Both the position numbers and the translations under genes were made by a program. Source: Bosea sp. Tri-49 (GTDB lineage: Bacteria > Pseudomonadota > Alphaproteobacteria > Rhizobiales > Beijerinckiaceae). From it: a DNA stretch of 64,000 bases. The DNA lies in NCBI RefSeq assembly GCF_003952665.1, contig NZ_CP017946.1, positions 5,475,001 through 5,539,000 on the forward strand. The letters are read 5' to 3'. Positions 1-64,000 of this stretch are shown in pieces. Each line of letters opens with the position of its first letter. Positions within the stretch are counted from its first letter, which is position 1. The notes under the pieces were generated by a model. The model worked only from the letters and a program-made list of their open reading frames with translations, was not told where the DNA came from and did no database searches.

Positions 1-661
1 TGTCGAGCAGCTGGCCGCCATGCTGATAGAGATACATCAGCCAGCGATAGGCGTTGGAGTTCTGCCAGTTCATCGCGAAGGCGTAGTTCAGGCCAGCCTT
101 CTCCTTCACCAGCTTGGCGGCGCTGATGAACTCCTGCCAGCTCCAGCTCTTGTCGAGGCTCCTGGGCGCCTCGATGCCGAGCTTCTCGAAGATCTCGGCG
201 TTGTAGAACAGCGCGAAGGTGTCGGTGTGATGCGGCAAGGCGTGGGGCTTGCCCCTGAAGGTCGAGGCACGCCAGACCGAGGGCAGGAAGTCCTGGCCGA
301 ACCCGGCATCGAGATATTGCGACAGGTCGATCGCCGCGCCGCTCTGCCCGTAGCGCCCGATCCGCTGGTACTGGGCGCGGAAGATGTCCGGCGCCTGCTT
401 GCCGGCGAAGCGGGTGTCGAGCTGCTGGTAATACTGGCCGCTCGGGACGACCTCGAGCTTGATGGCAACGTTGGGATTGCGGGCCTTGTACTGCTCGATC
501 AGGGCGTTGAAAGCGGCGACCTCGGCGGGCGACCCCCAGGAGGTCATGCTCAGCGACGCGGCCTTCTGGGCGCTCGCTGCGCCCCAGTACATGCCGGCCC
601 CGGCGCCAATGCCGGCGCACAGGCCGGTCTTGAGGAAGCTGCGCTTGGTGATGGTCGTCAT
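1..661 (-). CDS. ABC transporter sugar-type (family 1) substrate-binding protein, 3' part outside window
   Basis: Periplasmic binding protein of a carbohydrate-type ABC importer. Only the first 220 codons are present; the gene runs off the left edge. I translated the minus strand from ATG at 659-661, preceded by a GGGAG ribosome site. The N-terminus (TKRSFLKTG, then a hydrophobic run ending in ASAQ) is an export signal resembling a twin-arginine signal with KR instead of RR. The mature part starts with the family 1 pattern LSMTSWGSPAEVAAFNALI and later has QAPDIFRAQY and HTDTFALFYNAEIFEKLG, typical of sugar-binding proteins. It lies 50 bp downstream of a LacI regulator on the same strand, so it is probably the first structural gene of a sugar-uptake operon whose permeases lie outside the window. 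The sugar cannot be named. Confidence 0.88.
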   Translation of the reverse strand, partial: MTTITKRSFLKTGLCAGIGAGAGMYWGAASAQKAASLSMTSWGSPAEVAAFNALIEQYKARNPNVAIKLEVVPSGQYYQQLDTRFAGKQAPDIFRAQYQRIGRYGQSGAAIDLSQYLDAGFGQDFLPSVWRASTFRGKPHALPHHTDTFALFYNAEIFEKLGIEAPRSLDKSWSWQEFISAAKLVKEKAGLNYAFAMNWQNSNAYRWLMYLYQHGGQLLD

Positions 662-711
662 TGTTTCGATCTCCCTTGGACTTTTTTATCGTTGGAAGGT
701 GGTGGGCTTTC

Positions 712-1803
712 TCAGGCTCCTTCCCGGCCGGTAGCGGCGCGCATGCCGCCGCAGGATTCGCGCACAAGCAGACGCACCGGCAGCACCTGCTCGCGCGGTG
801 GCGGCTCGGCCTCGCCTTCCAGCCGGCCGATCACCGCCTCGACCGCGAGCCGGCCGATATCAGCGCGGGAATAGTCGACCGTGGTCAGTTCCGGCGTGAC
901 GAAGCCACCGAGCGCGATGCCGTCGAAGCCGACGACCGCCATCTCCTGCGGCACCCGCACGCCGCGTTTGCGCAGCGCATGCAGCGCTCCGACTGCCATC
1001 TGGTCGCTGTAGACGAAGACGGCGCTTGGACGCTTCTCCTGCGCCAGCAGCTCTTCCATCGCGGCGAAGCCGCCAGCGAGGCTCGGCTCCGCCATCGCGA
1101 CGAGCTGCGGGTCGGCGGCGATCCCGGCTTCCTGCAGCGCCCGCGCATAGCCGTCCGAGCGCTCGCGGCGCTTCAGCAGGCGCTGCGAGGCGCTGCCGAT
1201 ATGGGCGATGCGGCGATGGCCGAGAGCGAGCAGGTGGCGGGTCGCGACATAGCCGCCCCGCTCCAGATCGACGCGTACCGCCTGGATCGCCGGATCGGGG
1301 CTGTGGTGCTGCATCACCACGATCGGCATGCCGTTCTCGGCGAGCTTCTTGAGGTCGGCGGCGAGATCGGCGGGCGGAGCAGCGACGATGACGCCATCGG
1401 CGACGCCGCCCGAGAGCAGCGAATAGGCCCGCCGCTGCACCTCGTCGAACTTCGCCGACATGATGTTCAGCGAGTAGCCGCGCTCGAGGGCAGCCGCATG
1501 GGCGGCGCCGATGATCTCGGCATTGTAGAAGCTGTCGAGCGTATAGAGCAGCAGCGCGATGACGTTGGTGCGCCAGCGCCGCAGCGAGCGAGCGGCATGG
1601 CTCGGCTGATAGCTCAACCGGGCCGCCGCGTCGGCGACGCGGGCCCGCGTCTCGGCCGAGATGCCGAGCTCGCCGCCGCGATCATTGAGAACGAGGGAGA
1701 CAGTGGTGCGCGAGACGCCGGCGAGCTTCGCGACCTCGGCGCTGGTGGCGCGGCTATTAGTTCGCTTGAGCGGAAGCGCGCGCTTCACCAAGGCCGTCTC
1801 CAT
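712..1803 (-). CDS. LacI-family transcriptional regulator
   Basis: DNA-binding repressor of the LacI/GalR family, 363 aa, normal length. The helix-turn-helix is at residues about 22-45 (VAKLAGVSRTTVSLVLND), followed by the hinge region YQPSHAARSLRRWRT. A type 1 periplasmic-binding-protein-like sensor domain follows (VIALLLYTLDSFYNAEIIGAAHAA; VVGFDGIALGGFVTPELTTVD near the C-terminus). It is followed at 50 bp by a sugar-type ABC binding protein, which makes it the likely local repressor of that uptake operon with a sugar or sugar derivative as inducer (inference). A dyad just upstream of its start may be its own operator. The start is ATG at 1803; a later ATG cannot be excluded, because the residues before the HTH are not conserved. 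Confidence 0.93.
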   Translation of the reverse strand: METALVKRALPLKRTNSRATSAEVAKLAGVSRTTVSLVLNDRGGELGISAETRARVADAAARLSYQPSHAARSLRRWRTNVIALLLYTLDSFYNAEIIGAAHAAALERGYSLNIMSAKFDEVQRRAYSLLSGGVADGVIVAAPPADLAADLKKLAENGMPIVVMQHHSPDPAIQAVRVDLERGGYVATRHLLALGHRRIAHIGSASQRLLKRRERSDGYARALQEAGIAADPQLVAMAEPSLAGGFAAMEELLAQEKRPSAVFVYSDQMAVGALHALRKRGVRVPQEMAVVGFDGIALGGFVTPELTTVDYSRADIGRLAVEAVIGRLEGEAEPPPREQVLPVRLLVRESCGGMRAATGREGA

Positions 1804-1826
1804 CCCCAGAAATGCTATCTAACACG

Positions 1827-1845
1827 ATTTAGAAGGAAGCTAAAT
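1827..1845. promoter_or_regulatory. candidate operator upstream of the LacI-type gene
   Basis: Inverted repeat ATTTAG-(7 nt)-CTAAAT, 24-42 bp upstream of the LacI-type start codon. The surroundings are noticeably more AT-rich than the rest of the window. The position suits autoregulation of the lacI/ABC operon. It lacks the central CG common in LacI-family operators, so the assignment is tentative. Confidence 0.4.
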
Positions 1846-2189
1846 GCCCGATCGTTAACCTGTCAAGGCCGGCAATGTGGGCCTTTTCAATTTTGCGGAG
1901 AGTTCCAGGGCGCGGGCTTGGCCAACTTGCTCGGCGTTTGCGGTCAGCCGGACGGCGCTGCAGCCGCTATCGAGCAGCTGTCTGAAAATAGGCGATAGGT
2001 CGCGATCCGGCTGCCGCCTAGCCTATCGATGATGGCGATGGTCGAGCGGCGAAGCGACGGAGATGCTTGATGATTCCGCCTGCACGCCGGTTTGCATGCG
2101 AAATTGGATACTGTTATCGCTTCAAGCCTCAAGCGCTCCCGCCGCATGGCCCCCGGCCATGGTGAAAGAGGAGCCGGCGGGAGGTTGGG
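1846..2189. other. intergenic region between divergent lacI-type and luxR-type genes
   Basis: About 340 bp without a supported gene between two divergently transcribed regulators. It should hold the luxR-type promoter, but I see no convincing -35/-10 pair. A 7-bp inverted repeat (CGATAGG at 1993-1999, CCTATCG at 2022-2028) is the only structure noted. GGGAGG at about 2180 is the ribosome site of the luxR-type gene. Open frames on either strand here show no family resemblance. Confidence 0.5.
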
Positions 2190-2972
2190 ATGCAGCTTTT
2201 GGCCATCCAACAGGCTGTGGCCCCTGGCAGTATTCTGGCGACCATGCCGCAGGTCATCGAGAGTGTGGGCCGCCCCGATTTTTCGACCGGCCTGTTCGAC
2301 ATCGCTCGTCGCTTCACCGGCACCGAGATCGTTACGGCTTTCATGACCGCGCCCGATGGCGAGGTCCATACGCTCCTCGCCGAGAACCGGCAGGAACCGG
2401 GCAAGGCCGCGCTCGAGGTCGCACGACGCTATGTCTCCCGCCATTGGCGCGCCGATCCGGCCAACGCGATCGCGCTCGATGAAGGCTGCGACCGCGATTG
2501 CTGGGGCGTCCGCATGCGGGCCAGCGACATCGCCAGCCCTACCTACCGCAGCGAATGCTATGTCGCGGTCGGGTTGTCGGAGCGCTTTTCGCTGATCCAG
2601 CGGCGGGTGGCCGGCACGATGCGGCTCAGCATCTACCGTCGTCGCAAGGAAAGCTTCAGCGACGAGGAGATCCTGCATCTCGTCGAAAGCGCGCCGCTTC
2701 TCATGGCGGCCCTCTGGCGCCATTATGAGGCGGTGAAGCCCGCGGACGGGCACCGCGCCGCGCCAGTTCTCCAGGCTCGGCTCGAGGCGGTTGCGCCTAG
2801 CCTATCGAAGCGCGAGCGCGATGTCTGCGCGCTCATCGCGACCGGTCTGACCTCCGAAGGGATCGCGCTCGAGCTCGGAGTCGGCCTCAATACCGTGCTG
2901 ACCTATCGCAAGCGCGCCTATGCCCGGCTGGGAATTTCCTCGCAGAACGAGCTGATGCGCATCCTGATGTAG
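2190..2972 (+). CDS. LuxR-family helix-turn-helix transcriptional regulator
   Basis: 260 aa regulator with a C-terminal LuxR/FixJ-type DNA-binding domain at about residues 195-258: SLSKRERDVCALIATGLTSE followed by IALELGVGLNTVLTYRKRAYARLGI. The N-terminal 180 residues resemble neither an obvious autoinducer-binding domain nor a receiver; they could be a small-molecule sensor domain. Start ATG at 2190 is preceded by GGGAGG at good spacing. The gene stands alone on the plus strand between a LacI-type operon (divergent) and a large catabolic operon that ends convergently 21 bp downstream, so its target is not evident from context. It may control the adjacent minus-strand operon (weak inference). 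Confidence 0.88.
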   Translation: MQLLAIQQAVAPGSILATMPQVIESVGRPDFSTGLFDIARRFTGTEIVTAFMTAPDGEVHTLLAENRQEPGKAALEVARRYVSRHWRADPANAIALDEGCDRDCWGVRMRASDIASPTYRSECYVAVGLSERFSLIQRRVAGTMRLSIYRRRKESFSDEEILHLVESAPLLMAALWRHYEAVKPADGHRAAPVLQARLEAVAPSLSKRERDVCALIATGLTSEGIALELGVGLNTVLTYRKRAYARLGISSQNELMRILM

Positions 2973-2993
2973 CGCCCAGCAGCGGCGGCTGGA

Positions 2994-4607
2994 TCAAGCC
3001 ATCCGGTAGCCGCCGTTCACGTCGAGCGTCGCGCCGGTGATGTAGGATGCCTGCGCAGAGAGCAGGAAAGCTACAGCCCCGGCAATGTCGTCCGGTTGGC
3101 CGAGGCGGCTGAGCGGCACCGCCTGCGCCAGCATATCCAGCGAGCCCGGCGCGGCCGAGCGCGGCGTCGCCGCTGCCAGCATCGGTGCATCGATGATCCC
3201 CGGCGCGACGCAGTTCACGGTGATACCGAGCGGCGCGAGTTCGCGCGCCATCGCCTTGGTGAAGCCAAGGATCGCCGACTTCGACGAGATGTAGCTCGCC
3301 GAGCCGCGATAGCCGCCGAGCTCGGCGGCGACGGAGCTGGTCGTGGTGATGCGCCCGCCCTCGACCGGCCGCTCCCGGCGGCGGCGCGCATAGGCGCGGA
3401 TGCTCAGGAAGACGCCGCGGGTGTTGACCGCATGCGTACGTTCCCAATCGTCCAGCGTCATGTCGAAGATCGTCGGCCGTTCGCCATCCGCCGCCATCAG
3501 CAGGATACCGGCATTGCAGATGAGCGCGGTGACCGGGCCGTGAGCGGCCTCGATCGCTTGGAACAGAGTCTCGACCGAGCTTTCGTCGGAGACGTCGACC
3601 GCCCAGGCGCTATGGCCCTCGCCTGGCAGCGAGGTGGCCACCGCTGCGGCCGGTTCCTTCGTCAGGTCGCAGACGGCGACGCGCCAGCCGTCGATGGCGA
3701 GCTTGTGGGCAATCGCGGCGCCGATTCCACGTCCGGCACCGGTGACGAGGGCTAGCTTGGTCATGTCAGCGTCCGTTGATTCGCTGTAGATGCCTTGCGC
3801 GAGCAGGGCCCTGGAGGAGAAATCGCGGCCGTGGCTGCGCGTGAAGAAACCGGCTGAGAGGCCGCCATCGGCCATGATCAGGGCGCCGTTGACGTAGCTC
3901 GCGAGGTCCGAGAGCAGGAACAGGCAGACATTCGCGATCTCCTCCGGCCGGGCGAGCCGGGCGAGCGGCGTGCGGTCTTCCATGACGCCGGAGACGAAGC
4001 TTTCGGGAATGCCGGCGCGGATCATCGGCGTGTCGGTGGCGCTCGGGCCGATGCAGTTCACCCTGACGCCGTGCGAGCCCCATTCGATCGCAAGATCGCG
4101 CGTGAGGCCGACCACGCCCGCCTTCGATGCGCAGTAATGAGCCCGTCCCGACTGGCCGCCGAGCGAGGAGACCGAGCCGATGGTGACGATGGCGCCGCGA
4201 CCGCGTGCGACCATGCGCCGACCCGCCGCCTGGCAAGAATAAAAGGTACCGGAAAGGTTGACGCCGATCACCGCCTCCCAGCTCTCGGTGAGGAGTTCGG
4301 TCGCGGGGGCGGGGCGCGAGATGCCGGCGGCGGTGATCAGCCCGTCGAGCGGGCCGAGGTCGCGCTCGATAGCTGCAATCGTCGAATCCGTGGCCGCCGG
4401 ATCGCGCACGTCGAAGCTTACGGCGACTGCGCGGGCGCCGAGCGCCTCGATCTCCTGGACCACCGCAGCGGCGCCTTCGGCATTGGCGTCCGCAACCGCC
4501 ACAGCGGCGCCCTCACGCGCCAGCGCCATGGCGCAGGCCCGCCCGATGCCGGAGGCGCCGCCGGTGACCATGACCGTACGGCCTGAAAGCCCGAAACTGG
4601 CGCTCAT
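2994..4607 (-). CDS. fused tandem short-chain dehydrogenase/reductase (SDR-SDR), 537 aa
   Basis: Two complete classical SDR domains in one uninterrupted frame. Domain 1 (residues about 1-255) has the NAD(P)-binding motif TGGASGIG, catalytic Ser in SVSSLGG and Tyr-Lys in YCASK; the usual NNAG is AAG. A 28-residue linker follows (FFTRSHGRDF to STDAD). Domain 2 begins at Met282 (MTKLALVTGAGRGIGAA), with CNAG, TTSSVAAE and YISSK. Both domains therefore keep the Ser-Tyr-Lys catalytic set. Each alone would be a normal 250-260 aa enzyme. The start at 4607 has GGGGAGG upstream; the internal ATG at 3764 has only a poor site, favouring one polypeptide. It is the last gene of the long minus-strand operon with a Liv-type importer, a flavoprotein, an SDR and a GST. 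Substrates are unknown; likely sequential or paired oxidation of alcohol groups. Confidence 0.9.
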   Translation of the reverse strand: MSASFGLSGRTVMVTGGASGIGRACAMALAREGAAVAVADANAEGAAAVVQEIEALGARAVAVSFDVRDPAATDSTIAAIERDLGPLDGLITAAGISRPAPATELLTESWEAVIGVNLSGTFYSCQAAGRRMVARGRGAIVTIGSVSSLGGQSGRAHYCASKAGVVGLTRDLAIEWGSHGVRVNCIGPSATDTPMIRAGIPESFVSGVMEDRTPLARLARPEEIANVCLFLLSDLASYVNGALIMADGGLSAGFFTRSHGRDFSSRALLAQGIYSESTDADMTKLALVTGAGRGIGAAIAHKLAIDGWRVAVCDLTKEPAAAVATSLPGEGHSAWAVDVSDESSVETLFQAIEAAHGPVTALICNAGILLMAADGERPTIFDMTLDDWERTHAVNTRGVFLSIRAYARRRRERPVEGGRITTTSSVAAELGGYRGSASYISSKSAILGFTKAMARELAPLGITVNCVAPGIIDAPMLAAATPRSAAPGSLDMLAQAVPLSRLGQPDDIAGAVAFLLSAQASYITGATLDVNGGYRMA

Positions 4608-4643
4608 ATTCTGCCTCCCCGAGTTGGGATCGTGCTCCGCCGC

Positions 4644-5264
4644 TCAACCCAGTTTCTGGCCGCCGAAGGCCGGCCGCTGTGACAGGCGCGCACACCAGGC
4701 CGCCGCCTGCGGCCGGCCGTCGCGCCAATTCAGGTCAGCGAAGCGCAGGTCAAGATAGGCAAGGCCGCAGAAGAAGGTGATCGTGCCGATGTCGACCCTT
4801 TCGCCGAAGGACGGGGCTTTGCCTTCGATGATGTCGAGTACGGCCCGGACCTTGGCGAGCTGGCCGTCGATCCAGCGCTCCCAGCGCATCGCCTCGTCGC
4901 GCAGCAATCCCTCATAGCGGGCGAGGAGGGCGGCATCGAGCAGGCCATCGCCGAATGTCTGCTCGGTGAGAGCGTTCCAGCGCGCGGCCGGGTCCGCCGG
5001 GAAGAGAGTGCCGCCGGCGCGGTGGTTCAGGTATTCGCAGATGACGCGGCTGTCGGTGATCACCGTGCCGCCCTCGGTCAGCAGGGTCGGGACCTGGCCG
5101 AGCGGGTTCGACTTGATGATGTTCTGCTCGCGTGCCAGCGGCCCGCCGGATTTGTATTCCTGCGAGACGTCGAGCATCTCGATCTGGTGGAGGAGGCCGA
5201 GTTCGGCGGCGGCGATCCGAACCTTGAGGACGAAGGGCGAGGTTGCGGACTGGTAGAGCTTCAT
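4644..5264 (-). CDS. glutathione S-transferase family protein
   Basis: 206 aa soluble protein with a thioredoxin-like GST N-domain (MKLYQSATSPFVLKVRIAAA; the loop NPLGQVPTLL with cis-Pro; TDSRVICEYL as glutathione-binding segment) and an all-helical C-domain ending in RPAFGGQKLG. The TSPFV/KVR start resembles the small YibF-like bacterial GSTs, in which Ser near residue 9 is the likely thiol-activating residue. I chose MKLYQ at 5264 rather than an ATG 18 nt further upstream, because a GAGAAAGG site precedes it. It sits between the KstD-like flavoprotein and the SDR-SDR fusion, so it probably handles a pathway intermediate (glutathione conjugation, isomerisation or thiolysis). Whether it is an ether-cleaving enzyme like LigE/LigF cannot be told. 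Confidence 0.9.
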   Translation of the reverse strand: MKLYQSATSPFVLKVRIAAAELGLLHQIEMLDVSQEYKSGGPLAREQNIIKSNPLGQVPTLLTEGGTVITDSRVICEYLNHRAGGTLFPADPAARWNALTEQTFGDGLLDAALLARYEGLLRDEAMRWERWIDGQLAKVRAVLDIIEGKAPSFGERVDIGTITFFCGLAYLDLRFADLNWRDGRPQAAAWCARLSQRPAFGGQKLG

Positions 5265-5278
5265 CGCGGCAGCCTTTC

Positions 5279-6976
5279 TCAACGGGGCAGATGGTCGGGC
5301 CCGGCGGCGAGCGCGCGCCCGGCGATGAAGCCGAAGGTCAGCGCTGGGCCGAGGGTGATGCCGGCGCCGGGATAGGCGCCTGCCATGATCGAGTTCATGT
5401 CGTTGCCGCAGGCGTAGAGCCCAGGGATGGGGCGCTCGTTGCGGCTGAGGACACGGGCCTGCGGATCGCAGATCAGGCCGGTCGCCGTGCCGATATCACC
5501 CGGCCAGACCTTCACGGCATAGAAGGGACCGGTCTCGATCGGCCCGAGGCACGGATTGGGCTTGCGGGCGGGGTCGCCGAGATAGCGATTGTATTCGCTC
5601 GTGCCCTTGCCGAAGGCGCCGTCCACGCCCGAATGCGCCGCCTCGTTCATCCCGGCAACCTCGGCCGCGAGTGCCGTTGCGGGCACGCCGATTCGCTCGG
5701 CCAGAGCAAGTATGCTGTCACCTTCGAACAGGTAGCCCGCCTCGACGAAAGCCTTGGGCGATTTGAGGCCGGGATGGACGAGGCCGAGCCCGTACTTGCG
5801 CAGGAAGTCGCTGTCACAGACGAGGAAGGCCGGCACGGCCCCGCTCGCATGCATGGCCTCGACGAACCCATGATAGGAGGTCGCTTCATTGACGAAGCGA
5901 CGGCCCTTGCTGTCGACCGCGATCAGCCCTGGTTTGGCGCGGTCGAGGATCAGATGCGGGAACTGGACCTCGCTGCCATCCGGCTTCTTTAGGACCGAGA
6001 CCGGCGCCCAGAACGCCGCGCCGATATTATCGTCGCGCAGGTTTCCGCCCGCATCGAGGCCGAGCGCGATGCCATCGCCGGTGTCGGTTGCCGGCGCCAT
6101 CGAGCGGTGGACTTCGGCATGCGGCAGGTGCTGGCCCCGCATCACAGCATTGGCCGGGAAGCCGCCGCTTGCCAGCACTACGCCACGCCGCGCGCCGATG
6201 CGCTGCTCGCCGCTCGGGCCTTTCGCCACGAGGCCGATGACGGAGCCGTCGCTAAGAATCAGCGAGCCCGCGGCCGTCCTTATGCGCAGATTGACGCCAG
6301 CCAGCCGTGCCGATTTCAGCAGGCGTCCGGCGAGCGCATTCCCCATCAGCAGCCGCGCGCCGCGCGGATGCCGCAGCCGTTGGAGGGCGTGCTGAAGCAG
6401 AAGCTTCGCACTATGTCGGAAGTTGGCGAGGCTGCGGAAGCGACCGACCAGCGCGTCGATATCCTTGCGGTTGACCATCATGCCGCCGAGCACGGTGAAT
6501 TCCTTCAGCGGCGGCCGCAGCAGGGCGAAATCGGCACCCAGATCGTTGCCGTCATAAGGGGCGGGATCGACGGTCCGGCCGCCCTTGGAGGCGCCGGGCT
6601 GCTCGGGCTGGTAGTCGGGCGAATAGGCGCGCGCTTCGAAGCGCAAGGCCGTTTCGCTTTCGAAGAAGCGCACCATCTCCGGCCCGTTGTCGAGGAAGGC
6701 GCGCATCAGGTCCGGCCGCAGGCGGTTGCCGAGCACGGCCTCGACATAAGTCATCGCCGCCTCGCGGCTATCGGCATGCCCGACCTTCGCGGCATGCGGG
6801 TTCTCCGGGACCCACATGGCGCCGCCGGAGACCGCGGTGCTGCCGCCGATGAACTCGCTCTTCTCGATCAGCAGGACGTCGAGCCCGGCCTTGGCGGCGG
6901 TGATCGCGGCTGCCATGCCGCCGGCGCCGGAGCCGACGACGACCACGTCGCACATCTCGTCGAAATGTTCGCTCAC
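5279..6976 (-). CDS. FAD-dependent oxidoreductase, 3-ketosteroid delta1-dehydrogenase / fumarate reductase flavoprotein family
   Basis: 565 aa flavoprotein. The Rossmann motif VVVGSGAGGMAAAI with GGSTAVSGGAMW sits at the N-terminus; the C-terminal FAD-binding end has IPGLYACGND, then AYPGAG (Tyr535, Gly539) and LGPALTFGFIAGRAL. The YPGxG element is the one that carries the catalytic Tyr and the carbonyl-binding Gly in 3-ketosteroid delta1-dehydrogenases, suggesting introduction of a double bond next to a ring ketone. GTG at 6976 is the start (GGAGGAG upstream); a longer frame overlaps the preceding SDR in another frame and has no motif. It lies between an SDR (14 bp upstream) and a GST in the ABC-importer operon. 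A steroid substrate is not implied: many members act on smaller rings. Confidence 0.9.
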   Translation of the reverse strand: MSEHFDEMCDVVVVGSGAGGMAAAITAAKAGLDVLLIEKSEFIGGSTAVSGGAMWVPENPHAAKVGHADSREAAMTYVEAVLGNRLRPDLMRAFLDNGPEMVRFFESETALRFEARAYSPDYQPEQPGASKGGRTVDPAPYDGNDLGADFALLRPPLKEFTVLGGMMVNRKDIDALVGRFRSLANFRHSAKLLLQHALQRLRHPRGARLLMGNALAGRLLKSARLAGVNLRIRTAAGSLILSDGSVIGLVAKGPSGEQRIGARRGVVLASGGFPANAVMRGQHLPHAEVHRSMAPATDTGDGIALGLDAGGNLRDDNIGAAFWAPVSVLKKPDGSEVQFPHLILDRAKPGLIAVDSKGRRFVNEATSYHGFVEAMHASGAVPAFLVCDSDFLRKYGLGLVHPGLKSPKAFVEAGYLFEGDSILALAERIGVPATALAAEVAGMNEAAHSGVDGAFGKGTSEYNRYLGDPARKPNPCLGPIETGPFYAVKVWPGDIGTATGLICDPQARVLSRNERPIPGLYACGNDMNSIMAGAYPGAGITLGPALTFGFIAGRALAAGPDHLPR

Positions 6977-6989
6977 GGCTCTCCTCCGC

Positions 6990-7733
6990 TCAGATGCCCA
7001 TGCCGCCGCCGAGCGATTTGCCGCCGTCGACGAGCAGGACCTGGCCATAGATGAAATTGGTGCGTGGCGAGGCGAGGAAGGCGACGGCGTTGGCGATGTC
7101 CTCGGGCGCAGCGAGCGCCCCGGTCGGCTGCTGGGCGAGCAAAGCGGCGCGGGCCTCCTCCGACTGTTTCGCCACCATCTCGGTCGCAACCGCGCCCGGC
7201 GCCACGGCGTTGACCGCGATGCCGCGCGGCAGCAGCTCCATCGCCATCGCCCGCGTCAGCCCGACGACGGCGGCCTTCGAGGCGACGTAGTGGGCGTGGT
7301 TGCGCGCGCCGAGAAAGGTCCGCGAGGCGATGTTGACGATGCGGCCGCCCGTTTCCATCCGCCGTGCCACAGCCTGCGAGAGCAGGAACAGGGCGGTGAC
7401 GTTGACGTCCATCATCCCCCTGAAATCGCCGGCGGCGAGCTCGAAGAACGGCTTGTTCTCGAAGACGCCGGCATTGTTGACGAGCGCCTGCGCCGCCGGC
7501 AGCCGTTCCGCCAGCGCAACCAGGCCGTCATGATCGGCGAGATCGATCGGCTCGAAGAAGGCGGAGTGGCCGGCCTTCGTCAGGTCGGCGACGAGGGCGG
7601 TCGCGCGCTCCACCTCGCGATCGAGGATACCGACCGAGAAACCGTCGGCGCAGAAGCGTTCGACGATGGCCCGGCCGATGCCGCGGGCGCCGCCGGTGAC
7701 GAGTGCGATTGGTTTGTCGTGCGCGGCAGCCAT
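6990..7733 (-). CDS. SDR-family NAD(P)-dependent oxidoreductase
   Basis: 247 aa classical SDR: TGGARGIGRAI coenzyme motif, VNNAGVF, NIASRTFLG, catalytic YVASK, and a C-terminal end GQVLLVDGGKSLGGG. Such enzymes oxidise a secondary alcohol or reduce a ketone with NAD(P). AGGAA precedes the ATG. It follows the LivF gene of the importer by about 30 bp and precedes the KstD-like flavoprotein by 13 bp, so it probably works on the imported compound or the product of the neighbouring dehydrogenases. The SDR-SDR fusion in the same operon brings the number of SDR domains here to three. Confidence 0.92.
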   Translation of the reverse strand: MAAAHDKPIALVTGGARGIGRAIVERFCADGFSVGILDREVERATALVADLTKAGHSAFFEPIDLADHDGLVALAERLPAAQALVNNAGVFENKPFFELAAGDFRGMMDVNVTALFLLSQAVARRMETGGRIVNIASRTFLGARNHAHYVASKAAVVGLTRAMAMELLPRGIAVNAVAPGAVATEMVAKQSEEARAALLAQQPTGALAAPEDIANAVAFLASPRTNFIYGQVLLVDGGKSLGGGMGI

Positions 7734-7764
7734 GAGCCGTTCCTGTACGTATCGTTGGTTCGGC

Positions 7765-8478
7765 TCAGCCGCCGAGATAGGTGCGGCGGACGCTGTCGTC
7801 CCGTCGCAATTGTTCTGACGGGCCCTCGAGGGCCACCTCGCCGTTCTCGAGGATGTAGGCGTAGGAGGAGCAGCCGAGGGCGATCGCAGCGTTCTGCTCG
7901 ACGAGCAGGATGGTGAGCCCCTCGCGGTTCAGCCGTTCGATGATCGCGAAGATCTGCTGGACCAGCAGCGGCGAGAGCCCGAGCGAGGGCTCGTCGAGCA
8001 GCAGCAGCCGTGGCCCGGCCATCAGCGCCCGGCCGATCAGCAACATCTGCTGCTCGCCGCCCGAAAGGGTGCCGGCCTTCTGCTGCAGCCGCTCTTGAAG
8101 CTTCGGGAAGTACTCGAACACGCGCTCCAGATCGCGCCTGATCCCGGCCGCGTCACTGCGGCGATAGGCGCCCATGTCGAGGTTCTCGCGCACGCTCATG
8201 TCGCGGAAGACCTCGCGGCCCTCAGGCACCTGCAGGATCCCGGCGGAGACGACCTTGTGCGACGGCCAGGACTGGATCGCCTCGCCGGCGAAACGGATCT
8301 GTCCTGCCGTCACGGGCACGAGGCGTGACACTGTGTTGAGCGTCGTGCTCTTGCCGGCGCCGTTCGAGCCGAGCAGGGCGACGATCGCGCCCTCGGGCAC
8401 CTTCAGCGACACCTCCGAGAGGGCCTGGATGCGGCCATAGGAGGCGCAGATGGCGTCGATTTCGAGCAGGTCAGCCAT
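7765..8478 (-). CDS. branched-chain-type ABC transporter ATP-binding protein (LivF type)
   Basis: 237 aa cytoplasmic ATPase. Walker A GSNGAGKST at residues 37-45, Q-loop region VPEGREVF, signature LSGGEQQM, Walker B LLLLDEPSLGLSP, H-loop replaced by the LivF-type VEQN. Start at ATG 8478 (MADLLE) because AGGAGG lies six bases upstream; an ATG 24 nt earlier lacks this. It overlaps the LivG gene by 8 bp, indicating translational coupling. Partner of the LivG/LivH/LivM and binding-protein genes upstream in the same operon. The LivF-type fold says hydrophobic amino-acid/carboxylate importer class; the enzyme genes downstream suggest an organic acid or aromatic substrate rather than leucine. Confidence 0.94.
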   Translation of the reverse strand: MADLLEIDAICASYGRIQALSEVSLKVPEGAIVALLGSNGAGKSTTLNTVSRLVPVTAGQIRFAGEAIQSWPSHKVVSAGILQVPEGREVFRDMSVRENLDMGAYRRSDAAGIRRDLERVFEYFPKLQERLQQKAGTLSGGEQQMLLIGRALMAGPRLLLLDEPSLGLSPLLVQQIFAIIERLNREGLTILLVEQNAAIALGCSSYAYILENGEVALEGPSEQLRRDDSVRRTYLGG

Positions 8479-9256
8479 GGGGCGCCTCCTGCGTAGTCTC
8501 ACGGCCGAGATAGGCTTCGATCACGGCGGGATGGGCGCGTACCTCGGCGGCGGTGCCCTCGGCGATCTTGGTGCCGAAGCTCAGCACGGTGATGCGGTCC
8601 GAGATCGACATGACCAGCTGCATGACGTGCTCGACCAGGAGGATGGTGATGCCGTCGCGCTCGCGCAGCTCGCAGAGCAGCCGGTCGAGCGCGGCGATCT
8701 CGCGATTGCGCAGGCCGGCGGCGGGTTCGTCGAGCAGCAGCAATTTGGGGCGGATCGCCAGTGCGCGGGCGATCTCGACCATCTTCTGGTGGCCGAAATC
8801 GAGATTGCGCGCCTTGGTCTGGGCATAGGCCGAGAGGCCGGTGCGCTCGAGCAGATGCTCGACATGCTCGGCGATGCCGCGTGGCCGGGCGCTGATCGCG
8901 TCGCGCCAGGAGTGGCCGGCATGGACGTGCGCGCCGATCAGCACATTCTCGAAAACCGTGAGCTCGGCGAACAGCTCGAGGTTCTGGAAGCTGCGGGCGA
9001 TGCCGAGCCCGGCCATCTCCTTGGCGGGCATGCGGGTGATGTCGCGCCCGTCATAGGTGATGCGGCCTTCGCTCGGCGTATAGAACCGCGAGATGCAGTT
9101 GAAGGTGGTCGACTTGCCGGCGCCGTTCGGGCCGATCAGCGCATGGATCGAGCCCTTCGCCACCGCCATGTCGAGCCCGTCGACCGCGGTGAGCCCGCCG
9201 AACCGGATGGTCAGGCCGGCGACATCGAGGAAGGGCGCGGCAGTCTCACCGGCCAT
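8471..9256 (-). CDS. branched-chain-type ABC transporter ATP-binding protein (LivG type)
   Basis: 261 aa. Walker A GPNGAGKST at residues 42-50, LivG-type signature LDFGHQKMVEIARAL in place of LSGGQ, Walker B KLLLLDEPAAGL, and the LivG C-terminal end SDRITVLSFGTKIAEGT. The GGGAGG site before ATG 9256 lies inside the end of livM, with which it overlaps by 11 bp. It is the second ATPase of the five-component importer 7765-12431 and pairs with the LivF-type subunit downstream. Confidence 0.94.
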   Translation of the reverse strand: MAGETAAPFLDVAGLTIRFGGLTAVDGLDMAVAKGSIHALIGPNGAGKSTTFNCISRFYTPSEGRITYDGRDITRMPAKEMAGLGIARSFQNLELFAELTVFENVLIGAHVHAGHSWRDAISARPRGIAEHVEHLLERTGLSAYAQTKARNLDFGHQKMVEIARALAIRPKLLLLDEPAAGLRNREIAALDRLLCELRERDGITILLVEHVMQLVMSISDRITVLSFGTKIAEGTAAEVRAHPAVIEAYLGRETTQEAPHG

Positions 9257-10229
9257 GGCGCGCCTCCCTGATCCGGTCGCCGATGAAGGCGAAGAGGCCG
9301 CGCGGCGCGTACATCATGAACAGGATCAGGATCGCGCCGTAGATGATCTCCTGATATTGCGGCGCCTGGCGCAGCACCTCCGAGATCAGCCCGAAGACGA
9401 TGGCGCCGCCGATCGCGCCGGCGATCGAGCCGAGCCCGCCGACGACGACCATGGTCAGCACCAGGATCGTGGTCTGGAAGCCGAGGCTGTCGGGATGGAT
9501 GAAGGTCTGGAACAGGCCGAACATGCCGCCGGCGAAGCCCGCAATCGCGGCCGATAGGCCGAACGCGACGACCCGGGTACGGCGGACGTCGATGCCCATG
9601 GCCATGGCCGCGACCTCGGATTCGCGTACTGCACGGAAGGAGCGCCCGAGCCGCGAGCGCGAGATCGCGACGGTGACGCCGATCATCAGCAGGCAGAAGA
9701 ACAGGACAAAGGGGTAGGCCTGCTTGTCGCTGAGGATCTCCAGCGGGCCGAAGCGCGCCGGGCTGATGCGCAGGCCGTTCGGGCCGTTGGTGACGCTGTC
9801 CCAGTTGGCGAAGACCCATTGCATCGCCTCGCCGAAGGCGAAGGTGGCGAGCGCGAGGTAGATGTCGCGCATGCGCAGCGCCAGCGCGCCGATGAACAGG
9901 CCGACGACGCCGGCGACAAGCGCGCCGAACAGCATCGCGAAGGGATAGGGCAGGTCGACGGCGCGGTTGGCCAGCGCGCTGGCATAGATGCCGATGCCGT
10001 AGAAGGCGGCGTGGGCCATGGAAAACTGGCCGGTCTCGCCGATGACGATGTGCAGCCCGAGGCAGAGCACCACGAAGACCAGCAGCAGGTTGGCGATGTA
10101 GATGACATAGCCGGTGGTGAAGGCTGGCAGGGCCATGGCAACCAGCGCCACCACCGCTAGTCCTGCGATGGCCGGTCCCGTGAGCGCGCGCTTGCCGGGC
10201 GCCACCGATGCGAGGGGAGAGGACGACAC
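9246..10229 (-). CDS. branched-chain-type ABC transporter permease (LivM type)
   Basis: 327 aa inner-membrane permease with about 8-10 hydrophobic segments. LivM signatures: the GETGQFSMAHAAFYGIGIYASA stretch (long motif, ending near residue 95), the EAMQWVFANW/TNGPNGL region, the RAVRESEVAAMAMGID cytoplasmic coupling loop, and VVGGLGSIAGAIGGA near the C-terminus. The start is GTG at 10229, four bases after the end of LivH, giving tight coupling. Forms the heterodimeric membrane channel with LivH. Confidence 0.93.
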   Translation of the reverse strand: MSSSPLASVAPGKRALTGPAIAGLAVVALVAMALPAFTTGYVIYIANLLLVFVVLCLGLHIVIGETGQFSMAHAAFYGIGIYASALANRAVDLPYPFAMLFGALVAGVVGLFIGALALRMRDIYLALATFAFGEAMQWVFANWDSVTNGPNGLRISPARFGPLEILSDKQAYPFVLFFCLLMIGVTVAISRSRLGRSFRAVRESEVAAMAMGIDVRRTRVVAFGLSAAIAGFAGGMFGLFQTFIHPDSLGFQTTILVLTMVVVGGLGSIAGAIGGAIVFGLISEVLRQAPQYQEIIYGAILILFMMYAPRGLFAFIGDRIREARHGR

Positions 10230-10233
10230 GGAG

Positions 10234-11136
10234 TCAGACCTTCTTGATCGTCAGCTTCCCGCCGAACAGGCCCTGCGGACGCAGGACGAGCACGATCAGG
10301 ATGGCGAGGAAGGGGGCGAGCACGATGGCGCGGGAGGAGATGAACAGCCCGACCATGTTTTCGACGATGCCGATGATGAAGCCGCCGACGATGGCACCGG
10401 GCAGGCTCGAGAAACCGCCGACGATCGCCGCCGCGAAGGCGAGCATGACGATCGAGCCCATGTCCGCGGTCATCAGGATCTTGGGCGAGATCAGCAGCGC
10501 CGCGATCGCCGAGATGACCCCGGACAGGCCCCAGATCAGCATGTGGCAGCGGCGCAGGTCGACGCCGACGAGCTGGGCCGCCTTCGGGTTCATGCCGACG
10601 GCGCGCATGGCGCGTCCCGTCTTGGTGTAGTTGAACATCCAGAAGAAGGCCGCCATCACGGCGACGGCGGTGCCGAAGATCGCAAGGTCGAGCAAGGTGA
10701 CCGACGCCTGGCCGATCATGACGGAATCGGTCGGCACCAGAGCGGGGAAGGAGCGCGGCGTATCGCCGAAGCCGGTGCGGCGCACGAGCCCCTTCAGGAC
10801 ATAGGACAGGCCGAGCGTCGCGATGACGAGATAGACGAGGTCCTTGGCCGACTTCGCGACCTGATCGAGCACGACGCGCCGGAACAGCGCCATGGCGAGG
10901 AAGGCGGCGAGCAGCGTCGCCGGCAGCACGATCCAGATCGGCATCTGCTGGAAGACGAAGAGATAGAGCGCGACATAGCCGGCCGCCATGAAGACCTCGC
11001 CCTGGGCGAAGTTGGGCACGTCCGAGGTCTTGAAGATGATCACGATGGCGAGCGCGAGCAGAGCGTAGACGCTGCCCGAGACCAGGCCCGAGGCGATGCC
11101 TTGCTGCAGGAAGATCAGCGCGAGTTGCAGGTCCAT
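10234..11136 (-). CDS. branched-chain-type ABC transporter permease (LivH type)
   Basis: 300 aa inner-membrane permease. LivH signatures: SGSVYALLALAIVIIFKTSD, VPNFAQGEVFMAAGY, RAMRAVGMNPKAAQLVG coupling loop, and IVGGFSSLPGAIVGGFIIG. About eight hydrophobic segments. It is separated from the upstream binding protein by 86 bp that contain a perfect stem-loop, and from LivM by four bases. A weak ribosome site precedes the ATG at 11136. Confidence 0.93.
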   Translation of the reverse strand: MDLQLALIFLQQGIASGLVSGSVYALLALAIVIIFKTSDVPNFAQGEVFMAAGYVALYLFVFQQMPIWIVLPATLLAAFLAMALFRRVVLDQVAKSAKDLVYLVIATLGLSYVLKGLVRRTGFGDTPRSFPALVPTDSVMIGQASVTLLDLAIFGTAVAVMAAFFWMFNYTKTGRAMRAVGMNPKAAQLVGVDLRRCHMLIWGLSGVISAIAALLISPKILMTADMGSIVMLAFAAAIVGGFSSLPGAIVGGFIIGIVENMVGLFISSRAIVLAPFLAILIVLVLRPQGLFGGKLTIKKV

Positions 11137-11163
11137 GTCCGGCCGGGGCTCAGGTCAGGGGAG

Positions 11164-11189
11164 GGATGGCGGCCTAGGGGCCGCCATCC
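11164..11189 (-). other. mRNA stem-loop between binding-protein and permease genes
   Basis: Perfect 11-bp stem GGATGGCGGCC / GGCCGCCATCC with a 4-nt loop, 34 nt after the binding-protein stop codon and 28 nt before the livH start. No T-run follows, so it is not a classical intrinsic terminator. A role in 3'-end stabilisation or partial attenuation is more likely, giving more binding protein than permease. Confidence 0.75.
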
Positions 11190-11222
11190 GATGTCGGGAG
11201 AGGGCGAGGTTGCCCGCGACGG

Positions 11223-12431
11223 TCACTTCGCCTCGTACGTCCAGCGGCTGGTGAAGACGCCCGGCAGCGGGGCCATCGTCGTGCCGTCGTATTTGATGAA
11301 GATCGTCGAGCGGTTCGCGGCGCGCTGCTGCGGTCCGAACTGCATGCGCCCGGCCATGACGCCCGAGTCGAAATCCTGCGCCTTCAGGGCGGCGAGCACC
11401 TTCTCGCGGGTCGGGTTCGGGCCAGCATCCTGCAGCGCCTTGACCAGGGACATCGCCGGAGGGATGCCATACGGCATGTAGGTCTGCGGATGGTCGGGCT
11501 TGGCGGCGAGATCGGGATAGGCCGCCTTGTACATGTCGTAGATCGGCTTGAGCTTGTCGCCGCCGGGCGAGTCGATCATGACCTCCTGGGTATAGAAGTT
11601 CTTCAGCGCGTCCTTGCCGACATTGCCGACGAGCTGGTTGAGGCTCGCCGTGCCGGTGACCGAGAGGATGATCGGCTTGTTGAAGCCGAGCTCGGCCGCC
11701 TTCTTGATCAGCAATGCGGCCGGACGGGCATAGGTCACGAGCAGGATCGCGTCCGGATTGGCAGCGCGCAGCTTCAGGAAGGGCGCGGTGACGTCGTTGA
11801 TGGTCGGGTTGACCGATTCGACCACGAGCTTGACGCCATTGACCTCCGCGTCCTTCTTCGAGCCCTCGAGGTTCCAGGCGCCATAGGCGTCGTCGTGGTT
11901 GATGTAGGCGACCGTCTTGGCGCCCAGGCTCTTGGCGGCGAATTCGACCATGGCGCCGCCGACCGCGTATTGCGAGATCGAGAACGCGCCGAAGATGTAA
12001 TCGGTCGGCGGGAACAGCGCGCCGTCACCCGACGCGTTCAGCATCAGATAGGGCACCTTGTTGCGGACGATGTAGTCCTTGGCGGCGACGACGGCGGCCG
12101 AGCAGGACCCACCGTTGAGCATGAAGACGTTCTCCTGCTCCACCAGCTTCTTGACGGCGGCGACGAGATCGTTGGCGTTGCAGCGGTCGTCCTCGACGAC
12201 GTATTCGATCTTGCGGCCATGGATGCCGCCGTCCTTGTTGACCTTGTCGTAGTACATCTTCGCTGCGTTCACGACGTCGAAGCCATAGGCCATGTTCTGG
12301 CCCGAGAGCGGCCCGAAGATGCCGATCTTGATCGTCTTGTCGGTGATGCCGGGCTCCTGCGCGCCGGCTGCGAGGCTCATCAACAGCCCGCCGGCCAGTG
12401 TCAGGCCGCGTACGATTCCGTTCGTCTTCAT
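11223..12431 (-). CDS. branched-chain amino-acid-type ABC transporter substrate-binding protein
   Basis: 402 aa periplasmic receptor of the Leu/Ile/Val type-1 fold. Cleavable signal peptide at residues 1-24 (MKTNGIVRGLTLAGG to SLAAGAQE), then the family opening ITDKTIKIGIFGPLSGQNMA, YYDKVNKDGGIHGRKIEYVV and NGGSCSAAVVAAKDY. Two adjacent ATGs (12434 and 12431) follow GGGAGG; the second has the better spacing. First structural gene of the operon with LivHMGF and the SDR/flavoprotein/GST genes. Its family includes receptors for aromatic and aliphatic carboxylates as well as amino acids, so the ligand is open. Confidence 0.92.
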   Translation of the reverse strand: MKTNGIVRGLTLAGGLLMSLAAGAQEPGITDKTIKIGIFGPLSGQNMAYGFDVVNAAKMYYDKVNKDGGIHGRKIEYVVEDDRCNANDLVAAVKKLVEQENVFMLNGGSCSAAVVAAKDYIVRNKVPYLMLNASGDGALFPPTDYIFGAFSISQYAVGGAMVEFAAKSLGAKTVAYINHDDAYGAWNLEGSKKDAEVNGVKLVVESVNPTINDVTAPFLKLRAANPDAILLVTYARPAALLIKKAAELGFNKPIILSVTGTASLNQLVGNVGKDALKNFYTQEVMIDSPGGDKLKPIYDMYKAAYPDLAAKPDHPQTYMPYGIPPAMSLVKALQDAGPNPTREKVLAALKAQDFDSGVMAGRMQFGPQQRAANRSTIFIKYDGTTMAPLPGVFTSRWTYEAK

Positions 12432-12468
12432 CATGTCCCTCCCTGTCATCGTTTTGCCTTGTCGTTGA

Positions 12469-12495
12469 GGCGGTCCGCTCCGGCAGGGCGGTCCG
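12469..12495. repeat. pair of 9-bp direct repeats upstream of the binding-protein gene
   Basis: GGCGGTCCG occurs at 12469-12477 and again at 12487-12495, 18 bp apart start to start, 38 bp upstream of the binding-protein start. Helical-phase spacing (not quite two turns) would permit a regulator site, but the sequence is GC-rich and short, so chance is possible. Confidence 0.3.
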
Positions 12496-12581
12496 ATCCT
12501 GCGGGGATCATAGCGGAGTGCGCCGCCGCCTCTGTCACAGCCGCTTGGGACATCGGGTGACATTGTCCCCGCGGGCGGCCG

Positions 12582-13325
12582 TCATCGACGCTGCTCGGCT
12601 TCGAGCGGTAGCGCGGCTGCACCAGACGAGGGATAGGACAGCTTCTGGAAGATGTGGAAGGTGCGCATGATGTGGTTGCGCATCGCCTGCTCGGCACGAT
12701 CGGCATCGCGCGCCTGCAAGGCTGCAACGATGATCCCGTGATCCTGGTTGCTGAGGCGGAATTCCTCGGGCGAGGTCATTCGCGCCACGGAGTCATTGAA
12801 GTAGAAACGCCCCGAGCGGAGGATCGCGTCCTTCAATTTCCGGTTGCGGGCCGCGTCGACGATGATGCCATGGAATTCCCGGTTGCTCTCGACCCTTGTC
12901 TTCTGGTCGTTCGGGTCGATCGCGAGCCGGCGCGCATGGGCGGCGGCGGCCGCCGAGATCTCCGCCTCCGTGGCGCGCTCGGCGACGAGACGCGCGGCAT
13001 AGCCTTCGAGCGCCGCCCGCACCTCGGAATTCTCGCCAGCTTCGACGGCTGTGATCTCGCGTACGGCCCAGCCACGCTTGCGCGGCAGGATCAACTGCTC
13101 GACGGCAAGCCGCTGCAATGCCTCCCGAACGGGCGTGCGGCTGACGGCGAGCGCGGCTGCAATATCGGCTTCGATGAGCGGCTCATTCGGCCGCATCTCG
13201 CCGGAGAGGATCGCGTTGCGCAATGTCTCGTAGGCATCGCCAGAGCGCCGGCGAGTAGCAGCCGATGACTCTGCGTGCTCTTCGGGAAATCGCTCTGACG
13301 CTGGAAGGACGAGGCGCTTTTGCAT
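12582..13325 (-). CDS. GntR-family transcriptional regulator (FadR/FCD subfamily)
   Basis: About 247 aa. N-terminal winged helix: YETLRNAILSGEMRPNEPL, then LAVSRTPVREALQRLAVEQL and LPRKRGWAVRE. The C-terminal all-helical FCD ligand domain carries NREFHGIIVDAARN and a terminal QAMRNHIMRTFHIF, with histidines typical of its metal/ligand site. FCD regulators usually respond to carboxylates. I place the start at ATG 13325 (MQKRLV); an ATG 96 nt upstream gives an N-terminus without conservation. Encoded 150 bp upstream of the ABC binding protein on the same strand, so it is likely the local regulator of operon 2994-12431. Confidence 0.9.
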   Translation of the reverse strand: MQKRLVLPASERFPEEHAESSAATRRRSGDAYETLRNAILSGEMRPNEPLIEADIAAALAVSRTPVREALQRLAVEQLILPRKRGWAVREITAVEAGENSEVRAALEGYAARLVAERATEAEISAAAAAHARRLAIDPNDQKTRVESNREFHGIIVDAARNRKLKDAILRSGRFYFNDSVARMTSPEEFRLSNQDHGIIVAALQARDADRAEQAMRNHIMRTFHIFQKLSYPSSGAAALPLEAEQRR

Positions 13326-13606
13326 GCCGGCGATTGGTTCGCATCTTATCGCTATGCGATGAGAATGCCGAGTTTCTGGTGCCGCCGCTGTCACCACGGC
13401 TGGGGACAGAAATGCGATCACTCAGCGGGCGCCCCGGAGTGCCCGGTACGTGCCAGAAGCCGACATCAAGTCGATGCCTGAAAGGGGGCCCCCTTGATTG
13501 ATCCGCTGAGATCCGATGCAGCCGTCGGCAAACTGGAGGTCGAACCGGTTACAGGCAGCGCTCCTGTATCCCGAAGCAGGGATTCGTAGGTTCGCTGCTC
13601 CACATC
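13326..13606. promoter_or_regulatory. intergenic region upstream of gntR, with a 14-bp palindrome
   Basis: About 280 bp between the end of the TRAP operon and the GntR gene (both minus strand). It contains a perfect uninterrupted palindrome AAGGGGGCCCCCTT at 13482-13495, about 157 bp upstream of the GntR start. This could be a protein-binding site or part of a transcription end. No open frame here has family resemblance and I see no convincing promoter hexamers. Confidence 0.4.
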
Positions 13607-14887
13607 TCAGCGGGACATCATCGCAAGCGGCCACATCACGATCTGCGGGAAGATCACGAGCAGCGCGAGCACGATGATCTGTGCAATCATGAACGGCATG
13701 ACACCTTTGATCACGCCCGTCATGGGTACCTTCGCGACGCCGCAGACGACGTTGAGAACGGTCCCGACCGGCGGCGTCACCAAGCCGATCGCGTTGTTCA
13801 TGATGAACAGCACGCCGAAATAGACCGGATCGATGCCGGCCTGCTTGACCACCGGCATCAGCACCGGCGTCATGATCAGCACGGTCGGGGTGAAGTCGAG
13901 CGCGGTGCCTACGATCAGCACAAGCAGCATCAGCACCGCCGTCAGCAGCATCTTGTTGCCCATGAAGGGCTCGACCATCGCGGCGAGCTGCTGCGGAATG
14001 TTCGCCGTCGTGATCAGCCAGGCCGAGACGCCGGCGGCGGCGACCAGGAACATGATCACGGCTGTCGTCTCGGCGGCGCGGTACATCAACCCGAACAGAT
14101 CGGGGATCTTGATCTCCCGATAGATGAAGACGCCGACGAAGAGCGAATAGGCGGCGGCGATCACCGCGGCCTCGGTCGGCGTGAACAGGCCGAATTTGAG
14201 GCCACCGATGATGACGATCGGCAGCACCAGGGCCCACAGCGCGTTGCGGGTCTCGGTCAGCCGCTCGGCCATGTTGCGCCTAGGTTCGACGCGCGGATTG
14301 TCGCGCTTGATGCTCCAGCGCCAGGCGAACATGATCGCGACGCCCATCAGGACGCCTGGCACGATGCCGGCGATGAACAGCTTGGTGATCGAGACGCCGG
14401 CGGTGACGCCGAAGATGATCATGCCGATAGAGGGCGGGATGACTGGCGCAATGATGCCGCCGCAGGCGATGAGGCCGCAGGAGCGGTCGATGTTGTAGCC
14501 GGCGTTGCGCATCAGTGGGATCAGCACCGAGGCGAGCGCCGCGGTGTCGGCGACCGCCGATCCTGAAAGTGAGGCCATGATCACCGCGGCGATGACCGCG
14601 ACATAACCGAGCCCACCGCGGATATGGCCGATCCAGGCCATCGCCATGGTGATGATGCGCCGGGTCATGCCGCCAGCATTCATCAGCTCGCCGGCGAGCA
14701 TGAAGAAGGGCACGGCGAGCAGCGGGAAGCTGTTGGCGCCGTCCCACATGTTCTGGATGACGATCTGGGGATCGGTGATGCCCATATGGAGCATCATCAC
14801 GAGGCCGCAGCCGATCAGTGCGAAGGCGACCGGCATGCCGAGCGCCATCAGCCCCAGCAGCGAGGCGATGAAGACGAAGACGATCAC
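13607..14887 (-). CDS. dctM: TRAP transporter large permease (DctM)
   Basis: 426 aa, about 12 membrane segments, the ion-coupled transport subunit of a tripartite ATP-independent periplasmic transporter. Family patterns: LLAVPFFMLAGELMNAGGM, LSGSAVADTAALASVLIPLM, GIIAPVIPPSIGMIIFGV, LVLIVGTALDFTPTVLIMTPVL and GLVTPPVGTVLNV. The start is GTG 14887, overlapping the dctQ stop by four bases, with GAGGAG upstream. It works with DctQ and one or both of the two DctP receptors upstream. Sodium-coupled uptake of an organic (sugar) acid is the family role. Confidence 0.95.
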   Translation of the reverse strand: MIVFVFIASLLGLMALGMPVAFALIGCGLVMMLHMGITDPQIVIQNMWDGANSFPLLAVPFFMLAGELMNAGGMTRRIITMAMAWIGHIRGGLGYVAVIAAVIMASLSGSAVADTAALASVLIPLMRNAGYNIDRSCGLIACGGIIAPVIPPSIGMIIFGVTAGVSITKLFIAGIVPGVLMGVAIMFAWRWSIKRDNPRVEPRRNMAERLTETRNALWALVLPIVIIGGLKFGLFTPTEAAVIAAAYSLFVGVFIYREIKIPDLFGLMYRAAETTAVIMFLVAAAGVSAWLITTANIPQQLAAMVEPFMGNKMLLTAVLMLLVLIVGTALDFTPTVLIMTPVLMPVVKQAGIDPVYFGVLFIMNNAIGLVTPPVGTVLNVVCGVAKVPMTGVIKGVMPFMIAQIIVLALLVIFPQIVMWPLAMMSR

Positions 14888-15462
14888 GACCTTGCTCCTC
14901 CGGCGGCGTTCGCCTTGACGTCGCGTGCAGCCTCGAGGCCCTCGGCGAGGCCTTCCTCGTGCACGTCGATGAGTTCGTGATCGGCGACCTCGCCACGTGC
15001 GAGCCGGATCAGGTTGGACAGGCAGATCAGGGCGATGGCGGCACCGGTGACGTAGCTGACGCCATAGACCCAGAGCATGCTGATCTGCGCGACGGGCGAG
15101 GCATTGCCCGCGATGATGTCATGCTGCAGCCAGGTCCCATAGAAGATGAACAGTGCACAGATCAGCATGACGACCTGGCTGATCGCCCAGCAGACCTTGC
15201 GCCCGAGGACCGGCAGCGCCTGCACCACCATGTCGACACCGAGATGACTGCGTCGGTGCAGGCCGATGATGCCCCCGAGGAAGGTCATCCAGACGAAGGC
15301 GAAGCGCGGCATCTCCTCCGACAGGTCGATGCCGGTGTTGAAGAACAGCCGCAGCACCACGTTGCCGAAGACCATGACCAGCATCACGGCCATGCAGGCC
15401 ACCAGGATGATCTCGATCAGCCGGTAAAACCAACTGACTCCGGTTGCGAGCAGATTGCCCAT
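14884..15462 (-). CDS. dctQ: TRAP transporter small permease (DctQ)
   Basis: 192 aa with four membrane segments (starting FYRLIEIILVACMAVMLVMV; then ISQVVMLICALFIFYG; VTGAAIALICLSNLI). The DctQ hallmarks GNVVLRLFFNTGIDLSEEMPRF and FLGGIIGLHRRSHLGVD cover residues about 29-75. The long hydrophilic C-terminus (EVADHELIDVHEEGLAEG) is unusual in composition but in frame. Overlaps dctM by four bases; 71 bp with a stem-loop separate it from the dctP gene upstream. Confidence 0.93.
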   Translation of the reverse strand: MGNLLATGVSWFYRLIEIILVACMAVMLVMVFGNVVLRLFFNTGIDLSEEMPRFAFVWMTFLGGIIGLHRRSHLGVDMVVQALPVLGRKVCWAISQVVMLICALFIFYGTWLQHDIIAGNASPVAQISMLWVYGVSYVTGAAIALICLSNLIRLARGEVADHELIDVHEEGLAEGLEAARDVKANAAGGARS

Positions 15463-15493
15463 CGATCACCTCGCTGGTGCGTGCGGAGAGTTC

Positions 15494-15516
15494 GGCCGGC
15501 TCGCCACGAGCCGGCC
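15494..15516 (-). other. mRNA stem-loop between dctP and dctQ
   Basis: Perfect 10-bp stem GGCCGGCTCG / CGAGCCGGCC with a 3-nt loop, 18 nt behind the dctP stop codon and 32 nt before the dctQ start. No T-run. Same position relative to a binding-protein gene as the other stem-loops in this window. Confidence 0.75.
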
Positions 15517-15533
15517 ATGCAGGTGCATTCGCC

Positions 15534-16547
15534 TTACTTGGCGGCGCGCGCCTTCTCGATCTCGGCGGTGAACCCATCGACGAACTGCTCGCCAATCTGG
15601 CTCTTGAACTTGTCGACGACCGGCTTGACTTTGGCCTGGACCTTGCGCAGGTCCTCGGCCGAGACCTGATCGACCGTCACCCCCGCCTCCTTGAACTTGC
15701 CGATGACATCGCGGTCGCCCTCATCGAGGAGCTTGCGCTGCAGAAGCCCGGCCTCGACCGCGGCTTTCTGGATGCCGGCCTTGTCGCTGGCCGACAGCGT
15801 GTCCCAGAACTTCTTCGATGCCACCAGGGCCACCGGCGTATAGACGTGGTTGGTGATGGAGATGTACTTCTGCACCTCCTGCATCTTGTTCGACCACATG
15901 TGCAGGAGCGGGTTCTCCTGGCCGTCGAGCGCCTTCACCTCGAGCGCGGTGAACACCTCGGAGAACGCCATCGGCACGGCGTTGGCGCCGATCGACTTCC
16001 AGGTGTCGAGCGCGACGGGATTGGCCATCACGCGCAGCTTGAGCCCGGAGACATCCTCGGCCGTCTTCACCGCGCGGCGACTGTTCGACAGGTTGCGGAA
16101 GCCCATGCCGGTCCAGGTCAGGCCGACCAGCCCGCTCGGCTCGATCTTCTCGAAGATCGACTTCACCGAGGCGCCGTCGAGGACCGCATAGACCTCGTTC
16201 TCGTTCTGGAAGAGGAAGGGCAGATCCCAGACCTGCACCTCCTTCACCCGGGTCGAGAGCGGCGCAAGCGTGCCGATGTAGAATTCCTGCGTGCCGGCCT
16301 GCACGGCCTGGAGCTGCTTCTCGTCGCTGCCGAGCATGGCGGAATGGAAGGCCTGCACCTTCACATTGCCATTGGTGTAGGTGCCGGCGAGCTCCGCGAA
16401 CTTGTTCACGGCGGTGGCCTGCGGATGGGTGTCGGGCATGGCATGGCCGATCTTGGCCTTGACCTCGGCCAGAGCCGCCGTGGAGCCCAGCAGCGTCGCC
16501 GCCAGCAAAGCCGCGATGGCCGCACGCCGCGAAGTCGAATTGATCAT
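15534..16547 (-). CDS. dctP: TRAP transporter substrate-binding protein (DctP), copy 1
   Basis: 337 aa periplasmic receptor. Export signal with SRRAAIAALLAATLLGS and an ALA cleavage site near residue 27. DctP-family core: KIGHAMPDTHPQATAVNKFAE, DLPFLFQNENEVYAVLDG, LTWTGMGFRNLSNSRR, LKLRVMANPVALDTWKSIGA (with the carboxylate-binding Arg in RVM), ANAVPMAFSEVFTALEVKALDGQENPL. GGGAGG precedes ATG 16547. It is clearly paralogous to the dctP immediately upstream (same core patterns throughout), so the one permease pair may serve two receptors. Confidence 0.95.
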   Translation of the reverse strand: MINSTSRRAAIAALLAATLLGSTAALAEVKAKIGHAMPDTHPQATAVNKFAELAGTYTNGNVKVQAFHSAMLGSDEKQLQAVQAGTQEFYIGTLAPLSTRVKEVQVWDLPFLFQNENEVYAVLDGASVKSIFEKIEPSGLVGLTWTGMGFRNLSNSRRAVKTAEDVSGLKLRVMANPVALDTWKSIGANAVPMAFSEVFTALEVKALDGQENPLLHMWSNKMQEVQKYISITNHVYTPVALVASKKFWDTLSASDKAGIQKAAVEAGLLQRKLLDEGDRDVIGKFKEAGVTVDQVSAEDLRKVQAKVKPVVDKFKSQIGEQFVDGFTAEIEKARAAK

Positions 16548-16610
16548 GACCGCCTCCCTGTTTCTGTCGTTGAATGCATGCGCGCGGATGCGCCCGTTTC
16601 GTCTCGATCA

Positions 16611-16630
16611 GCCCGGCCGCAAAGCCGGGC
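16611..16630 (-). other. mRNA stem-loop between the two dctP genes
   Basis: Perfect 7-bp stem GCCCGGC / GCCGGGC with loop CGCAAA, beginning 6 nt behind the stop codon of the upstream dctP. Shorter than the others in the window but at the equivalent position; no T-run. Confidence 0.6.
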
Positions 16631-16636
16631 AGCGTC

Positions 16637-17656
16637 TCATTTCCGCTGCTTCTTGATCTCGGCGTAGAAGTCGTTGACGAAGGCGGCGCCGATCACCTCG
16701 GAGTTCTTTGCGATCACCGGCTCGATCGCCTTGCGGATGGCTTCGAGCTCGGCCGGCGGCATCTCGACCGCCGCCATGCCCTTGGCCTTGAGCTCGTTCA
16801 GGACCTCGCCGGCCTCGCGGAGCTCAACCTCTCGCTGGAAGGTGCGCGTCGTCTCCGCGGCCGCCTGGATAGCGGCCTGTTGCTGGGGCGTCAGCGAAGT
16901 CCAGAACCGCTTCGAGGCGAGCAGCGCCACCGGCGTGTAGACATGATTGGTGACCGTCAGGTGCTTTTGCACCTCGAACATCTTGTTGGCGTACATGTCG
17001 ACGAAGGGATGCTCGTAGCCGTCGAGCGCCTTCGTCTCCAACGCGGTATAGACCTCGGTGAAGGCCATCGGCACGGCGTTCATGCCCATGGCGTTGAAGC
17101 TCGCCAGCGCCATCGGGCTTTGCATGACCCGGACCTTCAGCCCCTTCATGTCGGCGAGTGAGGCGATCGGCCGCTTGCTGTTCGACAGGTTGCGGAAGGC
17201 GCCGCCGGACCAGGCCAGGCCCTGCAGATTCATATCGGCGAGGTTGTCGAGCAGGCGGCGTCCGGCCGGCCCGTCGAGCACCGCGGCCGCCTCGGCGTCG
17301 GTCGCGAACAGGAACGGGAAGTCGAAGATCTGGAGTTCTTTCTTGCGGGCTGCGATCGGCGAGAGCGCGCCCATGTAGAAGTCGATCGTGCCTGACTGGG
17401 TGGCGATTAGCATCTTCTCCTCGGAGCCGAGCGCGGCATTGCCGAAGACCTCGACCTTGACGCTGCCATTGGTCGCCTTGGCGACCTCCTCGGCGAAGCG
17501 CTTCATCGCTGCGGCGCGCGGGTGGGCATCGGCGAAGGAGTGGCCGAGCTTGGCGGTCTTCACATCCTGAGCCGAAACCGGCGCGACATATGCCGCAGCG
17601 ACGGCCACCCCGGCGGCGAGGCTGGCGAGCACGGTCCGGCGCGTTTGGTAGAGCAT
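16637..17656 (-). CDS. dctP: TRAP transporter substrate-binding protein (DctP), copy 2
   Basis: 339 aa periplasmic receptor. N-terminus TRRTVLASLAAG is twin-arginine-like, with cleavage near PVSAQD. Core: AKLGHSFADAHPRAAAMKRFAEE, DFPFLFATDAEAAAVLDG, LKVRVMQSPMALASFNAMG, MNAVPMAFTEVYTALETKALDGYEHP. It closely matches the second dctP at matching positions, including the Arg in RVM. I start at ATG 17656 (GGGAGG upstream); an ATG 60 nt earlier lacks a site. First gene of the TRAP operon, divergent from the GntR gene across a shared operator region. Confidence 0.95.
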   Translation of the reverse strand: MLYQTRRTVLASLAAGVAVAAAYVAPVSAQDVKTAKLGHSFADAHPRAAAMKRFAEEVAKATNGSVKVEVFGNAALGSEEKMLIATQSGTIDFYMGALSPIAARKKELQIFDFPFLFATDAEAAAVLDGPAGRRLLDNLADMNLQGLAWSGGAFRNLSNSKRPIASLADMKGLKVRVMQSPMALASFNAMGMNAVPMAFTEVYTALETKALDGYEHPFVDMYANKMFEVQKHLTVTNHVYTPVALLASKRFWTSLTPQQQAAIQAAAETTRTFQREVELREAGEVLNELKAKGMAAVEMPPAELEAIRKAIEPVIAKNSEVIGAAFVNDFYAEIKKQRK

Positions 17657-17727
17657 GGAGACCTCCCGTGGGGCGCGCTTGACTTCGCTCTGCTGGCGGC
17701 GCCGATAAGTCCCCATAACGCTGCAGA

Positions 17728-17751
17728 TGTCAGGTTGTCAAACAACTGACA
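17728..17751. promoter_or_regulatory. GntR (FadR-type) operator between TRAP operon and gntR
   Basis: TTGTCAAACAA at 17735-17745 fits the FadR-subfamily consensus T-N-G-T-N3-A-C-N-A exactly. It is flanked by TGTCAG (17728-17733) and CTGACA (17746-17751), making a nested dyad. It lies 33 bp upstream of the gntR start and about 72 bp upstream of dctP copy 2, suited to controlling both directions. The binding protein is inferred to be the adjacent GntR regulator. Confidence 0.8.
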
Positions 17752-17784
17752 GCATGACAATGTAAGGTAACATCGGGAAACGCC

Positions 17785-18543
17785 ATGCAGCTGTCATCGA
17801 TCGGATCCAGGCCCAATCTCGCCAGCGACGCTGCCGCCGCTTTGGCGAAGTCGATCAGGACCGGCGCGCTGCAGCCGGGCGCGCGCCTGCCATCCGAGAC
17901 CGAGCTCGCGCGCCAGCTCGGCGTCAGCCGCCCCGTGGTGCGTGAGGCAATCGCCTATCTGCGGGCCGACGGCATCGTCGAAAGCCGGCGCGGCCTCGGC
18001 CTGTTCGTCAACCAGCAGGATTCGCTGCGCCTGCGGCGGACCGAGATCGAGGCGTCCGAGCAGTCGATTCTGCAGTTCCTCGAATTTCGCCTCGGCATGG
18101 AGGTCGAGGCGGCGCAACTCGCCTCCCTGCGCCATACGCCCGAGGATCTGGCGCGGATGGAGGCGGCCGACGCTGCGCTGAACGCAGCCGACGACATCGG
18201 CGAGGAAAGCGCCCAGCACGATCTGGCGCTGCATCTCGCCATCGCCGCGGCCGCGCACAATCCGCTCTTCCTCAACGTGCTGCAGTTCGTGTCGAGCCCG
18301 CTGCTCAACTCGATCCAGAGCATGCGCAACAAGGACCGCGGCGAGGCCTCGAACATCGCGATCCGCCGTGCCGACCATGCCGCGATCGTCGACCGTGTCC
18401 GCGCGCGCGACCCGGCCGGGGCCGGAGAAGCGATGCGCAAGCACATCGGCGAGTCCTATCGCCGCTACGCCTCGCAGATCACCACGGGCGGCCCGCCGCC
18501 GGTCCATCCCGCCCTTCAAGCGATAGCGACCCGGGAACGCTGA
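17785..18543 (+). CDS. GntR-family transcriptional regulator (FadR/FCD subfamily)
   Basis: 252 aa. Winged helix at residues about 15-75: AKSIRTGALQPGARLPSETE, LARQLGVSRPVVREAIAYLR and ESRRGLGLFV. The FCD ligand domain follows (EFRLGMEVEAAQLASLRHTPED; DLALHLAIAAAAHNPLF; MRKHIGESYRRYASQI), which binds small carboxylates in relatives of the UxuR/GntR/DgoR type. It is the first gene of the sugar-acid enzyme operon; the SDR start lies two bases past its stop. It is divergent from the TRAP operon across the dyad at 17728-17751, so it most likely represses both and is released by the transported acid. Confidence 0.93.
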   Translation: MQLSSIGSRPNLASDAAAALAKSIRTGALQPGARLPSETELARQLGVSRPVVREAIAYLRADGIVESRRGLGLFVNQQDSLRLRRTEIEASEQSILQFLEFRLGMEVEAAQLASLRHTPEDLARMEAADAALNAADDIGEESAQHDLALHLAIAAAAHNPLFLNVLQFVSSPLLNSIQSMRNKDRGEASNIAIRRADHAAIVDRVRARDPAGAGEAMRKHIGESYRRYASQITTGGPPPVHPALQAIATRER

Positions 18544-18545
18544 AC

Positions 18546-19310
18546 GTGAACACCCTGTTCGATCTTTCCGGGCGCACCGCGCTCGTGACCGGCTCGTCGC
18601 GCGGGCTCGGCCGCGCCATGGCCGAAGGGCTCGCCGCTGCGGGAGCCGCAATCATCCTCAACGGTGCCGACCAGGGCCGCCTCGACGAGGCCGTCGCCGC
18701 CCTGACGGCCGCCGGCCATGCTGCGCGCGGCCTGCGCTTCGATGTGACCGACGAGGCCGCGGTCGTCGCCGCGTTCGAGGCGCTGGATGCCGAAGGCGTC
18801 GCGGTCGACATCCTCGTCAACAATGCCGGAATCCAGTTCCGCAGGCCGATGCTGGAGCTCGAGACGGCCGACTGGCAGCGCGTGATCGACACCAATCTGA
18901 CCAGCGCCTTCGTCGCCGGCCGCGAGGCTGCCCGCCGCATGACTAGGCGCGGCCACGGCAAGGTCATCAATATCGGCTCGCTGACCAGCGAGCTCGCCCG
19001 CGCCACCGTTGCGCCCTACACGGTGGCGAAGGGCGGCATCAAGATGCTGACCAAGGCGATGGCGGCCGAATGGGGCGAACTCGGCATCCAGGCCAACGCG
19101 ATCGGCCCGGGCTACATGCTGACCGACATGAACCAGCCGCTGATCGACAATCCGACCTTCGATGCCTGGGTGAAGGGCCGCACGCCGGCCCGGCGCTGGG
19201 GCCGGCCGGACGAACTCGTCGGCACCTGCGTCTACCTCGCCTCTTCCGCCTCCGACTATGTCAGCGGCCAGATCATCTATGTCGATGGCGGCATGATCTC
19301 GGTGCTCTAG
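18546..19310 (+). CDS. SDR oxidoreductase, gluconate 5-dehydrogenase-like
   Basis: 254 aa SDR close in pattern to gluconate 5-dehydrogenase (IdnO) and 2-keto-3-deoxygluconate oxidoreductases: LFDLSGRTALVTGSSRGLG, NNAGIQFRRPMLELE, INIGSLTSELARATVAPYTV with catalytic Tyr followed by AKGG, and GPGYMLTDMNQPL. NAD(P)-linked oxidation or reduction of a hydroxyl/keto group on a sugar acid is expected. The start is GTG 18546, two bases past gntR. Neighbours (dehydratase, 2-hydroxyacid dehydrogenase, TRAP receptors) support sugar-acid catabolism; the exact substrate is open. Confidence 0.9.
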   Translation: MNTLFDLSGRTALVTGSSRGLGRAMAEGLAAAGAAIILNGADQGRLDEAVAALTAAGHAARGLRFDVTDEAAVVAAFEALDAEGVAVDILVNNAGIQFRRPMLELETADWQRVIDTNLTSAFVAGREAARRMTRRGHGKVINIGSLTSELARATVAPYTVAKGGIKMLTKAMAAEWGELGIQANAIGPGYMLTDMNQPLIDNPTFDAWVKGRTPARRWGRPDELVGTCVYLASSASDYVSGQIIYVDGGMISVL

Positions 19311-19381
19311 GCCATCAGGCAATCCGACCAAGAACATCGACGCGCCAAGCGCGACCAAACTGAAGTCCAGGGAAAAGCGCC

Positions 19382-20581
19382 ATGAAGATCACCGCCATCG
19401 AGACGATGCGGACCGAGGAGTTCGCCAACGTCCTGTGGGTGCGCGTCCACACCGATGCCGGGATCATTGGCCTGGGCGAGACCTTCTATGGCGCCGGAGC
19501 GGTCGAGTCGCATTTGCACGACACGCTGTCGATGCGCCTGCTCGGCAAGAATCCGCTGCATATCGAGGCGCTGCATCGCGAGATGTCGAACCTGCCGATG
19601 GCTCAGGCATCGACCGGCGTCGAGTCGCGCGCCACCTCGGCCGTCGACATTGCGCTCTGGGACATCTTCGGCAAGGTCTGCGGGCAGCCGGTGCACCAGA
19701 TGCTGGGCGGCCTCTGCCGCGATCGGCAGCGCATCTACAACACCTGCGCCGGCTACAAGTATGTACGCTCGCACAACATCAAGCCGGTCTCGACCTGGAA
19801 TCTCGGCGAATCCGCAGGTCCCTATGAAGACCTCGACGGCTTCATGAACCGTGCCGATGCCGTGGCCGAAAGCCTGCTCGAAAGCGGCATCACCGCCATG
19901 AAGATCTGGCCCTTCGATCCGCCCGCCATCGAGAACCAGGGCGTCCACATCACGCCAGCGCAGATGAAGAAGGCGATCGAGCCCTTCGAGAAAATCCGCA
20001 AGGCCGTCGGCGACAAGATGGAGATCATGGTCGAGTTCCACTCACTCTGGAACCTGCCGACCGCGATCAAGATCGCCCGCGCGCTCGAGCCCTACAGCCC
20101 GACCTGGTACGAGGATCCGATCCGGATGAACTCGCCGCAGGCGCTCGCCGAATATGCGCGCTCGACCACCGTCTCGGTCTGCGCCAGCGAGACGCTGGGC
20201 TCGCGCTTCCCTTACAAGGATATGCTCGACCGGGATGCCATGCACATCGTCATGGCGGACCTGTGCTGGACCGGCGGCCTGACCGAAGGCCGTAAGATCG
20301 CGGCGATGGCCGAGACCTATCACCGGCCCTTCGCGCCGCATGACTGCATCGGCCCGGTCGGCTTCATTGCGGCGATCCACGCCTCGTTCAGCCAGCCCAA
20401 CACGCTGATCCAGGAATCCGTCCGGGCCTTCTACACCGGCTGGTACAACGAGCTCGTCACCGAGATGCCAGTGTTCGTGGACGGCTATGTGCTGCCGATG
20501 GAAGGCCCGGGGCTCGGCGTCGAATTGCTGCCCGCCGTTTTCGAGCGATCCGACCTGACCGTTCGCCGCTCGACGCTCTGA
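19382..20581 (+). CDS. enolase-superfamily (mandelate racemase/muconate lactonising) sugar-acid dehydratase
   Basis: 399 aa. N-terminal capping domain (MKITAIETMRTEEF; ATSAVDIALWDIFGK) and a C-terminal barrel. Metal ligands by pattern: Glu218 (in EFHSLWN), Glu244 (EDP), Glu270 (SETLG). A possible acid/base His320-Asp321 lies in PHDCIGPVG. The second-strand motif is MKIWPFD (Lys174 then Trp), not the full KxK of mandelate racemase; dehydratases of this group often vary here. It probably removes water from an aldonic or uronic acid to give a 2-keto-3-deoxy acid. It lies between the gluconate-dehydrogenase-like SDR and a 2-hydroxyacid dehydrogenase. Substrate prediction needs subgroup comparison. 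Confidence 0.9.
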   Translation: MKITAIETMRTEEFANVLWVRVHTDAGIIGLGETFYGAGAVESHLHDTLSMRLLGKNPLHIEALHREMSNLPMAQASTGVESRATSAVDIALWDIFGKVCGQPVHQMLGGLCRDRQRIYNTCAGYKYVRSHNIKPVSTWNLGESAGPYEDLDGFMNRADAVAESLLESGITAMKIWPFDPPAIENQGVHITPAQMKKAIEPFEKIRKAVGDKMEIMVEFHSLWNLPTAIKIARALEPYSPTWYEDPIRMNSPQALAEYARSTTVSVCASETLGSRFPYKDMLDRDAMHIVMADLCWTGGLTEGRKIAAMAETYHRPFAPHDCIGPVGFIAAIHASFSQPNTLIQESVRAFYTGWYNELVTEMPVFVDGYVLPMEGPGLGVELLPAVFERSDLTVRRSTL

Positions 20582-20644
20582 GCTTCCATCTCGACCGGGC
20601 CGCCGAGCCTGTCCGGCCCCCTGCCTGCGACATCGGATGAGTTC

Positions 20645-21625
20645 ATGCGTATCATTTTCCACGGCGAGAACGCGGCGTCCTTCAGCCAAGGTTTCAGGGA
20701 ACTTGTCGGCGGCGAGGCCGACATCCGGATCTTGCCGGATGCGCTCAGCGACGAGGCCGACCGGCGCGCCTATGCCGAGGCGGATGTCATTATCGGCGTC
20801 AAGTTCGACGGCACGCTTCCCAGGCCTGATGGCCTCAAGCTCTTCCACGTCCCCGGCGCAGGCTATGACGCGGTCGATCTGAAAGCGCTGCCGGACGGCG
20901 CGAGTGTCTGCAACTGCTTCGGCCACGAGCAGGCGATCGCCGAATATGTCATGAGCGCGCTGCTGGCCCGCCATATCCCGCTGGCTGATGCCGATCGGCG
21001 CCTGCGCCAGGGCGACTGGGCCTATTGGGCCGGCGCGCCGGACCGGGTCCATGGCGAGATCGCCGGCAAGACGATCGGCCTGCTCGGCTTCGGCCATATC
21101 GGCAAGGCAATCGCCCGGCGAGCCAAGGCCTTCGAGATGCGGGTTCATGTCGCCAATCGGAGCCCGGTCGAAACGTCTGAGCTGGTCGACCGCGCTTTCA
21201 CGCTGGACGAGCTCGACGCATTCTGGGGCTCGGCCGACGTGATCGTCGTGTCGTTGCCGCTGACCCCGGAAACGAAGGGATTGGTCGGAGCGGCTGCCTT
21301 CGCGACGATGCGCCCGGACGCTGTGATCTTCAATGTCGGCCGCGGCCCGATCATCGACGAAGCCGCACTCTATGGTGCGCTCAAGGACAACCGGATCGGC
21401 GGCGCGGTGATCGACACCTGGTATCGCTATCCGGGGCCGGCGGACGCCAACCCGTTGCCGGCGACGCTGCCCTTCCACGAACTGCCGAACATCGTGATGA
21501 CGCCGCACATGTCCGGCTGGACCGGCGGCACGATCCGGCGCCGCCAGCAGACCATCGCCGACAATATCCGCCACAGTGCGGCAGGTGAGCCGCTCGTCAA
21601 TCTCGTCAGGGCCGCACAGGCCTGA
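20645..21625 (+). CDS. D-2-hydroxyacid dehydrogenase family protein
   Basis: 326 aa. The catalytic and NAD-binding domains of the phosphoglycerate/formate/hydroxypyruvate dehydrogenase family are visible: GLLGFGHIGKAIARRAKAF (GxGxxG) at residues 145-163, PLTPETKGLVGAAAFATM, catalytic Arg233 in NVGRGPIID, His288 in TPHMSGWTGG. The Glu normally found about five residues after the conserved Asp (DxxxxEP) is not there: the sequence reads IDTWYRYPGPADANPLP. Activity may therefore differ or use another residue. NAD-linked reduction of a keto acid is the family role. Last enzyme gene before the amino-acid ABC importer; ribosome site weak. Confidence 0.88.
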   Translation: MRIIFHGENAASFSQGFRELVGGEADIRILPDALSDEADRRAYAEADVIIGVKFDGTLPRPDGLKLFHVPGAGYDAVDLKALPDGASVCNCFGHEQAIAEYVMSALLARHIPLADADRRLRQGDWAYWAGAPDRVHGEIAGKTIGLLGFGHIGKAIARRAKAFEMRVHVANRSPVETSELVDRAFTLDELDAFWGSADVIVVSLPLTPETKGLVGAAAFATMRPDAVIFNVGRGPIIDEAALYGALKDNRIGGAVIDTWYRYPGPADANPLPATLPFHELPNIVMTPHMSGWTGGTIRRRQQTIADNIRHSAAGEPLVNLVRAAQA

Positions 21626-21700
21626 ACCCTCTCCAGCAGCCGGCCGGACGAAGCCGGAAACAACGAAGGCGGGCAAAGCCGCCAACCAGGGAAACGTCCA

Positions 21701-22504
21701 ATGAAAGTCTTCAGGCAACTCAGGATCGCCGGCACGTTGCTGGCACTCGGCGCGGGCATGCTGGCGGCGAGCCAAGCTTCGGCCCAGACGGTCACCGAGA
21801 TCGTCAAGCGCGGCAAGGTCAAGATCGGCGTGCTCATCGGCGCCCCGCCCTATGGCTCCGTCGACGCCCAGGGCAACGCGATCGGCTACGATGCCGACGT
21901 CACGGCACTGGTCGGCAAGTATCTGGCCGTGCCGGTCGAAATCGTGCCGCTCACCCCGCCTTCGCGCATTCCAGCGCTCGAGGCCGGCAAGGTCGACTTC
22001 CTGATCGCGACGCTGGCGCCGACGCCCGAGCGTGCCAAGGCGGTGATGTTCACGATCCCCTACAGCGCCTTCCAGACCGGCATCTACGCCAAGAAGGGCA
22101 CGCCGATCAAAGACTGGGCCGACCTCAAGGGCCGCAAGGTCGGCGTCAATCGCGGCTCCAGTGTCGAGCGCGAGTTCACCAATCGCGAGAAGGAACTCAA
22201 CCTCACCATCCTGCGCTTCGAGGACGACGCCACCACCATGCAGGCGCTGTTCTCCGGGCAGGTCGAGGCGATCGCCGGCCCCGATGCGCAGGCCAACGCC
22301 GCGATCAAGGCGCGCGGCGAGACCGAGACGGAGCTGAAGTTTGTCTTCGGCATGCAGCCCAACTCGATGACCGTCCGCAAGGACGCCTACGAGCTGAGGC
22401 AATGGCTCAACAACACGATCTACTACATCAAGCAGAACGGTGAGTTGAACGCCATTTCCGAGAAGTGGGTCGGCTCGCCGCTGCCGCAGCTGCCGACCTT
22501 CTGA
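21701..22504 (+). CDS. polar amino-acid-type ABC transporter substrate-binding protein
   Basis: 267 aa periplasmic receptor of the family 3 (GlnH/HisJ) fold. Signal peptide with cleavage after SQASAQ (about residue 29). Then VKIGVLIGAPPYGSVDAQGN, IGYDADVTALVGKYL, PSRIPALEAGKVDFLIATLAPTPERA (with the usual substrate-contacting Arg), and RKVGVNRGSSVEREF. AGGGAAA precedes the ATG. It is followed by two permeases and an ATPase. Located 75 bp after the 2-hydroxyacid dehydrogenase on the same strand, so it may belong to the sugar-acid unit or be an independent amino-acid importer. Confidence 0.93.
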   Translation: MKVFRQLRIAGTLLALGAGMLAASQASAQTVTEIVKRGKVKIGVLIGAPPYGSVDAQGNAIGYDADVTALVGKYLAVPVEIVPLTPPSRIPALEAGKVDFLIATLAPTPERAKAVMFTIPYSAFQTGIYAKKGTPIKDWADLKGRKVGVNRGSSVEREFTNREKELNLTILRFEDDATTMQALFSGQVEAIAGPDAQANAAIKARGETETELKFVFGMQPNSMTVRKDAYELRQWLNNTIYYIKQNGELNAISEKWVGSPLPQLPTF

Positions 22505-22519
22505 CTAGTCCCTGAGCTA

Positions 22520-22542
22520 CCGGCGGAGCATTCCTCCGCCGG
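22520..22542 (+). other. mRNA stem-loop between amino-acid binding-protein and permease genes
   Basis: Perfect 9-bp stem CCGGCGGAG / CTCCGCCGG with a 5-nt loop, 15 nt behind the binding-protein stop codon; only a short CTTT follows. The permease start is 27 nt downstream. Candidate for 3'-stabilisation or partial termination. Confidence 0.7.
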
Positions 22543-22569
22543 CTTTGCGCGACCTGCAGGGAAGGGATC

Positions 22570-23271
22570 ATGCGGTATCAGTTCCAGTTCGACGCGGTCT
22601 TCGCCGAAGCCGACCGCATCCTCAACGGCGTGCTCCTGACGATCGGGCTGTCCTTCGGCGCGATCGTCCTGGGCCTCGCGCTCGCGGTGCTGCTCGTCGC
22701 GGCTAAGAGCCTGTTCGGCCGCTGGGTCGGCATGCTCGTCGACGCCTATGTCGAGCTGATGCGCAACACGCCCTTCCTGGTGCAGCTCTTCATGATGTTC
22801 TTCGGGCTGCCGCTGATCGGCATCCGCATGTCGGGCACGGAAGCCGCGCTGCTCGCCATGACGTTGAACCTCGGCGCCTACGCGACCGAAATCATTCGCG
22901 CCGGCGTCGACTCGATCCACCGCTCGCAGATCGAGGCCGGCCTGTCGCTCGCCATGACCAAGCGCCAGGTCTTTCAGTATGTCGTGCTGATGCCGGCGCT
23001 GGCGCGGGTTTGGCCGGCGCTGTCGAGCCAGTTCGTGCTGATGCTGCTGGCGTCCTCGATCTGCTCCTTCATCTCGGTGCCCGAGCTTTCCGGCACGGCG
23101 GCGATCATCGAGCAGAACACCTTCCGCAGCTTCGAGACCTATATCGTCGTCACACTGATCTATCTCGCGCTGGCACTCAGCCTGAAGGTCTCGCTGCTCT
23201 GGCTCGGCCGGCGAATCTTTCCGCGCCTCTCCAGCCTCGACCGTCTCGACGCCAAGGCGGAGGCGGCGTGA
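22570..23271 (+). CDS. polar amino-acid-type ABC transporter permease 1
   Basis: 233 aa inner-membrane protein of the HisM/GlnP family: LNGVLLTIGLSFGAIVLGLAL, DAYVELMRNTPFLVQLFMMFFGLP (family N-terminal motif), TLNLGAYATEIIRAGVDSIHRSQIEAGLSLAMTKRQVFQYVVLMPAL (EAA coupling loop). About five membrane segments. AGGGAAGGG upstream of ATG 22570. Its stop overlaps the next permease start (TGATG). Confidence 0.94.
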   Translation: MRYQFQFDAVFAEADRILNGVLLTIGLSFGAIVLGLALAVLLVAAKSLFGRWVGMLVDAYVELMRNTPFLVQLFMMFFGLPLIGIRMSGTEAALLAMTLNLGAYATEIIRAGVDSIHRSQIEAGLSLAMTKRQVFQYVVLMPALARVWPALSSQFVLMLLASSICSFISVPELSGTAAIIEQNTFRSFETYIVVTLIYLALALSLKVSLLWLGRRIFPRLSSLDRLDAKAEAA

Positions 23272-23924
23272 TGACGACCTTCGGTTGGCCTGAAGTCCTC
23301 TTCATTGTCCGCGCCGCCGGCTGGACCCTGCTGCTGACGGCGATCGCCTTCCTGATCGGCGGTCTGATGGGCGGCGTCCTCGCCATCCTGCGCCTGTCGC
23401 GGGTCAAGCTGCTGCGCCGGTTTGCGTCCGGCTACATCCTGGTAATCCAGTCGATACCGGTGCTCATGGTGTTGTTCATGAGCTATTACGGGCTGTCGCT
23501 GTTCGGCATCGAGCTGCCGCCCTTCTTCGCCGCCTCGGCCTCGCTCGCAATCTATGTCTCGGCCTATCTCGCCGAGATCTGGCGCGGCTCGATCGAGGCG
23601 GTGCCGTTCCAGCAATGGGAGGCCTCGTCCTCGCTGGCCCATTCGCCGGCGCAGACATACCGCTATGTGATCCTGCCGCAGGCGGTGCGCATCTCGCTGC
23701 CGCCGACCGTCGGCTTCCTAGTCCAGTTGGTGAAGAACACCTCGATCGTCTCGGTGGTCGGCTTCGTCGAATTGTCGCGGGCCGGCCAGCTCGTCAACAA
23801 CGCGACCTTCCAGCCCTTCCAGATCTTCACGCTGGTGGCAGCGATCTATTTCGCCATCTGCTTCCCACTGTCCCGGCTCAGCCGCCATCTCGAAAAGGTG
23901 ATGAATGCCAGCCGTCCTCATTGA
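23271..23924 (+). CDS. polar amino-acid-type ABC transporter permease 2
   Basis: 217 aa inner-membrane protein of the same family: AGWTLLLTAIAFLIGGLMGG, YILVIQSIPVLMVLFMSYYG, SAYLAEIWRGSIEAVPFQQW followed by EASSSLAHSPAQTYRYVILP as the EAA loop. The start ATG at 23271 overlaps the stop of permease 1. A much longer frame opens upstream but runs through permease 1 in another frame. Its end overlaps the ATPase start by 20 bp. Confidence 0.93.
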   Translation: MTTFGWPEVLFIVRAAGWTLLLTAIAFLIGGLMGGVLAILRLSRVKLLRRFASGYILVIQSIPVLMVLFMSYYGLSLFGIELPPFFAASASLAIYVSAYLAEIWRGSIEAVPFQQWEASSSLAHSPAQTYRYVILPQAVRISLPPTVGFLVQLVKNTSIVSVVGFVELSRAGQLVNNATFQPFQIFTLVAAIYFAICFPLSRLSRHLEKVMNASRPH

Positions 23925-24636
23925 AGACGTCCACAAGAGCTATGGTTCGCTGGAGGTCTTGAAAGGCGTCTCGCTCGCCGTCGAGCCCGGCCAGGTCGTC
24001 GCGCTCATCGGCCGCTCGGGTTCGGGCAAGTCGACGCTGCTGCGCTGCGTCAACGGGCTGGAGGCCTTCCAGTCGGGACGCATCGAGGTCGCTGGCCATG
24101 CTGTCGACCAGGACCAGAAACGGCTGCGTGAGCTGCGCAAGGACGTCGGTATCGTCTTCCAGAGCTACAACCTGTTTCCGCATCTGACCGTCGGGCAGAA
24201 CATCATGCTCTCGCCGCGCATCACCAAGAACGTGCCGCAGGCGGAAGCGCTGGCGCTGGCGAAGGACGTGCTCGCCCAGGTCGGGCTTTCCGACAAGTTC
24301 GACAGTTATCCGGACAATCTCTCCGGAGGCCAGCAGCAGCGTGTCGCGATCGCCCGCTCGCTGGCGATGAAGCCGAAAGTCATGCTCTTCGACGAGGTCA
24401 CCTCCGCGCTCGACCCCGAGCTGACAGGGGAGGTGTTGCTGGTGATGGAGAAACTCGCCAAGGACGGCATGACCATGCTGCTCGTCACCCACGAGATGAA
24501 TTTTGCCCGCACGGTCGCCAATACCACGGTGTTCATGCATCAGGGCAAAATCTGGGAGAGTGGCCCGTCAAAGACGTTGTTCGCCGAGCCGCAGACACCC
24601 GAGCTTCGCAATTTCGTCGGTGCAGGCAAGCACTGA
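23905..24636 (+). CDS. polar amino-acid-type ABC transporter ATP-binding protein (GlnQ/HisP type)
   Basis: 243 aa ATPase: Walker A GRSGSGKST at residues 36-44, Q-loop VFQSYNLFPHLT, signature LSGGQQQRVAIARSL, Walker B VMLFDEVTSALDPEL, H-loop VTHEMNFA. The Walker B variant FDEVTSALDPE is typical of polar amino-acid importers. It overlaps permease 2 by 20 bp. About 230 bp separate it from paaJ, with the PaaR site in that gap. Confidence 0.95.
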   Translation: MPAVLIEDVHKSYGSLEVLKGVSLAVEPGQVVALIGRSGSGKSTLLRCVNGLEAFQSGRIEVAGHAVDQDQKRLRELRKDVGIVFQSYNLFPHLTVGQNIMLSPRITKNVPQAEALALAKDVLAQVGLSDKFDSYPDNLSGGQQQRVAIARSLAMKPKVMLFDEVTSALDPELTGEVLLVMEKLAKDGMTMLLVTHEMNFARTVANTTVFMHQGKIWESGPSKTLFAEPQTPELRNFVGAGKH

Positions 24637-24812
24637 GCAGACCGCGGGTTTGTAGCTCGCCGCCGGTTGTTGAACCGGGCCGGAGCCCGGTTGCCGCGCT
24701 TCCGTGAGCGCGATGCCATGGGTTTGCCCGTGGCGCTCTTCGCGGTGGGAGGGCGATTGTAACAGCTGCGTCTGGCCCAGTTGATCTCTCCTTGAATTCG
24801 TGCAATTAAATG

Positions 24813-24826
24813 ACCGACCGGTCGGT
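24813..24826. promoter_or_regulatory. PaaR-type operator upstream of paaJ
   Basis: Perfect 14-bp palindrome ACCGACCGGTCGGT, 38 bp upstream of the paaJ start in an AT-rich patch. TetR-family PaaR/FadR-like repressors are known to bind ACCGACCGGTCGG-type palindromes, and a paaR gene is in this window. A second close copy lies before paaG at 40004-40017. Repression relieved by phenylacetyl-CoA is the known PaaR mechanism. Confidence 0.85.
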
Positions 24827-24864
24827 TGATAAAAACGGCACGACGGATTTCGGGGAGGCGCATC

Positions 24865-26070
24865 TTGGCGGACGCTTTCATTTGCGATGCGGTTCGCACG
24901 CCCGTCGGCCGCTATGGCGGGGTGCTTTCGGGCGTCCGGGCCGATGACCTTGCGGCGATCCCGCTGGCGGCGCTGATGCAGCGCAATCCGTCCGTCTATT
25001 GGGCCCAAGTCGACGACGTCATTCTCGGTTGCGCCAACCAGGCTGGCGAAGACAATCGTAATGTCGCACGCATGGCCGTGCTCTTGTCCGGGCTGCCGGT
25101 CGACGTGCCCGGCACCACGGTCAACCGGCTCTGCGGCTCGGGACTCGATGCGCTCGGCCTCGCCGCCCGCTCGATCCGCGCCGGCGACTGCGAGCTGATG
25201 CTCGCCGGCGGCGTCGAGAGCATGTCGCGCGCGCCCTTCGTGATGCCGAAGGCCGACGCCGCCTTCTCACGCGCCAACGCGGTCTACGATACGACCATCG
25301 GCTGGCGCTTCGTCAATCCGAAGCTGAAGAAGGCCTACGGCATCGATTCCATGCCCGAGACGGCCGACAATGTCGCCGCCGACTTTGGTGTCTCGCGCGT
25401 CGACCAGGACGCGTTCGCGCTGCGCAGCCAGCAGCGCTGGGCTGCGGCCCAGGCCGCCGGCCGCTTCGCCGACGAGATGGCGCCGGTCTCCGTGCCGCAG
25501 AAGAAGGGCGATCCCGTCATCGTCGACCGCGACGAGCATCCGCGCCCCGACGTGACGCTCGAACAACTGGCCAAGCTCAAGGGCGTGAACGGCCCCGATC
25601 TCAGTGTGACCGCTGGCAACGCCTCCGGCGTCAATGACGGCTCGGCGGCGCTGATCGTGGCGAGCGAGGCTGCCGCAAAGGCGAACGGCCTGACGCCGCG
25701 TGCTCGCGTCGTCGCCATGGCGGCAGCCGGCGTCGCGCCGCGCATCATGGGCATCGGCCCGGTGCCGGCGGTGCGCAAGGTGCTGCAGCGTGCCGGGCTG
25801 GAGCTCGGACAGATGGATGTGATCGAGCTCAACGAGGCGTTCGCGGCGCAGGGGCTCGCGGTGCTGCGTGAACTCGGCCTGCCGGACGATGCGCCGCATG
25901 TGAACCCGAATGGCGGCGCGATCGCGCTGGGTCATCCCCTGGGCGCGAGCGGCGCCCGGCTGGCGACAACGGCGATGTGGCAACTCCAGCGCAGCGGCGG
26001 GCGTTTTGCTCTGTGCACCATGTGCGTTGGCGTGGGGCAGGGAATTGCAGTGATCCTCGAGCGCGTCTGA
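24865..26070 (+). CDS. paaJ: beta-ketoadipyl-CoA thiolase / 3-oxo-5,6-dehydrosuberyl-CoA thiolase
   Basis: 401 aa thiolase, the exact length of PaaJ/PcaF. It cleaves 3-oxo-5,6-dehydrosuberyl-CoA and 3-oxoadipyl-CoA at two steps of phenylacetate breakdown. Family patterns: [35 protein letters not shown], nucleophile Cys in [27 protein letters not shown], His in [13 protein letters not shown] and Cys in [11 protein letters not shown] choose TTG at 24865 (LADAFICD) because GGGGAGG stands 7 bases upstream and it gives the family N-terminus; an in-frame ATG at 24826 overlaps the operator. First gene of the plus-strand paa operon; paaA follows at 28 bp. Confidence 0.92.
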
Positions 26071-26098
26071 CGCGCGAACCGGAACAGGAGGCGAGCCG

Positions 26099-27103
26099 AT
26101 GTATGCCCAGATGGTGAAGACCGAGGCGAAGCGGGTCCGCAGCCTCGACGAGATGGAGCCGCAGGAGCGCGCCTTCCAGCAGCGCATCGATGCCGGCCAG
26201 AAGATCGAGCCGAAGGAGTGGATGCCGGAGGATTATCGCAAGACGCTGATCCGCCAGATCAGCCAGCATGCTCATTCCGAGATTGTCGGCCAGCTGCCGG
26301 AGGGTAACTGGATCACACGCGCCCCGACCCTGGAGCGCAAGGCGATCCTGCTCGCCAAGGTCCAGGACGAGGCCGGCCACGGCCTCTACCTCTACTGCGC
26401 GGCGGAGACGCTCGGCATCAGCCGCGACCAGATGTACGAGCAGCTCCATTCCGGCAAGGCCAAGTACTCCTCGATCTTCAACTATCCGACGCTGAGCTGG
26501 GCCGATATCGGCGCGATCGGCTGGCTAGTCGATGGTGCCGCGATCATGAACCAGGTTCCGCTGCAGCGCTGCTCCTACGGGCCCTATGCCCGCGCCATGG
26601 TGCGGATCTGCAAGGAGGAGAGCTTCCACCAGCGCCAGGGCTTCGACATCATGACCGTGCTCAGCAAGGGCACGCCGGAGCAGAAGGCGATGGCGCAGGA
26701 TGCGCTCGATCGCTGGTGGTGGCCGTCGCTGATGATGTTCGGCCCCTCCGACGACGCCTCGGTGCATTCGGCGCAGTCGATGGCCTGGAACATCAAGCAG
26801 GATTCCAATGACGAGCTGCGCCAGAAGTTCGTCGACCAGACCGTGCCGCAGGCCAAGTATCTCGGCCTCACCGTCCCCGATCCGGCACTGGCCTGGAACG
26901 AGGCGAAGGGCGGCCACGATTTCGGCGAGCCGGACTGGACCGAGTTCTTCGCGGTGATCGCCGGCGAGGGGCCCTGCAATCGCGAGCGGCTCGAGGCGCG
27001 GCGCAAGGCCTGGGACGACGGCGCCTGGTTCCGCGACGGGCTGACCGCCCATGCGAGCAAGCAGGCGGCGCGGCGCCAAGCCTCGCGGATCGCCGCCGAA
27101 TAG
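26099..27103 (+). CDS. paaA: 1,2-phenylacetyl-CoA epoxidase catalytic subunit PaaA
   Basis: 334 aa ferritin-fold diiron subunit of the PaaABC(D)E multicomponent epoxidase, which adds one O2-derived oxygen to the ring of phenylacetyl-CoA in the cytoplasm. Diiron motifs by pattern: Glu61; DEAGH (Glu91-x-x-His94) in [18 protein letters not shown] (Glu174-x-x-His177) in [18 protein letters not shown] precedes ATG 26099. The C-terminal tail ([16 protein letters not shown]) is basic and probably disordered. paaB follows after 25 bp. Full-length and apparently intact. Confidence 0.97.
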
Positions 27104-27128
27104 CGCCGCCAGCGGAAGGAGCAAAGCG

Positions 27129-27413
27129 ATGTCTAGCGAATGGCCCCTCTGGGAGGTCTTCATCCGCGGTCAGCACGGCCTCAACCACCGGCATGTCGGC
27201 AGCCTGCATGCGCCGGATGCCGAGATGGCGATTCACAATGCGCGCGATGTCTACACGCGCCGCAACGAGGGCGTCAGCATCTGGGTGGTGCGCTCCTCCG
27301 ACATCGTCGCCAGTGCGCCCTCCGACAAGGGCCCGCTCTTCGATCCGGCCAACGCCAAGGTCTACCGGCATCCGACCTTCTTCGACGTGCCGGACGAAGT
27401 GGGACACATGTGA
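27129..27413 (+). CDS. paaB: 1,2-phenylacetyl-CoA epoxidase subunit PaaB
   Basis: 94 aa structural subunit bridging PaaA-PaaC heterodimers. Clear family start EWPLWEVFIRGQHGLNHRHVG, then HAPDAEMAIHNARDVYTRRN, EGVSIWVVRSSDI and the end YRHPTFFDVPDEVGHM. The start is ATG 27129, preceded by GGAAGGAG; a longer frame upstream runs through paaA. Its stop overlaps the paaC start (TGATG), implying coupled translation and matched stoichiometry. Confidence 0.96.
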   Translation: MSSEWPLWEVFIRGQHGLNHRHVGSLHAPDAEMAIHNARDVYTRRNEGVSIWVVRSSDIVASAPSDKGPLFDPANAKVYRHPTFFDVPDEVGHM

Positions 27414-28180
27414 TGACCGCGGTTGCCACCTCTCCGGCCATTGCCGAGTTCGCGTTGCGCATGGGCGACAGCTGTCTGATCCTCGGCCATCGCAATTCGG
27501 AATGGTGCGGCCACGCCCCAGCGCTGGAGGAGGACATCGCGCTCGCCAACACGGCGCTCGACCTGATCGGCCAGACCCAGCTCTGGCTGGAGCTCGCCTG
27601 CGAGGCCGAGGGCAAGGGCCGGACATCCGACGAGATCGCCTTCCTGCGCGACGTCTCCGGCTATCGCAATCTTCTCCTGGTCGAGCAGCCCAACGGCGAT
27701 TTCGGCCGCACGGTGATGCGGCAGTATCTGTTCGACGCGTGGCATCTGCCGCTGCTGAAGGCGCTGATGAGCTCGACTGACAAGCGCATCGCCGCGATCG
27801 CCGAGAAGGCTTCCAAGGAGGTCGCCTATCATCTGGAACGCAGCGCCGATTTGGTGATCCGCCTCGGCGACGGCACCAAAGAGAGCCGTGACCGCATGCA
27901 GGCGGCCGTGGATTTCCTCTGGCCCTATACGGGCGAGATGTTCCTCGCCGATGCGCTCGACGAGGAGCTGGTGGCTTCAGGCCTGGCACCGGGGCCGGGC
28001 TCGCTCAAAGCGGCCTGGCATGAACATGTCACCCGCACCTTCGCCGATGCGACACTGAAGGCGCCGGAGAAGAGCTTCGCCCAGAAGGGCGGCCGGCGCG
28101 GGGTTCATTCCGAGCATCTCGGCTTCATCCTGGCGGAGATGCAGTTCCTGCAGCGCGCCTATCCCGGTGCGCGCTGGTGA
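27413..28180 (+). CDS. paaC: 1,2-phenylacetyl-CoA epoxidase subunit PaaC
   Basis: 255 aa ferritin-fold scaffold subunit that pairs with PaaA. Family patterns: RMGDSCLILGHRNSEWCGHAP, EEDIALANTALDLIGQTQLW (Gln where a metal Glu would be, as usual in the non-catalytic PaaC), YLFDAWHLPLLKALM, KEVAYHLERSADLVIRLGDG and HLGFILAEMQFLQRAYPGARW. The start is ATG 27413, overlapping paaB. paaD begins 10 bp after its stop. Confidence 0.96.
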   Translation: MTAVATSPAIAEFALRMGDSCLILGHRNSEWCGHAPALEEDIALANTALDLIGQTQLWLELACEAEGKGRTSDEIAFLRDVSGYRNLLLVEQPNGDFGRTVMRQYLFDAWHLPLLKALMSSTDKRIAAIAEKASKEVAYHLERSADLVIRLGDGTKESRDRMQAAVDFLWPYTGEMFLADALDEELVASGLAPGPGSLKAAWHEHVTRTFADATLKAPEKSFAQKGGRRGVHSEHLGFILAEMQFLQRAYPGARW

Positions 28181-28190
28181 GGAGGCGCTG

Positions 28191-28694
28191 ATGGACGCCG
28201 CCACTCTATCGCACCCTGCTATCGATGAGATCTGGTCCTGGCTCGGCGAGATTCCGGACCCCGAGATCCCGGTGATCTCGCTGGTCGACCTCGGCATCAT
28301 CCGCGACGTCGCCTGGGCGGGCGACACGCTGGAGGTGACGGTCACGCCGACCTATTCGGGCTGCCCGGCGACCGGCGTGATCAATTTCGAGATCGAGCGC
28401 GGCCTGCGCGAGCACGGCATCGAGAAGCTCGTCCTCAAGCGGCAATTGTCGCCGGCCTGGACCACCGCATGGATCAGCGCCGAGGGCCGCGCCAAGCTGC
28501 ACGACTATGGCATCGCCCCGCCGGTGGAAGGCACGGCCGCCTGCGCCGGTGCGCTGCGGCCGCTTCAGGTGTCCTGCCCGCGCTGCGGCTCGCAGAGGAC
28601 CGAGCGCATCAGCCAGTTCGGCTCGACGCCCTGCAAGGCGCATTTCCGCTGCACCGACTGTCTCGAACCGTTCGACTACTTCAAGAGCATCTGA
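28191..28694 (+). CDS. paaD: 1,2-phenylacetyl-CoA epoxidase assembly protein PaaD
   Basis: 167 aa. N-terminal MIP18/DUF59-type domain (EIPDPEIPVISLVDLGIIRDV; TPTYSGCPAT) thought to serve in Fe-S or diiron centre maturation, and a C-terminal zinc-ribbon (CPRCGSQRTERISQFGSTPC with a second CTDC pair). ATG 28191 follows GGAGGCG; an earlier in-frame ATG lies within paaC. Gap of 7 bp to paaE. Confidence 0.95.
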   Translation: MDAATLSHPAIDEIWSWLGEIPDPEIPVISLVDLGIIRDVAWAGDTLEVTVTPTYSGCPATGVINFEIERGLREHGIEKLVLKRQLSPAWTTAWISAEGRAKLHDYGIAPPVEGTAACAGALRPLQVSCPRCGSQRTERISQFGSTPCKAHFRCTDCLEPFDYFKSI

Positions 28695-28701
28695 GGGATC
28701 G

Positions 28702-29775
28702 ATGGCCCGCTTCTTTCCACTGGAGGTTGCCGATATCCGCCGCGAGACGCGCGATGCGGTCGTCGTCACGCTCGCACCGCGGGTCGAGGACCGCGCCGCT
28801 TTCGATTTCACCCAAGGGCAGTACCTGACCTTCCGCCGCTGCTTCGAGGGCGAGGAGCTGCGCCGCTCCTATTCGATCTGCGCCGGCAAGGACGAGGGCG
28901 TGCTCAAGGTCGGCATCAAGCGCGTCGACGGCGGCGCTTTCTCGACCTGGGCGAACGAGGAGCTGAAGCCCGGCGACGTGGTCGAGGCGATGTCGCCGAT
29001 GGGCGCCTTCCATGTACCGCTGCGACCCGAGGAGGGGCGGCATTATCTCGCCTTCGCCGGTGGCAGCGGCATCACGCCGGTGCTCTCGCTGATCAAGACG
29101 ACGCTGGCGCGCGAGCCGAAATCGCGGTTCACGCTGGTCTACGGCAACCGCTCGATCAATTCGATCATGTTCCGCGAGGAGCTGGAGGACATCAAGAACC
29201 TCCATCTCGGCCGCTTCAACGTGGTGCATGTGCTGGAGAGCGAGGCGCAGGAGGTCGAGCTCTTCTCCGGCTGCATCGACGCCGAAAAATGCGCGCGGCT
29301 GTTCAAGGGCTGGATCAACATCGCCGCCATCGACATGGCCTTCATCTGCGGGCCGGAGCCGATGATGCTGGCGATCGCCGCGGCGCTGCGCGAGCACGGC
29401 CTGCGCGACGACCAGATCAAGTTCGAGCTGTTCGCCTCCGCGCCGCGCCGTGGCAAGCACGTCGTCAAGAGCGCCGCCGACAACGGCAAGGCCGCGACCT
29501 GCACCGCGACGATCACGCTCGACGGCATGACTCGGGTGATCGAGATGGCCAAGACCGGGCAGACCATCCTGGAGGCCGCGCTCGGCGCCAGCCTCGACGC
29601 GCCCTATGCCTGCAAGGCCGGCGTCTGCTCGACCTGCCGCGCCATGGTCGTCGAGGGTGAGGTCGAGATGGAGACCAACCACGCCCTCGAGGACTACGAG
29701 GTCCGCCAGGGTTATGTGCTGACCTGCCAGTGCTATCCGCTCTCGGACCGGGTGGTGGTGACCTATGACCAGTGA
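28702..29775 (+). CDS. paaE: 1,2-phenylacetyl-CoA epoxidase reductase PaaE
   Basis: 357 aa NADPH-dependent electron-transfer subunit. FAD domain (RRSYSICAGKDEGVLKVGIK), NAD(P)-binding segment (AFAGGSGITPVLSLI; FICGPEPMM) and C-terminal plant-type 2Fe-2S ferredoxin domain with CKAGVCSTCRAMVV (C-x4-C-x2-C) and the distant Cys in LTCQCYP. It transfers electrons to the PaaA diiron centre. The start is ATG 28702 (GAGGGATCG upstream). Its end overlaps the next gene by 11 bp, tying that gene to the epoxidase operon. Confidence 0.96.
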   Translation: MARFFPLEVADIRRETRDAVVVTLAPRVEDRAAFDFTQGQYLTFRRCFEGEELRRSYSICAGKDEGVLKVGIKRVDGGAFSTWANEELKPGDVVEAMSPMGAFHVPLRPEEGRHYLAFAGGSGITPVLSLIKTTLAREPKSRFTLVYGNRSINSIMFREELEDIKNLHLGRFNVVHVLESEAQEVELFSGCIDAEKCARLFKGWINIAAIDMAFICGPEPMMLAIAAALREHGLRDDQIKFELFASAPRRGKHVVKSAADNGKAATCTATITLDGMTRVIEMAKTGQTILEAALGASLDAPYACKAGVCSTCRAMVVEGEVEMETNHALEDYEVRQGYVLTCQCYPLSDRVVVTYDQ

Positions 29776-30529
29776 CACCGACACCATGCCGCTCGAGGCT
29801 TATCTGGCCCAGGGCGGCAAGCTGACCACGCCCGAGAACGCGCCGCCGCGCTATCGTGGCGAGCTGCTCAGGCTGATGGCGACCTTCGTCGACAGCGAAT
29901 TGGCCGGCGCCGCCGGCTTCGCCGATATCATCAACCAGGGGCCGGGCATCAAGGAGCGCATCGCTGCCTCCCGCATCGTGCTGGAGAAGCTCGACCATGC
30001 CGAGCGCGTGCTCGCCGTCATGGGCGAGTTCGGCGCCGACATCTCGCGATATGCCAACCACCATCCCTGGGCCGATCGCGTCGCCCGCGACAGCGATCTT
30101 GGCGCTGCCCGCCATGGCGCCGACATGCGGCTCGCCGTGCTGCATTACCCGCTGCAGGGCTGGCTCGATGCGGTCGTGATGAACGTGCTGATGGGCCAGG
30201 CCGTGGTGATCCAGCTCGACGAGTTCGCCCAGCTTTCCTACCAGCCTCTGGCTGAGATCTTCCGCGCCATCCTGCCGCGCGAGCGGCGGCATAAGGAGCT
30301 CGGCGAGGAGGGGCTGCGGAAGCTGCTGGAGGATGCCGCCAACCGCCCATTGGTTGCCGAGGGGCTCGCCTATTGGCGTCCCCGCGTCGCCGCCAGCTTC
30401 GGTAGCGGCAGTTCGGCGCATTTCGCGACGCAGAAGAAATTCGGGCTGCGCCACACCGGCAATGCCGAGCTCGCCGCTACCTGGGAGCGACAGGTGGACG
30501 AAGTGCTGCGCAACGCCGGCATGGCCTGA
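29765..30529 (+). CDS. PaaA/PaaC-like ferritin-fold protein, extra member of the epoxidase operon
   Basis: 254 aa protein of the phenylacetic-acid-catabolism (PaaA_PaaC) ferritin-like family, in addition to the canonical PaaA and PaaC. By alignment of motifs, the second ExxH of PaaA is kept (Glu173-Arg-Arg-His176, followed by KELG where PaaA has QRQG). The first is replaced by Asp77-His-Ala-Glu80 where PaaA has EAGH; Glu45 could be the first-helix ligand. It could hold an altered metal site, act as a structural partner, or be a second oxygenase component. It starts 11 bp inside paaE and precedes paaZ by 62 bp. Homologues annotated only as phenylacetic acid catabolic protein are known; function unproven. 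Confidence 0.85.
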   Translation: MTSDTDTMPLEAYLAQGGKLTTPENAPPRYRGELLRLMATFVDSELAGAAGFADIINQGPGIKERIAASRIVLEKLDHAERVLAVMGEFGADISRYANHHPWADRVARDSDLGAARHGADMRLAVLHYPLQGWLDAVVMNVLMGQAVVIQLDEFAQLSYQPLAEIFRAILPRERRHKELGEEGLRKLLEDAANRPLVAEGLAYWRPRVAASFGSGSSAHFATQKKFGLRHTGNAELAATWERQVDEVLRNAGMA

Positions 30530-30591
30530 TCCGCATCTCAAACTGACGACGGCGACAAGCCGCACCCGTGATCGACAGGGGACTCCAAGGA

Positions 30592-32652
30592 ATGAACGCG
30601 CCAGTGAAGACCGTCCGCCAGCTCGAATCCTTCATCGCCGGAGACTGGGTCCGCGGCGCCGGCAAGGCGGTGCCGCTGCTCGATGCGGCGACCGGGGCGG
30701 AAGTCGCGCTGATCGACGCGAGCGGCCTCGACATGAAGCGCGCCCTGGAGCATGGCCGCGAGGCCGGCGGCCCGGCGCTGCGCAAGATGAGCTTTCATGA
30801 GCGCGCCTTGATGCTGAAGGCGCTCGGCCAGGCGCTGATGGAGGCGAAGGAGGAGTTCTACGCTCTCTCCACCGCGACCGGCGCGACACGCACCGACAGC
30901 TGGATCGACATAGAGGGCGGCGCCGGCACCTTGCTCTCCTATGCCTCGAAGGGCCGGCGCGAATTGCCGAACACGCGCACCCTCGTCGATGGCGATGTCG
31001 AGGCGCTCTCGCGCGACAACAGCTTTTCGGGCCAGCATATCCTGACGCCGCTGGAGGGCGTCGCGATCCACATCAACGCCTACAACTTCCCGTGCTGGGG
31101 CATGCTGGAGAAGCTGGCGCCGACGCTGCTCGCCGGCATGCCGGCGATCGTGAAGCCTGCGAGCCAGACCGCCTATCTGACCGAGCTCATGGTGCGCCGG
31201 ATCGTCGCGACCGGCATCCTGCCGAAGGGCGCGCTGCAACTGATCAGCGGCTCGGTCGGCGATCTGCTCGACCATGTCGATTGCCAGGATGTCGTGACCT
31301 TCACCGGCTCGGCCGCGACGGGCCGCAAGCTTCGCACCCACAAGGCGATCGTCGAGAACTCCGTGCGCTTCACCATGGAGGCGGATTCGCTCAACGCCGC
31401 GATCCTCGGCCCCGACGCCGTCGCGGGAACCGAGGAGTTCGATCTCTTCGTCAAGGAGGTCGCCCGCGAGATGACGGTGAAGGCCGGGCAGAAATGCACG
31501 GCGATCCGGCGTGTGATCGCACCGCGCGCTTCGGTCGAACCCTTGATCAAGGCGCTGGGAGACCGGCTCGCCAAGACCGCGCTCGGCAACCCCAGCGAGG
31601 AAGCGACCCGGATGGGCCCGCTCGCCAGTCTCGCTCAGCGCGACGAGGTCCGCGCCCGCATCGCCGAACTGCAGGGGGATGCCGAGATCGTCGCTGGCGA
31701 TCCCAGCCAAGCCAATCTGACGTCGGGCGATGCCGAAGCCGGCGCCTTCCTCAGCCCGGTGCTGCTCTATTGCGACAAGCCCGGCGCCGCGAAGGCCGTG
31801 CACGATGTCGAGGCCTTCGGCCCGGTCAGCACGATCATTCCTTACGAGACGATCGATGAGGCGGCGGAGCTGGCGCGGCGCGGCAAGGGCAGCCTCGTCG
31901 CCTCGGTCTTCACCAATGACGCCGCCTTCGCGCGCGAAGCCGTTGGGGCGCTCGGCCCCTGGCATGGCCGCGTCATGCTCGGCAACCGCGTCAGCGCCAA
32001 GTCCTCGACCGGCCATGGCTCGCCTTTGCCGGTGCTCGTCCATGGCGGCCCGGGCCGTGCCGGCGGTGGCGAGGAGCTTGGCGGCATGCGTGCCGTCAAG
32101 CACTACATGCAGCGCACCGCCGTCCAGGGCGCGCCCTGGCTGCTGTCGGAGGTCACCGGCCGCTGGATCCAGGGCGCGAGGACGCGCCAGGACGGCATCC
32201 ATCCCTTCCGCAAGTCGCTGGCCGAGCTGGAGATCGGCGACCAGCTCGTCACGGCCTCACGTACGGTGACGCTGGAGGACATCGAGCATTTCGCCCATTT
32301 CACCGGCGACACCTTCTACGCCCATATGGACGAGGAAGCCGCCAAGGCGAACCCGTTCTTCGATGGGCGCGTCGCGCATGGCTATCTGATCGTGTCGTTT
32401 GCGGCGGGCCTGTTCGTCGACCCGGCGCCTGGCCCGGTGCTTGCCAATTACGGGGTCGACGCCCTGCGTTTCCTGACGCCGGTCAATCCCGGTGACGCGC
32501 TCCAGGTGACGCTGACCTGCAAGCAGATCAATCCGCGCGAGACCGAAGAGTACGGCGAGGTGCGCTGGGACTGCACGGTGACCAACCAGGATGCCCAGCT
32601 TGTCGCGCAATACGACGTGCTGACCATGGTGGCGAAGACCTGGCCGCAGTAG
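30592..32652 (+). CDS. paaZ: oxepin-CoA hydrolase / 3-oxo-5,6-dehydrosuberyl-CoA semialdehyde dehydrogenase
   Basis: 686 aa bifunctional ring-opening enzyme. Aldehyde dehydrogenase domain (residues about 1-530): NAYNFPCWGMLEKLAP, Glu263 in FTMEAD, catalytic Cys302 in AGQKCTAIRRV. C-terminal MaoC-type hydratase domain: FAHFTGDTFYAH with Asp573 and His578, then GRVAHGYLIVSFAAGLF. The hydratase opens oxepin-CoA and the dehydrogenase oxidises the aldehyde. The start is ATG 30592 with AAGGA just upstream; an ATG 24 nt earlier is poorer. Last gene of the plus-strand paa operon, followed by a strong hairpin. Confidence 0.96.
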   Translation: MNAPVKTVRQLESFIAGDWVRGAGKAVPLLDAATGAEVALIDASGLDMKRALEHGREAGGPALRKMSFHERALMLKALGQALMEAKEEFYALSTATGATRTDSWIDIEGGAGTLLSYASKGRRELPNTRTLVDGDVEALSRDNSFSGQHILTPLEGVAIHINAYNFPCWGMLEKLAPTLLAGMPAIVKPASQTAYLTELMVRRIVATGILPKGALQLISGSVGDLLDHVDCQDVVTFTGSAATGRKLRTHKAIVENSVRFTMEADSLNAAILGPDAVAGTEEFDLFVKEVAREMTVKAGQKCTAIRRVIAPRASVEPLIKALGDRLAKTALGNPSEEATRMGPLASLAQRDEVRARIAELQGDAEIVAGDPSQANLTSGDAEAGAFLSPVLLYCDKPGAAKAVHDVEAFGPVSTIIPYETIDEAAELARRGKGSLVASVFTNDAAFAREAVGALGPWHGRVMLGNRVSAKSSTGHGSPLPVLVHGGPGRAGGGEELGGMRAVKHYMQRTAVQGAPWLLSEVTGRWIQGARTRQDGIHPFRKSLAELEIGDQLVTASRTVTLEDIEHFAHFTGDTFYAHMDEEAAKANPFFDGRVAHGYLIVSFAAGLFVDPAPGPVLANYGVDALRFLTPVNPGDALQVTLTCKQINPRETEEYGEVRWDCTVTNQDAQLVAQYDVLTMVAKTWPQ

Positions 32653-32670
32653 CCCCTGCGCCGCGAGAAG

Positions 32671-32695
32671 GGTGCCGGTCTGTCAGACCGGCACC
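32671..32695. terminator. bidirectional hairpin terminator between paaZ and the lrp-type gene
   Basis: 12-bp arms GGTGCCGGTCTG / CAGACCGGCACC almost without spacer (effective 11-bp stem with GTC loop), 18 nt after the paaZ stop. The other half lies in the last codons of the convergent Lrp-type gene. No T-run on either side, so termination strength is inferred from stem stability and from the convergent gene arrangement. Confidence 0.65.
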
Positions 32696-33141
32696 GGCCC
32701 GTGCACCTTGATCTCCCGCAGCACGAGGTTGGTGCGGACATTGGCGATGCCCGGCAGCCTGAACAGGAAGTGCTCCAGGAAATCGTTATAGGCGTCCTTG
32801 TCGCGGCAGACGACATGCAGATGGTAATCGGCCTCGCCGGTGGTCGCGAAGCATTCCAGCACTTCGGGCCGCCCCGCCACGCGTGAGATGAAGGTCGTCA
32901 CGTGGTCGGCCTCGTGGCGCACCAGCGCGACATGCACCATCGCGCTGAAAGCAAGCCCGGCCCTGGCCGGATCGACGATGGCGCGATAGCTCGAGATCAC
33001 GCCGGCTTCCTCAAGCGCCCGCACCCGGCGCCAGCAGGCCGAGGCCGACATGCCCGCACCTTCCGCGAGCTCCTGATTGGAGATGCGCGCATCCGCCTGC
33101 AGCAGCGTGATCAGCTTGCGGTCCTGCTCGGTGAGCTCCAT
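32683..33141 (-). CDS. Lrp/AsnC-family transcriptional regulator
   Basis: 152 aa. N-terminal HTH: ELTEQDRKLITLLQADARIS, AEGAGMSASACWRRVRALEE, GVISSYRAIVDP. C-terminal RAM ligand domain: VHVALVRHEADHVTTFI, CFATTGEADYHLHVV and FLFRLPGIANVRTNLVLREI. Lrp/AsnC proteins sense amino acids. It is divergent from the indolepyruvate:ferredoxin oxidoreductase gene, a recurrent pairing, so it probably senses an aromatic amino acid or keto acid and controls that gene. ATG 33141 chosen with AGGAA upstream; a longer frame adds 52 unconserved residues. Confidence 0.93.
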   Translation of the reverse strand: MELTEQDRKLITLLQADARISNQELAEGAGMSASACWRRVRALEEAGVISSYRAIVDPARAGLAFSAMVHVALVRHEADHVTTFISRVAGRPEVLECFATTGEADYHLHVVCRDKDAYNDFLEHFLFRLPGIANVRTNLVLREIKVHGPVPV

Positions 33142-33154
33142 CGCCGTTCCTGAA

Positions 33155-33165
33155 AGGATTATCCT
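33155..33165. promoter_or_regulatory. candidate Lrp/AsnC-type site between lrp-type gene and iorAB
   Basis: AGGAT-T-ATCCT, an 11-bp odd palindrome centred 19 bp upstream of the Lrp-type start, in the 144-bp divergent region. Lrp/AsnC boxes are loosely palindromic and AT-rich at the centre, so this is a plausible autoregulatory site, not a proven one. Confidence 0.4.
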
Positions 33166-33285
33166 AGTTGAAGCGCATTCTCGGTCTATTTCACCGGACT
33201 GGCAACGAGGGGCGGTGAAATTGGCAAATCTTTCCAGTCGGCCGAGTTTAGAATCACCCGAATAAATCTTTCGGGAGGCCACGCC

Positions 33286-36200
33286 ATGGCTGATCACTCA
33301 TCGACCAGCCCGCTCTCCGACTATGCGCTGGGCGACCGCTACACCAGAACCAACGGCCGCGTTTTCCTGACCGGTACGCAGGCGCTGGTGCGGGTCGCGC
33401 TCGATCAGGCCCGGCGCGATCGTGCTAACGGCCTCGATACCGCCGGCTTCATCTCCGGCTATCGTGGCTCGCCGCTCGGCGGCGTCGATCTCGAACTCTG
33501 GCGCGCCAAGGATCTGGTGCGGCAGCACGGCATCGAGTTCCTGCCGGCGGTCAACGAGGATCTGGCTGCGACGGCCGTGCTCGGCTCGCAGCAGGTCGAG
33601 ACCAATCCGGACCGGACGGTGCAGGGTGTCTTCGGCCTCTGGTACGGCAAGGGCCCGGGCGTCGACCGCGCCGGCGATGCGCTGAAGCACGGCAACGCCT
33701 ATGGCTCCTCGCCGCATGGCGGCGTGCTGGTGGTTGCCGGCGACGATCATGGCTGCGTCTCGTCATCGATGCCGCACCAATCGGACGTCGCCTTCATGGC
33801 CTGGTTCATGCCGACGCTGAACCCGGCCTCGGTCGGCGAATACCTCGCCTTCGGTGAATACGGCTACGCACTGTCGCGCTATTCCGGCATGTGGGTCGGC
33901 TTCAAGGCGATCTCGGAAACGGTCGAGAGCGGCCAGTCGGTTGAATTGCCGGCGCCGCGCCAGTTCAGGGAACCCGACTACACGCCGCCGGTCACCGGGC
34001 TGCACTATCGCTGGCCGGATCTGCCGGGGCCGCAGATCGAGGAGCGCATGGAGGCCAAGAAGATGGCCGTCTTCGCCTTCGCCGAGGCGAATCCGATCGA
34101 CCGGCGCATCTACGACATTCCCGATGCCTCCTTCGGCATCGTCACCACCGGCAAGGCGCATCTCGACCTGATGGAGGCGCTGCGTCTGCTCGGTCTCGAC
34201 GAGGCGGCCTGCCGCAGCCACGGCATCGACATCTACAAGGTCGGCATGGTCTGGCCGCTGGCCCGCCGCTCCGCGCTGGAGTTCGTGCGCGGCAAGGCGG
34301 AGATCCTCGTCGTCGAGGAGAAGCGCGGCATCATCGAGAGCCAGCTCAAGGAGTATTTCTACGACTATCCCGGCCACAAGCCGCATTCCATGGTCGGCAA
34401 GCGCGACGAGGACGGCAATCGCCTGATCTCATGGATCGGCGAGCTCTCGCCGCGCCTGCTGGCGCCGATCGTGGCGAAGCGGCTGGACGCGCTGTTTCCC
34501 GATCTGCGCCTGGCCGAGCGTGCTGCGGCGCTGAACCCCGAGTCAGGGCGGCTCATCCAGGTGCCGGGCGCGACCCGCACGCCCTATTTCTGCTCCGGCT
34601 GTCCGCACAACTCTTCGACCAAGGTGCCGGAGGGCTCGAAGGCGCTGGCCGGCATCGGCTGCCATTTCATGGCGAGCTGGATGGACCGCGAGACGACGTC
34701 ACTGATCCAGATGGGCGGCGAGGGCGTCAACTGGGCGGCCTCCTCCCTGTTCACCGGCAGGGGCCACATCTTCCAGAACCTGGGGGAGGGCACCTATTAC
34801 CATTCCGGCTCGATGGCGATCCGCCAGGCGATCGCCGCCAAGGCCAACATCACCTACAAGATCCTGTACAACGACGCCGTCGCCATGACCGGCGGCCAGC
34901 CGGTCGACGGGCCGATCAGCGTGCACGCGATCGCGCAGGAGGTGCGGGCCGAGGGCGTCGAGCGTATCGCGCTGGTCTCGGATCAGCCGGAGAAATTCGC
35001 GCCGGCTGGCCTGCCGCATGGCGTCACCATCCACCACCGTCGCGAGCTCGACGCGGTCCAGCGCGAATTGCGCGAGATCAAGGGCGTCTCGGTGCTGATC
35101 TATGAGCAGGCCTGTGCCACCGAGAAGCGCCGCCGGCGCAAGCGTGGCACGATGGAGGACCCGCAGCGCTTCGCCTACATCAACGATCTCGTCTGCGAGG
35201 GCTGCGGCGATTGCTCGGTGGCCTCGAATTGCCTCAGCGTCGAGCCGAAGGAGACGCCGTTCGGCCGCAAGCGGCAGATCAACCTCTCCAACTGCAACAA
35301 GGACTTTTCCTGCCTTGACGGTTTCTGCCCGAGCTTTGTGACGGTGGAAGGCGCCACCCGCCGGAAGCGGCAGGGAAGCGGGGACGACTTTGTCGGCCGG
35401 GCCCGGGCGTTGCCGAATCCTGCTCTGCCAGCACTCGACCGGCCTTACGACCTGCTCGTCACCGGGGTCGGCGGCACCGGCGTCGTCACGGTCGGCGCAT
35501 TGATCGCCATGGCAGCCCATCTCGAAGGCAAGGGCAGCTCCGTCCTCGACTTTACCGGCTTCGCCCAGAAGTTCGGGCCGGTGCTGTCCTTCCTGCGGCT
35601 TGCCGCAACGCCCGAGGCGGTCAATCAGGTTCGCATCGACAACGGTTCGACCGATGCGCTGATCGGCTGCGACATCGTCGTATCGTCCTCGCCCAAGGCC
35701 TCCGCCACCTATCGGGCCGGCATGCGCGCGCTGGTCAACATGGCCGAGATGCCGACGGGCGACATCGTGCGCCTGCGCGATGCCGACCTCGCGACGCGTC
35801 GCCGGCTGAAGGAAATCGAACGCGTGGCCGGCGCCGGGAATGTCCGTGCCATCGACGCCAATGCGCTGGCCGAGAACCTGTTCGGCGACGCCGTCTTCGC
35901 CAACATCGTCATGCTCGGCCATGCCTGGCAGCAGGGGCTGGTTCCCGTCGGGCTGGAGGCCCTGCACCGCGCCATCGAACTCAATGGCGTGGCGGTCGAG
36001 CGCAACCGGCAGGCTTTCGCTGCCGGGCGGCTTGCGGCCGCCGATCCCGCAGCCTTCGCGCCGGCCCCGGCCGCCTTCGAGACGGAGAGCCTGGAAGAGA
36101 TGATCGCCCGCCGCGAGCGCTTCCTGGTGGATTATCAGGATGCGGCTTGGGCGCGGCGTTACCGGGCTGGTGTCGACAAGGTCCGAGCGGCGGAAAAACT

Positions 36201-36735
36201 GTTCGACTCTGAGGTGCTCACCGACGCGGTCGCCCGCTCGCTGTTCAAGCTGATGTCCTACAAGGACGAATACGAGGTTGCGCGCCTGCATATGGGCACC
36301 GGCTTCCTCGATGAGCTGAAGCGGAGCTTCGATGGCGACTTCAAGGTCAACTACCACTTTGCTCCGCCCTTCCTCGGCGGAGATAAAGATGCGCGCGGGC
36401 GGCCGCTGAAGCGCAGCTTCGGTCAGTGGATCCAGACGCCGCTGCGGCTGATGGCCAGGCTCAAGGGCCTGCGCGGCACGGCCTTCGACCCCTTCGGCTA
36501 CACTGCCGAGCGGAAGATGGAGCGTGCGCTGATCGGTTGGTACGAAGGTCTCATCGACGACATCGTGGCGCGGTTGCCCGTACAGGCTCCGGACGCGCTG
36601 GTCGCACTCGCCAAGGCGCCGATGGACATCCGTGGCTACGGCCCGGTGAAGGAGGCAGCCGTCTCGCAGGCCAAGGCGACGGTGGAGAAGCTGCTGAAGG
36701 AGGCCGCGGTGACGGCGACGAAGGAAGCAGCCTGA
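33286..36735 (+). CDS. indolepyruvate (arylpyruvate):ferredoxin oxidoreductase, fused alpha-gamma polypeptide
   Basis: 1149 aa fused enzyme that oxidatively decarboxylates arylpyruvates to aryl-acetyl-CoA with ferredoxin. N-terminal pyrimidine domain (TAGFISGYRGSPLGGVD), ThDP-binding central part (CSGCPHNSSTKVPEGSKALA near residues 430-455; GGEGVNWAASSLF), and a cysteine-rich cluster region near residues 632-685 (CEGCGDCSVASNC, then CNKDFSCLDGFCP). The gamma domain from about residue 723 contains VTGVGGTGVVTVGALIAMAA and FTGFAQKFGPVLSFLRLA. GGGAGG precedes ATG 33286. Located inside the paa region, it would feed phenylacetyl-CoA from phenylpyruvate, or indoleacetyl-CoA from indolepyruvate. The full length matches the proteobacterial fused form. 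Confidence 0.93.
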   Translation: MADHSSTSPLSDYALGDRYTRTNGRVFLTGTQALVRVALDQARRDRANGLDTAGFISGYRGSPLGGVDLELWRAKDLVRQHGIEFLPAVNEDLAATAVLGSQQVETNPDRTVQGVFGLWYGKGPGVDRAGDALKHGNAYGSSPHGGVLVVAGDDHGCVSSSMPHQSDVAFMAWFMPTLNPASVGEYLAFGEYGYALSRYSGMWVGFKAISETVESGQSVELPAPRQFREPDYTPPVTGLHYRWPDLPGPQIEERMEAKKMAVFAFAEANPIDRRIYDIPDASFGIVTTGKAHLDLMEALRLLGLDEAACRSHGIDIYKVGMVWPLARRSALEFVRGKAEILVVEEKRGIIESQLKEYFYDYPGHKPHSMVGKRDEDGNRLISWIGELSPRLLAPIVAKRLDALFPDLRLAERAAALNPESGRLIQVPGATRTPYFCSGCPHNSSTKVPEGSKALAGIGCHFMASWMDRETTSLIQMGGEGVNWAASSLFTGRGHIFQNLGEGTYYHSGSMAIRQAIAAKANITYKILYNDAVAMTGGQPVDGPISVHAIAQEVRAEGVERIALVSDQPEKFAPAGLPHGVTIHHRRELDAVQRELREIKGVSVLIYEQACATEKRRRRKRGTMEDPQRFAYINDLVCEGCGDCSVASNCLSVEPKETPFGRKRQINLSNCNKDFSCLDGFCPSFVTVEGATRRKRQGSGDDFVGRARALPNPALPALDRPYDLLVTGVGGTGVVTVGALIAMAAHLEGKGSSVLDFTGFAQKFGPVLSFLRLAATPEAVNQVRIDNGSTDALIGCDIVVSSSPKASATYRAGMRALVNMAEMPTGDIVRLRDADLATRRRLKEIERVAGAGNVRAIDANALAENLFGDAVFANIVMLGHAWQQGLVPVGLEALHRAIELNGVAVERNRQAFAAGRLAAADPAAFAPAPAAFETESLEEMIARRERFLVDYQDAAWARRYRAGVDKVRAAEKLFDSEVLTDAVARSLFKLMSYKDEYEVARLHMGTGFLDELKRSFDGDFKVNYHFAPPFLGGDKDARGRPLKRSFGQWIQTPLRLMARLKGLRGTAFDPFGYTAERKMERALIGWYEGLIDDIVARLPVQAPDALVALAKAPMDIRGYGPVKEAAVSQAKATVEKLLKEAAVTATKEAA

Positions 36736-36751
36736 CCGGCGCTTTCGCGAT

Positions 36752-36779
36752 CGGCGCGATGGCCTATTTTATCGCGCCG
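36752..36779. terminator. stem-loop at the convergent end of iorAB-type and paaR genes
   Basis: 9-bp arms CGGCGCGAT / ATCGCGCCG around a 10-nt loop, 16 nt after the oxidoreductase stop. The right arm lies in the last codons of paaR. It probably terminates or protects one or both convergent transcripts; there is no T-run after the stem, so confidence is moderate. Confidence 0.5.
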
Positions 36780-37360
36780 GCGCCGTCCAAGAACAGCGCG
36801 GTGACCATGTCGGCATAACCCTCGCGGCTGAGCGCGCCGCTCGGCCGGAACCATGTGTAGACCCAGTTCAGGATGCCGAAGAGCGACATGGTGATGGGCG
36901 TCACCCCGGCGCGGCTCTGCGCCAGTGCCGGGTTGATATCGGTCAGAACGTCCGAGAACGCCTTGACGATGCGGCGCTCCATCTCCCTCAGCTCCAACCT
37001 CTGTGCCTCGGTGAGCGAGCCCGTGCCGTTGAGCAGCACCTGGTGGAAGTTCGCGGCGGTACGGTAATTCTCGAGCACGCCACCAATCAGATGGCGCAGC
37101 CGTGCCCGAGGCTCGAGATCGGGTCGGTCGGCCTCGATGATCGCCGCCTCGAGCTCGATCAGATGGGTGCGGCCGATATCGAAGATCAGCAGGTCCTTGC
37201 TCGGGTAATAATGGTAGAGCAGCGCCTTGGAGACGTTGTTCTCCTGGGCGATCTGCGCCATCGAGGCGCGCTCCATGCCGAGCGTGGCGAAGACGGCCGC
37301 GGCGCTGTCGAGAATGCTGCGCCGCTTATCGTCGAAATCTGCAGCCCTCGTCCGGGCCAT
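36764..37360 (-). CDS. paaR: TetR-family phenylacetyl-CoA-responsive repressor
   Basis: 198 aa TetR regulator. HTH at residues about 13-58: RRSILDSAAAVFATLGMERA, MAQIAQENNVSKALLYHYYP and SKDLLIFDI. The helical ligand domain carries YRTAANFHQVLLNGTGSLTEAQR and LFGILNWVYTWFRPSGALSREGYADM, features common to FadR/PaaR-type acyl-CoA sensors. It lies 6 bp behind paaK in the minus-strand operon paaG-I-K-R. The two ACCGACCGGTCGGT-like palindromes before paaJ and paaG are its likely operators, so it should repress both arms and itself until phenylacetyl-CoA accumulates. Confidence 0.9.
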   Translation of the reverse strand: MARTRAADFDDKRRSILDSAAAVFATLGMERASMAQIAQENNVSKALLYHYYPSKDLLIFDIGRTHLIELEAAIIEADRPDLEPRARLRHLIGGVLENYRTAANFHQVLLNGTGSLTEAQRLELREMERRIVKAFSDVLTDINPALAQSRAGVTPITMSLFGILNWVYTWFRPSGALSREGYADMVTALFLDGAGAIK

Positions 37361-37366
37361 CGCCTG

Positions 37367-38677
37367 CTACCCTTTCGGCCTGTTGTCGACGACGCGTCTA
37401 GCCTTTCCGGCCGAACGCTCGACCGAATCAGGATCGCCCACCATCACCTTGGTACTGACTCCCACCACGCTTTTGATGTGGTGTGCAAGTTCCCTGCCGG
37501 ATGCGGTGCGTGCCGCCTCGTCAGCGGCATGTGGCATGGCCTCGACATGCACGATCATGTCGTCCATGCGGCCAGAACGCACGAGTTCGATCTGGAAATG
37601 CGGGGCCAAACCGCTGCATTTCAGGAGCTGCTCCTCGATCTGCGTCGGGAAGATGTTGACGCCGCGCAAGATCATCATGTCGTCGCAGCGGCCGGTGATC
37701 TTCTCGATCCGGCGCATGGCGCGCGCAGTGCCGGGCAGAAGCCGGGTCAGGTCGCGCGTGCGGTAGCGGATGATCGGCAGCGCCTCCTTGGTCAGGGAGG
37801 TGAAGACCAGCTCGCCCATCTCGCCGTCGGGCAGGACCGCGCCGGTCTCGGGATCGATGATCTCCGGGTAGAAATGGTCCTCCCAGACATGCAGACCGTC
37901 CTTGGTCTCGACGCATTCGCTGGCGACGCCCGGGCCGATCACCTCGGACAGGCCGTAGATGTCGACGGCGTGCATGTCGAAATCCTGCTGGATCTCCTCG
38001 CGCATCGCATTGGTCCAGGGCTCGGCGCCGAAGATGCCGACCACCAGCGAGGAGCTGCGCGGGTCGATGCCCTGGCGGCGGAACTCGTCGAGGATCGACA
38101 GCATGTAAGACGGCGTCACCATGATGATGCGCGGCTTGAAGTCCTGGATCAGGCAGACCTGGCGCTCGGTCATGCCGCCCGAGATCGGAACCACCGTGCA
38201 GCCGAGCTTCTCGGCGCCGTAATGGGCGCCGAGGCCGCCGGTGAACAAGCCATAGCCATAGGCGATATGGCAGATGTCGCCGGCGCGGCCGCCCGCCGCC
38301 CGGATCGAGCGCGCGACGCAGGTCGCCCACATCTCGATGTCGTTTTGCGTATAGCCGACGACCGTCGGCTTGCCGGTGGTGCCGGAGGAAGCGTGGATGC
38401 GGGTTATTCTTTCGCGCGGCACCGCGAACATGCCGAACGGATAGGTGTCGCGCAGGTCCTGCTTCACCGTGAACGGGAATTTCGACAGGTCCGACAGCGT
38501 CTTCAGGTCACCTGGATGCACGCCGGCCTTGTCGAACTGCGTCCGATAATGCGCCGAGTTCCGATAGGCGTGATGGAGTGTCGCCTTCAACCGTGTCAGC
38601 TGGAGCGCCGAAATCTCGTCGCGCGAGGCCGTTTCGATGGGGTCGAGATCGCCCGGACGGGGCGAAAGGTCGTCCAT
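37367..38677 (-). CDS. paaK: phenylacetate-CoA ligase
   Basis: 436 aa AMP-forming ligase that activates phenylacetate with ATP and CoA. P-loop ASSGTTGKPTVVGYTQND; A5-type VDIYGLSEVIGPGVASEC; ETGAVLPDGEMGELVFTSLT; hinge and C-domain KITGRCDDMMILRGVNIFPTQIEEQL. Length and motifs fit PaaK closely. I start at ATG 38677 (MDDLSPRPG), with AGGAAAC upstream; a longer frame lacks conservation. Third gene of the paaG-I-K-R operon, 37 bp after paaI. Confidence 0.96.
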   Translation of the reverse strand: MDDLSPRPGDLDPIETASRDEISALQLTRLKATLHHAYRNSAHYRTQFDKAGVHPGDLKTLSDLSKFPFTVKQDLRDTYPFGMFAVPRERITRIHASSGTTGKPTVVGYTQNDIEMWATCVARSIRAAGGRAGDICHIAYGYGLFTGGLGAHYGAEKLGCTVVPISGGMTERQVCLIQDFKPRIIMVTPSYMLSILDEFRRQGIDPRSSSLVVGIFGAEPWTNAMREEIQQDFDMHAVDIYGLSEVIGPGVASECVETKDGLHVWEDHFYPEIIDPETGAVLPDGEMGELVFTSLTKEALPIIRYRTRDLTRLLPGTARAMRRIEKITGRCDDMMILRGVNIFPTQIEEQLLKCSGLAPHFQIELVRSGRMDDMIVHVEAMPHAADEAARTASGRELAHHIKSVVGVSTKVMVGDPDSVERSAGKARRVVDNRPKG

Positions 38678-38714
38678 GGGTTTCCTCCGCTTTGTCTTGT
38701 TTCGGCCGGAACGC

Positions 38715-39161
38715 TCAGCCCGGCGCGGGTATCGGCGTGCCCTTGACGGTGCGGGAGTGGCCGCGGAACTCCGCGACATGCTCGCCGTTCTGGTTCGTCA
38801 CCTTGATGTCGTAGATGCCGCCACGCCCAATGCGCGAGACCTCGCTGGCGCTGGCGGTCAGCCGGTCGCCTTCGAAAGCCGGGCGCAGGAAGGTCACCGA
38901 GCAATGCTGCGCCACGGTGTTCTGGTTGTAGCTGTTGCAGGCGAAGGCGAAGGCCGAATCCGCCAAAGTGAAGATATAGCCGCCATGACAGGTCTTGTGG
39001 CCGTTCGTCATGGCCGCCGTGACGGTCATCGACAGTCGCGCCTCGCCCGGACCGACCGCATCCAGGCTCATGCCGAGGCTGCGGGAGGCGAGGTCCTTCT
39101 CCCACATCGCCTGCGCTGAAGCGCGGGCGACGGCGACCGGATCGGAAAAATCGGGGCTCAT
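38715..39161 (-). CDS. paaI: hydroxyphenylacetyl-CoA thioesterase PaaI
   Basis: 148 aa hot-dog fold thioesterase. Family features: SLDAVGPGEARLSMTVTAAM, NGHKTCHGGYIFTLADSAFA (with the catalytic HGG..F.LAD-type helix), SYNQNTVAQHCSVTFLRPAF, and GEHVAEFRGHSRTVKG. It is thought to free CoA from dead-end ring-hydroxylated or oxepin-type CoA esters, a rescue role in the phenylacetate pathway. It overlaps the paaG stop by four bases (ATGA) and is followed by paaK. Confidence 0.94.
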   Translation of the reverse strand: MSPDFSDPVAVARASAQAMWEKDLASRSLGMSLDAVGPGEARLSMTVTAAMTNGHKTCHGGYIFTLADSAFAFACNSYNQNTVAQHCSVTFLRPAFEGDRLTASASEVSRIGRGGIYDIKVTNQNGEHVAEFRGHSRTVKGTPIPAPG

Positions 39162-39943
39162 CGTCCGGTGAACTCAGGCTGGCGCTTGTCGAGGAAGGCC
39201 AGCACGCCTTCGGCATAGTCGGCGCTGCGCCCGGCCTGCCGCTGCATATCGCGTTCGAGATCGAGCTGCTGGTCGAGCGTATTGCCGGCCGAGGCCTGAA
39301 TGGCCTGCTTGATCAGGCCGAGCCCGAAGGTCGGGCCAGCCGCGAGCTTCTTGCCGAGCGCTTCGGCCTCGGTCATCAGCTCGGTGTCGTCGACGACGCG
39401 CCAGATCAGGCCCCAAGCCGCGGCAGTCTCCGCCGTGAGCGGTTCCGCCGTCAGGGCGAGCGCCTTGGCGCGAGCCTCGCCGAGCAACTGCGCGAGGCTC
39501 CATGTGCCGCCCGAATCGGGAACCAGCCCGATCTTGGAGAAGGCCTGGATGAACTTCGCCGAGCGGGCAGCCAAAACGATATCGCAGGCGATCGCGATAT
39601 TGGCGCCGGCGCCGGCAGCGACGCCGTTGACCGCGCAGACGATCGGCTTGTCGAGGCTGCGGATCAGCCGGATGAGCGGATTGTAGAAGGTCTCGATCGT
39701 GCGGCCGAGATCCGGCGAGGTTTCCTTGCGCGGGTCGCGATCGCCGAGGTCCTGGCCGGCGCAGAAGCCGCGACCGGCGCCCGTCAGCAGGACAGCACGG
39801 ATCTCGCTCTCGTCGTGCGCGCGCTGGAAGCCGGCGCGCAGGGCCAGATGCATCTCTTCGTTGAAGGAATTGAGCTTGTCCGGACGATTGAGCGTCAGCC
39901 TGAGCAGGCCGTCGGCGAGCGCCACCTTGACCGTATCGGACAT
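39158..39943 (-). CDS. paaG: ring 1,2-epoxyphenylacetyl-CoA isomerase (oxepin-CoA forming)
   Basis: 261 aa crotonase-fold enzyme. GAGRGFCAGQDLGDRD and NGVAAGAGANIAIACDIVLA form the oxyanion hole region; GLVPDSGGTWSLAQLLGEARAKAL carries the catalytic Asp (PDSGG). The C-terminus PTFGLGLIKQAIQASAGNTL and RSADYAEGVLAFL then KRQPEFTGR is diagnostic of PaaG. It turns the ring epoxide into oxepin-CoA. I start at ATG 39943 (MSDTVK; GGAGGAAAGCAG upstream). First gene of the minus-strand paaG-I-K-R operon, under a PaaR-type palindrome 60 bp upstream. Confidence 0.95.
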   Translation of the reverse strand: MSDTVKVALADGLLRLTLNRPDKLNSFNEEMHLALRAGFQRAHDESEIRAVLLTGAGRGFCAGQDLGDRDPRKETSPDLGRTIETFYNPLIRLIRSLDKPIVCAVNGVAAGAGANIAIACDIVLAARSAKFIQAFSKIGLVPDSGGTWSLAQLLGEARAKALALTAEPLTAETAAAWGLIWRVVDDTELMTEAEALGKKLAAGPTFGLGLIKQAIQASAGNTLDQQLDLERDMQRQAGRSADYAEGVLAFLDKRQPEFTGR

Positions 39944-40003
39944 CTGCTTTCCTCCCATGCAGTCGCGGCCTTGAGCCGTCGCTTCAAAAAATCCCTTGCA
40001 TAG

Positions 40004-40017
40004 TCCGAACGGTCGGT
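40004..40017. promoter_or_regulatory. PaaR-type operator between paaG and the ABC binding-protein gene
   Basis: TCCGAACGGTCGGT matches the perfect palindrome before paaJ at 12 of 14 positions and keeps the GGTCGGT half intact. It lies 60 bp upstream of paaG (minus) and 162 bp upstream of the ABC binding-protein gene (plus), in an AT-rich patch followed by TTATTAAT. It can control paaG-I-K-R and perhaps also the divergent transporter. Confidence 0.8.
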
Positions 40018-40179
40018 CAATTATTAATCCAACCAAGGCGCGAGTTGGTCTCAGGTGAAGGTTGCAAACCTGCCCCAAGGCTCAACCAAGCGCCATGCGG
40101 GAACGACGACGACCGCGCTCTGAGCGTTCAGCCGCGCGACGACGAACGACATAAAAATACGTGGCACCGGGAGGAAACG

Positions 40180-41316
40180 ATGAAGTTCAAAGTCTTCGGC
40201 AGCGCGCTCGCGCTGACGCTCGGCCTCGCTGGCCCGGCCTTCGCCGACATCAAGATCGGCGCCTCGGTCTCCGAGACGGGGCCGGCCTCGTCGCTCGGAG
40301 ATCCCGAAGCCAAGACACTCAAGTTGCTGGTCGACGAGATCAATGCCGCCGGCGGCGTGCTCGGCCAGAAGATCAAGCTCTTCCTCTATGACGACGGCGG
40401 CGACCCGAACAAGGCGCGCACCTTCGCCACCCGCCTGGTCGAGGACGACGAGGTCGTCGCCATCGTCGGCGGCTCGACCACCGGCACCACCATGTCGATC
40501 ATTTCGGTGGTCGAGAACGCCAAGATCCCGTTCATCTCGCTGGCAGGCGCGATTGAGATCATCGATCCGGTCAAGCCCTTCGTCTTCAAGACGCCGCATA
40601 CCGACCGGATGGCCTGCCGCAAGATCTTCGAGGACATGAAGGCCAAGGCCTTCACCAAGATCGCGCTGATCTCCGGCTCCGACGGCTTCGGCGCCTCGAT
40701 GCGCAAGCAGTGCCTGCAGGTCATCGGCGAGTTCGGCATCACCGTGCTCGCCGAGGAGACTTACGGCCCGAACGACGCCGACATGACCCCGCAGCTCACC
40801 AATATCCGCTCGAAGGGCGAGGTGCAGGCGATCCTCAATCCCGGCTTCGGCCAGGGGCCCGCGATCGTTACCCGCAATTACGGCCAGCTCGGCATCAAGA
40901 CGCCGCTCTACCAGTCGCATGGTGTCGCCTCGAAGAGCTTCATCGACCTCGCCGGCCCGGCTTCCGAAGGCGTGCGCCTGCCCGGCACTGCCGTCCTCGT
41001 CGCCAACCTCCTGCCAGCGAACGACCCGCAGAAGGCAGTCGTCGGCGCCTACACGAGCGCCTATCAGGCGAAGTTCAATCAGCCCGCGTCCACTTTCGGC
41101 GGCTATGCGCATGACGGCCTGCGGCTCCTGGTCGATGCGATCAAGCGCGCCGGCAAGGCCGAGCCGAAGGCGATCCGTGACGCGCTGGAGAACACCAAGG
41201 GTTTCGTCGGCGTCACCGGCACCTTCAACATGGCGGCGGGCGATCATCTCGGCCTCGACCTCACCGCGTTCCGCATGCTCGAGATCAAGGGCGGCAACTG
41301 GGCGCTGGTGCAGTAG
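40180..41316 (+). CDS. branched-chain amino-acid-type ABC transporter substrate-binding protein (paa-linked)
   Basis: 378 aa periplasmic receptor. Signal peptide of about 22 residues (MKFKVFGSALALTLGLAGPA, cleavage after FA). Family pattern DIKIGASVSETGPASSLGDP, EINAAGGVLGQKIKLFLYDD, VGGSTTGTTMSIISVVENAK. GGGAGGAAACG precedes ATG 40180. Start of a five-gene importer (receptor, then LivH, M, G, F). Because it is divergent from paaG across a PaaR site, phenylacetate, a related aromatic acid or an aromatic amino acid is a sensible ligand guess (inference). Confidence 0.92.
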   Translation: MKFKVFGSALALTLGLAGPAFADIKIGASVSETGPASSLGDPEAKTLKLLVDEINAAGGVLGQKIKLFLYDDGGDPNKARTFATRLVEDDEVVAIVGGSTTGTTMSIISVVENAKIPFISLAGAIEIIDPVKPFVFKTPHTDRMACRKIFEDMKAKAFTKIALISGSDGFGASMRKQCLQVIGEFGITVLAEETYGPNDADMTPQLTNIRSKGEVQAILNPGFGQGPAIVTRNYGQLGIKTPLYQSHGVASKSFIDLAGPASEGVRLPGTAVLVANLLPANDPQKAVVGAYTSAYQAKFNQPASTFGGYAHDGLRLLVDAIKRAGKAEPKAIRDALENTKGFVGVTGTFNMAAGDHLGLDLTAFRMLEIKGGNWALVQ

Positions 41317-41363
41317 GGCCGCAAAAGGCCTTCGAGCGGTGACTTGCGGAGTATCCGCGGGAT

Positions 41364-41387
41364 CCCCTCTCCCGGATGGGAGAGGGG
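41364..41387. repeat. inverted-repeat element, copy 1 (REP-like hairpin)
   Basis: Perfect 10-bp stem CCCCTCTCCC / GGGAGAGGGG with loop GGAT, followed by TAGGGGTGAGGG. Hairpins of this sequence type (ccctctccc...gggagaggg...ggtgaggg) are dispersed intergenic repeats in many Hyphomicrobiales genomes. It lies 48 nt behind the ABC binding-protein stop; a second, inverted copy is at 41470-41493. Confidence 0.8.
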
Positions 41388-41469
41388 TAGGGGTGAGGGA
41401 CCGCCGCTGATTGCCAGGGCGAGGCGGTGCCGTTGCGCCATCCGCGGCTAGGGCGGGCCCTCATCCCTG

Positions 41470-41493
41470 CCCTTCTCCCACACGGGAGAAGGG
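41470..41493. repeat. inverted-repeat element, copy 2 (opposite orientation)
   Basis: Perfect 10-bp stem CCCTTCTCCC / GGGAGAAGGG with loop ACAC, preceded by CCCTCATCCCTG, which mirrors the tail of copy 1. The pair therefore forms a large inverted repeat (about 41364-41493) filling the 286-bp gap between the binding-protein and LivH genes. It may reduce read-through into the permease genes. Confidence 0.8.
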
Positions 41494-41602
41494 TCCCCGC
41501 GCCCGACATCTCCGTCTCCGCATGCTTGAGGGCGGTTGGTCTAACGAGAAAGAGACTACCATCGGTCGGCAGCCGGGAACGGCGAGCCACGGGGAGCATA
41601 GA

Positions 41603-42475
41603 GTGGCGGAACTTCTGCAATATCTGCTGTCGGGCATAACGGTCGGTGCGGTCTATGCGCTTGTCGCGCTCGGCTTCACCCTGATCTACAACGCCTCCGA
41701 CGTGGTGAACTTCGCCCAGGGCGAGTTCGTCATGCTCGGCGGCATGATCAGCTTCTTCGCCTGGCAGGCCGGTATCCCGCTGCCACTCGCCGCGATCCTA
41801 GCCATCATCGCCACTGCGGCGGTCGGTGTGCTTCTCAACAAGCTGGCGATCGAGCCGGCTCGGGGCGCACCCGTCGCCAGCCTGATTATCATCACGATCG
41901 GCGCCTCGATCTTTCTGCGCGGCGGCGCGCAGCTCGTCTTCGACAAGCAGTTGCACCGCTTTCCGAGTTTCTCCGGCGACGATCCGATCCGAATCCTCGG
42001 CGCGACGATCCTGCCGCAGAGCCTCTGGGTCATCACCGGTGCGGTCGCGATCTTCCTCGCCCTATGGCTGTTCTTCGCCCATACGCTGACCGGCAAGGCC
42101 GTGCTAGCCACCGCCAACAACCGCATCGCCGCGAGCCTCGTCGGCATCAACCCGAACCATATGATGACGCTGAGTTTCGCGGTCTCGGCGGCCATCGGCG
42201 CATTGGCGGGCGTGCTCGTCACGCCGATCACCCTGACGAGCTATGATCTTGGCGTGGCGATCGCACTGAAGGGCTTCGCTGCAGCCATGCTCGGCGGCAT
42301 GGGCATCCCGGCCGGCGCGCTGGCCGGCGGCCTGCTGCTCGGGCTGATCGAGGCGTTCACGGCCGGCTATGTCAGCTCCGTCTACAAGGACGCCGTCGCC
42401 TTCGTGGTCATCCTCGCGGTCCTGTTCGCCATGCCGCAAGGCCTGTTCGGCCGCAAGGCGATGGACCGGGTCTGA
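41603..42475 (+). CDS. branched-chain-type ABC transporter permease (LivH type, paa-linked)
   Basis: 290 aa inner-membrane permease: LLSGITVGAVYALVALGFTL, YNASDVVNFAQGEFVMLGGM, LATANNRIAASLVGINPNHM coupling loop, MLGGMGIPAGALAGGLLLG. The start is GTG 41603, with GGGGAG at the right distance; an upstream open frame through the repeat pair has no resemblance. Separated from the binding-protein gene by the inverted-repeat pair; LivM starts one base after its stop. Confidence 0.92.
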   Translation: MAELLQYLLSGITVGAVYALVALGFTLIYNASDVVNFAQGEFVMLGGMISFFAWQAGIPLPLAAILAIIATAAVGVLLNKLAIEPARGAPVASLIIITIGASIFLRGGAQLVFDKQLHRFPSFSGDDPIRILGATILPQSLWVITGAVAIFLALWLFFAHTLTGKAVLATANNRIAASLVGINPNHMMTLSFAVSAAIGALAGVLVTPITLTSYDLGVAIALKGFAAAMLGGMGIPAGALAGGLLLGLIEAFTAGYVSSVYKDAVAFVVILAVLFAMPQGLFGRKAMDRV

Positions 42476-42476
42476 C

Positions 42477-43429
42477 ATGCGCCTGTCCCGCAAGCATCTG
42501 ACCCTCATAGTGCTGGCGCTACTGATCGCGCTAGCGCCGGCGCTCTTCCCGTCCAATTTCTATTACCGCATCGGCGCGCTGATCTTCGTCAACGGGCTCG
42601 CGGTCACCGGCCTCGTCGTGCTGATCGGCTTTGCCGGCCAGATCAGCCTCGGCCATGCCGGCTTCGCCGGAATCGGCGCCTATGCCTGCGCGCTGGCGCC
42701 GGGCTATCTCGGCTTGCATCCCGGCCTCGCCATGCTGCTCGGCGCTATGCTTTCCGGCGGCGTGGCTTGGCTGATTGGCCGGCCGATCCTGCGGCTCAAG
42801 GGTTATTACCTTGCCGTCGCCACTCTCGGCTTCGGCATCCTCGTCTCGATGGTGCTCGCCAACGAGGCGAAGATCACCGGTGGACCGGACGGGCGCGAAG
42901 TCGCCGAGCTCGGGTTGCGCGGCGCGCTTGCGGCGATCGGCATCGGCCTCAGCAACGCACAGTTCTGGTACGCCGCGACCGGACTGGCGATGCTGCTGGG
43001 CGCCTGGGTCGCGCTCAACCTCCAGGACAGCCCGACGGGCCGGGCCTTGCGCGCCTTGCACGATTCCGAAATCGCAGCCCGCACCGTCGGCGTCGACGTC
43101 GCCCGGCTGAAGCTCTCGGCCTTCGTGATCTCGGCCGTCTACGCTTCGCTCTCGGGCTCGCTGCTGGCGCTGATGAACCGCTTCATCACGCCTGACGTTG
43201 CCGGCTTTCTGCATTCGGTCGAGCTGGTGACGATGACGGTGTTCGGTGGCGTCGGCTCGGTGCCGGGCGCCATCCTCGGCGCCGCGACGCTGACGCTGTT
43301 GCCGCAGGCGCTCACCGTGCTGCAGCAATACGAGAACCTCATCCTCGGCCTGATCATGATGCTGGTGATGATCTTCATGCGCGACGGGCTCCTGCCCTCG
43401 ATTATGCGCCGCCTGAAGGGGAGGGGCTG

Positions 43430-43430
<1 letters not shown>
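42477..43430 (+). CDS. branched-chain-type ABC transporter permease (LivM type, paa-linked)
   Basis: 317 aa inner-membrane permease with about nine hydrophobic segments: NGLAVTGLVVLIGFAGQISL, GHAGFAGIGAYACALAPGYL, RPILRLKGYYLAVATLGFGI, ITGGPDG, ALRALHDSEIAARTVGVDVA coupling loop, and VFGGVGSVPGAILGAATL. ATG 42477 follows the LivH stop by one base. Overlaps LivG by one base (TGATG). Confidence 0.93.
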
Positions 43431-44201
<771 letters not shown>

Positions 44202-44215
<14 letters not shown>

Positions 44216-44903
44216 AGGGCTGCGCTCGCGCTATGGCCGCATCGAGGTCCTGCACGGCGTCGACCTCGAGGTCGGCTCCGGCGAGATCGTCACCGTCGTC
44301 GGCGCCAATGGCGCCGGCAAGACGACACTTTTGCGCTGCATTTCCGGCGTGCAGCCGGCGAGCGGCGGCGCGATCATCTTCCGGGGCGAGGCGCTGAAGG
44401 CTATTCCGGCTCATCGCCGCGTCGGCTTAGGCCTGTCACAATCGCCGGAAGGCCGGCTGATCTTCACCAACCTGACCGTGGAGGAGAATCTGCGGCTCGG
44501 CGCCTATCTCTTCGCCGATGAACGGGTCGAGCGCGACATGGCCGACGCTTTCGCGATGTTTCCGGTCCTGAAGGAGAAGCGCAATTTGCCGGCCGGCGGC
44601 CTCTCCGGAGGGCAACAGCAGATGCTGGCGATCGGCCGCGCCTTGATGGCACGGCCCGCCTGCCTGCTGCTCGACGAACCGAGCATGGGGCTCGCGCCGA
44701 TCCTGGTGGCGCAGATCCTCGACGTCGTGAAGACCCTGAAATCCCTCGGCGTCACCGTCCTCCTCGTCGAGCAGAACGCCTATGCGGCCCTGCAGATCGC
44801 CGATCGCGGCTATGTGATGGAGACCGGCCGCATCGTCTTCAGCGGTGCAGCCAACGAGCTGATCGCCGAACCGCGCATCCGAGCGGCCTATCTGGGAATC
44901 TGA
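44202..44903 (+). CDS. branched-chain-type ABC transporter ATP-binding protein (LivF type, paa-linked)
   Basis: 233 aa ATPase: Walker A GANGAGKTT at residues 34-42, LSQSPEGRLIFTNLTVEENL, signature LSGGQQQMLAIGRAL, Walker B CLLLDEPSMGLAPIL, VEQNAYAAL in place of the H-loop. It overlaps LivG by 14 bp and completes the five-component importer. 75 bp follow before the LysR-type gene. Confidence 0.94.
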
Positions 44904-44978
44904 GTCGTCGCTCCTCACGATCGACAACGCTCTGTTGTGGGCGTTGGCCTTATCGCGTCCTGAAGGCTATGTGATCCG

Positions 44979-45899
44979 ATGCGCGTAGACGTTCTCGGGC
45001 TGCAGGCCTTCGTCAGCATCGCCGAGCGCGGCAGCTTCCGGGCGGCCGCCTCGCATCTCAACCTGTCGCAGACGGCGCTCAGCCATCGCATCCGCAAGCT
45101 GGAGGAGTCGCTGGGAACGCCGCTCTTCCTGCGCACCACACGACAGGTCTCGCTGACCGCAGCCGGCACGACGCTGCTGCCGCGGGCGCGGCGCATCTTC
45201 GAAGATCTCGGCTTCGCCATCAACGAGGTCAAGGTCGAGCTGCGCGAGGGCGACGAGCAGGTCTCGCTCGGTTGCCTGCCGACGGTGGCGGCGCATTGCA
45301 TGCCGGCGGTGATCGCCGCTTTCGCCGCGCGCCATCCCGGCGTCGGCGTCAGAATTCACGATAACTCGGCTTCCGAGATCGCCGATAAGGTCCAGTCCAG
45401 CGAGGCGGAATTCGGTGTCACCATCGTTGCCGCCAATCGCTGGGACCTCGAGCTCAAGCCCGTCGTCAAGGAGCCCTTCGTGCTGGTCAGCCATCGTTCG
45501 ATGCCGCTGGCGCAAGCGACCTTTCTGACCTGGGCCCAATTGCAGGACGAGCCGCTGGTGCGGATCAGCGCCGAGACCGGCAACCGCATCCTGATCGACG
45601 ATGCGCTCGGCGCCCGCCGGGAGACATTGACCTGGCGCTACGAGGTCCAGCGCGTCGTCACCGCTGTCAGCCTGGTGCGCTCGCGCATCGGTTACGCGGT
45701 GGTGCCGCAGCTTTCGCTCGATGTCGTCGATGCCGGTGAGCTCGTCGCCATTCCCTTGCGCTCGCCGGCTGTGACCCGCACGCTCGGCATCATCACGCGC
45801 AAATCGGTGCCGTTGCGCCCGGTGACGCGGGATCTGATCGCGCTATTGAGCCAAGCATTGAAGCGCAGCGTCGTGCCGCGGCGAGATGAAGAAAAGTAA
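44979..45899 (+). CDS. LysR-family transcriptional regulator (probable gal-cluster activator)
   Basis: 306 aa. N-terminal winged HTH at residues about 4-62: LQAFVSIAERGSFRAAASHL, LSQTALSHRIRKLEESLGTP, LFLRTTRQVSLTAAG. The C-terminal co-inducer domain has LGCLPTVAAHCMPAVIAAFA and a final hinge region. It precedes the DUF1932/tctC/galD-galB-galC genes on the same strand, and a LysR-type dyad with T-N11-A lies between. In Pseudomonas the gallate cluster is also governed by a LysR activator (GalR). That it responds to gallate or an oxalomesaconate-pathway compound here is inference. Confidence 0.92.
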   Translation: MRVDVLGLQAFVSIAERGSFRAAASHLNLSQTALSHRIRKLEESLGTPLFLRTTRQVSLTAAGTTLLPRARRIFEDLGFAINEVKVELREGDEQVSLGCLPTVAAHCMPAVIAAFAARHPGVGVRIHDNSASEIADKVQSSEAEFGVTIVAANRWDLELKPVVKEPFVLVSHRSMPLAQATFLTWAQLQDEPLVRISAETGNRILIDDALGARRETLTWRYEVQRVVTAVSLVRSRIGYAVVPQLSLDVVDAGELVAIPLRSPAVTRTLGIITRKSVPLRPVTRDLIALLSQALKRSVVPRRDEEK

Positions 45900-45910
45900 T
45901 CAATCGCTGC

Positions 45911-45934
45911 ATTCTTATCATTTGATGACAGAAT
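45911..45934. promoter_or_regulatory. candidate LysR-type operator
   Basis: 24-bp dyad ATTCT-ta-TCAT-ttg-ATGA-c-AGAAT containing the LysR core T-N11-A (T45916 to A45928). It is in an AT-rich 86-bp gap, 52 bp upstream of the DUF1932 dehydrogenase start. The position and symmetry fit a recognition site of the LysR-type regulator whose gene ends 11 bp before it. Confidence 0.7.
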
Positions 45935-45985
45935 GGCTTTGGCCGAACCTCGCGGCGGGACGAAACGCGCGAGGAGAGGCCAGCG

Positions 45986-46819
45986 ATGGCAGGCGCCAAC
46001 ACGGTAGCGATCGCCTTCATCGGCTTCGGCGAGGTCGGCCAGACCTTCTCGCGCGGCCTGCTGGCCAATGAGGGCGTCGCCATTCGCGCCTATGACTTGC
46101 TCTTCGGCAGCGAGGCCGGCGACCGTCTGGAAGCTGCTGCGGAGGAACTCGGCGTCGCCCGCGCTTCCTCGGCGCAGGAAGCCTGCGCGGGTGCGGCCTT
46201 CGTCTTCTCGGCCGTAACCGCCGATCGCGCCGAGGCGGTGGCGAGCGAGGCGGCCGCCTGGCTGAAGCCGGGGCAGGTCTTCGTCGACGTCAATTCCGCT
46301 GCACCTTCGACCAAACAGCGGGCTGCGCAGGCTGTGACCGCCAGCGGCGCCGGCTATGTCGAGGCTGCTGTGATGGCACCGGTGCTGAAGCCTGGCCTGA
46401 AGGTCGCGATCCTCAGCGGTGGCCCCAAGGCACAGGCCGTCTCCGAGGCGCTCAACGGGCTCGGCATGAACCTGACACCGGTCTCCGAGGTCTATGGCCG
46501 GGCCTCGGCGATGAAGCTCTGCCGCTCGATCGTGATCAAGGGGCTGGAGGCGCTGATGGTCGACTGCGCTGCCGCCTGCGAGGCCTGGGACGTCAAGGAT
46601 CCGGTCTTCGCCAGCCTGCACGCGACTTTCCCATCGATCGATTTCCATGCGCTTGCCGCCGACATGCGCGAGCGCGTCGCGACCCATGGCGTGCGCCGCT
46701 CGGCCGAGATGCGCGAGGCAGCCGAGATGCTCGGCGTCGCCAATCTCCACCCCGGCCTGGCCCAGGCAGTCGCCGACGCCCAGCTGCGCGGGGCTCGCCG
46801 CAAGGAGGGCGCCCGGTGA
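45986..46819 (+). CDS. NAD(P)-dependent oxidoreductase, 6-phosphogluconate-dehydrogenase-like with DUF1932 domain
   Basis: 277 aa. N-terminal Rossmann domain with IAFIGFGEVGQTFSRGLLA (GxGxxG) and VDVNSAAPSTKQRAA. The C-terminal DUF1932 helical domain has the conserved Lys in GRASAMKLCRSIVIKGLEAL; the usual Asn three residues on is not obvious. The beta-hydroxyacid dehydrogenase superfamily oxidises 3-hydroxy acids. GGAGAGG precedes ATG 45986. First gene of the gal-type operon, overlapping the receptor gene (TGATG). The known gallate pathway needs no dehydrogenase, so it may supply or remove a side-product; substrate unknown. Confidence 0.88.
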   Translation: MAGANTVAIAFIGFGEVGQTFSRGLLANEGVAIRAYDLLFGSEAGDRLEAAAEELGVARASSAQEACAGAAFVFSAVTADRAEAVASEAAAWLKPGQVFVDVNSAAPSTKQRAAQAVTASGAGYVEAAVMAPVLKPGLKVAILSGGPKAQAVSEALNGLGMNLTPVSEVYGRASAMKLCRSIVIKGLEALMVDCAAACEAWDVKDPVFASLHATFPSIDFHALAADMRERVATHGVRRSAEMREAAEMLGVANLHPGLAQAVADAQLRGARRKEGAR

Positions 46820-47802
46820 TGCTGGATCGCCGCTCCGTCCTCGCCGGCTTCGGGCTCGCCGGTTTCGCCGGGCTGGGGCCGGTACGCGCTCAGCCGGAGT
46901 GGCCGAGCCAGCTGATCCGGATCGTCGTGCCGTTCACGCCCGGCGGCAGCACCGATGTGCTGGCGCGGTTGATCGCCAGCAAGCTCGAGCGGAGCATTCC
47001 GGGCAAGGGCTTCGTGATCGAGAACCGCCCGGGCGCCGGCGGCATGACCGCCTCAGGGCAGGTCGCCAAGTCCGAGCCCGACGGCCACACGCTGATGATG
47101 GGCCATATCGGCACGCTGGCCTTCGCGCCCTCACTCTACCCGAATGTGCCCTATGACCCGGTCAAGGATTTCCAGCCGGTCGCGCTCGTCGCCATGCTGC
47201 CGAACATCCTGGCGATCAATCCGAAGCTGCCAGCCAAGACCCTCGGCGAGTTCATCGCCTACGCCAAGGCAAACCCCGGCAAGCTGAACTATTCGTCCGG
47301 CGGGCAAGGCAGCGCCGCCCATATTGCCACCGCCTATTTCTGCCATCGCGCCGGCATCGAAGCGACGCATGTGCCCTATCGCGGCACGGCGCCGTCGGTG
47401 AACGATCTCGTCGCCGGCAACATCCAGTTCACGCTGACGGGCGGGCCAGCCGTGCTGCCGCTGGCGGAGGGCGGGCAGCTCCGGGTGCTCGGCGTCGCGG
47501 CGCGCGAGCGTGTCGGCTTCGCGCCCGATCTGCCGACCCTGTCCGAGAGCGGCCTGCCGGATTTCGAGGCAGTGCAATGGTACGGGATCGTGGCGCCGGC
47601 GCGCACGCCGTCACGAATCGTCGAACGGCTCAATCGCGAGATCAATGCGCTGCTCGGTCAGCCGGACTTCGCCGCGGCCCTCTCCAAAGACGGCGCCATC
47701 GCCCGGCCGGAGACGCCGGAGGGTTTCGGCAAGCTGATCGGCTCGGAACTCGTGCTCTGGCGCGATGTCATTACCCGTGCCGGCATCAAGGCAGCGGAGT
47801 AA
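46819..47802 (+). CDS. tripartite tricarboxylate (TctC/Bug) family substrate-binding protein
   Basis: 327 aa periplasmic receptor. N-terminus LDRRSVLAGFGLAGFAG is a twin-arginine-like signal with cleavage near VRAQ. Bug family core: WPSQLIRIVVPFTPGGSTDV, VIENRPGAGGMTASGQVAKS, EPDGHTLMMGHIGTLA, LNYSSGGQGSAAHIA, HVPYRGTAPSVNDLVAGNI. Such proteins bind carboxylates. ATG 46819 overlaps the preceding stop (GTG 46816 is an alternative start). No TctA or TctB membrane genes are in the window, so it is an orphan receptor here; it could serve a distant TctAB pair or act as a sensor. galD follows after 3 bp. Confidence 0.92.
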   Translation: MLDRRSVLAGFGLAGFAGLGPVRAQPEWPSQLIRIVVPFTPGGSTDVLARLIASKLERSIPGKGFVIENRPGAGGMTASGQVAKSEPDGHTLMMGHIGTLAFAPSLYPNVPYDPVKDFQPVALVAMLPNILAINPKLPAKTLGEFIAYAKANPGKLNYSSGGQGSAAHIATAYFCHRAGIEATHVPYRGTAPSVNDLVAGNIQFTLTGGPAVLPLAEGGQLRVLGVAARERVGFAPDLPTLSESGLPDFEAVQWYGIVAPARTPSRIVERLNREINALLGQPDFAAALSKDGAIARPETPEGFGKLIGSELVLWRDVITRAGIKAAE

Positions 47803-47805
47803 GCG

Positions 47806-48888
47806 ATGGGCCAGCTCGCCATCCCCTGCATGCTGATCCGCGGCGGCACCTCCAAAGGCGCCTATTTCCTGCGCGACGACCTGCCGGCTGATATCGCTGC
47901 GCGCGACGCTTTCCTGCTGGCGGTGATGGGCTCGCCCGACAAGCGCCAAGTCGACGGGCTCGGCGGTGCCCATCCACTGACCAGCAAGGTCGCGGTCGTC
48001 TCGCCTTCGAACGAGCCCGGCTGCGATATCGACTTCCTGTTTGCACAGGTCGGCGTCGAGACGGCTTCGGTCGATACGACGCCGAACTGCGGCAACATCC
48101 TCGCCGGGATCGGGCCGTTCGCGCTGGCGCGTGGTCTGGTGAAGGCGAGCGGGCCGCGCACCACGGTGCGGGTCCGGACGATCAACACCGGAACGATCGC
48201 CGATCTCACTATGGATACGCCGGACGGTGAGGCGAGTGCCGAGGGGACTGCGCGCATCGATGGCGTGCCGGGAACCTCGGCGCCGATCGATATCGGCTTC
48301 CTCGATGCCGAGGGCTCGGTCTGTGGCACGCTCTTGCCGACCGGCAATGTCGTCGATGTGATCGACGGGGTGCCCTGCACGCTGATCGACAACGGCATGC
48401 CGGTGATCGTGCTACGCGCCGCCGATGTCGGGCGCACCGGCTACGAGCCGCGCGACCAGCTCAATGAGGATGCCGAACTCAAGGCCCGGATCGAGGCCAT
48501 CCGTCTCGCGGCCGGCCCGCTGATGAATCTCGGTGATGTCGCGAAGAAGGTCGTGCCGAAAATCGCGCTGGTCGCGCCGCCGCAGGCCGGCGGGGCGATC
48601 TCGACCCGCAGCTTCATCCCGCATGAGTGCCATGCTTCGATCGGCGTCTTCGCCGCTGTGACCGTCGCGACCGCCGCCGTGCTGCCGGGCTCGCCTGCGG
48701 CTTCTGTCGTTGTGATGCCGCAGGGACGCGAGCGGACGCTTTCGGTGGAGCACCCGACCGGCGAGTTCACGGTGACCTTGACGGTCGGCGGGACTGCCGA
48801 GCAGCCGGTGGTCGAGCGGGCCGGGCTGCTGCGCACCGCCCGCATCCTGATGACAGGGCAGGCCTTCGTGCCGGCCGGTAGATTGTGA
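47806..48888 (+). CDS. galD: 4-oxalomesaconate tautomerase (PrpF family)
   Basis: 360 aa PrpF-type isomerase. Family patterns: IPCMLIRGGTSKGAYFLRDD at the N-terminus, TPNCGNILAGIGPFALARGL with the conserved Cys, PIDIGFLDAEGSVCGTLLPT, and SFIPHECHASIGVFAAVT. With galB and galC directly downstream, it fits GalD, which converts the keto and enol forms of 4-oxalomesaconate in gallate/protocatechuate 4,5-cleavage breakdown. AGCGGAG lies upstream of ATG 47806. Alternative: another PrpF/methylitaconate-type isomerase, made unlikely by the neighbours. Confidence 0.88.
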   Translation: MGQLAIPCMLIRGGTSKGAYFLRDDLPADIAARDAFLLAVMGSPDKRQVDGLGGAHPLTSKVAVVSPSNEPGCDIDFLFAQVGVETASVDTTPNCGNILAGIGPFALARGLVKASGPRTTVRVRTINTGTIADLTMDTPDGEASAEGTARIDGVPGTSAPIDIGFLDAEGSVCGTLLPTGNVVDVIDGVPCTLIDNGMPVIVLRAADVGRTGYEPRDQLNEDAELKARIEAIRLAAGPLMNLGDVAKKVVPKIALVAPPQAGGAISTRSFIPHECHASIGVFAAVTVATAAVLPGSPAASVVVMPQGRERTLSVEHPTGEFTVTLTVGGTAEQPVVERAGLLRTARILMTGQAFVPAGRL

Positions 48889-48904
48889 GAGAGGAGCGCA
48901 CGCG

Positions 48905-49627
48905 ATGAGCGCCCAGAAGACAGGCCTGGTCATCACCGCCCATCCCGGCGACTTCGTCTGGCGGGCCGGTGGCGCCATCGCCCTGCACGCCAAACGCGAC
49001 ATGCGCGTCAAGATCCTCTGCCTGTCCTATGGCGAGCGCGGCGAAAGCCAGTTCGCCTGGAAGAAGGCGGGCGTGCAGATGGCTGAGGTCAAGGCCCAGC
49101 GCCGCGAGGAGGCCGAGGCTGCAGCCACGTTGCTGGGCGCCGAGATCGAGTTCATGGATGCCGGCGACTATCCGTTGCGCACCACCGAGCCGATGCTTGA
49201 GCGCGCCATCGACATCTTCCACGAACTCAACCCGAGCTTCGTGCTGACCCATGCGCTCGAAGACCCCTATAATGTCGACCATCCGGAGGCGACGCGCTTT
49301 GCCCAGGAGGCGCGCATCATCGCACAGGCGGCCGGCCACAAGCCCGATCCCAGCCGAGCCTATGCCGCACCGCCGGTCTTCCTGTTCGAGCCGCACCAGC
49401 CCGAGCAGTGCAATTTCAAGCCGAACGTGATCCTCAACATCGACGAGGTCTGGGAGGTAAAGCGCAAGGCGTTCGAGATCCTCGCCGCGCAGAAGCATCT
49501 CTGGGAGTACTACACCCGCGTCGCGCTTAATCGCGGCATGCAGGGCGGCCGCAACTCCGGCAAGGCGATGACCTATGGCGAGGCCTATCAGCGCCTCTTC
49601 CCGGAAGCGCTGGAGGCGCTGGCATGA
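48905..49627 (+). CDS. galB: 4-oxalomesaconate hydratase (PIG-L-like)
   Basis: 240 aa zinc protein of the PIG-L deacetylase fold. N-terminus [20 protein letters not shown] is the characteristic GalB start; zinc ligands by pattern are His13 and Asp16 (HPGD instead of HPDD) with His126 in NVDHPEAT. The SYGERGES segment follows, where GalB also has GERGES. It adds water to 4-oxalomesaconate, giving 4-carboxy-4-hydroxy-2-oxoadipate. GAGGAG precedes the ATG. It overlaps galC by four bases and follows galD by 16 bp. The context makes hydratase rather than deacetylase the better call. Confidence 0.9.
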
Positions 49628-50313
49628 ACCCCGTCGTCATCCGCACCAGCAAACGCGCTCCCGCTGCAGCGATGGCCGATCTCGCCGCGCTCGGCGTCTC
49701 GACCACGCATGAGGCGATGGGCCGGAGCGGCCTGCTGAAGCCCTATATGCGGCCGATCTATGCCGGCGGCCAGATCGCCGGCGGGGCGGTAACGGTGCTG
49801 GCTCAGCCCGGCGACAACTGGATGATCCATGTCGCGATCGAGCAGGTGCAGCCGGGCGACGTGCTCGTCGTCGCCTGCACCACCGACAACACCGACGGCA
49901 TGTTCGGTGACCTGCTCGCGACCTCGCTCAAGGCGCGCGGCGGCATCGGCCTCGTCATCGATGCCGGGGTGCGCGATGTGCGCACGTTGACCGAGATGGG
50001 CTTTCCGGTCTGGTCGCGGGCGATCTCGGCCAAGGGCACGGTCAAGGCGACGCTCGGATCGGTCAACGTGCCGGTGGTCTGTGCCGGGGCGCTCGTCCAT
50101 CCCGGCGACGTGATCGTCGCCGACGATGACGGCGTCGTGGTCGTGCCGCGGCGCGACGCCGAGGCGGTCGCTGCCGCTGGCCGCAAGCGCGAGGCCAATG
50201 AAGACGAAAAGCGTAGACGCCTGGCCGCTGGCGAACTCGGGCTGGACATGTACGCTATGCGCGACGGCCTCGCGAAGGCGGGCCTTACCTATCGCGACGA
50301 CGAAGACGAATAA
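49624..50313 (+). CDS. galC: 4-carboxy-4-hydroxy-2-oxoadipate aldolase
   Basis: 229 aa RraA-fold aldolase (class II, divalent metal). The signature G-D-x20-R-D is exact: Gly95-Asp96, then Arg117-Asp118 in [12 protein letters not shown]. It splits 4-carboxy-4-hydroxy-2-oxoadipate into pyruvate and oxaloacetate and often decarboxylates oxaloacetate too. The C-terminal [20 protein letters not shown] is a charged helix. It overlaps galB (ATGA). Last enzyme of the lower pathway; an ABC receptor gene starts 51 bp downstream. Confidence 0.93.
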
Positions 50314-50364
50314 TCCAACGAAAGCCCCGCAAAGGGGATCGCAACAACACTCGGGAGGAACGAC

Positions 50365-51537
50365 ATGACCAATCGCAGGACGGTTCTCAGTGGAATGCTC
50401 GGCCTCGCCCTGGCCGCCTCGGTCAGCGGCGCGGCTTTGGCGCAGGATGCGGTCAAGATCGGCCTGATCCTGCCGATGACCGGCCCCTTCGCCTCGACCG
50501 GACGGCAGATCGCCGCAGCCGCCAATCTCTACATCCAGGAGAAGGGTGCGACCGTCGCCGGCAAGAAGGTCGAGCTCATCGTCAAGGACGACACCGGTAC
50601 CGCCGACGTCACCCGCCGTATCGCACAGGAGCTGATCGTCAACGACAAGGTCACCGCGATCGCCGGCTTCGGCCTGACGCCGCTCGCGCTCGCCACCGCC
50701 CCGCTGGCGACGCAGGCGAAGACGCCGATGGTGGTGATGGCGGCCGCGACCGCGATCATCACCGAGCGCTCGCCCTTCGTCGTGCGCACCAGCCAGGTCG
50801 TGCCGCAGATCGGCGCGCCGTTCGGCACCTGGATCGCCAAGCAGGGGACGAAGCGCGTCATCACCATCGTTTCCGACTTCGGCCCGGGCCATGACGTCGA
50901 GAATTCGTTCTCAGAGGCGTTCAAGGCCGGCGGCGGCCAGGTCGAGAACATCCGCGTGCCCCTGCAGAACCCCGATTTCTCGCCTTTCCTGCAGCGTGTC
51001 GCCGATGCCAAGCCGGAGGCGTTGCTGGTCTTCGTGCCGTCCGGCGTCGGCGCCCAGTTCATGAAGCAGTTCGTCGAGCGCGGCCTCGACAAGAGCGGCA
51101 TCAAGCTGATCGGCACCGGCGACCTGACCGATGACGACATCCTCAACGGCATGGGCGACGTCGCGCTCGGCGTCATCACCGCCCAGCACTATTCGGCCTC
51201 GCATGACAGCCCGGAGAACAAGGCCTTCGTCGAGGGCTTCAAGAAGGCCAATCCGGGCATGCGTCCGAATTTCATGGCGGTCGGCGGCTATGACGGCATG
51301 CACGCGCTCTATGAGGGCCTGAAGAAGACCAAGGGCGAGGGCGGCGAGGCGCTGGTCACCGCGATGAAGGGGATGAGCTGGACAAGCCCCCGCGGGCCGA
51401 TCTCGATCGATCCGGAGACGCGCGACATCATCCAGAACGTCTATATCCGCAAGGTCGAGCGCGTGAACGGCGAGCTCTGGAATCAGGAGTTCGAGACGAT
51501 CCCGAACGTCAAGGACCCGACCAAGGCCAAGAAGTAA
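50365..51537 (+). CDS. branched-chain amino-acid-type ABC transporter substrate-binding protein (gal-linked)
   Basis: 390 aa periplasmic receptor. The N-terminus NRRTVLSGMLGLALAASVSG is a twin-arginine-like signal, cleaved near LAQD. Family opening VKIGLILPMTGPFASTGRQI, ELIVNDKVTAIAGFGLTPLA, and YDGMHALYEGLKKTKGEGGE. GGGAGGAA precedes ATG 50365. It belongs with LivH, M, G and F directly downstream and follows the gal lower-pathway genes by 51 bp, so an aromatic acid is a likely ligand (inference). Unlike the other binding-protein genes it is followed after only 21 bp by the permease. Confidence 0.92.
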   Translation: MTNRRTVLSGMLGLALAASVSGAALAQDAVKIGLILPMTGPFASTGRQIAAAANLYIQEKGATVAGKKVELIVKDDTGTADVTRRIAQELIVNDKVTAIAGFGLTPLALATAPLATQAKTPMVVMAAATAIITERSPFVVRTSQVVPQIGAPFGTWIAKQGTKRVITIVSDFGPGHDVENSFSEAFKAGGGQVENIRVPLQNPDFSPFLQRVADAKPEALLVFVPSGVGAQFMKQFVERGLDKSGIKLIGTGDLTDDDILNGMGDVALGVITAQHYSASHDSPENKAFVEGFKKANPGMRPNFMAVGGYDGMHALYEGLKKTKGEGGEALVTAMKGMSWTSPRGPISIDPETRDIIQNVYIRKVERVNGELWNQEFETIPNVKDPTKAKK

Positions 51538-51558
51538 GCCGGCCGGGGCGGGGCCGAC

Positions 51559-52416
51559 GTGCTCACCATCCTGTTCGACGGCGTCGCCTACGGCATGATC
51601 CTGTTCGTGCTGGCTTGCGGGCTGTCCGTGACCATGGGGTTGATGAACTTCATCAACCTCGCCCACGGCGCCTTCGCCATGTTCGGCGGCTATGTCACCG
51701 TGCTGGCGATGCAGCGGCTCGGCCTGCCGTTCCTGTGGGCGCTCCCGGCGGCCTTCTTCGCCGCCGGGCTCGCAGGGCTGGTGCTGGAGCGGCTGGTCTA
51801 TCGGCCGATGTACGCCAGGGGCCATCTCGACCAGGTGATGTTCTCGATCGGACTGGTGTTCATGTCGGTTGCCGGCGCCGACTACCTGATGGGTTCGACC
51901 CAGCAATTCGTGCAGCTGCCGGTCTGGCTGAGTGGGCGCTTCGATGTCGCGGGGATCGGCGTCGGCCGCTACCGGCTCTTCATCATCCTGCTCTGCGGCG
52001 CGCTTGCTTTCGCGATGCAATGGGGCTTCACCCGCACCCGCTTCGGCAGCCGGCTGCGCGCTGCCGTCGACGATGCCCGGGTGGCACGCGGGCTCGGCAT
52101 CCCCGTCAACCGGTTGTTCGCGCTGACCTTCGCCTTCGGCTCGGGGCTTGCCGGCCTTGGCGGCGCGCTCGGCATCGAATTGATGGGGCTCGATCCGACC
52201 TTCCCGCTGAAGTTCATGATCTACTTCCTGATCGTGGTGACAGTCGGCGGCACCTCGACCATCTCCGGCCCGTTCTTCGCGGCGATGCTGCTCGGGGTCG
52301 CCGATGTTGCCGGTAAGTACCTCGTGCCGCAGCTCGGCGCCTTCATCATCTACGCGCTGATGGTCGTCCTGCTGATCACCCGGCCGCACGGCCTCTTCGC
52401 CAGGGGCCGGGCATGA
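51559..52416 (+). CDS. branched-chain-type ABC transporter permease (LivH type, gal-linked)
   Basis: 285 aa inner-membrane permease: LFDGVAYGMILFVLACGLSV, MGLMNFINLAHGAFAMFGGY, RLRAAVDDARVARGLGIPVN coupling loop, VTVGGTSTISGPFFAAMLLG. The start is GTG 51559, with a G-rich but poor ribosome site, so coupling to the upstream receptor gene is likely. Overlaps LivM by four bases. Confidence 0.92.
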   Translation: MLTILFDGVAYGMILFVLACGLSVTMGLMNFINLAHGAFAMFGGYVTVLAMQRLGLPFLWALPAAFFAAGLAGLVLERLVYRPMYARGHLDQVMFSIGLVFMSVAGADYLMGSTQQFVQLPVWLSGRFDVAGIGVGRYRLFIILLCGALAFAMQWGFTRTRFGSRLRAAVDDARVARGLGIPVNRLFALTFAFGSGLAGLGGALGIELMGLDPTFPLKFMIYFLIVVTVGGTSTISGPFFAAMLLGVADVAGKYLVPQLGAFIIYALMVVLLITRPHGLFARGRA

Positions 52417-53420
52417 GTGCCGGCAGCATCGAGGCCCGCGTCCGGCGCTCGCTCTATGGCGCGCGCCGCTGGCATCCGGCCGAGATCACGTTCTGGGTCC
52501 TGGCGTTGGCGGTCTTCTTCCTGCTGCCGCGCCAGCTGCTGATCCTCAACGAGATCGCGATCCTCGGGCTCTTTGCCGTCTCGCTCGACCTGATCCTCGG
52601 CTATGCCGGCATCGTCTCGCTCGGGCATGCCGCCTTCTTCGGCTTCGGCGCCTATGCCGCCGGGCTCTTCGCCAAGCATGCCAGCGCTGATCCGCTCGCG
52701 GGCCTCGCGGTCGGGATGGGAGCGGCTGGACTACTCGGCCTGCTCACCAGCCCGCTGATCCTGCGCGGCAGCGACCTGACACGGCTGATGGTGACGCTCG
52801 GTGTCGCGCTGATCCTGGGGGAGCTGGCGAATTCGCTCGGCGGCATCACCGGCGGCGCCGACGGCCTGCAGGGCATCACGATGGGGCCGGTGCTCGGGCT
52901 GTTCGAGTTCGATATCTTCGGCAAGGTCGCCTATCTCTATTCGCTCGCTGTGCTCTTCGTGCTGTTCGTGCTGGCACGGCGCATCGTGAGCTCGCCCTTC
53001 GGCCTGTCGCTGCGGGCGATCCGCGACAACTCCCTGCGCGCCTCGGCCTCCGGCGTGCCGCTGCACTGGCGGCTGGTCGCGGTCTACACATTGGCGGCCG
53101 CCTATGCCGGCGCGGCCGGAGCTCTGCTCGCCCAGACCACGCAGTTCGTCTCGCTCGACGTGCTCGCCTTCCACCGCTCGGCCGATCTGATGCTGGTGCT
53201 GATCATCGGCGGTGCCGGCTATCTCTATGGCGGTCTGATCGGCGCGGTTGCCTTCAAGCTGCTGCAGGACGTGATTGCGAGCTTCACGCCGCAATATTGG
53301 ATGTTCTGGATCGGGCTGTTCCTGGTGCTGTTCGTGCTCGGCGGGCGCGAACTGATCCATGGCGGGATCAAGGCGGTGGCTGTCCGGATTGGCCATCTTG
53401 TCCGGAGATCGCCGACATGA
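52413..53420 (+). CDS. branched-chain-type ABC transporter permease (LivM type, gal-linked)
   Basis: 335 aa inner-membrane permease with a 35-residue cytoplasmic start (VRRSLYGARRWHPAEITF). Core patterns: FAVSLDLILGYAGIVSLGHA, FFGFGAYAAGLFAKH, GITGGADGLQGITMG, LRAIRDNSLRASASGVPLHW coupling loop, and IIGGAGYLYGGLIGAVAF. Overlaps both neighbours by four bases. Confidence 0.93.
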   Translation: MSAGSIEARVRRSLYGARRWHPAEITFWVLALAVFFLLPRQLLILNEIAILGLFAVSLDLILGYAGIVSLGHAAFFGFGAYAAGLFAKHASADPLAGLAVGMGAAGLLGLLTSPLILRGSDLTRLMVTLGVALILGELANSLGGITGGADGLQGITMGPVLGLFEFDIFGKVAYLYSLAVLFVLFVLARRIVSSPFGLSLRAIRDNSLRASASGVPLHWRLVAVYTLAAAYAGAAGALLAQTTQFVSLDVLAFHRSADLMLVLIIGGAGYLYGGLIGAVAFKLLQDVIASFTPQYWMFWIGLFLVLFVLGGRELIHGGIKAVAVRIGHLVRRSPT

Positions 53421-54169
53421 GGGTGGCGCTCCAGACCTTCGACCTCTGCAAAAGCTTCGGCGGCATCACTGCCACCGACCATGTCGATTTCACGCTGCAG
53501 AAGGGCGCGCGCCACGCGCTGATCGGCCCGAACGGCGCCGGCAAGACCACCTTCGTCAACCAGCTCACCGGCGTGCTGCGCCCGAGCTCCGGCCGAGTCG
53601 AGCTCCTGGGCGAGGACATCACCACGCTATCGCGCGAGACTCGGGTCGGGCGCGGGCTGGCGCGCACCTTCCAGATCAACCAGCTTTTCGCGACGATGAC
53701 GCCGGTCGAGATGATCGCGCTGGTGACCTCCGAGCGGCTCGGCCGCGGCCGCCAGCCTCTGCGGGCGCTCGACAAGGACAAGGAACTCGTCGCCGAGACC
53801 GCGGAGATCCTTGCCCGCTTCAGGCTCGACGACATCATGGACGAGCGCATCGCGACCTTGCCCTATGGCAAGCAGCGGCAGATCGAGATCGCCGCTGCCT
53901 TCGCGGCCAAGCCGAGCGTGCTGCTGCTCGACGAGCCGGCGGCGGGCGTGCCCGAGGCCGAGCGGCGCGACTTGATGGCGATGGTCGCCGGTTTGCCCGA
54001 GGATGTCTCGGTGCTGCTGATCGAACACGACATGGACCTCGTTTTCCGCTTCGCGACGCGGATCACCGTGCTGGTCAACGGCCGCCTGCTCGCCGATGGA
54101 ACACCCAGCGAGATCGCCAATGATCCGGCCGTCCGCGCCGCTTATCTTGGGGAGCATGGCCATGGCTGA
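53417..54169 (+). CDS. branched-chain-type ABC transporter ATP-binding protein (LivG type, gal-linked)
   Basis: 250 aa ATPase: Walker A GPNGAGKTT at residues 37-45, LARTFQINQLFATMTPVEM, signature region LPYGKQRQIEIAAAF, Walker B SVLLLDEPAAGVPEAE, H-loop IEHDMDLVF. ATG 53417 overlaps the LivM stop; a longer upstream frame is inside livM. Overlaps LivF by 8 bp. Confidence 0.93.
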   Translation: MRVALQTFDLCKSFGGITATDHVDFTLQKGARHALIGPNGAGKTTFVNQLTGVLRPSSGRVELLGEDITTLSRETRVGRGLARTFQINQLFATMTPVEMIALVTSERLGRGRQPLRALDKDKELVAETAEILARFRLDDIMDERIATLPYGKQRQIEIAAAFAAKPSVLLLDEPAAGVPEAERRDLMAMVAGLPEDVSVLLIEHDMDLVFRFATRITVLVNGRLLADGTPSEIANDPAVRAAYLGEHGHG

Positions 54170-54869
54170 ACTCCTCAAAGTCGAACGCCTCAGCGCCGGC
54201 TATGGCGAGGCCCGGGTGCTGTTCGACATCGATCTATCGCTCGCCGAGGGGCGCTCGCTGGCGCTGCTCGGCCGCAACGGCGTCGGCAAGACGACTTTGG
54301 TCAACAGCATCATCGGCGTCACCCACCGGCGTGGCGGCAGAATCGTGCTCTCAGGGCGCGACCTCACCACAGCCTCGCCCGAACAGCGCGCTCATGCCGG
54401 CATCGGCTGGGTGCCGCAGGAGCGCAACATCTTCAAATCGCTGACCGTGCTGGAGAACCTGACCGCAGTGGCGACGCCGGGCGCCTGGACGACCGAGCGC
54501 GTCTTTGCGATGTTCCCGCGTCTTGCCGAGCGCAAGGCCAATCTCGGCAACCAGCTCTCCGGCGGCGAGCAGCAGATGCTGGCGATCGGCCGGGCGCTGA
54601 TGCTCAACCCGAAACTGCTGTTGCTCGACGAGCCGACCGAGGGCCTCGCGCCGATCATCGTTGAGGAATTGCTACGCGCCCTGAAGCGGCTCGTCCGAGA
54701 GGAGGGGCTCTCGGCGATCGTGATCGAGCAGCACGCCCGCAAGATCCTCGAACTCACCGACGAGGCGATCGTGCTTGAGCGCGGCCGCGTCGTCCTTGCC
54801 GCCGGGAGTGCCGAACTCCTCGCCGACCCGTCACGGCTGGAGCGCCATCTCGGCCTCGCAGCCGCCTGA
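54162..54869 (+). CDS. branched-chain-type ABC transporter ATP-binding protein (LivF type, gal-linked)
   Basis: 235 aa ATPase: Walker A GRNGVGKTT at residues 37-45, GWVPQERNIFKSLTVLENL, signature LSGGEQQMLAIGRAL, Walker B KLLLLDEPTEGLAPII, IEQHARKIL. ATG 54162 has GGGGAG at better distance than the ATG at 54156, which remains possible. Completes the third Liv-type importer of the window. Confidence 0.93.
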   Translation: MAELLKVERLSAGYGEARVLFDIDLSLAEGRSLALLGRNGVGKTTLVNSIIGVTHRRGGRIVLSGRDLTTASPEQRAHAGIGWVPQERNIFKSLTVLENLTAVATPGAWTTERVFAMFPRLAERKANLGNQLSGGEQQMLAIGRALMLNPKLLLLDEPTEGLAPIIVEELLRALKRLVREEGLSAIVIEQHARKILELTDEAIVLERGRVVLAAGSAELLADPSRLERHLGLAAA

Positions 54870-54900
54870 GCCAACGACAGAACCGAGGAAAGGAAACGCC

Positions 54901-56010
54901 ATGAGCCAGAGACAGAAGCCGCCGTTCCGGGGCGACATGGTCGGCAGCCTGCTGCGCAGCGCGCCGGTCAAGGACGCCCGCGCCAAGCACGTGGCCGGTG
55001 AAATCGGCCAGGCCGAGCTGACGGCGATCGAGGACGAGGAGATCAGGAAGCTTGTCCGCAAGCAGGAAGACGTCGGCCTGCAGGCGGTGACCGATGGCGA
55101 GTTCCGTCGCGCCTTCTGGCATTTCGACTTCCTCGACGGCCTTTCCGGCGTCACCAGCTTCGAGACCGATTCAGGCATCCAGTTCAAGGGCGTCACCACC
55201 AAGGGCCATGCAGTCCGCGTCACCGGCAAGCTCGACTTTCCGGACGATCACCCGCATCTCGCCCATTTCAAGTTCCTGGCCTCGACGACCAGCCGCGTGC
55301 CGAAGATGACGATCCCGAGCCCGTCCATGCTGCATTACCGCGGCGGCCGGAAGGCGATCGATCCAAGCGCCTATCTTCGGATCGAGGACTATTACGAGGA
55401 TCTCAGCAAGGTCTACGCCAAGGCGATCAAGGCCTTCTACGATGCCGGCTGCCGCTATCTCCAGCTCGACGACACCAGCCTATCCTATTTCTGCGATCCT
55501 GAGCAGCGCAAGATGCTGGCCGAGCGCGGCGACGACCCGGAGCAGCTGGTCTTCATCTATCGCGACGTGCTTAACGCGGCGCTCAAGGCCAAGCCGGCCG
55601 ACATGCAGATCACAACCCACACCTGCCGCGGCAATTTCAAGTCGACCTTCATCGCCTCTGGCGGTTACGAGCCGGTCGCCGAAATGGTCTTCAACGAGAT
55701 CGATGTCGACGGCTATTTCATGGAGTGGGACGACGACCGCTCCGGCGGCTTCGAGCCGCTGCGCTTCCTGCCCAAGGGCGACAAGCAGGTCGTGCTCGGG
55801 TTGGTGACCTCGAAATTTGGCGAGATCGAGAGCAAGGACAACCTCAAGCGCCGCATCGAGGAAGCCTCAAAGTTCGCCCCGCTGGAGCAGCTCTGCCTGT
55901 CGCCGCAATGTGGCTTCGCCTCGACCGAGGAAGGCAATGTGCTGGCCGAGGACGAGCAATGGGCCAAGCTCTCGCGCATCCTCGAGGTCGCCAAGGAAGT
56001 CTGGGGATGA
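54901..56010 (+). CDS. MetE-like (cobalamin-independent methionine synthase C-terminal type) zinc methyltransferase family protein
   Basis: 369 aa barrel protein resembling only the catalytic C-terminal half of MetE (like YxjG/YxjH) and the epoxyalkane:CoM transferase family. Zinc ligands: His240-Thr-Cys242 in THTCRGN and Cys337 in LSPQCGFAS; RVPKMTIPSPSMLHY and YLQLDDTSLSYFCD are barrel motifs. It activates a thiol (homocysteine or other) for alkylation. GAGGAAAGG precedes ATG 54901. It overlaps the extradiol dioxygenase gene (ATGA) and follows an ABC importer, which suggests a catabolic rather than methionine-making role, for example moving a methyl group. That is speculation; a plain methionine-synthase-like enzyme is the alternative. 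Confidence 0.88.
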   Translation: MSQRQKPPFRGDMVGSLLRSAPVKDARAKHVAGEIGQAELTAIEDEEIRKLVRKQEDVGLQAVTDGEFRRAFWHFDFLDGLSGVTSFETDSGIQFKGVTTKGHAVRVTGKLDFPDDHPHLAHFKFLASTTSRVPKMTIPSPSMLHYRGGRKAIDPSAYLRIEDYYEDLSKVYAKAIKAFYDAGCRYLQLDDTSLSYFCDPEQRKMLAERGDDPEQLVFIYRDVLNAALKAKPADMQITTHTCRGNFKSTFIASGGYEPVAEMVFNEIDVDGYFMEWDDDRSGGFEPLRFLPKGDKQVVLGLVTSKFGEIESKDNLKRRIEEASKFAPLEQLCLSPQCGFASTEEGNVLAEDEQWAKLSRILEVAKEVWG

Positions 56011-56963
56011 GCGCCGAACCCTGCTTCGACATCGCCCATCTCGGCCATGTCGAGCTTTTCACCAACAAGCCGCAGGAGAGCCTCGACTTCTTCGTCGACA
56101 TCTTCGGGCTGACGGAGAGCGGGCGCGAGGGCGACAGCGTGTATCTGCGCGCCTGGGACGACTATGAGTTCCACACGCTGAAGCTCACCGCGGCCAAGAC
56201 CACGGGCGTCGGTCATATCGGCTATCGTGCCTCAAGCGAGGCGGCGCTCATGCGCCGCGTCGCGGCGATCGAGGCGATGGGCTGCGGCATCGGCTGGAGC
56301 GAGGGCGATCTCGGCCATGGCCGCGCCTATCGCTTCCGCGATCCGGACGACCACGTCTTCGAGATCTATTTCGAGACCAACAAATATGCCGCTCCTGAAA
56401 AGGAGCGGCCTGCCCTGAAGAACCAGGCGCAGCGCAACCATGGCCGCGGCTGCGCCGTGCGCCGGCTCGACCATCTCAACCTCCTGGCGCAGGACGTCGC
56501 GGCGATCCGCGACTTCATGCCGAAGGCGCTCGGTAGCCGCGTGACCGAGCAGATCGTGCTCGATTCCGGCGACGTCGGCGGCTGCTGGTTCACCGTCAAC
56601 AACAAGAGCTACGACATCGCCTATACCCGCGACCACACGCCGGCGCGCGGGCGCTTCCACCACGTCACCTATGCCGTCGACCAGCGTGAGCACATTCTGG
56701 AGGCGGCCGATCTCTTCCTGGAGAACGGTGTCTTCATCGAGACCGGGCCGCACAAGCACGCGGTGCAGCAGACCTTCTTCCTCTATGTCTACGAACCCGC
56801 CGGCAACCGCGTCGAGATCGCCAATGCCGGGGCGCGCCTGATCCTCGATCCCGATTGGCAGACGGTGACCTGGACGGAAGAGGAGCGGAAGAAGGGGCAG
56901 GCCTGGGGGCTGAAGACGATCGAGAGCTTCCACACCCACGGCACGCCGCCGGGGGGCAAGTAG
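56007..56963 (+). CDS. type I (VOC superfamily) extradiol ring-cleavage dioxygenase
   Basis: 318 aa, two VOC domains. Domain 1 (about 8-125) is non-catalytic; domain 2 (about 150-280) holds the Fe(II) set: His156 in RRLDHLNLL, His218 or His219 in GRFHHVTYAV, Glu270 in GNRVEIAN. The spacing equals that of catechol 2,3-dioxygenase. It should open a catechol-type ring next to the hydroxyls with O2. ATG 56007 overlaps the MetE-like gene by four bases. Last gene of the plus-strand run that includes galDBC; whether it makes the substrate for that pathway is untested, because gallate and protocatechuate are normally cleaved by the unrelated class III enzymes. Confidence 0.9.
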   Translation: MSAEPCFDIAHLGHVELFTNKPQESLDFFVDIFGLTESGREGDSVYLRAWDDYEFHTLKLTAAKTTGVGHIGYRASSEAALMRRVAAIEAMGCGIGWSEGDLGHGRAYRFRDPDDHVFEIYFETNKYAAPEKERPALKNQAQRNHGRGCAVRRLDHLNLLAQDVAAIRDFMPKALGSRVTEQIVLDSGDVGGCWFTVNNKSYDIAYTRDHTPARGRFHHVTYAVDQREHILEAADLFLENGVFIETGPHKHAVQQTFFLYVYEPAGNRVEIANAGARLILDPDWQTVTWTEEERKKGQAWGLKTIESFHTHGTPPGGK

Positions 56964-56991
56964 CGCGGCTTTTGGGGCTGGAGCTAGACCC

Positions 56992-57663
56992 TCAAACCAC
57001 TTCCGAGACGATCTTGGCGATCAGTGCATTGGACAGGATGACCGGGAGGCCAGCCGCCGCCGCCTCCTGCCGGTGGCGCTCGACGAAGCCCATGCAGTCC
57101 ATCAGCAGGATACTGGCGCCACGCTCGGCGAGCGCTTCGGCGGCCTCCGCAACGGACAGTCCATCGCCGCCATAAGGCGAGGCGGCGGCATAGATCGGCG
57201 GACGGGCGAGCGGCGCCCATTTCCCGGCTTCGGAAGCGATCTGCTCGGCGAGCGGCACGATGATGCCGAGCTGCGCGTCCTGAACCAGCGCCGCAACCGT
57301 CGGAGGCAGGATGCGGTCCGGCTCGATCAGCCGTGCGCGCTCTGTCCGAAGGCTTTCGAAATGTCCGGTGCAGAGCATCAGGATCGTGCTGCAGCCGGCC
57401 GCTTCGAGCGCGGCGAGCTTGGTTTGCGCTGCACGCTCGGTGCGCTGGCGGTCGATGACGACCGAGGTTCCATCGAGCAGCTTGGTGATCAGGAGCGCGC
57501 CGCCGGGCTCGGGTGCGAAGTCACGGTCGATCTCCTCGCGCGACAGGCCATCGAGCACGCCGGCATGCAGCCGCGGCAGCTCGGCGTCGAGCACCGCATC
57601 GAGGATCGGCGTGATGTCGGCGCGCGGCGCCTGGCCGATGGTGAGGGTGCCGAGTTTGCCCAT
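56992..57663 (-). CDS. AroM family protein, probable Asp/Glu/hydantoin racemase-like fold
   Basis: 223 aa, the usual AroM length: KLGTLTIGQAPRADITPILD at the start is the AroM hallmark. Two cysteines sit in racemase-like contexts: Cys98 in LMLCTGHF and Cys190 in LLMDCMGF, spaced as in the two-cysteine Asp/Glu/hydantoin racemases. The function of AroM is not established. As last gene of IclR-HyuAB-OPT-AroM it could racemise the substrate of the hydantoinase-like enzyme (inference). GGAAGGAAAGG precedes ATG 57663; a longer frame upstream lacks resemblance. 60 bp to the OPT gene. Confidence 0.88.
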   Translation of the reverse strand: MGKLGTLTIGQAPRADITPILDAVLDAELPRLHAGVLDGLSREEIDRDFAPEPGGALLITKLLDGTSVVIDRQRTERAAQTKLAALEAAGCSTILMLCTGHFESLRTERARLIEPDRILPPTVAALVQDAQLGIIVPLAEQIASEAGKWAPLARPPIYAAASPYGGDGLSVAEAAEALAERGASILLMDCMGFVERHRQEAAAAGLPVILSNALIAKIVSEVV

Positions 57664-57722
57664 GGGCCTTTCCTTCCGCAAACGGTGAGGTCCGGGCCGT
57701 TGCCAGCCCGGACCTCCGGTGT

Positions 57723-59396
57723 TCAGCGCTTGAAAAAATTCTTCGAGACGGAGTCGAAGAAAGAGAAGATCGCGTCGCCGGCGATGACACCTGCGGCGAA
57801 GACCTCCATGTCGCCTTCGCCGGTCGTGCCGCGCAGCTTCTCCCAGACCAGCCTGCAGAGGATGCCGGCCAGCACCGCCCAACCCGCCATCGGGAAGGCG
57901 ATCAGCAGGCCGGTGGCGAAGAGCACGCCGATCTGGCGCTTCGGCCCGCCGACGAATTGCAGGATCGCGCCGGGGATCGCCCAGAGGAAGAGCTGCCAGG
58001 CGACGCCGGGCGCGACGCCGGCCTTGATCGTCGCGGCATAGACCTTGTCGACGGGCGCGACGAGGTTCTGGTCGAAATAGGACTGGTAGGAGACCAGCAC
58101 GACCGCGCCGGCGATGACGAAGGCGAACATCGCGGCGAAAAGCTGCTGGCGGCGGCCCTCGCGCTCGAAGGCGGGGTCGGCGCCGTTGCCGCGCAGCAGG
58201 TAGCCGGCCTTGAGATCGTAGCCCATATCGGCGAAGGCAGGTCCCGTCGCGGCTGAGAAGCCGACCAGCAGCGCCAGTGCCGGCATCGGGAAGCCGATGA
58301 GCATGCCGATGATCAGGGTGATCAGCGCCACGGCGAAGGCAGGGAACCAGCCCGAATGCATCGCGGCGAGGCCGACGATCAGTTCATGCACATAGGCCGC
58401 GAAGGCGGCGTAGAGCACGAACAGGATCAGCATACCGATCGACATGTCGGTCATCAGCCCGCCGACGAGCGCGATGAAGACGGCGATGACGAGATAGCCG
58501 ATCGTGCCGAGCCCGAGCGCCCGCTTCACCTCGGCATCCGAGGTGCCGGAGGCAGCCTCGGCCAGCTTCTGCGCCTCGCTGCGGCGGAAGAGCAGCAGGC
58601 CGACCTGCAGCAGGGCGACGAGCCCGGCGCCGATCATGAAGCCGTGCGGGATATAGGCGGCCATCAGGTCGCCCTTCGGAATGATGGTCTCGAAGAGCGG
58701 GCCGCCGAAGATCTGGCTGGAATAGCCGCGTAGCAGCAGGCCGATGCCGAACATGGCCAGCGCCCAGATGTTGCCGATGAAGGCGACGCCGAAGGCGGAC
58801 ATCGGGATGCTCGACATCGCGGCCGAGCCGGCGAAACCGATCCAGGCCAGCGGTACCTTGACGAAGCCAATGAGGATCGCGGTGACGAAGCCGACGCCCA
58901 TCAGCACCGCCTTGCGGCCGCCCTCGTCGCCGGCCTTGATCGCCTCGGCGGCGGCGACGCCCGGCGGCCAGGCGCCGGTCGCCGGGAAGACGCGGGAATC
59001 GAACATCCGGTAGAGCAGGTAGCCGTCGAGCAGCATGGCGAAGAAGGCGCCTGCCAGCATCGGTAGCACCAGGTCCGGCCGGCCGAGCAGCCAGGGGATG
59101 CCGACTGGCAGCAAGAGGCTGTTCGCCGCGCCGAAGGTGGCCGAGGAGATCGCGCTCTGGGCGAGGTTCTGGACATGGACCGAGCGGTAGCGCGCGAACA
59201 TCGCGAGCGGCACGCGCGCCAGCGCCATGGCGGCGAGCGCGCCGATCAGCGAGGTGTTCGCGGTGATGCCGAGCGACACCAGGAGCTGCATCCCGATGAT
59301 CGCGCCGAAGACGCAGAGAATCGCGATCAGCACCAGCGTCGCCGGCTCGAACAGGCTCGGGTGCCGCCGAGGCACCCCCTCGGTTTGGTTGGTCAT
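57723..59396 (-). CDS. OPT-family (oligopeptide/metal-siderophore-type) transporter
   Basis: 557 aa integral membrane protein with about 14 hydrophobic segments. OPT-family features: the repeated glycine-rich helices, AQSAISSATFGAANSLLLP, LIGFPMPALALLVGFSAATG, and the C-terminal MEVFAAGVIAGDAIFSFFDS. The family moves peptides, modified amino acids or metal chelates by proton symport. ATG 59396 follows an AAGGGGA site. It lies 48 bp after the HyuA-HyuB fusion and before aroM, suggesting uptake of the substrate of that enzyme. Confidence 0.9.
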   Translation of the reverse strand: MTNQTEGVPRRHPSLFEPATLVLIAILCVFGAIIGMQLLVSLGITANTSLIGALAAMALARVPLAMFARYRSVHVQNLAQSAISSATFGAANSLLLPVGIPWLLGRPDLVLPMLAGAFFAMLLDGYLLYRMFDSRVFPATGAWPPGVAAAEAIKAGDEGGRKAVLMGVGFVTAILIGFVKVPLAWIGFAGSAAMSSIPMSAFGVAFIGNIWALAMFGIGLLLRGYSSQIFGGPLFETIIPKGDLMAAYIPHGFMIGAGLVALLQVGLLLFRRSEAQKLAEAASGTSDAEVKRALGLGTIGYLVIAVFIALVGGLMTDMSIGMLILFVLYAAFAAYVHELIVGLAAMHSGWFPAFAVALITLIIGMLIGFPMPALALLVGFSAATGPAFADMGYDLKAGYLLRGNGADPAFEREGRRQQLFAAMFAFVIAGAVVLVSYQSYFDQNLVAPVDKVYAATIKAGVAPGVAWQLFLWAIPGAILQFVGGPKRQIGVLFATGLLIAFPMAGWAVLAGILCRLVWEKLRGTTGEGDMEVFAAGVIAGDAIFSFFDSVSKNFFKR

Positions 59397-59444
59397 GCCT
59401 TACGTCCCCTTATTGGCCCCAGCGGGCGTCTTTCGATCGATCAG

Positions 59445-62400
59445 TCAGGCAACAAGGATGCCGGTCTTGGCCTCGCCGACATCCTGGGAAGCATGGGCCG
59501 CATGCATGCCGTAATCGCGCCGGGCCGCTTCCGGCGAGACGAGACCGAGCGCGATGTCGCGGGCGATCGCCTCGCGCGGACGCTCGGCAGCCGGGCCGTA
59601 GCCGGCGCCGCCGGCGAGCACGAGCTCGACGATCTCGTGCGGCTGCTTGACCTGGACGAGGTCGCCGGTGCCGACGTCCTTGAGGACATGGCCCTGCTCG
59701 TCGATGACCCGGCCGGAGGCGCCGCCGCCGGCCTTGCCGCCGAACAGGCCCGGGATCGGGTTGTTGACCCCTTCCGGATAGACCGAGACCAGTGTCGGCA
59801 GGCCATCATCGGAGAGCTTGCGCAGGCGAACGCGCTGGCCGAGGCCGCCGCGCTGGCGGCCGGCGCCGCCGGAGTCCGTCAGATAGGTCTTCTCGACCAC
59901 CAGCACCGGCACGCGCGATTCGAAGGTCTCGATCGAGGTGTTGGCGGCCGAGGTCGGGTAGAGCAGGCCCGACTTGCCGTCGCCATGGGCCGAGCCGCCC
60001 TGGCCGCCGCCGACGAAGAGCATGTCGGAATAGGTGTCGCCGGCTTGGTCGCGGCCATAGACGCTCGCCGCGACGGGCAGACCGGTGAAGGCCTGCACTT
60101 GGCGAGGCGCCGCCTGCGACAGAGCACGGAAGATGTTCGGCGCGAGGTACCAGCCGGTGCGGGTGCGCAGGTTCACTGCCATCGGCTTGTCGCAGTTCAG
60201 GATCGAGCCCTTGGGCGCGTCGATCGAGAAGGCGCGGTAGCAGCCGGCATTGCCGCGCACTGATGGCGTCAGCATGCACTTCAGCGGGTAGGTGGCGTGC
60301 GCCATCGTGTAGTTGAGCGTGCAGTTCAGCCCGCCCTGCGGCAGCTGCGGCGGCGCGCCGGCAAAGTCGAGATGGATCGTGTCGCCCTTGACCGTCAGCG
60401 CCAGCGGATAGGTCATCGGCGTGCCGAGCGGATTGTTCGAGACGGTGCCGTGATAGACGCCGTCCGGCAGCGCGCGGATCGCCTCGCGCATCGCCTTCTC
60501 CGAGCGGCTCTGCACGACATGGGCCAGCGCCCGCAAATCCTGCATGCCGTAATCGGTAAGGAAGGAGGCCAGCCGCTCGGCGCCGATCGCATTCGCCGCC
60601 ACGAAGGAGTGCAGGTCGCCGAGCACCTGCTCGGAATTGCGGACGTTCTCGGCGAGCAGGCGGACCAGCGTCTCGTTGATCTTGCCGGCTTCATAGAGCT
60701 TCATCGGCGGGATCTGGAAGCCTTCCTCGTAGATCTCGCGGGCGCGCAACGAGTCCTTGGTGCCGCCGATGTCGGAGACGTGGCCGACGGTGCCCATCAG
60801 GCCGACGACGCGGTTGCCGAGGAAGACCGGGGTAACGATGGCGATGTCGAAGAGATGGCCGGCGCAGAGCCAGGGATCATTGGTGATCAGTACATCGCCG
60901 GGCCTCAGCGTCTCCGCGGGATAGCGCTCCAGCAGCGCTTTCACCGCGCGCGGCAGCGTCAGGTTGAAGACCGGCATGGCGCGGGGTGAGTGCGCCAATG
61001 TCTCGCCTTCGGGATCGAGCAATTCGCAGGCGAAGTCCTGGGCTTCCGAGATCACCAGCGAGAAGGCGGTGCGGCAGACGGTGAGCCACATCTCCTCGAC
61101 GACGTTGATCATCCGGCTCCACATGATCTCGAGCGAGATCGGATCGGCCTCGATGCGCCGCGCGGCCTCGGCCAGCGGCATGTCGGCAGTGATCGTGGTT
61201 TCGACGGCATTGGCCTGGCCGACATGGATGATCAGGTTCAGGACATCGTCGATGGTAACATTGTCGCCCGGTGGGACGATCGTGGTCGCCTCGCGCTCCT
61301 CGATGATCGCCGGGCCGCTGATCGTGTCGCCCGAACGCAGGGCGTAGCGGTCATAGACGCCAGCCTCGCTCCAGCCGCCCTCGAACCAGGCGCGGCGGCT
61401 GCCCTTGAGCTTGGCCATGGCGTCGCCGCCGCCGGTCGCGCCGGAGAGCGACAGCGTCGGTACCGGGCCGGCGCAGCGGACGCGGAAGTTGATCGCCTCC
61501 AGTCGCGCGCCCTCGTAGACCGAGGTGTAGCGGGCCGAATAGGTCTTGCTGAAGGCGGCGCGGATCGCGTCCAGGCTGGAGGCGTCGATCGCGCCGGAGG
61601 GCAGCGGCACGGAAATGTCGTGCATCTGGCCGACGAGGCGCATATCGGCCGAGCGCTCGACCATGACGTCGCCAGGCTTCACCCCGGCTTCGATCAGGTG
61701 CTTGCGCCCCTCTTCTTCGAGCTCGGTCAGCACGCGGTTGACGGCGGCGGCGTCGAAGCCCTCGGAGAACTCGACCGGCAGCGAGCGCACCTGATCGAAG
61801 GAAAGTGGCGCAGCGAGGAAGCCGAGCGCTGAGGCCGCGCCCGAAGCCGGCGGGATGATGACCTGCTTGACGCCGAGCACGCGGGCGACGTCGACGGCAT
61901 GGGCGGGACCGGCGCCGCCGAAGCCGACCATGGCGTAGTGGCGGGGATCCTTGCCCTTCTCGACGAGGTGGACACGGGCGGCCGCGCCCATGCTCTCGAC
62001 CACGACCTTGTGGATGCCCCAGGCCGCTTGCTCGACCGAGAGACCGAGCGGCTCGGCCACGGTGGCGACGGCCTTGCGCGCCGCGTCCAGATCGAGCGCC
62101 ATGCGCCCGCCGAGGAAGAAGCCGGGATCGTAATAGCCGAGCACGAGATTGGCGTCGGTTACGGTCGGCTTGGTGCCGCCCATGCCGTAGCAGGCCGGGC
62201 CGGGATCGGAGCCGGCCGAATGCGGGCCGACCTTGAGCAGGCCGACCTCGTCGATCGCCGCGATCGAGCCGCCACCGGCGCCGATCTCGATCATGTCGAT
62301 CACCGGCGCCTTGATCGGCAGGCCGGAGCCCTTGGCGAAGCGGTTGACGCGGCCGGCCTCCAGCATCGGCGCGATTTCGGCGCGGCCGTCCTCGATCATG

Positions 62401-63293
62401 CAGGCCTTGGCGGTGGTGCCGCCCATGTCGAAGGAGATCACGTCCTTATGGCCGGCGAGCTCGCCGAACAGGGCCGTGGCGAGGCCGCCGCCGGCCGGGC
62501 CGCTTTCGAGCAGGCGGATCGGGAAGGTGCGCGCCGTCTCGGGCGAGACCAGGCCACCGGCCGAATGCATCAGCCGGAGCGCGCCGGTGAAGGAACGGGC
62601 GGCGAGCTCGCGCTCAAGCCGCTCGAGATAGCGCCGCATCAGCGGCTGGACATAGGCGTTGGCCGCGGTGGTGACGAAGCGCTGGTACTCCCAGATCTCG
62701 GCGACGACTTCGCTCGACAGGGAGATGGTGAGCTCCGGGCAGGTCTCGCGGACGATGCGGCCGGCTTCCTGCTCATGGGCGGGATTGCGGTAGCTGTTGA
62801 GGAAGCAGATCGCGATCGCCTCGCAGCCGGCGGCGGCGAGCTCGCGGGCAGCCTTGCGGACAGCGTCGGCATCGAGCGCGGTCACGACCTTGCCGTCTCG
62901 GTCCATGCGCTCGGGCACTTCGAGGCGGTGCTCGCGCGAGACCAGCGGGTCGGGGAAGGTCAGGAAGAGATCGTAGATGTCGTAGCGCTGCTCGGTCCCC
63001 ATTTCGAGGATGTCGCGGAAGCCCCTGGTGGTGATCAGGCCGAGCCTGGAGCCCTTGCGCTCGATCACGGCGTTGGTGACCAAAGTCGTGCCGTGGACGA
63101 TGTCGCCGACATCGGCGAGCGTGATCCCGGCCATCTCGACGAGCTCGCCGAGGCCAATCAGCGCAGCTTCCGATGGGTCGTGCGGGGTGGTCAGGCGCTT
63201 GTGCAGGAGGACCGAACGCTCCTCACCGTCATAGAGGATGAAGTCGGTGAAGGTGCCGCCGATGTCGAAGCCGATGCGCCAACGATTGCTCAT
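59445..63293 (-). CDS. fused hydantoinase/5-oxoprolinase (HyuA-HyuB), 1282 aa
   Basis: One polypeptide joining the ATP-binding HyuA half (residues about 1-695) and the HyuB half (about 704-1282), as in eukaryotic-type 5-oxoprolinase. HyuA: FDIGGTFTDFILYDGEERSV phosphate-binding start, VHGTTLVTNAVIERKGSRLG, VISFDMGGTTAKACMIEDG, IEIGAGGGSIAAIDEVGLLK. HyuB begins ADPISLEIMWSRMINVVEEM and has SEAQDFACELLDPEGETLAHS, GDVLITNDPWLCAGHLFDIA and GGAGRQRGGLGQRVRLRKL. It hydrolyses a cyclic amide ring (5-oxoproline, hydantoin or similar) with ATP; acetophenone-carboxylase-type roles also occur in the family. ATG 63293 overlaps the IclR stop by four bases. Confidence 0.93.
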   Translation of the reverse strand: MSNRWRIGFDIGGTFTDFILYDGEERSVLLHKRLTTPHDPSEAALIGLGELVEMAGITLADVGDIVHGTTLVTNAVIERKGSRLGLITTRGFRDILEMGTEQRYDIYDLFLTFPDPLVSREHRLEVPERMDRDGKVVTALDADAVRKAARELAAAGCEAIAICFLNSYRNPAHEQEAGRIVRETCPELTISLSSEVVAEIWEYQRFVTTAANAYVQPLMRRYLERLERELAARSFTGALRLMHSAGGLVSPETARTFPIRLLESGPAGGGLATALFGELAGHKDVISFDMGGTTAKACMIEDGRAEIAPMLEAGRVNRFAKGSGLPIKAPVIDMIEIGAGGGSIAAIDEVGLLKVGPHSAGSDPGPACYGMGGTKPTVTDANLVLGYYDPGFFLGGRMALDLDAARKAVATVAEPLGLSVEQAAWGIHKVVVESMGAAARVHLVEKGKDPRHYAMVGFGGAGPAHAVDVARVLGVKQVIIPPASGAASALGFLAAPLSFDQVRSLPVEFSEGFDAAAVNRVLTELEEEGRKHLIEAGVKPGDVMVERSADMRLVGQMHDISVPLPSGAIDASSLDAIRAAFSKTYSARYTSVYEGARLEAINFRVRCAGPVPTLSLSGATGGGDAMAKLKGSRRAWFEGGWSEAGVYDRYALRSGDTISGPAIIEEREATTIVPPGDNVTIDDVLNLIIHVGQANAVETTITADMPLAEAARRIEADPISLEIMWSRMINVVEEMWLTVCRTAFSLVISEAQDFACELLDPEGETLAHSPRAMPVFNLTLPRAVKALLERYPAETLRPGDVLITNDPWLCAGHLFDIAIVTPVFLGNRVVGLMGTVGHVSDIGGTKDSLRAREIYEEGFQIPPMKLYEAGKINETLVRLLAENVRNSEQVLGDLHSFVAANAIGAERLASFLTDYGMQDLRALAHVVQSRSEKAMREAIRALPDGVYHGTVSNNPLGTPMTYPLALTVKGDTIHLDFAGAPPQLPQGGLNCTLNYTMAHATYPLKCMLTPSVRGNAGCYRAFSIDAPKGSILNCDKPMAVNLRTRTGWYLAPNIFRALSQAAPRQVQAFTGLPVAASVYGRDQAGDTYSDMLFVGGGQGGSAHGDGKSGLLYPTSAANTSIETFESRVPVLVVEKTYLTDSGGAGRQRGGLGQRVRLRKLSDDGLPTLVSVYPEGVNNPIPGLFGGKAGGGASGRVIDEQGHVLKDVGTGDLVQVKQPHEIVELVLAGGAGYGPAAERPREAIARDIALGLVSPEAARRDYGMHAAHASQDVGEAKTGILVA

Positions 63294-64000
63294 GGAGCAG
63301 TCTCCGCGTTTGAGAGGTTCAAGGGGAAGAAGCGCTTGTCCTTGGTGAGGGCCGCGATCTCGGCGGCGCCTTCGGACAGGGAACGGATGATGGAAAGGCG
63401 CTCGCCCGGCTCGACCGTCGCAGCCGGGAAGGAGATGCAGAGCGCGACCTCGTCGCCTGTGGCGGGATCGCCGAGGCCGACCGAGATGGCGCGCACGCCG
63501 CGCACCGCCTCGTCATGGGATTCGGCGAAGCCGTTGCGGCGGGTCTCGGCCAGCCGCGCCAAAAGCTCGTCCATGTCGCGGGGCGCGGTTTCGGACGGGG
63601 CGGTGAACCCCTCAGGGTAGAGCGCGCGGACCTCGGCGTCGGGAAGCCTGGCAAGCAAAGCGCGGCCGGTGCTGGAGGCGAAGGCGGGGATGCGGTCGCC
63701 GATCGAGGTGACGACCCGCAGCGCGTGCCTGCCAGGATGGGCAGTGACGCCGATGATCTCGGTGCCGCGGCGCACGCTGATATAGCCGGTATGGCCGATC
63801 TGGTCAGAGACACGCCTAACCACGGCGTCGGCGCGGTCGATCAGCGAAGCGGCGAAGCGGTAGAGCTGGCCGACCTGGGCGAGCAGCAGTGATGGGCGAT
63901 AGCGCTTGCTGTCGCCGACCGTTTCCAGAAGCCCCTCGTCGCGCATCGCCCGCAGCAGGCGCGAGGCATTGCTCTTCGGCATGCCGAGCAGGGACACAAG
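63290..64000 (-). CDS. IclR-family transcriptional regulator, N-terminus outside window
   Basis: About 236 residues visible; the frame stays open past the right edge, so the true start lies outside. The visible part begins within the winged HTH (LLGMPKSNASRLLRAMRDEG, LLETVGDSKRYRPSLLLAQV). The IclR ligand domain follows: SVRRGTEIIGVTAHPGRHAL, IPAFASSTGRALLARLPDAE, RRNGFAESHDEAVRGVRAIS, DEVALCISFPAATVEPGERL. It overlaps the HyuA-HyuB fusion gene by four bases (ATGA), so it is probably the local regulator of the hyuAB-OPT-aroM operon. Confidence 0.93.
   Translation of the reverse strand, partial: LVSLLGMPKSNASRLLRAMRDEGLLETVGDSKRYRPSLLLAQVGQLYRFAASLIDRADAVVRRVSDQIGHTGYISVRRGTEIIGVTAHPGRHALRVVTSIGDRIPAFASSTGRALLARLPDAEVRALYPEGFTAPSETAPRDMDELLARLAETRRNGFAESHDEAVRGVRAISVGLGDPATGDEVALCISFPAATVEPGERLSIIRSLSEGAAEIAALTKDKRFFPLNLSNAETAP

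What the first reader, a model, noticed from the sequence alone, without database searches (positions are those of the whole stretch)
45986..56963. Gallate-type lower pathway (galDBC) without a class III dioxygenase but with a type I extradiol enzyme and a MetE-like methyltransferase
GalD, GalB and GalC convert 4-oxalomesaconate to pyruvate and oxaloacetate, yet neither GalA/DesB nor LigAB is present. The same-strand run ends with a coupled pair: a zinc MetE-like protein and a VOC extradiol dioxygenase with intact His-His-Glu. A speculative reading is a route for a methoxylated or otherwise substituted trihydroxybenzoate, in which a methyl group is moved to a thiol and the ring is opened by a type I enzyme. 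This is the strongest candidate here for an undescribed aromatic pathway.
Basis: inference. Interest (0 to 1): 0.75.

Follow-up and report, generated by a model that had tools for sequence, protein, structure and literature searches.

The report
Catechol-type ring-opener in gallate pathway
A soil bacterium (Bosea) and many relatives appear to open the ring of gallate, a tannin and lignin breakdown product, with a catechol-type enzyme unrelated to the known gallate enzymes; a linked methyltransferase-like gene may take part, but that is unproven.

Summary
A same-strand run (45986-56963) carries galD, galB, galC, a Liv-type ABC transporter, a zinc MetE-like gene and a type I (VOC) extradiol dioxygenase gene overlapping MetE by 4 bases. 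The genome (Bosea-like) has no GalA/DesB and one distant LigB-like gene in an unrelated cluster. VOC, not MetE, is the conserved partner of galBCD: at least two of galB/C/D lie nearby in 58 of 80 loci from other genomes and in 16 of 20 plasmid loci, often as galB-VOC-galC-galD, once followed by a tannase; LigM-type demethylases are near in 21 of 80. Of 50 VOC genomes searched, 0 have GalA/DesB over its cut-off and 49 have protocatechuate 3,4-dioxygenase. Best reading: a type I gallate (perhaps 3-O-methylgallate) dioxygenase. All 97 aligned sequences have Tyr at the XylE His199 position and nearly all an extra Arg277; five 46-52% paralogues have His, no Arg277 and no gal genes nearby. MetE (18 of 80 loci) keeps its zinc and homocysteine residues and joined aromatic clusters in several lineages, but often occurs without them; methyl transfer is speculative. 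No enzyme was assayed.

The parts
44979..45899 (+). LysR-type regulator, likely regulator of the run (inference)
   Evidence: PF00126 and PF03466; 86 bases upstream of the run; a homologous LysR precedes the DUF1932/gal genes in several relatives
45986..46819 (+). NAD(P)-dependent oxidoreductase with DUF1932; step unknown
   Evidence: PF09130, PF03446; near VOC in 43 of 80 loci
46816..47802 (+). TctC-type periplasmic binding protein
   Evidence: PF03401
47806..48888 (+). GalD, 4-oxalomesaconate tautomerase
   Evidence: NF033377 516.7 bits, cut-off 440
48905..49627 (+). GalB, PIG-L type hydratase
   Evidence: PF02585; 56% identity to the annotated galB of a Pantoea piersonii plasmid
49624..50313 (+). 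GalC/LigK, 4-carboxy-4-hydroxy-2-oxoadipate aldolase
   Evidence: TIGR02798 371 bits, cut-off 304.5
50365..51537 (+). LivK-type substrate-binding protein
   Evidence: PF13458
51559..52416 (+). LivH permease
   Evidence: ORF; conserved in the Liv set of relatives; name by recalled family resemblance
52413..53420 (+). LivM permease
   Evidence: ORF; conserved in the Liv set of relatives; name by recalled family resemblance
53417..54169 (+). LivG ATPase
   Evidence: ORF; conserved in the Liv set of relatives; name by recalled family resemblance
54156..54869 (+). LivF ATPase
   Evidence: ORF; conserved in the Liv set of relatives; name by recalled family resemblance
54901..56010 (+). core MetE-like zinc methyltransferase (no folate-binding N-terminal domain)
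   Evidence: NF005085 580 bits, cut-off 313; only PF01717; Zn ligands H240, C242, E275, C337 and homocysteine residues S16, E67, D190 invariant in 58 of 58 sequences
56007..56963 (+). type I (VOC) extradiol dioxygenase, proposed gallate dioxygenase
   Evidence: TIGR03211 329.4 bits, cut-off 320.2; H156, H219, E270; Y202 in place of XylE His199; model pLDDT 83.2, best PDB fold AphC 7q2a, TM 0.89

Best explanation
The run is a gallate catabolic operon in which a type I (VOC) extradiol dioxygenase does the ring opening that GalA/DesB (LigB superfamily) does elsewhere. The Liv-type ABC transporter (and possibly TctC) imports the substrate; the VOC enzyme cleaves gallate next to its hydroxyls to 4-oxalomesaconate (or its enol form); GalD tautomerises, GalB hydrates, GalC cleaves to pyruvate and oxaloacetate. 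Shown by sequence: gene order, families, metal ligands, conserved linkage. Inferred: one transcription unit, the transporter's cargo, gallate rather than 3-O-methylgallate as substrate, and Tyr202, Gln254 and Arg277 as determinants of specificity. MetE is an accessory whose role is not settled.
For: At least 2 of galB/C/D beside VOC in 58 of 80 loci, all three in 50; 44 of 60 loci with at least 9 kb on both sides. Plasmid loci: 16 of 20 (counted; the 20 were picked by me from the hits), many in the compact order galB-VOC-galC-galD. A tannase gene follows galD on an Agrobacterium pAt plasmid from walnut (one record read out of 19 with a VOC at least 99% identical). LigM-type O-demethylase in 21 of 80 loci (at least 45% identity to the L059 protein, which passes NF047885 vanillate/3-O-methylgallate O-demethylase at 722.9 bits, cut-off 580, and matches PDB 5x1i at 623 bits); PDC hydrolase-like in 6 of 80 (PDB 4d8l 309.5 bits). 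GalA/DesB over the cut-off in 0 of 50 VOC genomes; LigB at 270-304 bits in 7 of 50, weaker hits in 10 more. PcaH in 49 of 50, own included, so protocatechuate has another route. In an even draw of 385 alphaproteobacteria, own included, 6 have VOC at 66% or more; 5 of these have GalD, 4 within about 7 kb. Five paralogues at 46-52% have no gal gene nearby and His at position 202. Clusters with LigAB plus an alpha/beta hydrolase, which resemble in make-up the MgaABC 3-O-methylgallate genes of PMC12314914 (no sequence comparison made), also keep the VOC gene (L102, L107), as expected if VOC serves the gallate branch.
Against: No activity data. The family model that fits best is catechol 2,3-dioxygenase. 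22 of 80 VOC loci show no gal gene in the stretch held, 16 of them with at least 9 kb on both sides. Four of 20 plasmid loci lack two gal genes (L105, L107, L114, L115). G410 has VOC and no GalD; G166 has VOC on one contig and gal genes with LigB and a PDC hydrolase-like gene on another. In the class draw 20 of 43 GalD genomes have neither VOC nor a LigB hit at E 1e-60, so GalD alone does not call for a known ring-opener. Tannase was seen beside VOC in one plasmid lineage only, in none of the 80 loci, and not in the own genome. Tyr in place of the catalytic His might mean unusual chemistry; Tyr202 is also in PDB 9wgj, deposited as catechol 1,2-dioxygenase, which lacks Gln254 and Arg277. The Thermus locus has 4-hydroxybenzoate 3-monooxygenase and an aldehyde dehydrogenase beside VOC, which points to protocatechuate there.
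Confidence: 0.72

Rival explanations
1. The VOC enzyme opens 3-O-methylgallate (or another methoxylated trihydroxybenzoate) rather than gallate; the product is PDC or the methyl ester CHMOD, which is hydrolysed to 4-oxalomesaconate.
For: LigM-type genes in 21 of 80 and PDC hydrolase-like in 6 of 80 VOC loci; some relative of the PDC hydrolase at E 1e-10 in 38 of 50 VOC genomes.
Against: The own genome has only a 40% PDC-hydrolase-like gene elsewhere, and six of the 50 genomes that carry the MetE-VOC run (G004, G005, G007, G008, G009, G011) have none at E 1e-10; no alpha/beta hydrolase lies in the Bosea run. LigM beside VOC fits gallate formation equally well; tannase yields gallate, not its methyl ether.
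Confidence: 0.15
2. The VOC enzyme is a protocatechuate 4,5-type or plain catechol dioxygenase; the aldehyde product is oxidised (by DUF1932 or an aldehyde dehydrogenase) before entering GalD/B/C.
For: TIGR03211 match; Thermus locus with 4-hydroxybenzoate 3-monooxygenase and aldehyde dehydrogenase, Roseibium locus with aldehyde dehydrogenase; DUF1932 near 43 of 80.
Against: 49 of 50 VOC genomes have PcaH; no aldehyde dehydrogenase in the Bosea run; catechol cleavage products do not enter GalD/B/C (recalled pathway knowledge).
Confidence: 0.1
3. The MetE-like protein is an aryl-methyl-ether:homocysteine methyltransferase that demethylates a methoxylated precursor to gallate, in place of LigM/DesA/VanAB.
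For: Zinc and homocysteine residues invariant in 58 of 58; 4-base overlap with VOC; among the 80 VOC loci MetE (18) and LigM (21) never share a locus; no LigM at E 1e-60 in the ten Bosea genomes searched, own included, and VanA in 2 of those ten (own and G003); beside PcaHG, VanAB-type, LigM, LigAB-gal or VOC-gal genes in 8 of 39 MetE loci; the gal-linked label needs 4 changes on the MetE tree.
Against: Homologues sit with Liv transporters without the searched aromatic genes (L085, L088, L121, L123, L128, L129, L134) and beside a urea-type ABC transporter on a Klebsiella plasmid. L092 has MetE and LigM in one locus (no VOC), and VanAB-type neighbours elsewhere could already demethylate. The own genome has a VanA. 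The label is only weakly clustered on the tree (36 of 500 shuffles as low). Zinc-thiolate cleavage of an aryl ether has no precedent known to me; relatives are named methionine synthases.
Confidence: 0.18
4. The MetE-like protein only supplies methionine or one-carbon balance and is a passenger of the Liv transporter module.
For: Liv genes beside MetE in 12 of 39 MetE loci; VOC-gal-Liv without MetE in L019 and L028.
Against: Linked to aromatic clusters in several parts of the tree; 4-base overlap with VOC.
Confidence: 0.45

Closest known systems
GalA / DesB gallate dioxygenase (LigB superfamily, type II extradiol)
   Same: Proposed reaction and pathway slot: gallate to 4-oxalomesaconate ahead of GalD/B/C (PMC12314914, passages and sections 12 and part of 20 seen)
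   Different: Unrelated family: VOC (PF00903), not PF02900; GalA/DesB over cut-off in 0 of 50 VOC genomes
AphC (7q2a) / catechol 2,3-dioxygenase XylE (1mpy), type I extradiol
   Same: Fold (TM 0.89 and 0.80 by query length), metal ligands, His251 and Tyr260, TIGR03211
   Different: Tyr202 replaces XylE His199; Gln254 and Arg277 differ; gal neighbours
Pseudomonas sp. NGC7 mgaABCD-galDBC syringate pathway (PMC12314914)
   Same: GalD, GalB, GalC downstream of a ring-opening enzyme
   Different: NGC7 uses LigAB-like MgaAB with the hydrolase MgaC; the gene list of that paper's survey, as seen in its methods and figure legend, holds only LigB-type ring-openers
LigM/DesA tetrahydrofolate-dependent O-demethylases
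   Same: Neighbours of the same VOC gene in 21 of 80 loci
   Different: Not found in the own genome or in the other Bosea genomes searched
Core methionine synthases MesA-MesD (PMC7857596; abstract, outline, sections 6 and 11 seen)
   Same: MetE catalytic domain without folate-binding domain; zinc and homocysteine residues kept
   Different: Falls in NF005085/PRK06520; not compared with the four families here; MesX (DUF1852) was not looked for

Membership tests
Type I (VOC) extradiol dioxygenase | VOC fold and catechol 2,3-dioxygenase family model | tested here: met
   TIGR03211 329.4 > 320.2 bits; TM 0.89 to 7q2a and 3lm4
Type I (VOC) extradiol dioxygenase | 2-His-1-carboxylate metal ligands | tested here: met
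   H156, H219, E270 in 97 of 97 aligned sequences
Type I (VOC) extradiol dioxygenase | second-sphere catalytic His (XylE His199, HPCD His200; role recalled) | tested here: not met
   Tyr202 in 97 of 97; His in five paralogues, 3lm4 and 1mpy
Gallate dioxygenase GalA/DesB | LigB domain, NF009904 over 412 bits | tested here: not met
   VOC hits only PF00903/PF13669; best own-genome place 54.7 bits
Gallate dioxygenase (function) | cleaves gallate to 4-oxalomesaconate | not testable with these tools
   needs an assay
gal lower pathway | GalD tautomerase | tested here: met
   NF033377 516.7 > 440
gal lower pathway | GalC aldolase | tested here: met
   TIGR02798 371 > 304.5
gal lower pathway | GalB hydratase (PIG-L type) | tested here: inconclusive
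   PF02585, position, and 56% identity to an annotated galB; no NCBIfam model over cut-off
Core methionine synthase | zinc ligands and homocysteine residues | tested here: met
   58 of 58
Core methionine synthase | no folate-binding N-terminal domain | tested here: met
   369 aa, only PF01717
Core methionine synthase MesD | needs MesX (DUF1852) and oxygen | not tested
   not searched
LigM/DesA O-demethylase | GCV_T-type demethylase present in the genome | tested here: not met
   no NF047885 match in the own genome at E 1e-60

The most novel reading that the evidence does not exclude
A complete alternative route for methoxylated gallates: a zinc/homocysteine MetE-like enzyme removes the aryl O-methyl group without cobalamin or folate, and a type I extradiol dioxygenase with Tyr in place of the catalytic His opens the resulting gallate directly into GalD/B/C.
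Probability: 0.14. Interest if true: 0.9.

Novelty: new variant of a known kind. Interest (0 to 1): 0.68.

Why it matters
Every gallate or 3-O-methylgallate ring-opening enzyme named in the passages and sections I read (GalA, DesB, DesZ, LigAB, MgaAB; PMC12314914, PMC3962378, PMC4250580) is of the LigB type. A second, unrelated ring-opener in rhizobia, Bosea, Paracoccaceae and some enterobacterial plasmids, annotated as catechol 2,3-dioxygenase or VOC family protein, would change how gallate and syringate use is predicted from genomes and would explain gal operons that lack galA. The Tyr in place of the catalytic His gives a direct test of what that His does in extradiol cleavage.

Tried and rejected
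Class III enzyme elsewhere in the genome: the single PF02900 gene (C2:125640) was examined and set aside; 59.4 bits on the gallate model, 64.4 bits to 1b4u, with a GntR-like regulator (by eye), an isochorismatase-type hydrolase and a Liv transporter beside it. A second GalD-like gene (C1:3463515, 507 bits) was checked as a possible second gal cluster; of the searched genes only TctC and LysR lie beside it. MetE as conserved core part: rejected, 18 of 80 loci. Tannase as general partner: rejected, one plasmid lineage, 0 of 80 loci, 7 of 50 genomes. Protocatechuate as substrate in Bosea: set aside because PcaH is present. PDB entry 9wgj, the closest solved sequence, was sought in papers; none found. 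One search found none of six terms in PMC7857596. Literature: eight searches bear on the question; no type I gallate dioxygenase was seen in their listings, but I opened only three of the papers listed there. Searches were on other points. Seen: PMC4250580 and PMC3962378 as passages; PMC12314914 as outline, passages, section 12 and part 2 of section 20; PMC7857596 as abstract, outline and sections 6 and 11; all others as search listings. Subscription papers and preprints are not covered. The first ORF choice undercounted galC; one search recounted with tblastn.

Limits of the samples. The 50-genome set is the own genome plus 49 of the 80 picked by hand (isolates preferred, several near-duplicate Bosea dropped); completeness of those 49 is not told. 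The 97 aligned sequences are not all distinct in origin: L103 has the contig length and VOC position of the contig of L047, and some plasmid records are close kin. Stop codons in tblastn pieces were written as X.
Full report
What is there. The window lies in a Bosea-like chromosome (C1 of a two-contig, 6.45 Mb genome; its MetE is 98% identical to that of Bosea lupini). From 45986 to 56963 twelve genes run in one direction with gaps of -14 to +51 bases: DUF1932 oxidoreductase, TctC, GalD, GalB, GalC, LivK, LivH, LivM, LivG, LivF, MetE-like, VOC. A LysR regulator lies 86 bases upstream. GalD and GalC pass their curated models; GalB is of the PIG-L family and 56% identical to an annotated galB.

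The missing ring-opener. GalD/B/C start from 4-oxalomesaconate, which GalA makes from gallate (PMC12314914, passages). The own genome has one LigB-family gene, which scores 59.4 bits against a cut-off of 412 for gallate dioxygenase and sits in an unrelated cluster. Of 50 genomes with the VOC gene (own plus 49 chosen by hand from the 80), 0 have GalA/DesB over the cut-off, 7 have a LigB at 270-304 bits on that model and 10 have weaker hits.

VOC and gal genes travel together. In 80 loci of named contigs (the best 80 of at least 571), tblastn finds GalB in 58, GalD in 55, GalC in 53; at least two in 58, all three in 50, none in 22. Of 60 loci with at least 9 kb on both sides, 44 have at least two and 16 have none. 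In 20 plasmid VOC loci, picked from the hits have at least two, many in the order galB-VOC-galC-galD: Agrobacterium, Rhizobium, Pararhizobium, Thioclava and another Paracoccaceae, Roseibium, Pantoea piersonii, Thermus oshimai. The four others are L105, L107, L114 and L115. In an even draw of 385 alphaproteobacteria, own included, VOC at 66% identity or more occurs in 6 genomes; 5 of these have GalD, in 4 within about 7 kb (0.7, 0.8, 2.1 and 7.1 kb) and in one on another contig, where a LigB gene lies with it; the sixth has no GalD. In that draw, of 43 GalD genomes 20 have a LigB-type hit at E 1e-60 (2 of these also VOC), 3 have VOC only, and 20 have neither.

Which substrate. Neighbours point to gallate and its methyl ethers: a tannase gene directly after galD on an Agrobacterium pAt plasmid; LigM-type O-demethylase in 21 of 80 loci, MetF-like in 8, PDC hydrolase-like in 6; Rieske-type oxygenase and VanB-family genes near VOC in Pantoea and Roseomonas. 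Roseomonas and G238, a genome of the own family, carry LigAB plus an alpha/beta hydrolase, similar in make-up to MgaABC for 3-O-methylgallate (sequences not compared with MgaABC), and still keep the VOC gene. PcaH over its cut-off is in 49 of 50 VOC genomes, own included, so protocatechuate does not need the VOC enzyme. A close PDC hydrolase is missing from the own genome (best 40%) and any relative at E 1e-10 from six genomes with the MetE-VOC run, which fits direct formation of 4-oxalomesaconate from gallate. The Thermus locus has 4-hydroxybenzoate 3-monooxygenase and an aldehyde dehydrogenase, so the substrate may differ at the edge of the family.

The enzyme. It matches catechol 2,3-dioxygenase. 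The AlphaFold model (pLDDT 83.2, residues 299-318 below 50) is closest to AphC and then XylE-like enzymes. In 97 sequences at 65% identity or more, His156, His219, Glu270, His251, Tyr260 and Gln254 are invariant, Arg277 is in at least 98.5%, and the position of XylE His199 is Tyr (Tyr202) in all; two more members of the subfamily agree (L150, L151). Five paralogues at 46-52% from the class survey have His there, lack Gln254 and Arg277, and have no gal gene in the 18-20 kb around them. PDB 9wgj has Tyr at 202 but not Gln254 or Arg277, so Tyr alone does not mark the subfamily. That His199/His200 is the acid-base residue of type I enzymes is recalled; PMC3962378 (passage) calls the matching His of BphC catalytic. 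Arg277 as carboxylate anchor is inference.

MetE. It has the MetE catalytic domain only, with zinc ligands H240, C242, E275, C337 and homocysteine residues S16, E67, D190 (mapped to T. maritima MetE and to the residue types listed in PMC7857596, section 11), invariant in 58 of 58. It is near VOC in 18 of 80 loci, never together with LigM in those 80, though L092 holds MetE and LigM without VOC. Of 39 MetE loci outside the 80 (two of them also with VOC), 12 have Liv genes beside it and 8 have aromatic genes (PcaHG, VanAB-type, LigM, LigAB-gal or VOC-gal). The gal-linked label needs 4 changes on a 58-row tree, with 31 rows unlabelled and 36 of 500 shuffles as low, so the association arose or was lost more than once. 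Other relatives have none of the searched genes; one lies beside a urea-type ABC transporter on a Klebsiella plasmid. No LigM was found in the ten Bosea genomes searched; VanA is in two of the ten, the own genome and G003. A homocysteine-dependent O-demethylase is therefore open, not shown.

Verdict. Best supported is a type I gallate dioxygenase in a gal operon: a new variant of a known pathway with a non-orthologous ring-opening step. Nothing has been assayed, and the absence of such an enzyme from print rests on eight searches of an open-access library.

Noticed in passing
G000 C1:3463515-3464537 (L084): A second GalD-type tautomerase gene (507 bits) with TctC and LysR beside it but no galB or galC found.
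   Followed up: partly
G000 C2:125640-126377 (L001, L002): Divergent LigA/LigB-like pair with a GntR-like regulator, an isochorismatase-type hydrolase and its own Liv transporter; perhaps a pyridine or related ring pathway (guess).
   Followed up: partly
window 45986-46819: DUF1932 oxidoreductase recurs beside VOC/gal genes (43 of 80 loci) with no step in gallate breakdown known to me.
   Followed up: no
L116 (Thermus oshimai plasmid): VOC, GalB, LigK and a DUF1932-like gene with aldehyde dehydrogenase and 4-hydroxybenzoate 3-monooxygenase: possibly a protocatechuate meta-cleavage variant of the same system.
   Followed up: no
L086 1531-10954 and L094: PcaIJ-PcaHG-LivKHMGF-MetE run (names of PcaI and PcaJ by eye): the MetE/Liv pair beside the protocatechuate ortho pathway.
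   Followed up: partly
window 56992-63293, minus strand: Three minus-strand genes (223, 557 and 1282 aa; the last looks like a fused hydantoinase/oxoprolinase, by eye) conserved next to the run in 5 to 7 near Bosea loci.
   Followed up: no
L109 (Klebsiella plasmid): MetE relative (57%) beside urea-type ABC transporter genes, between insertion sequences.
   Followed up: no
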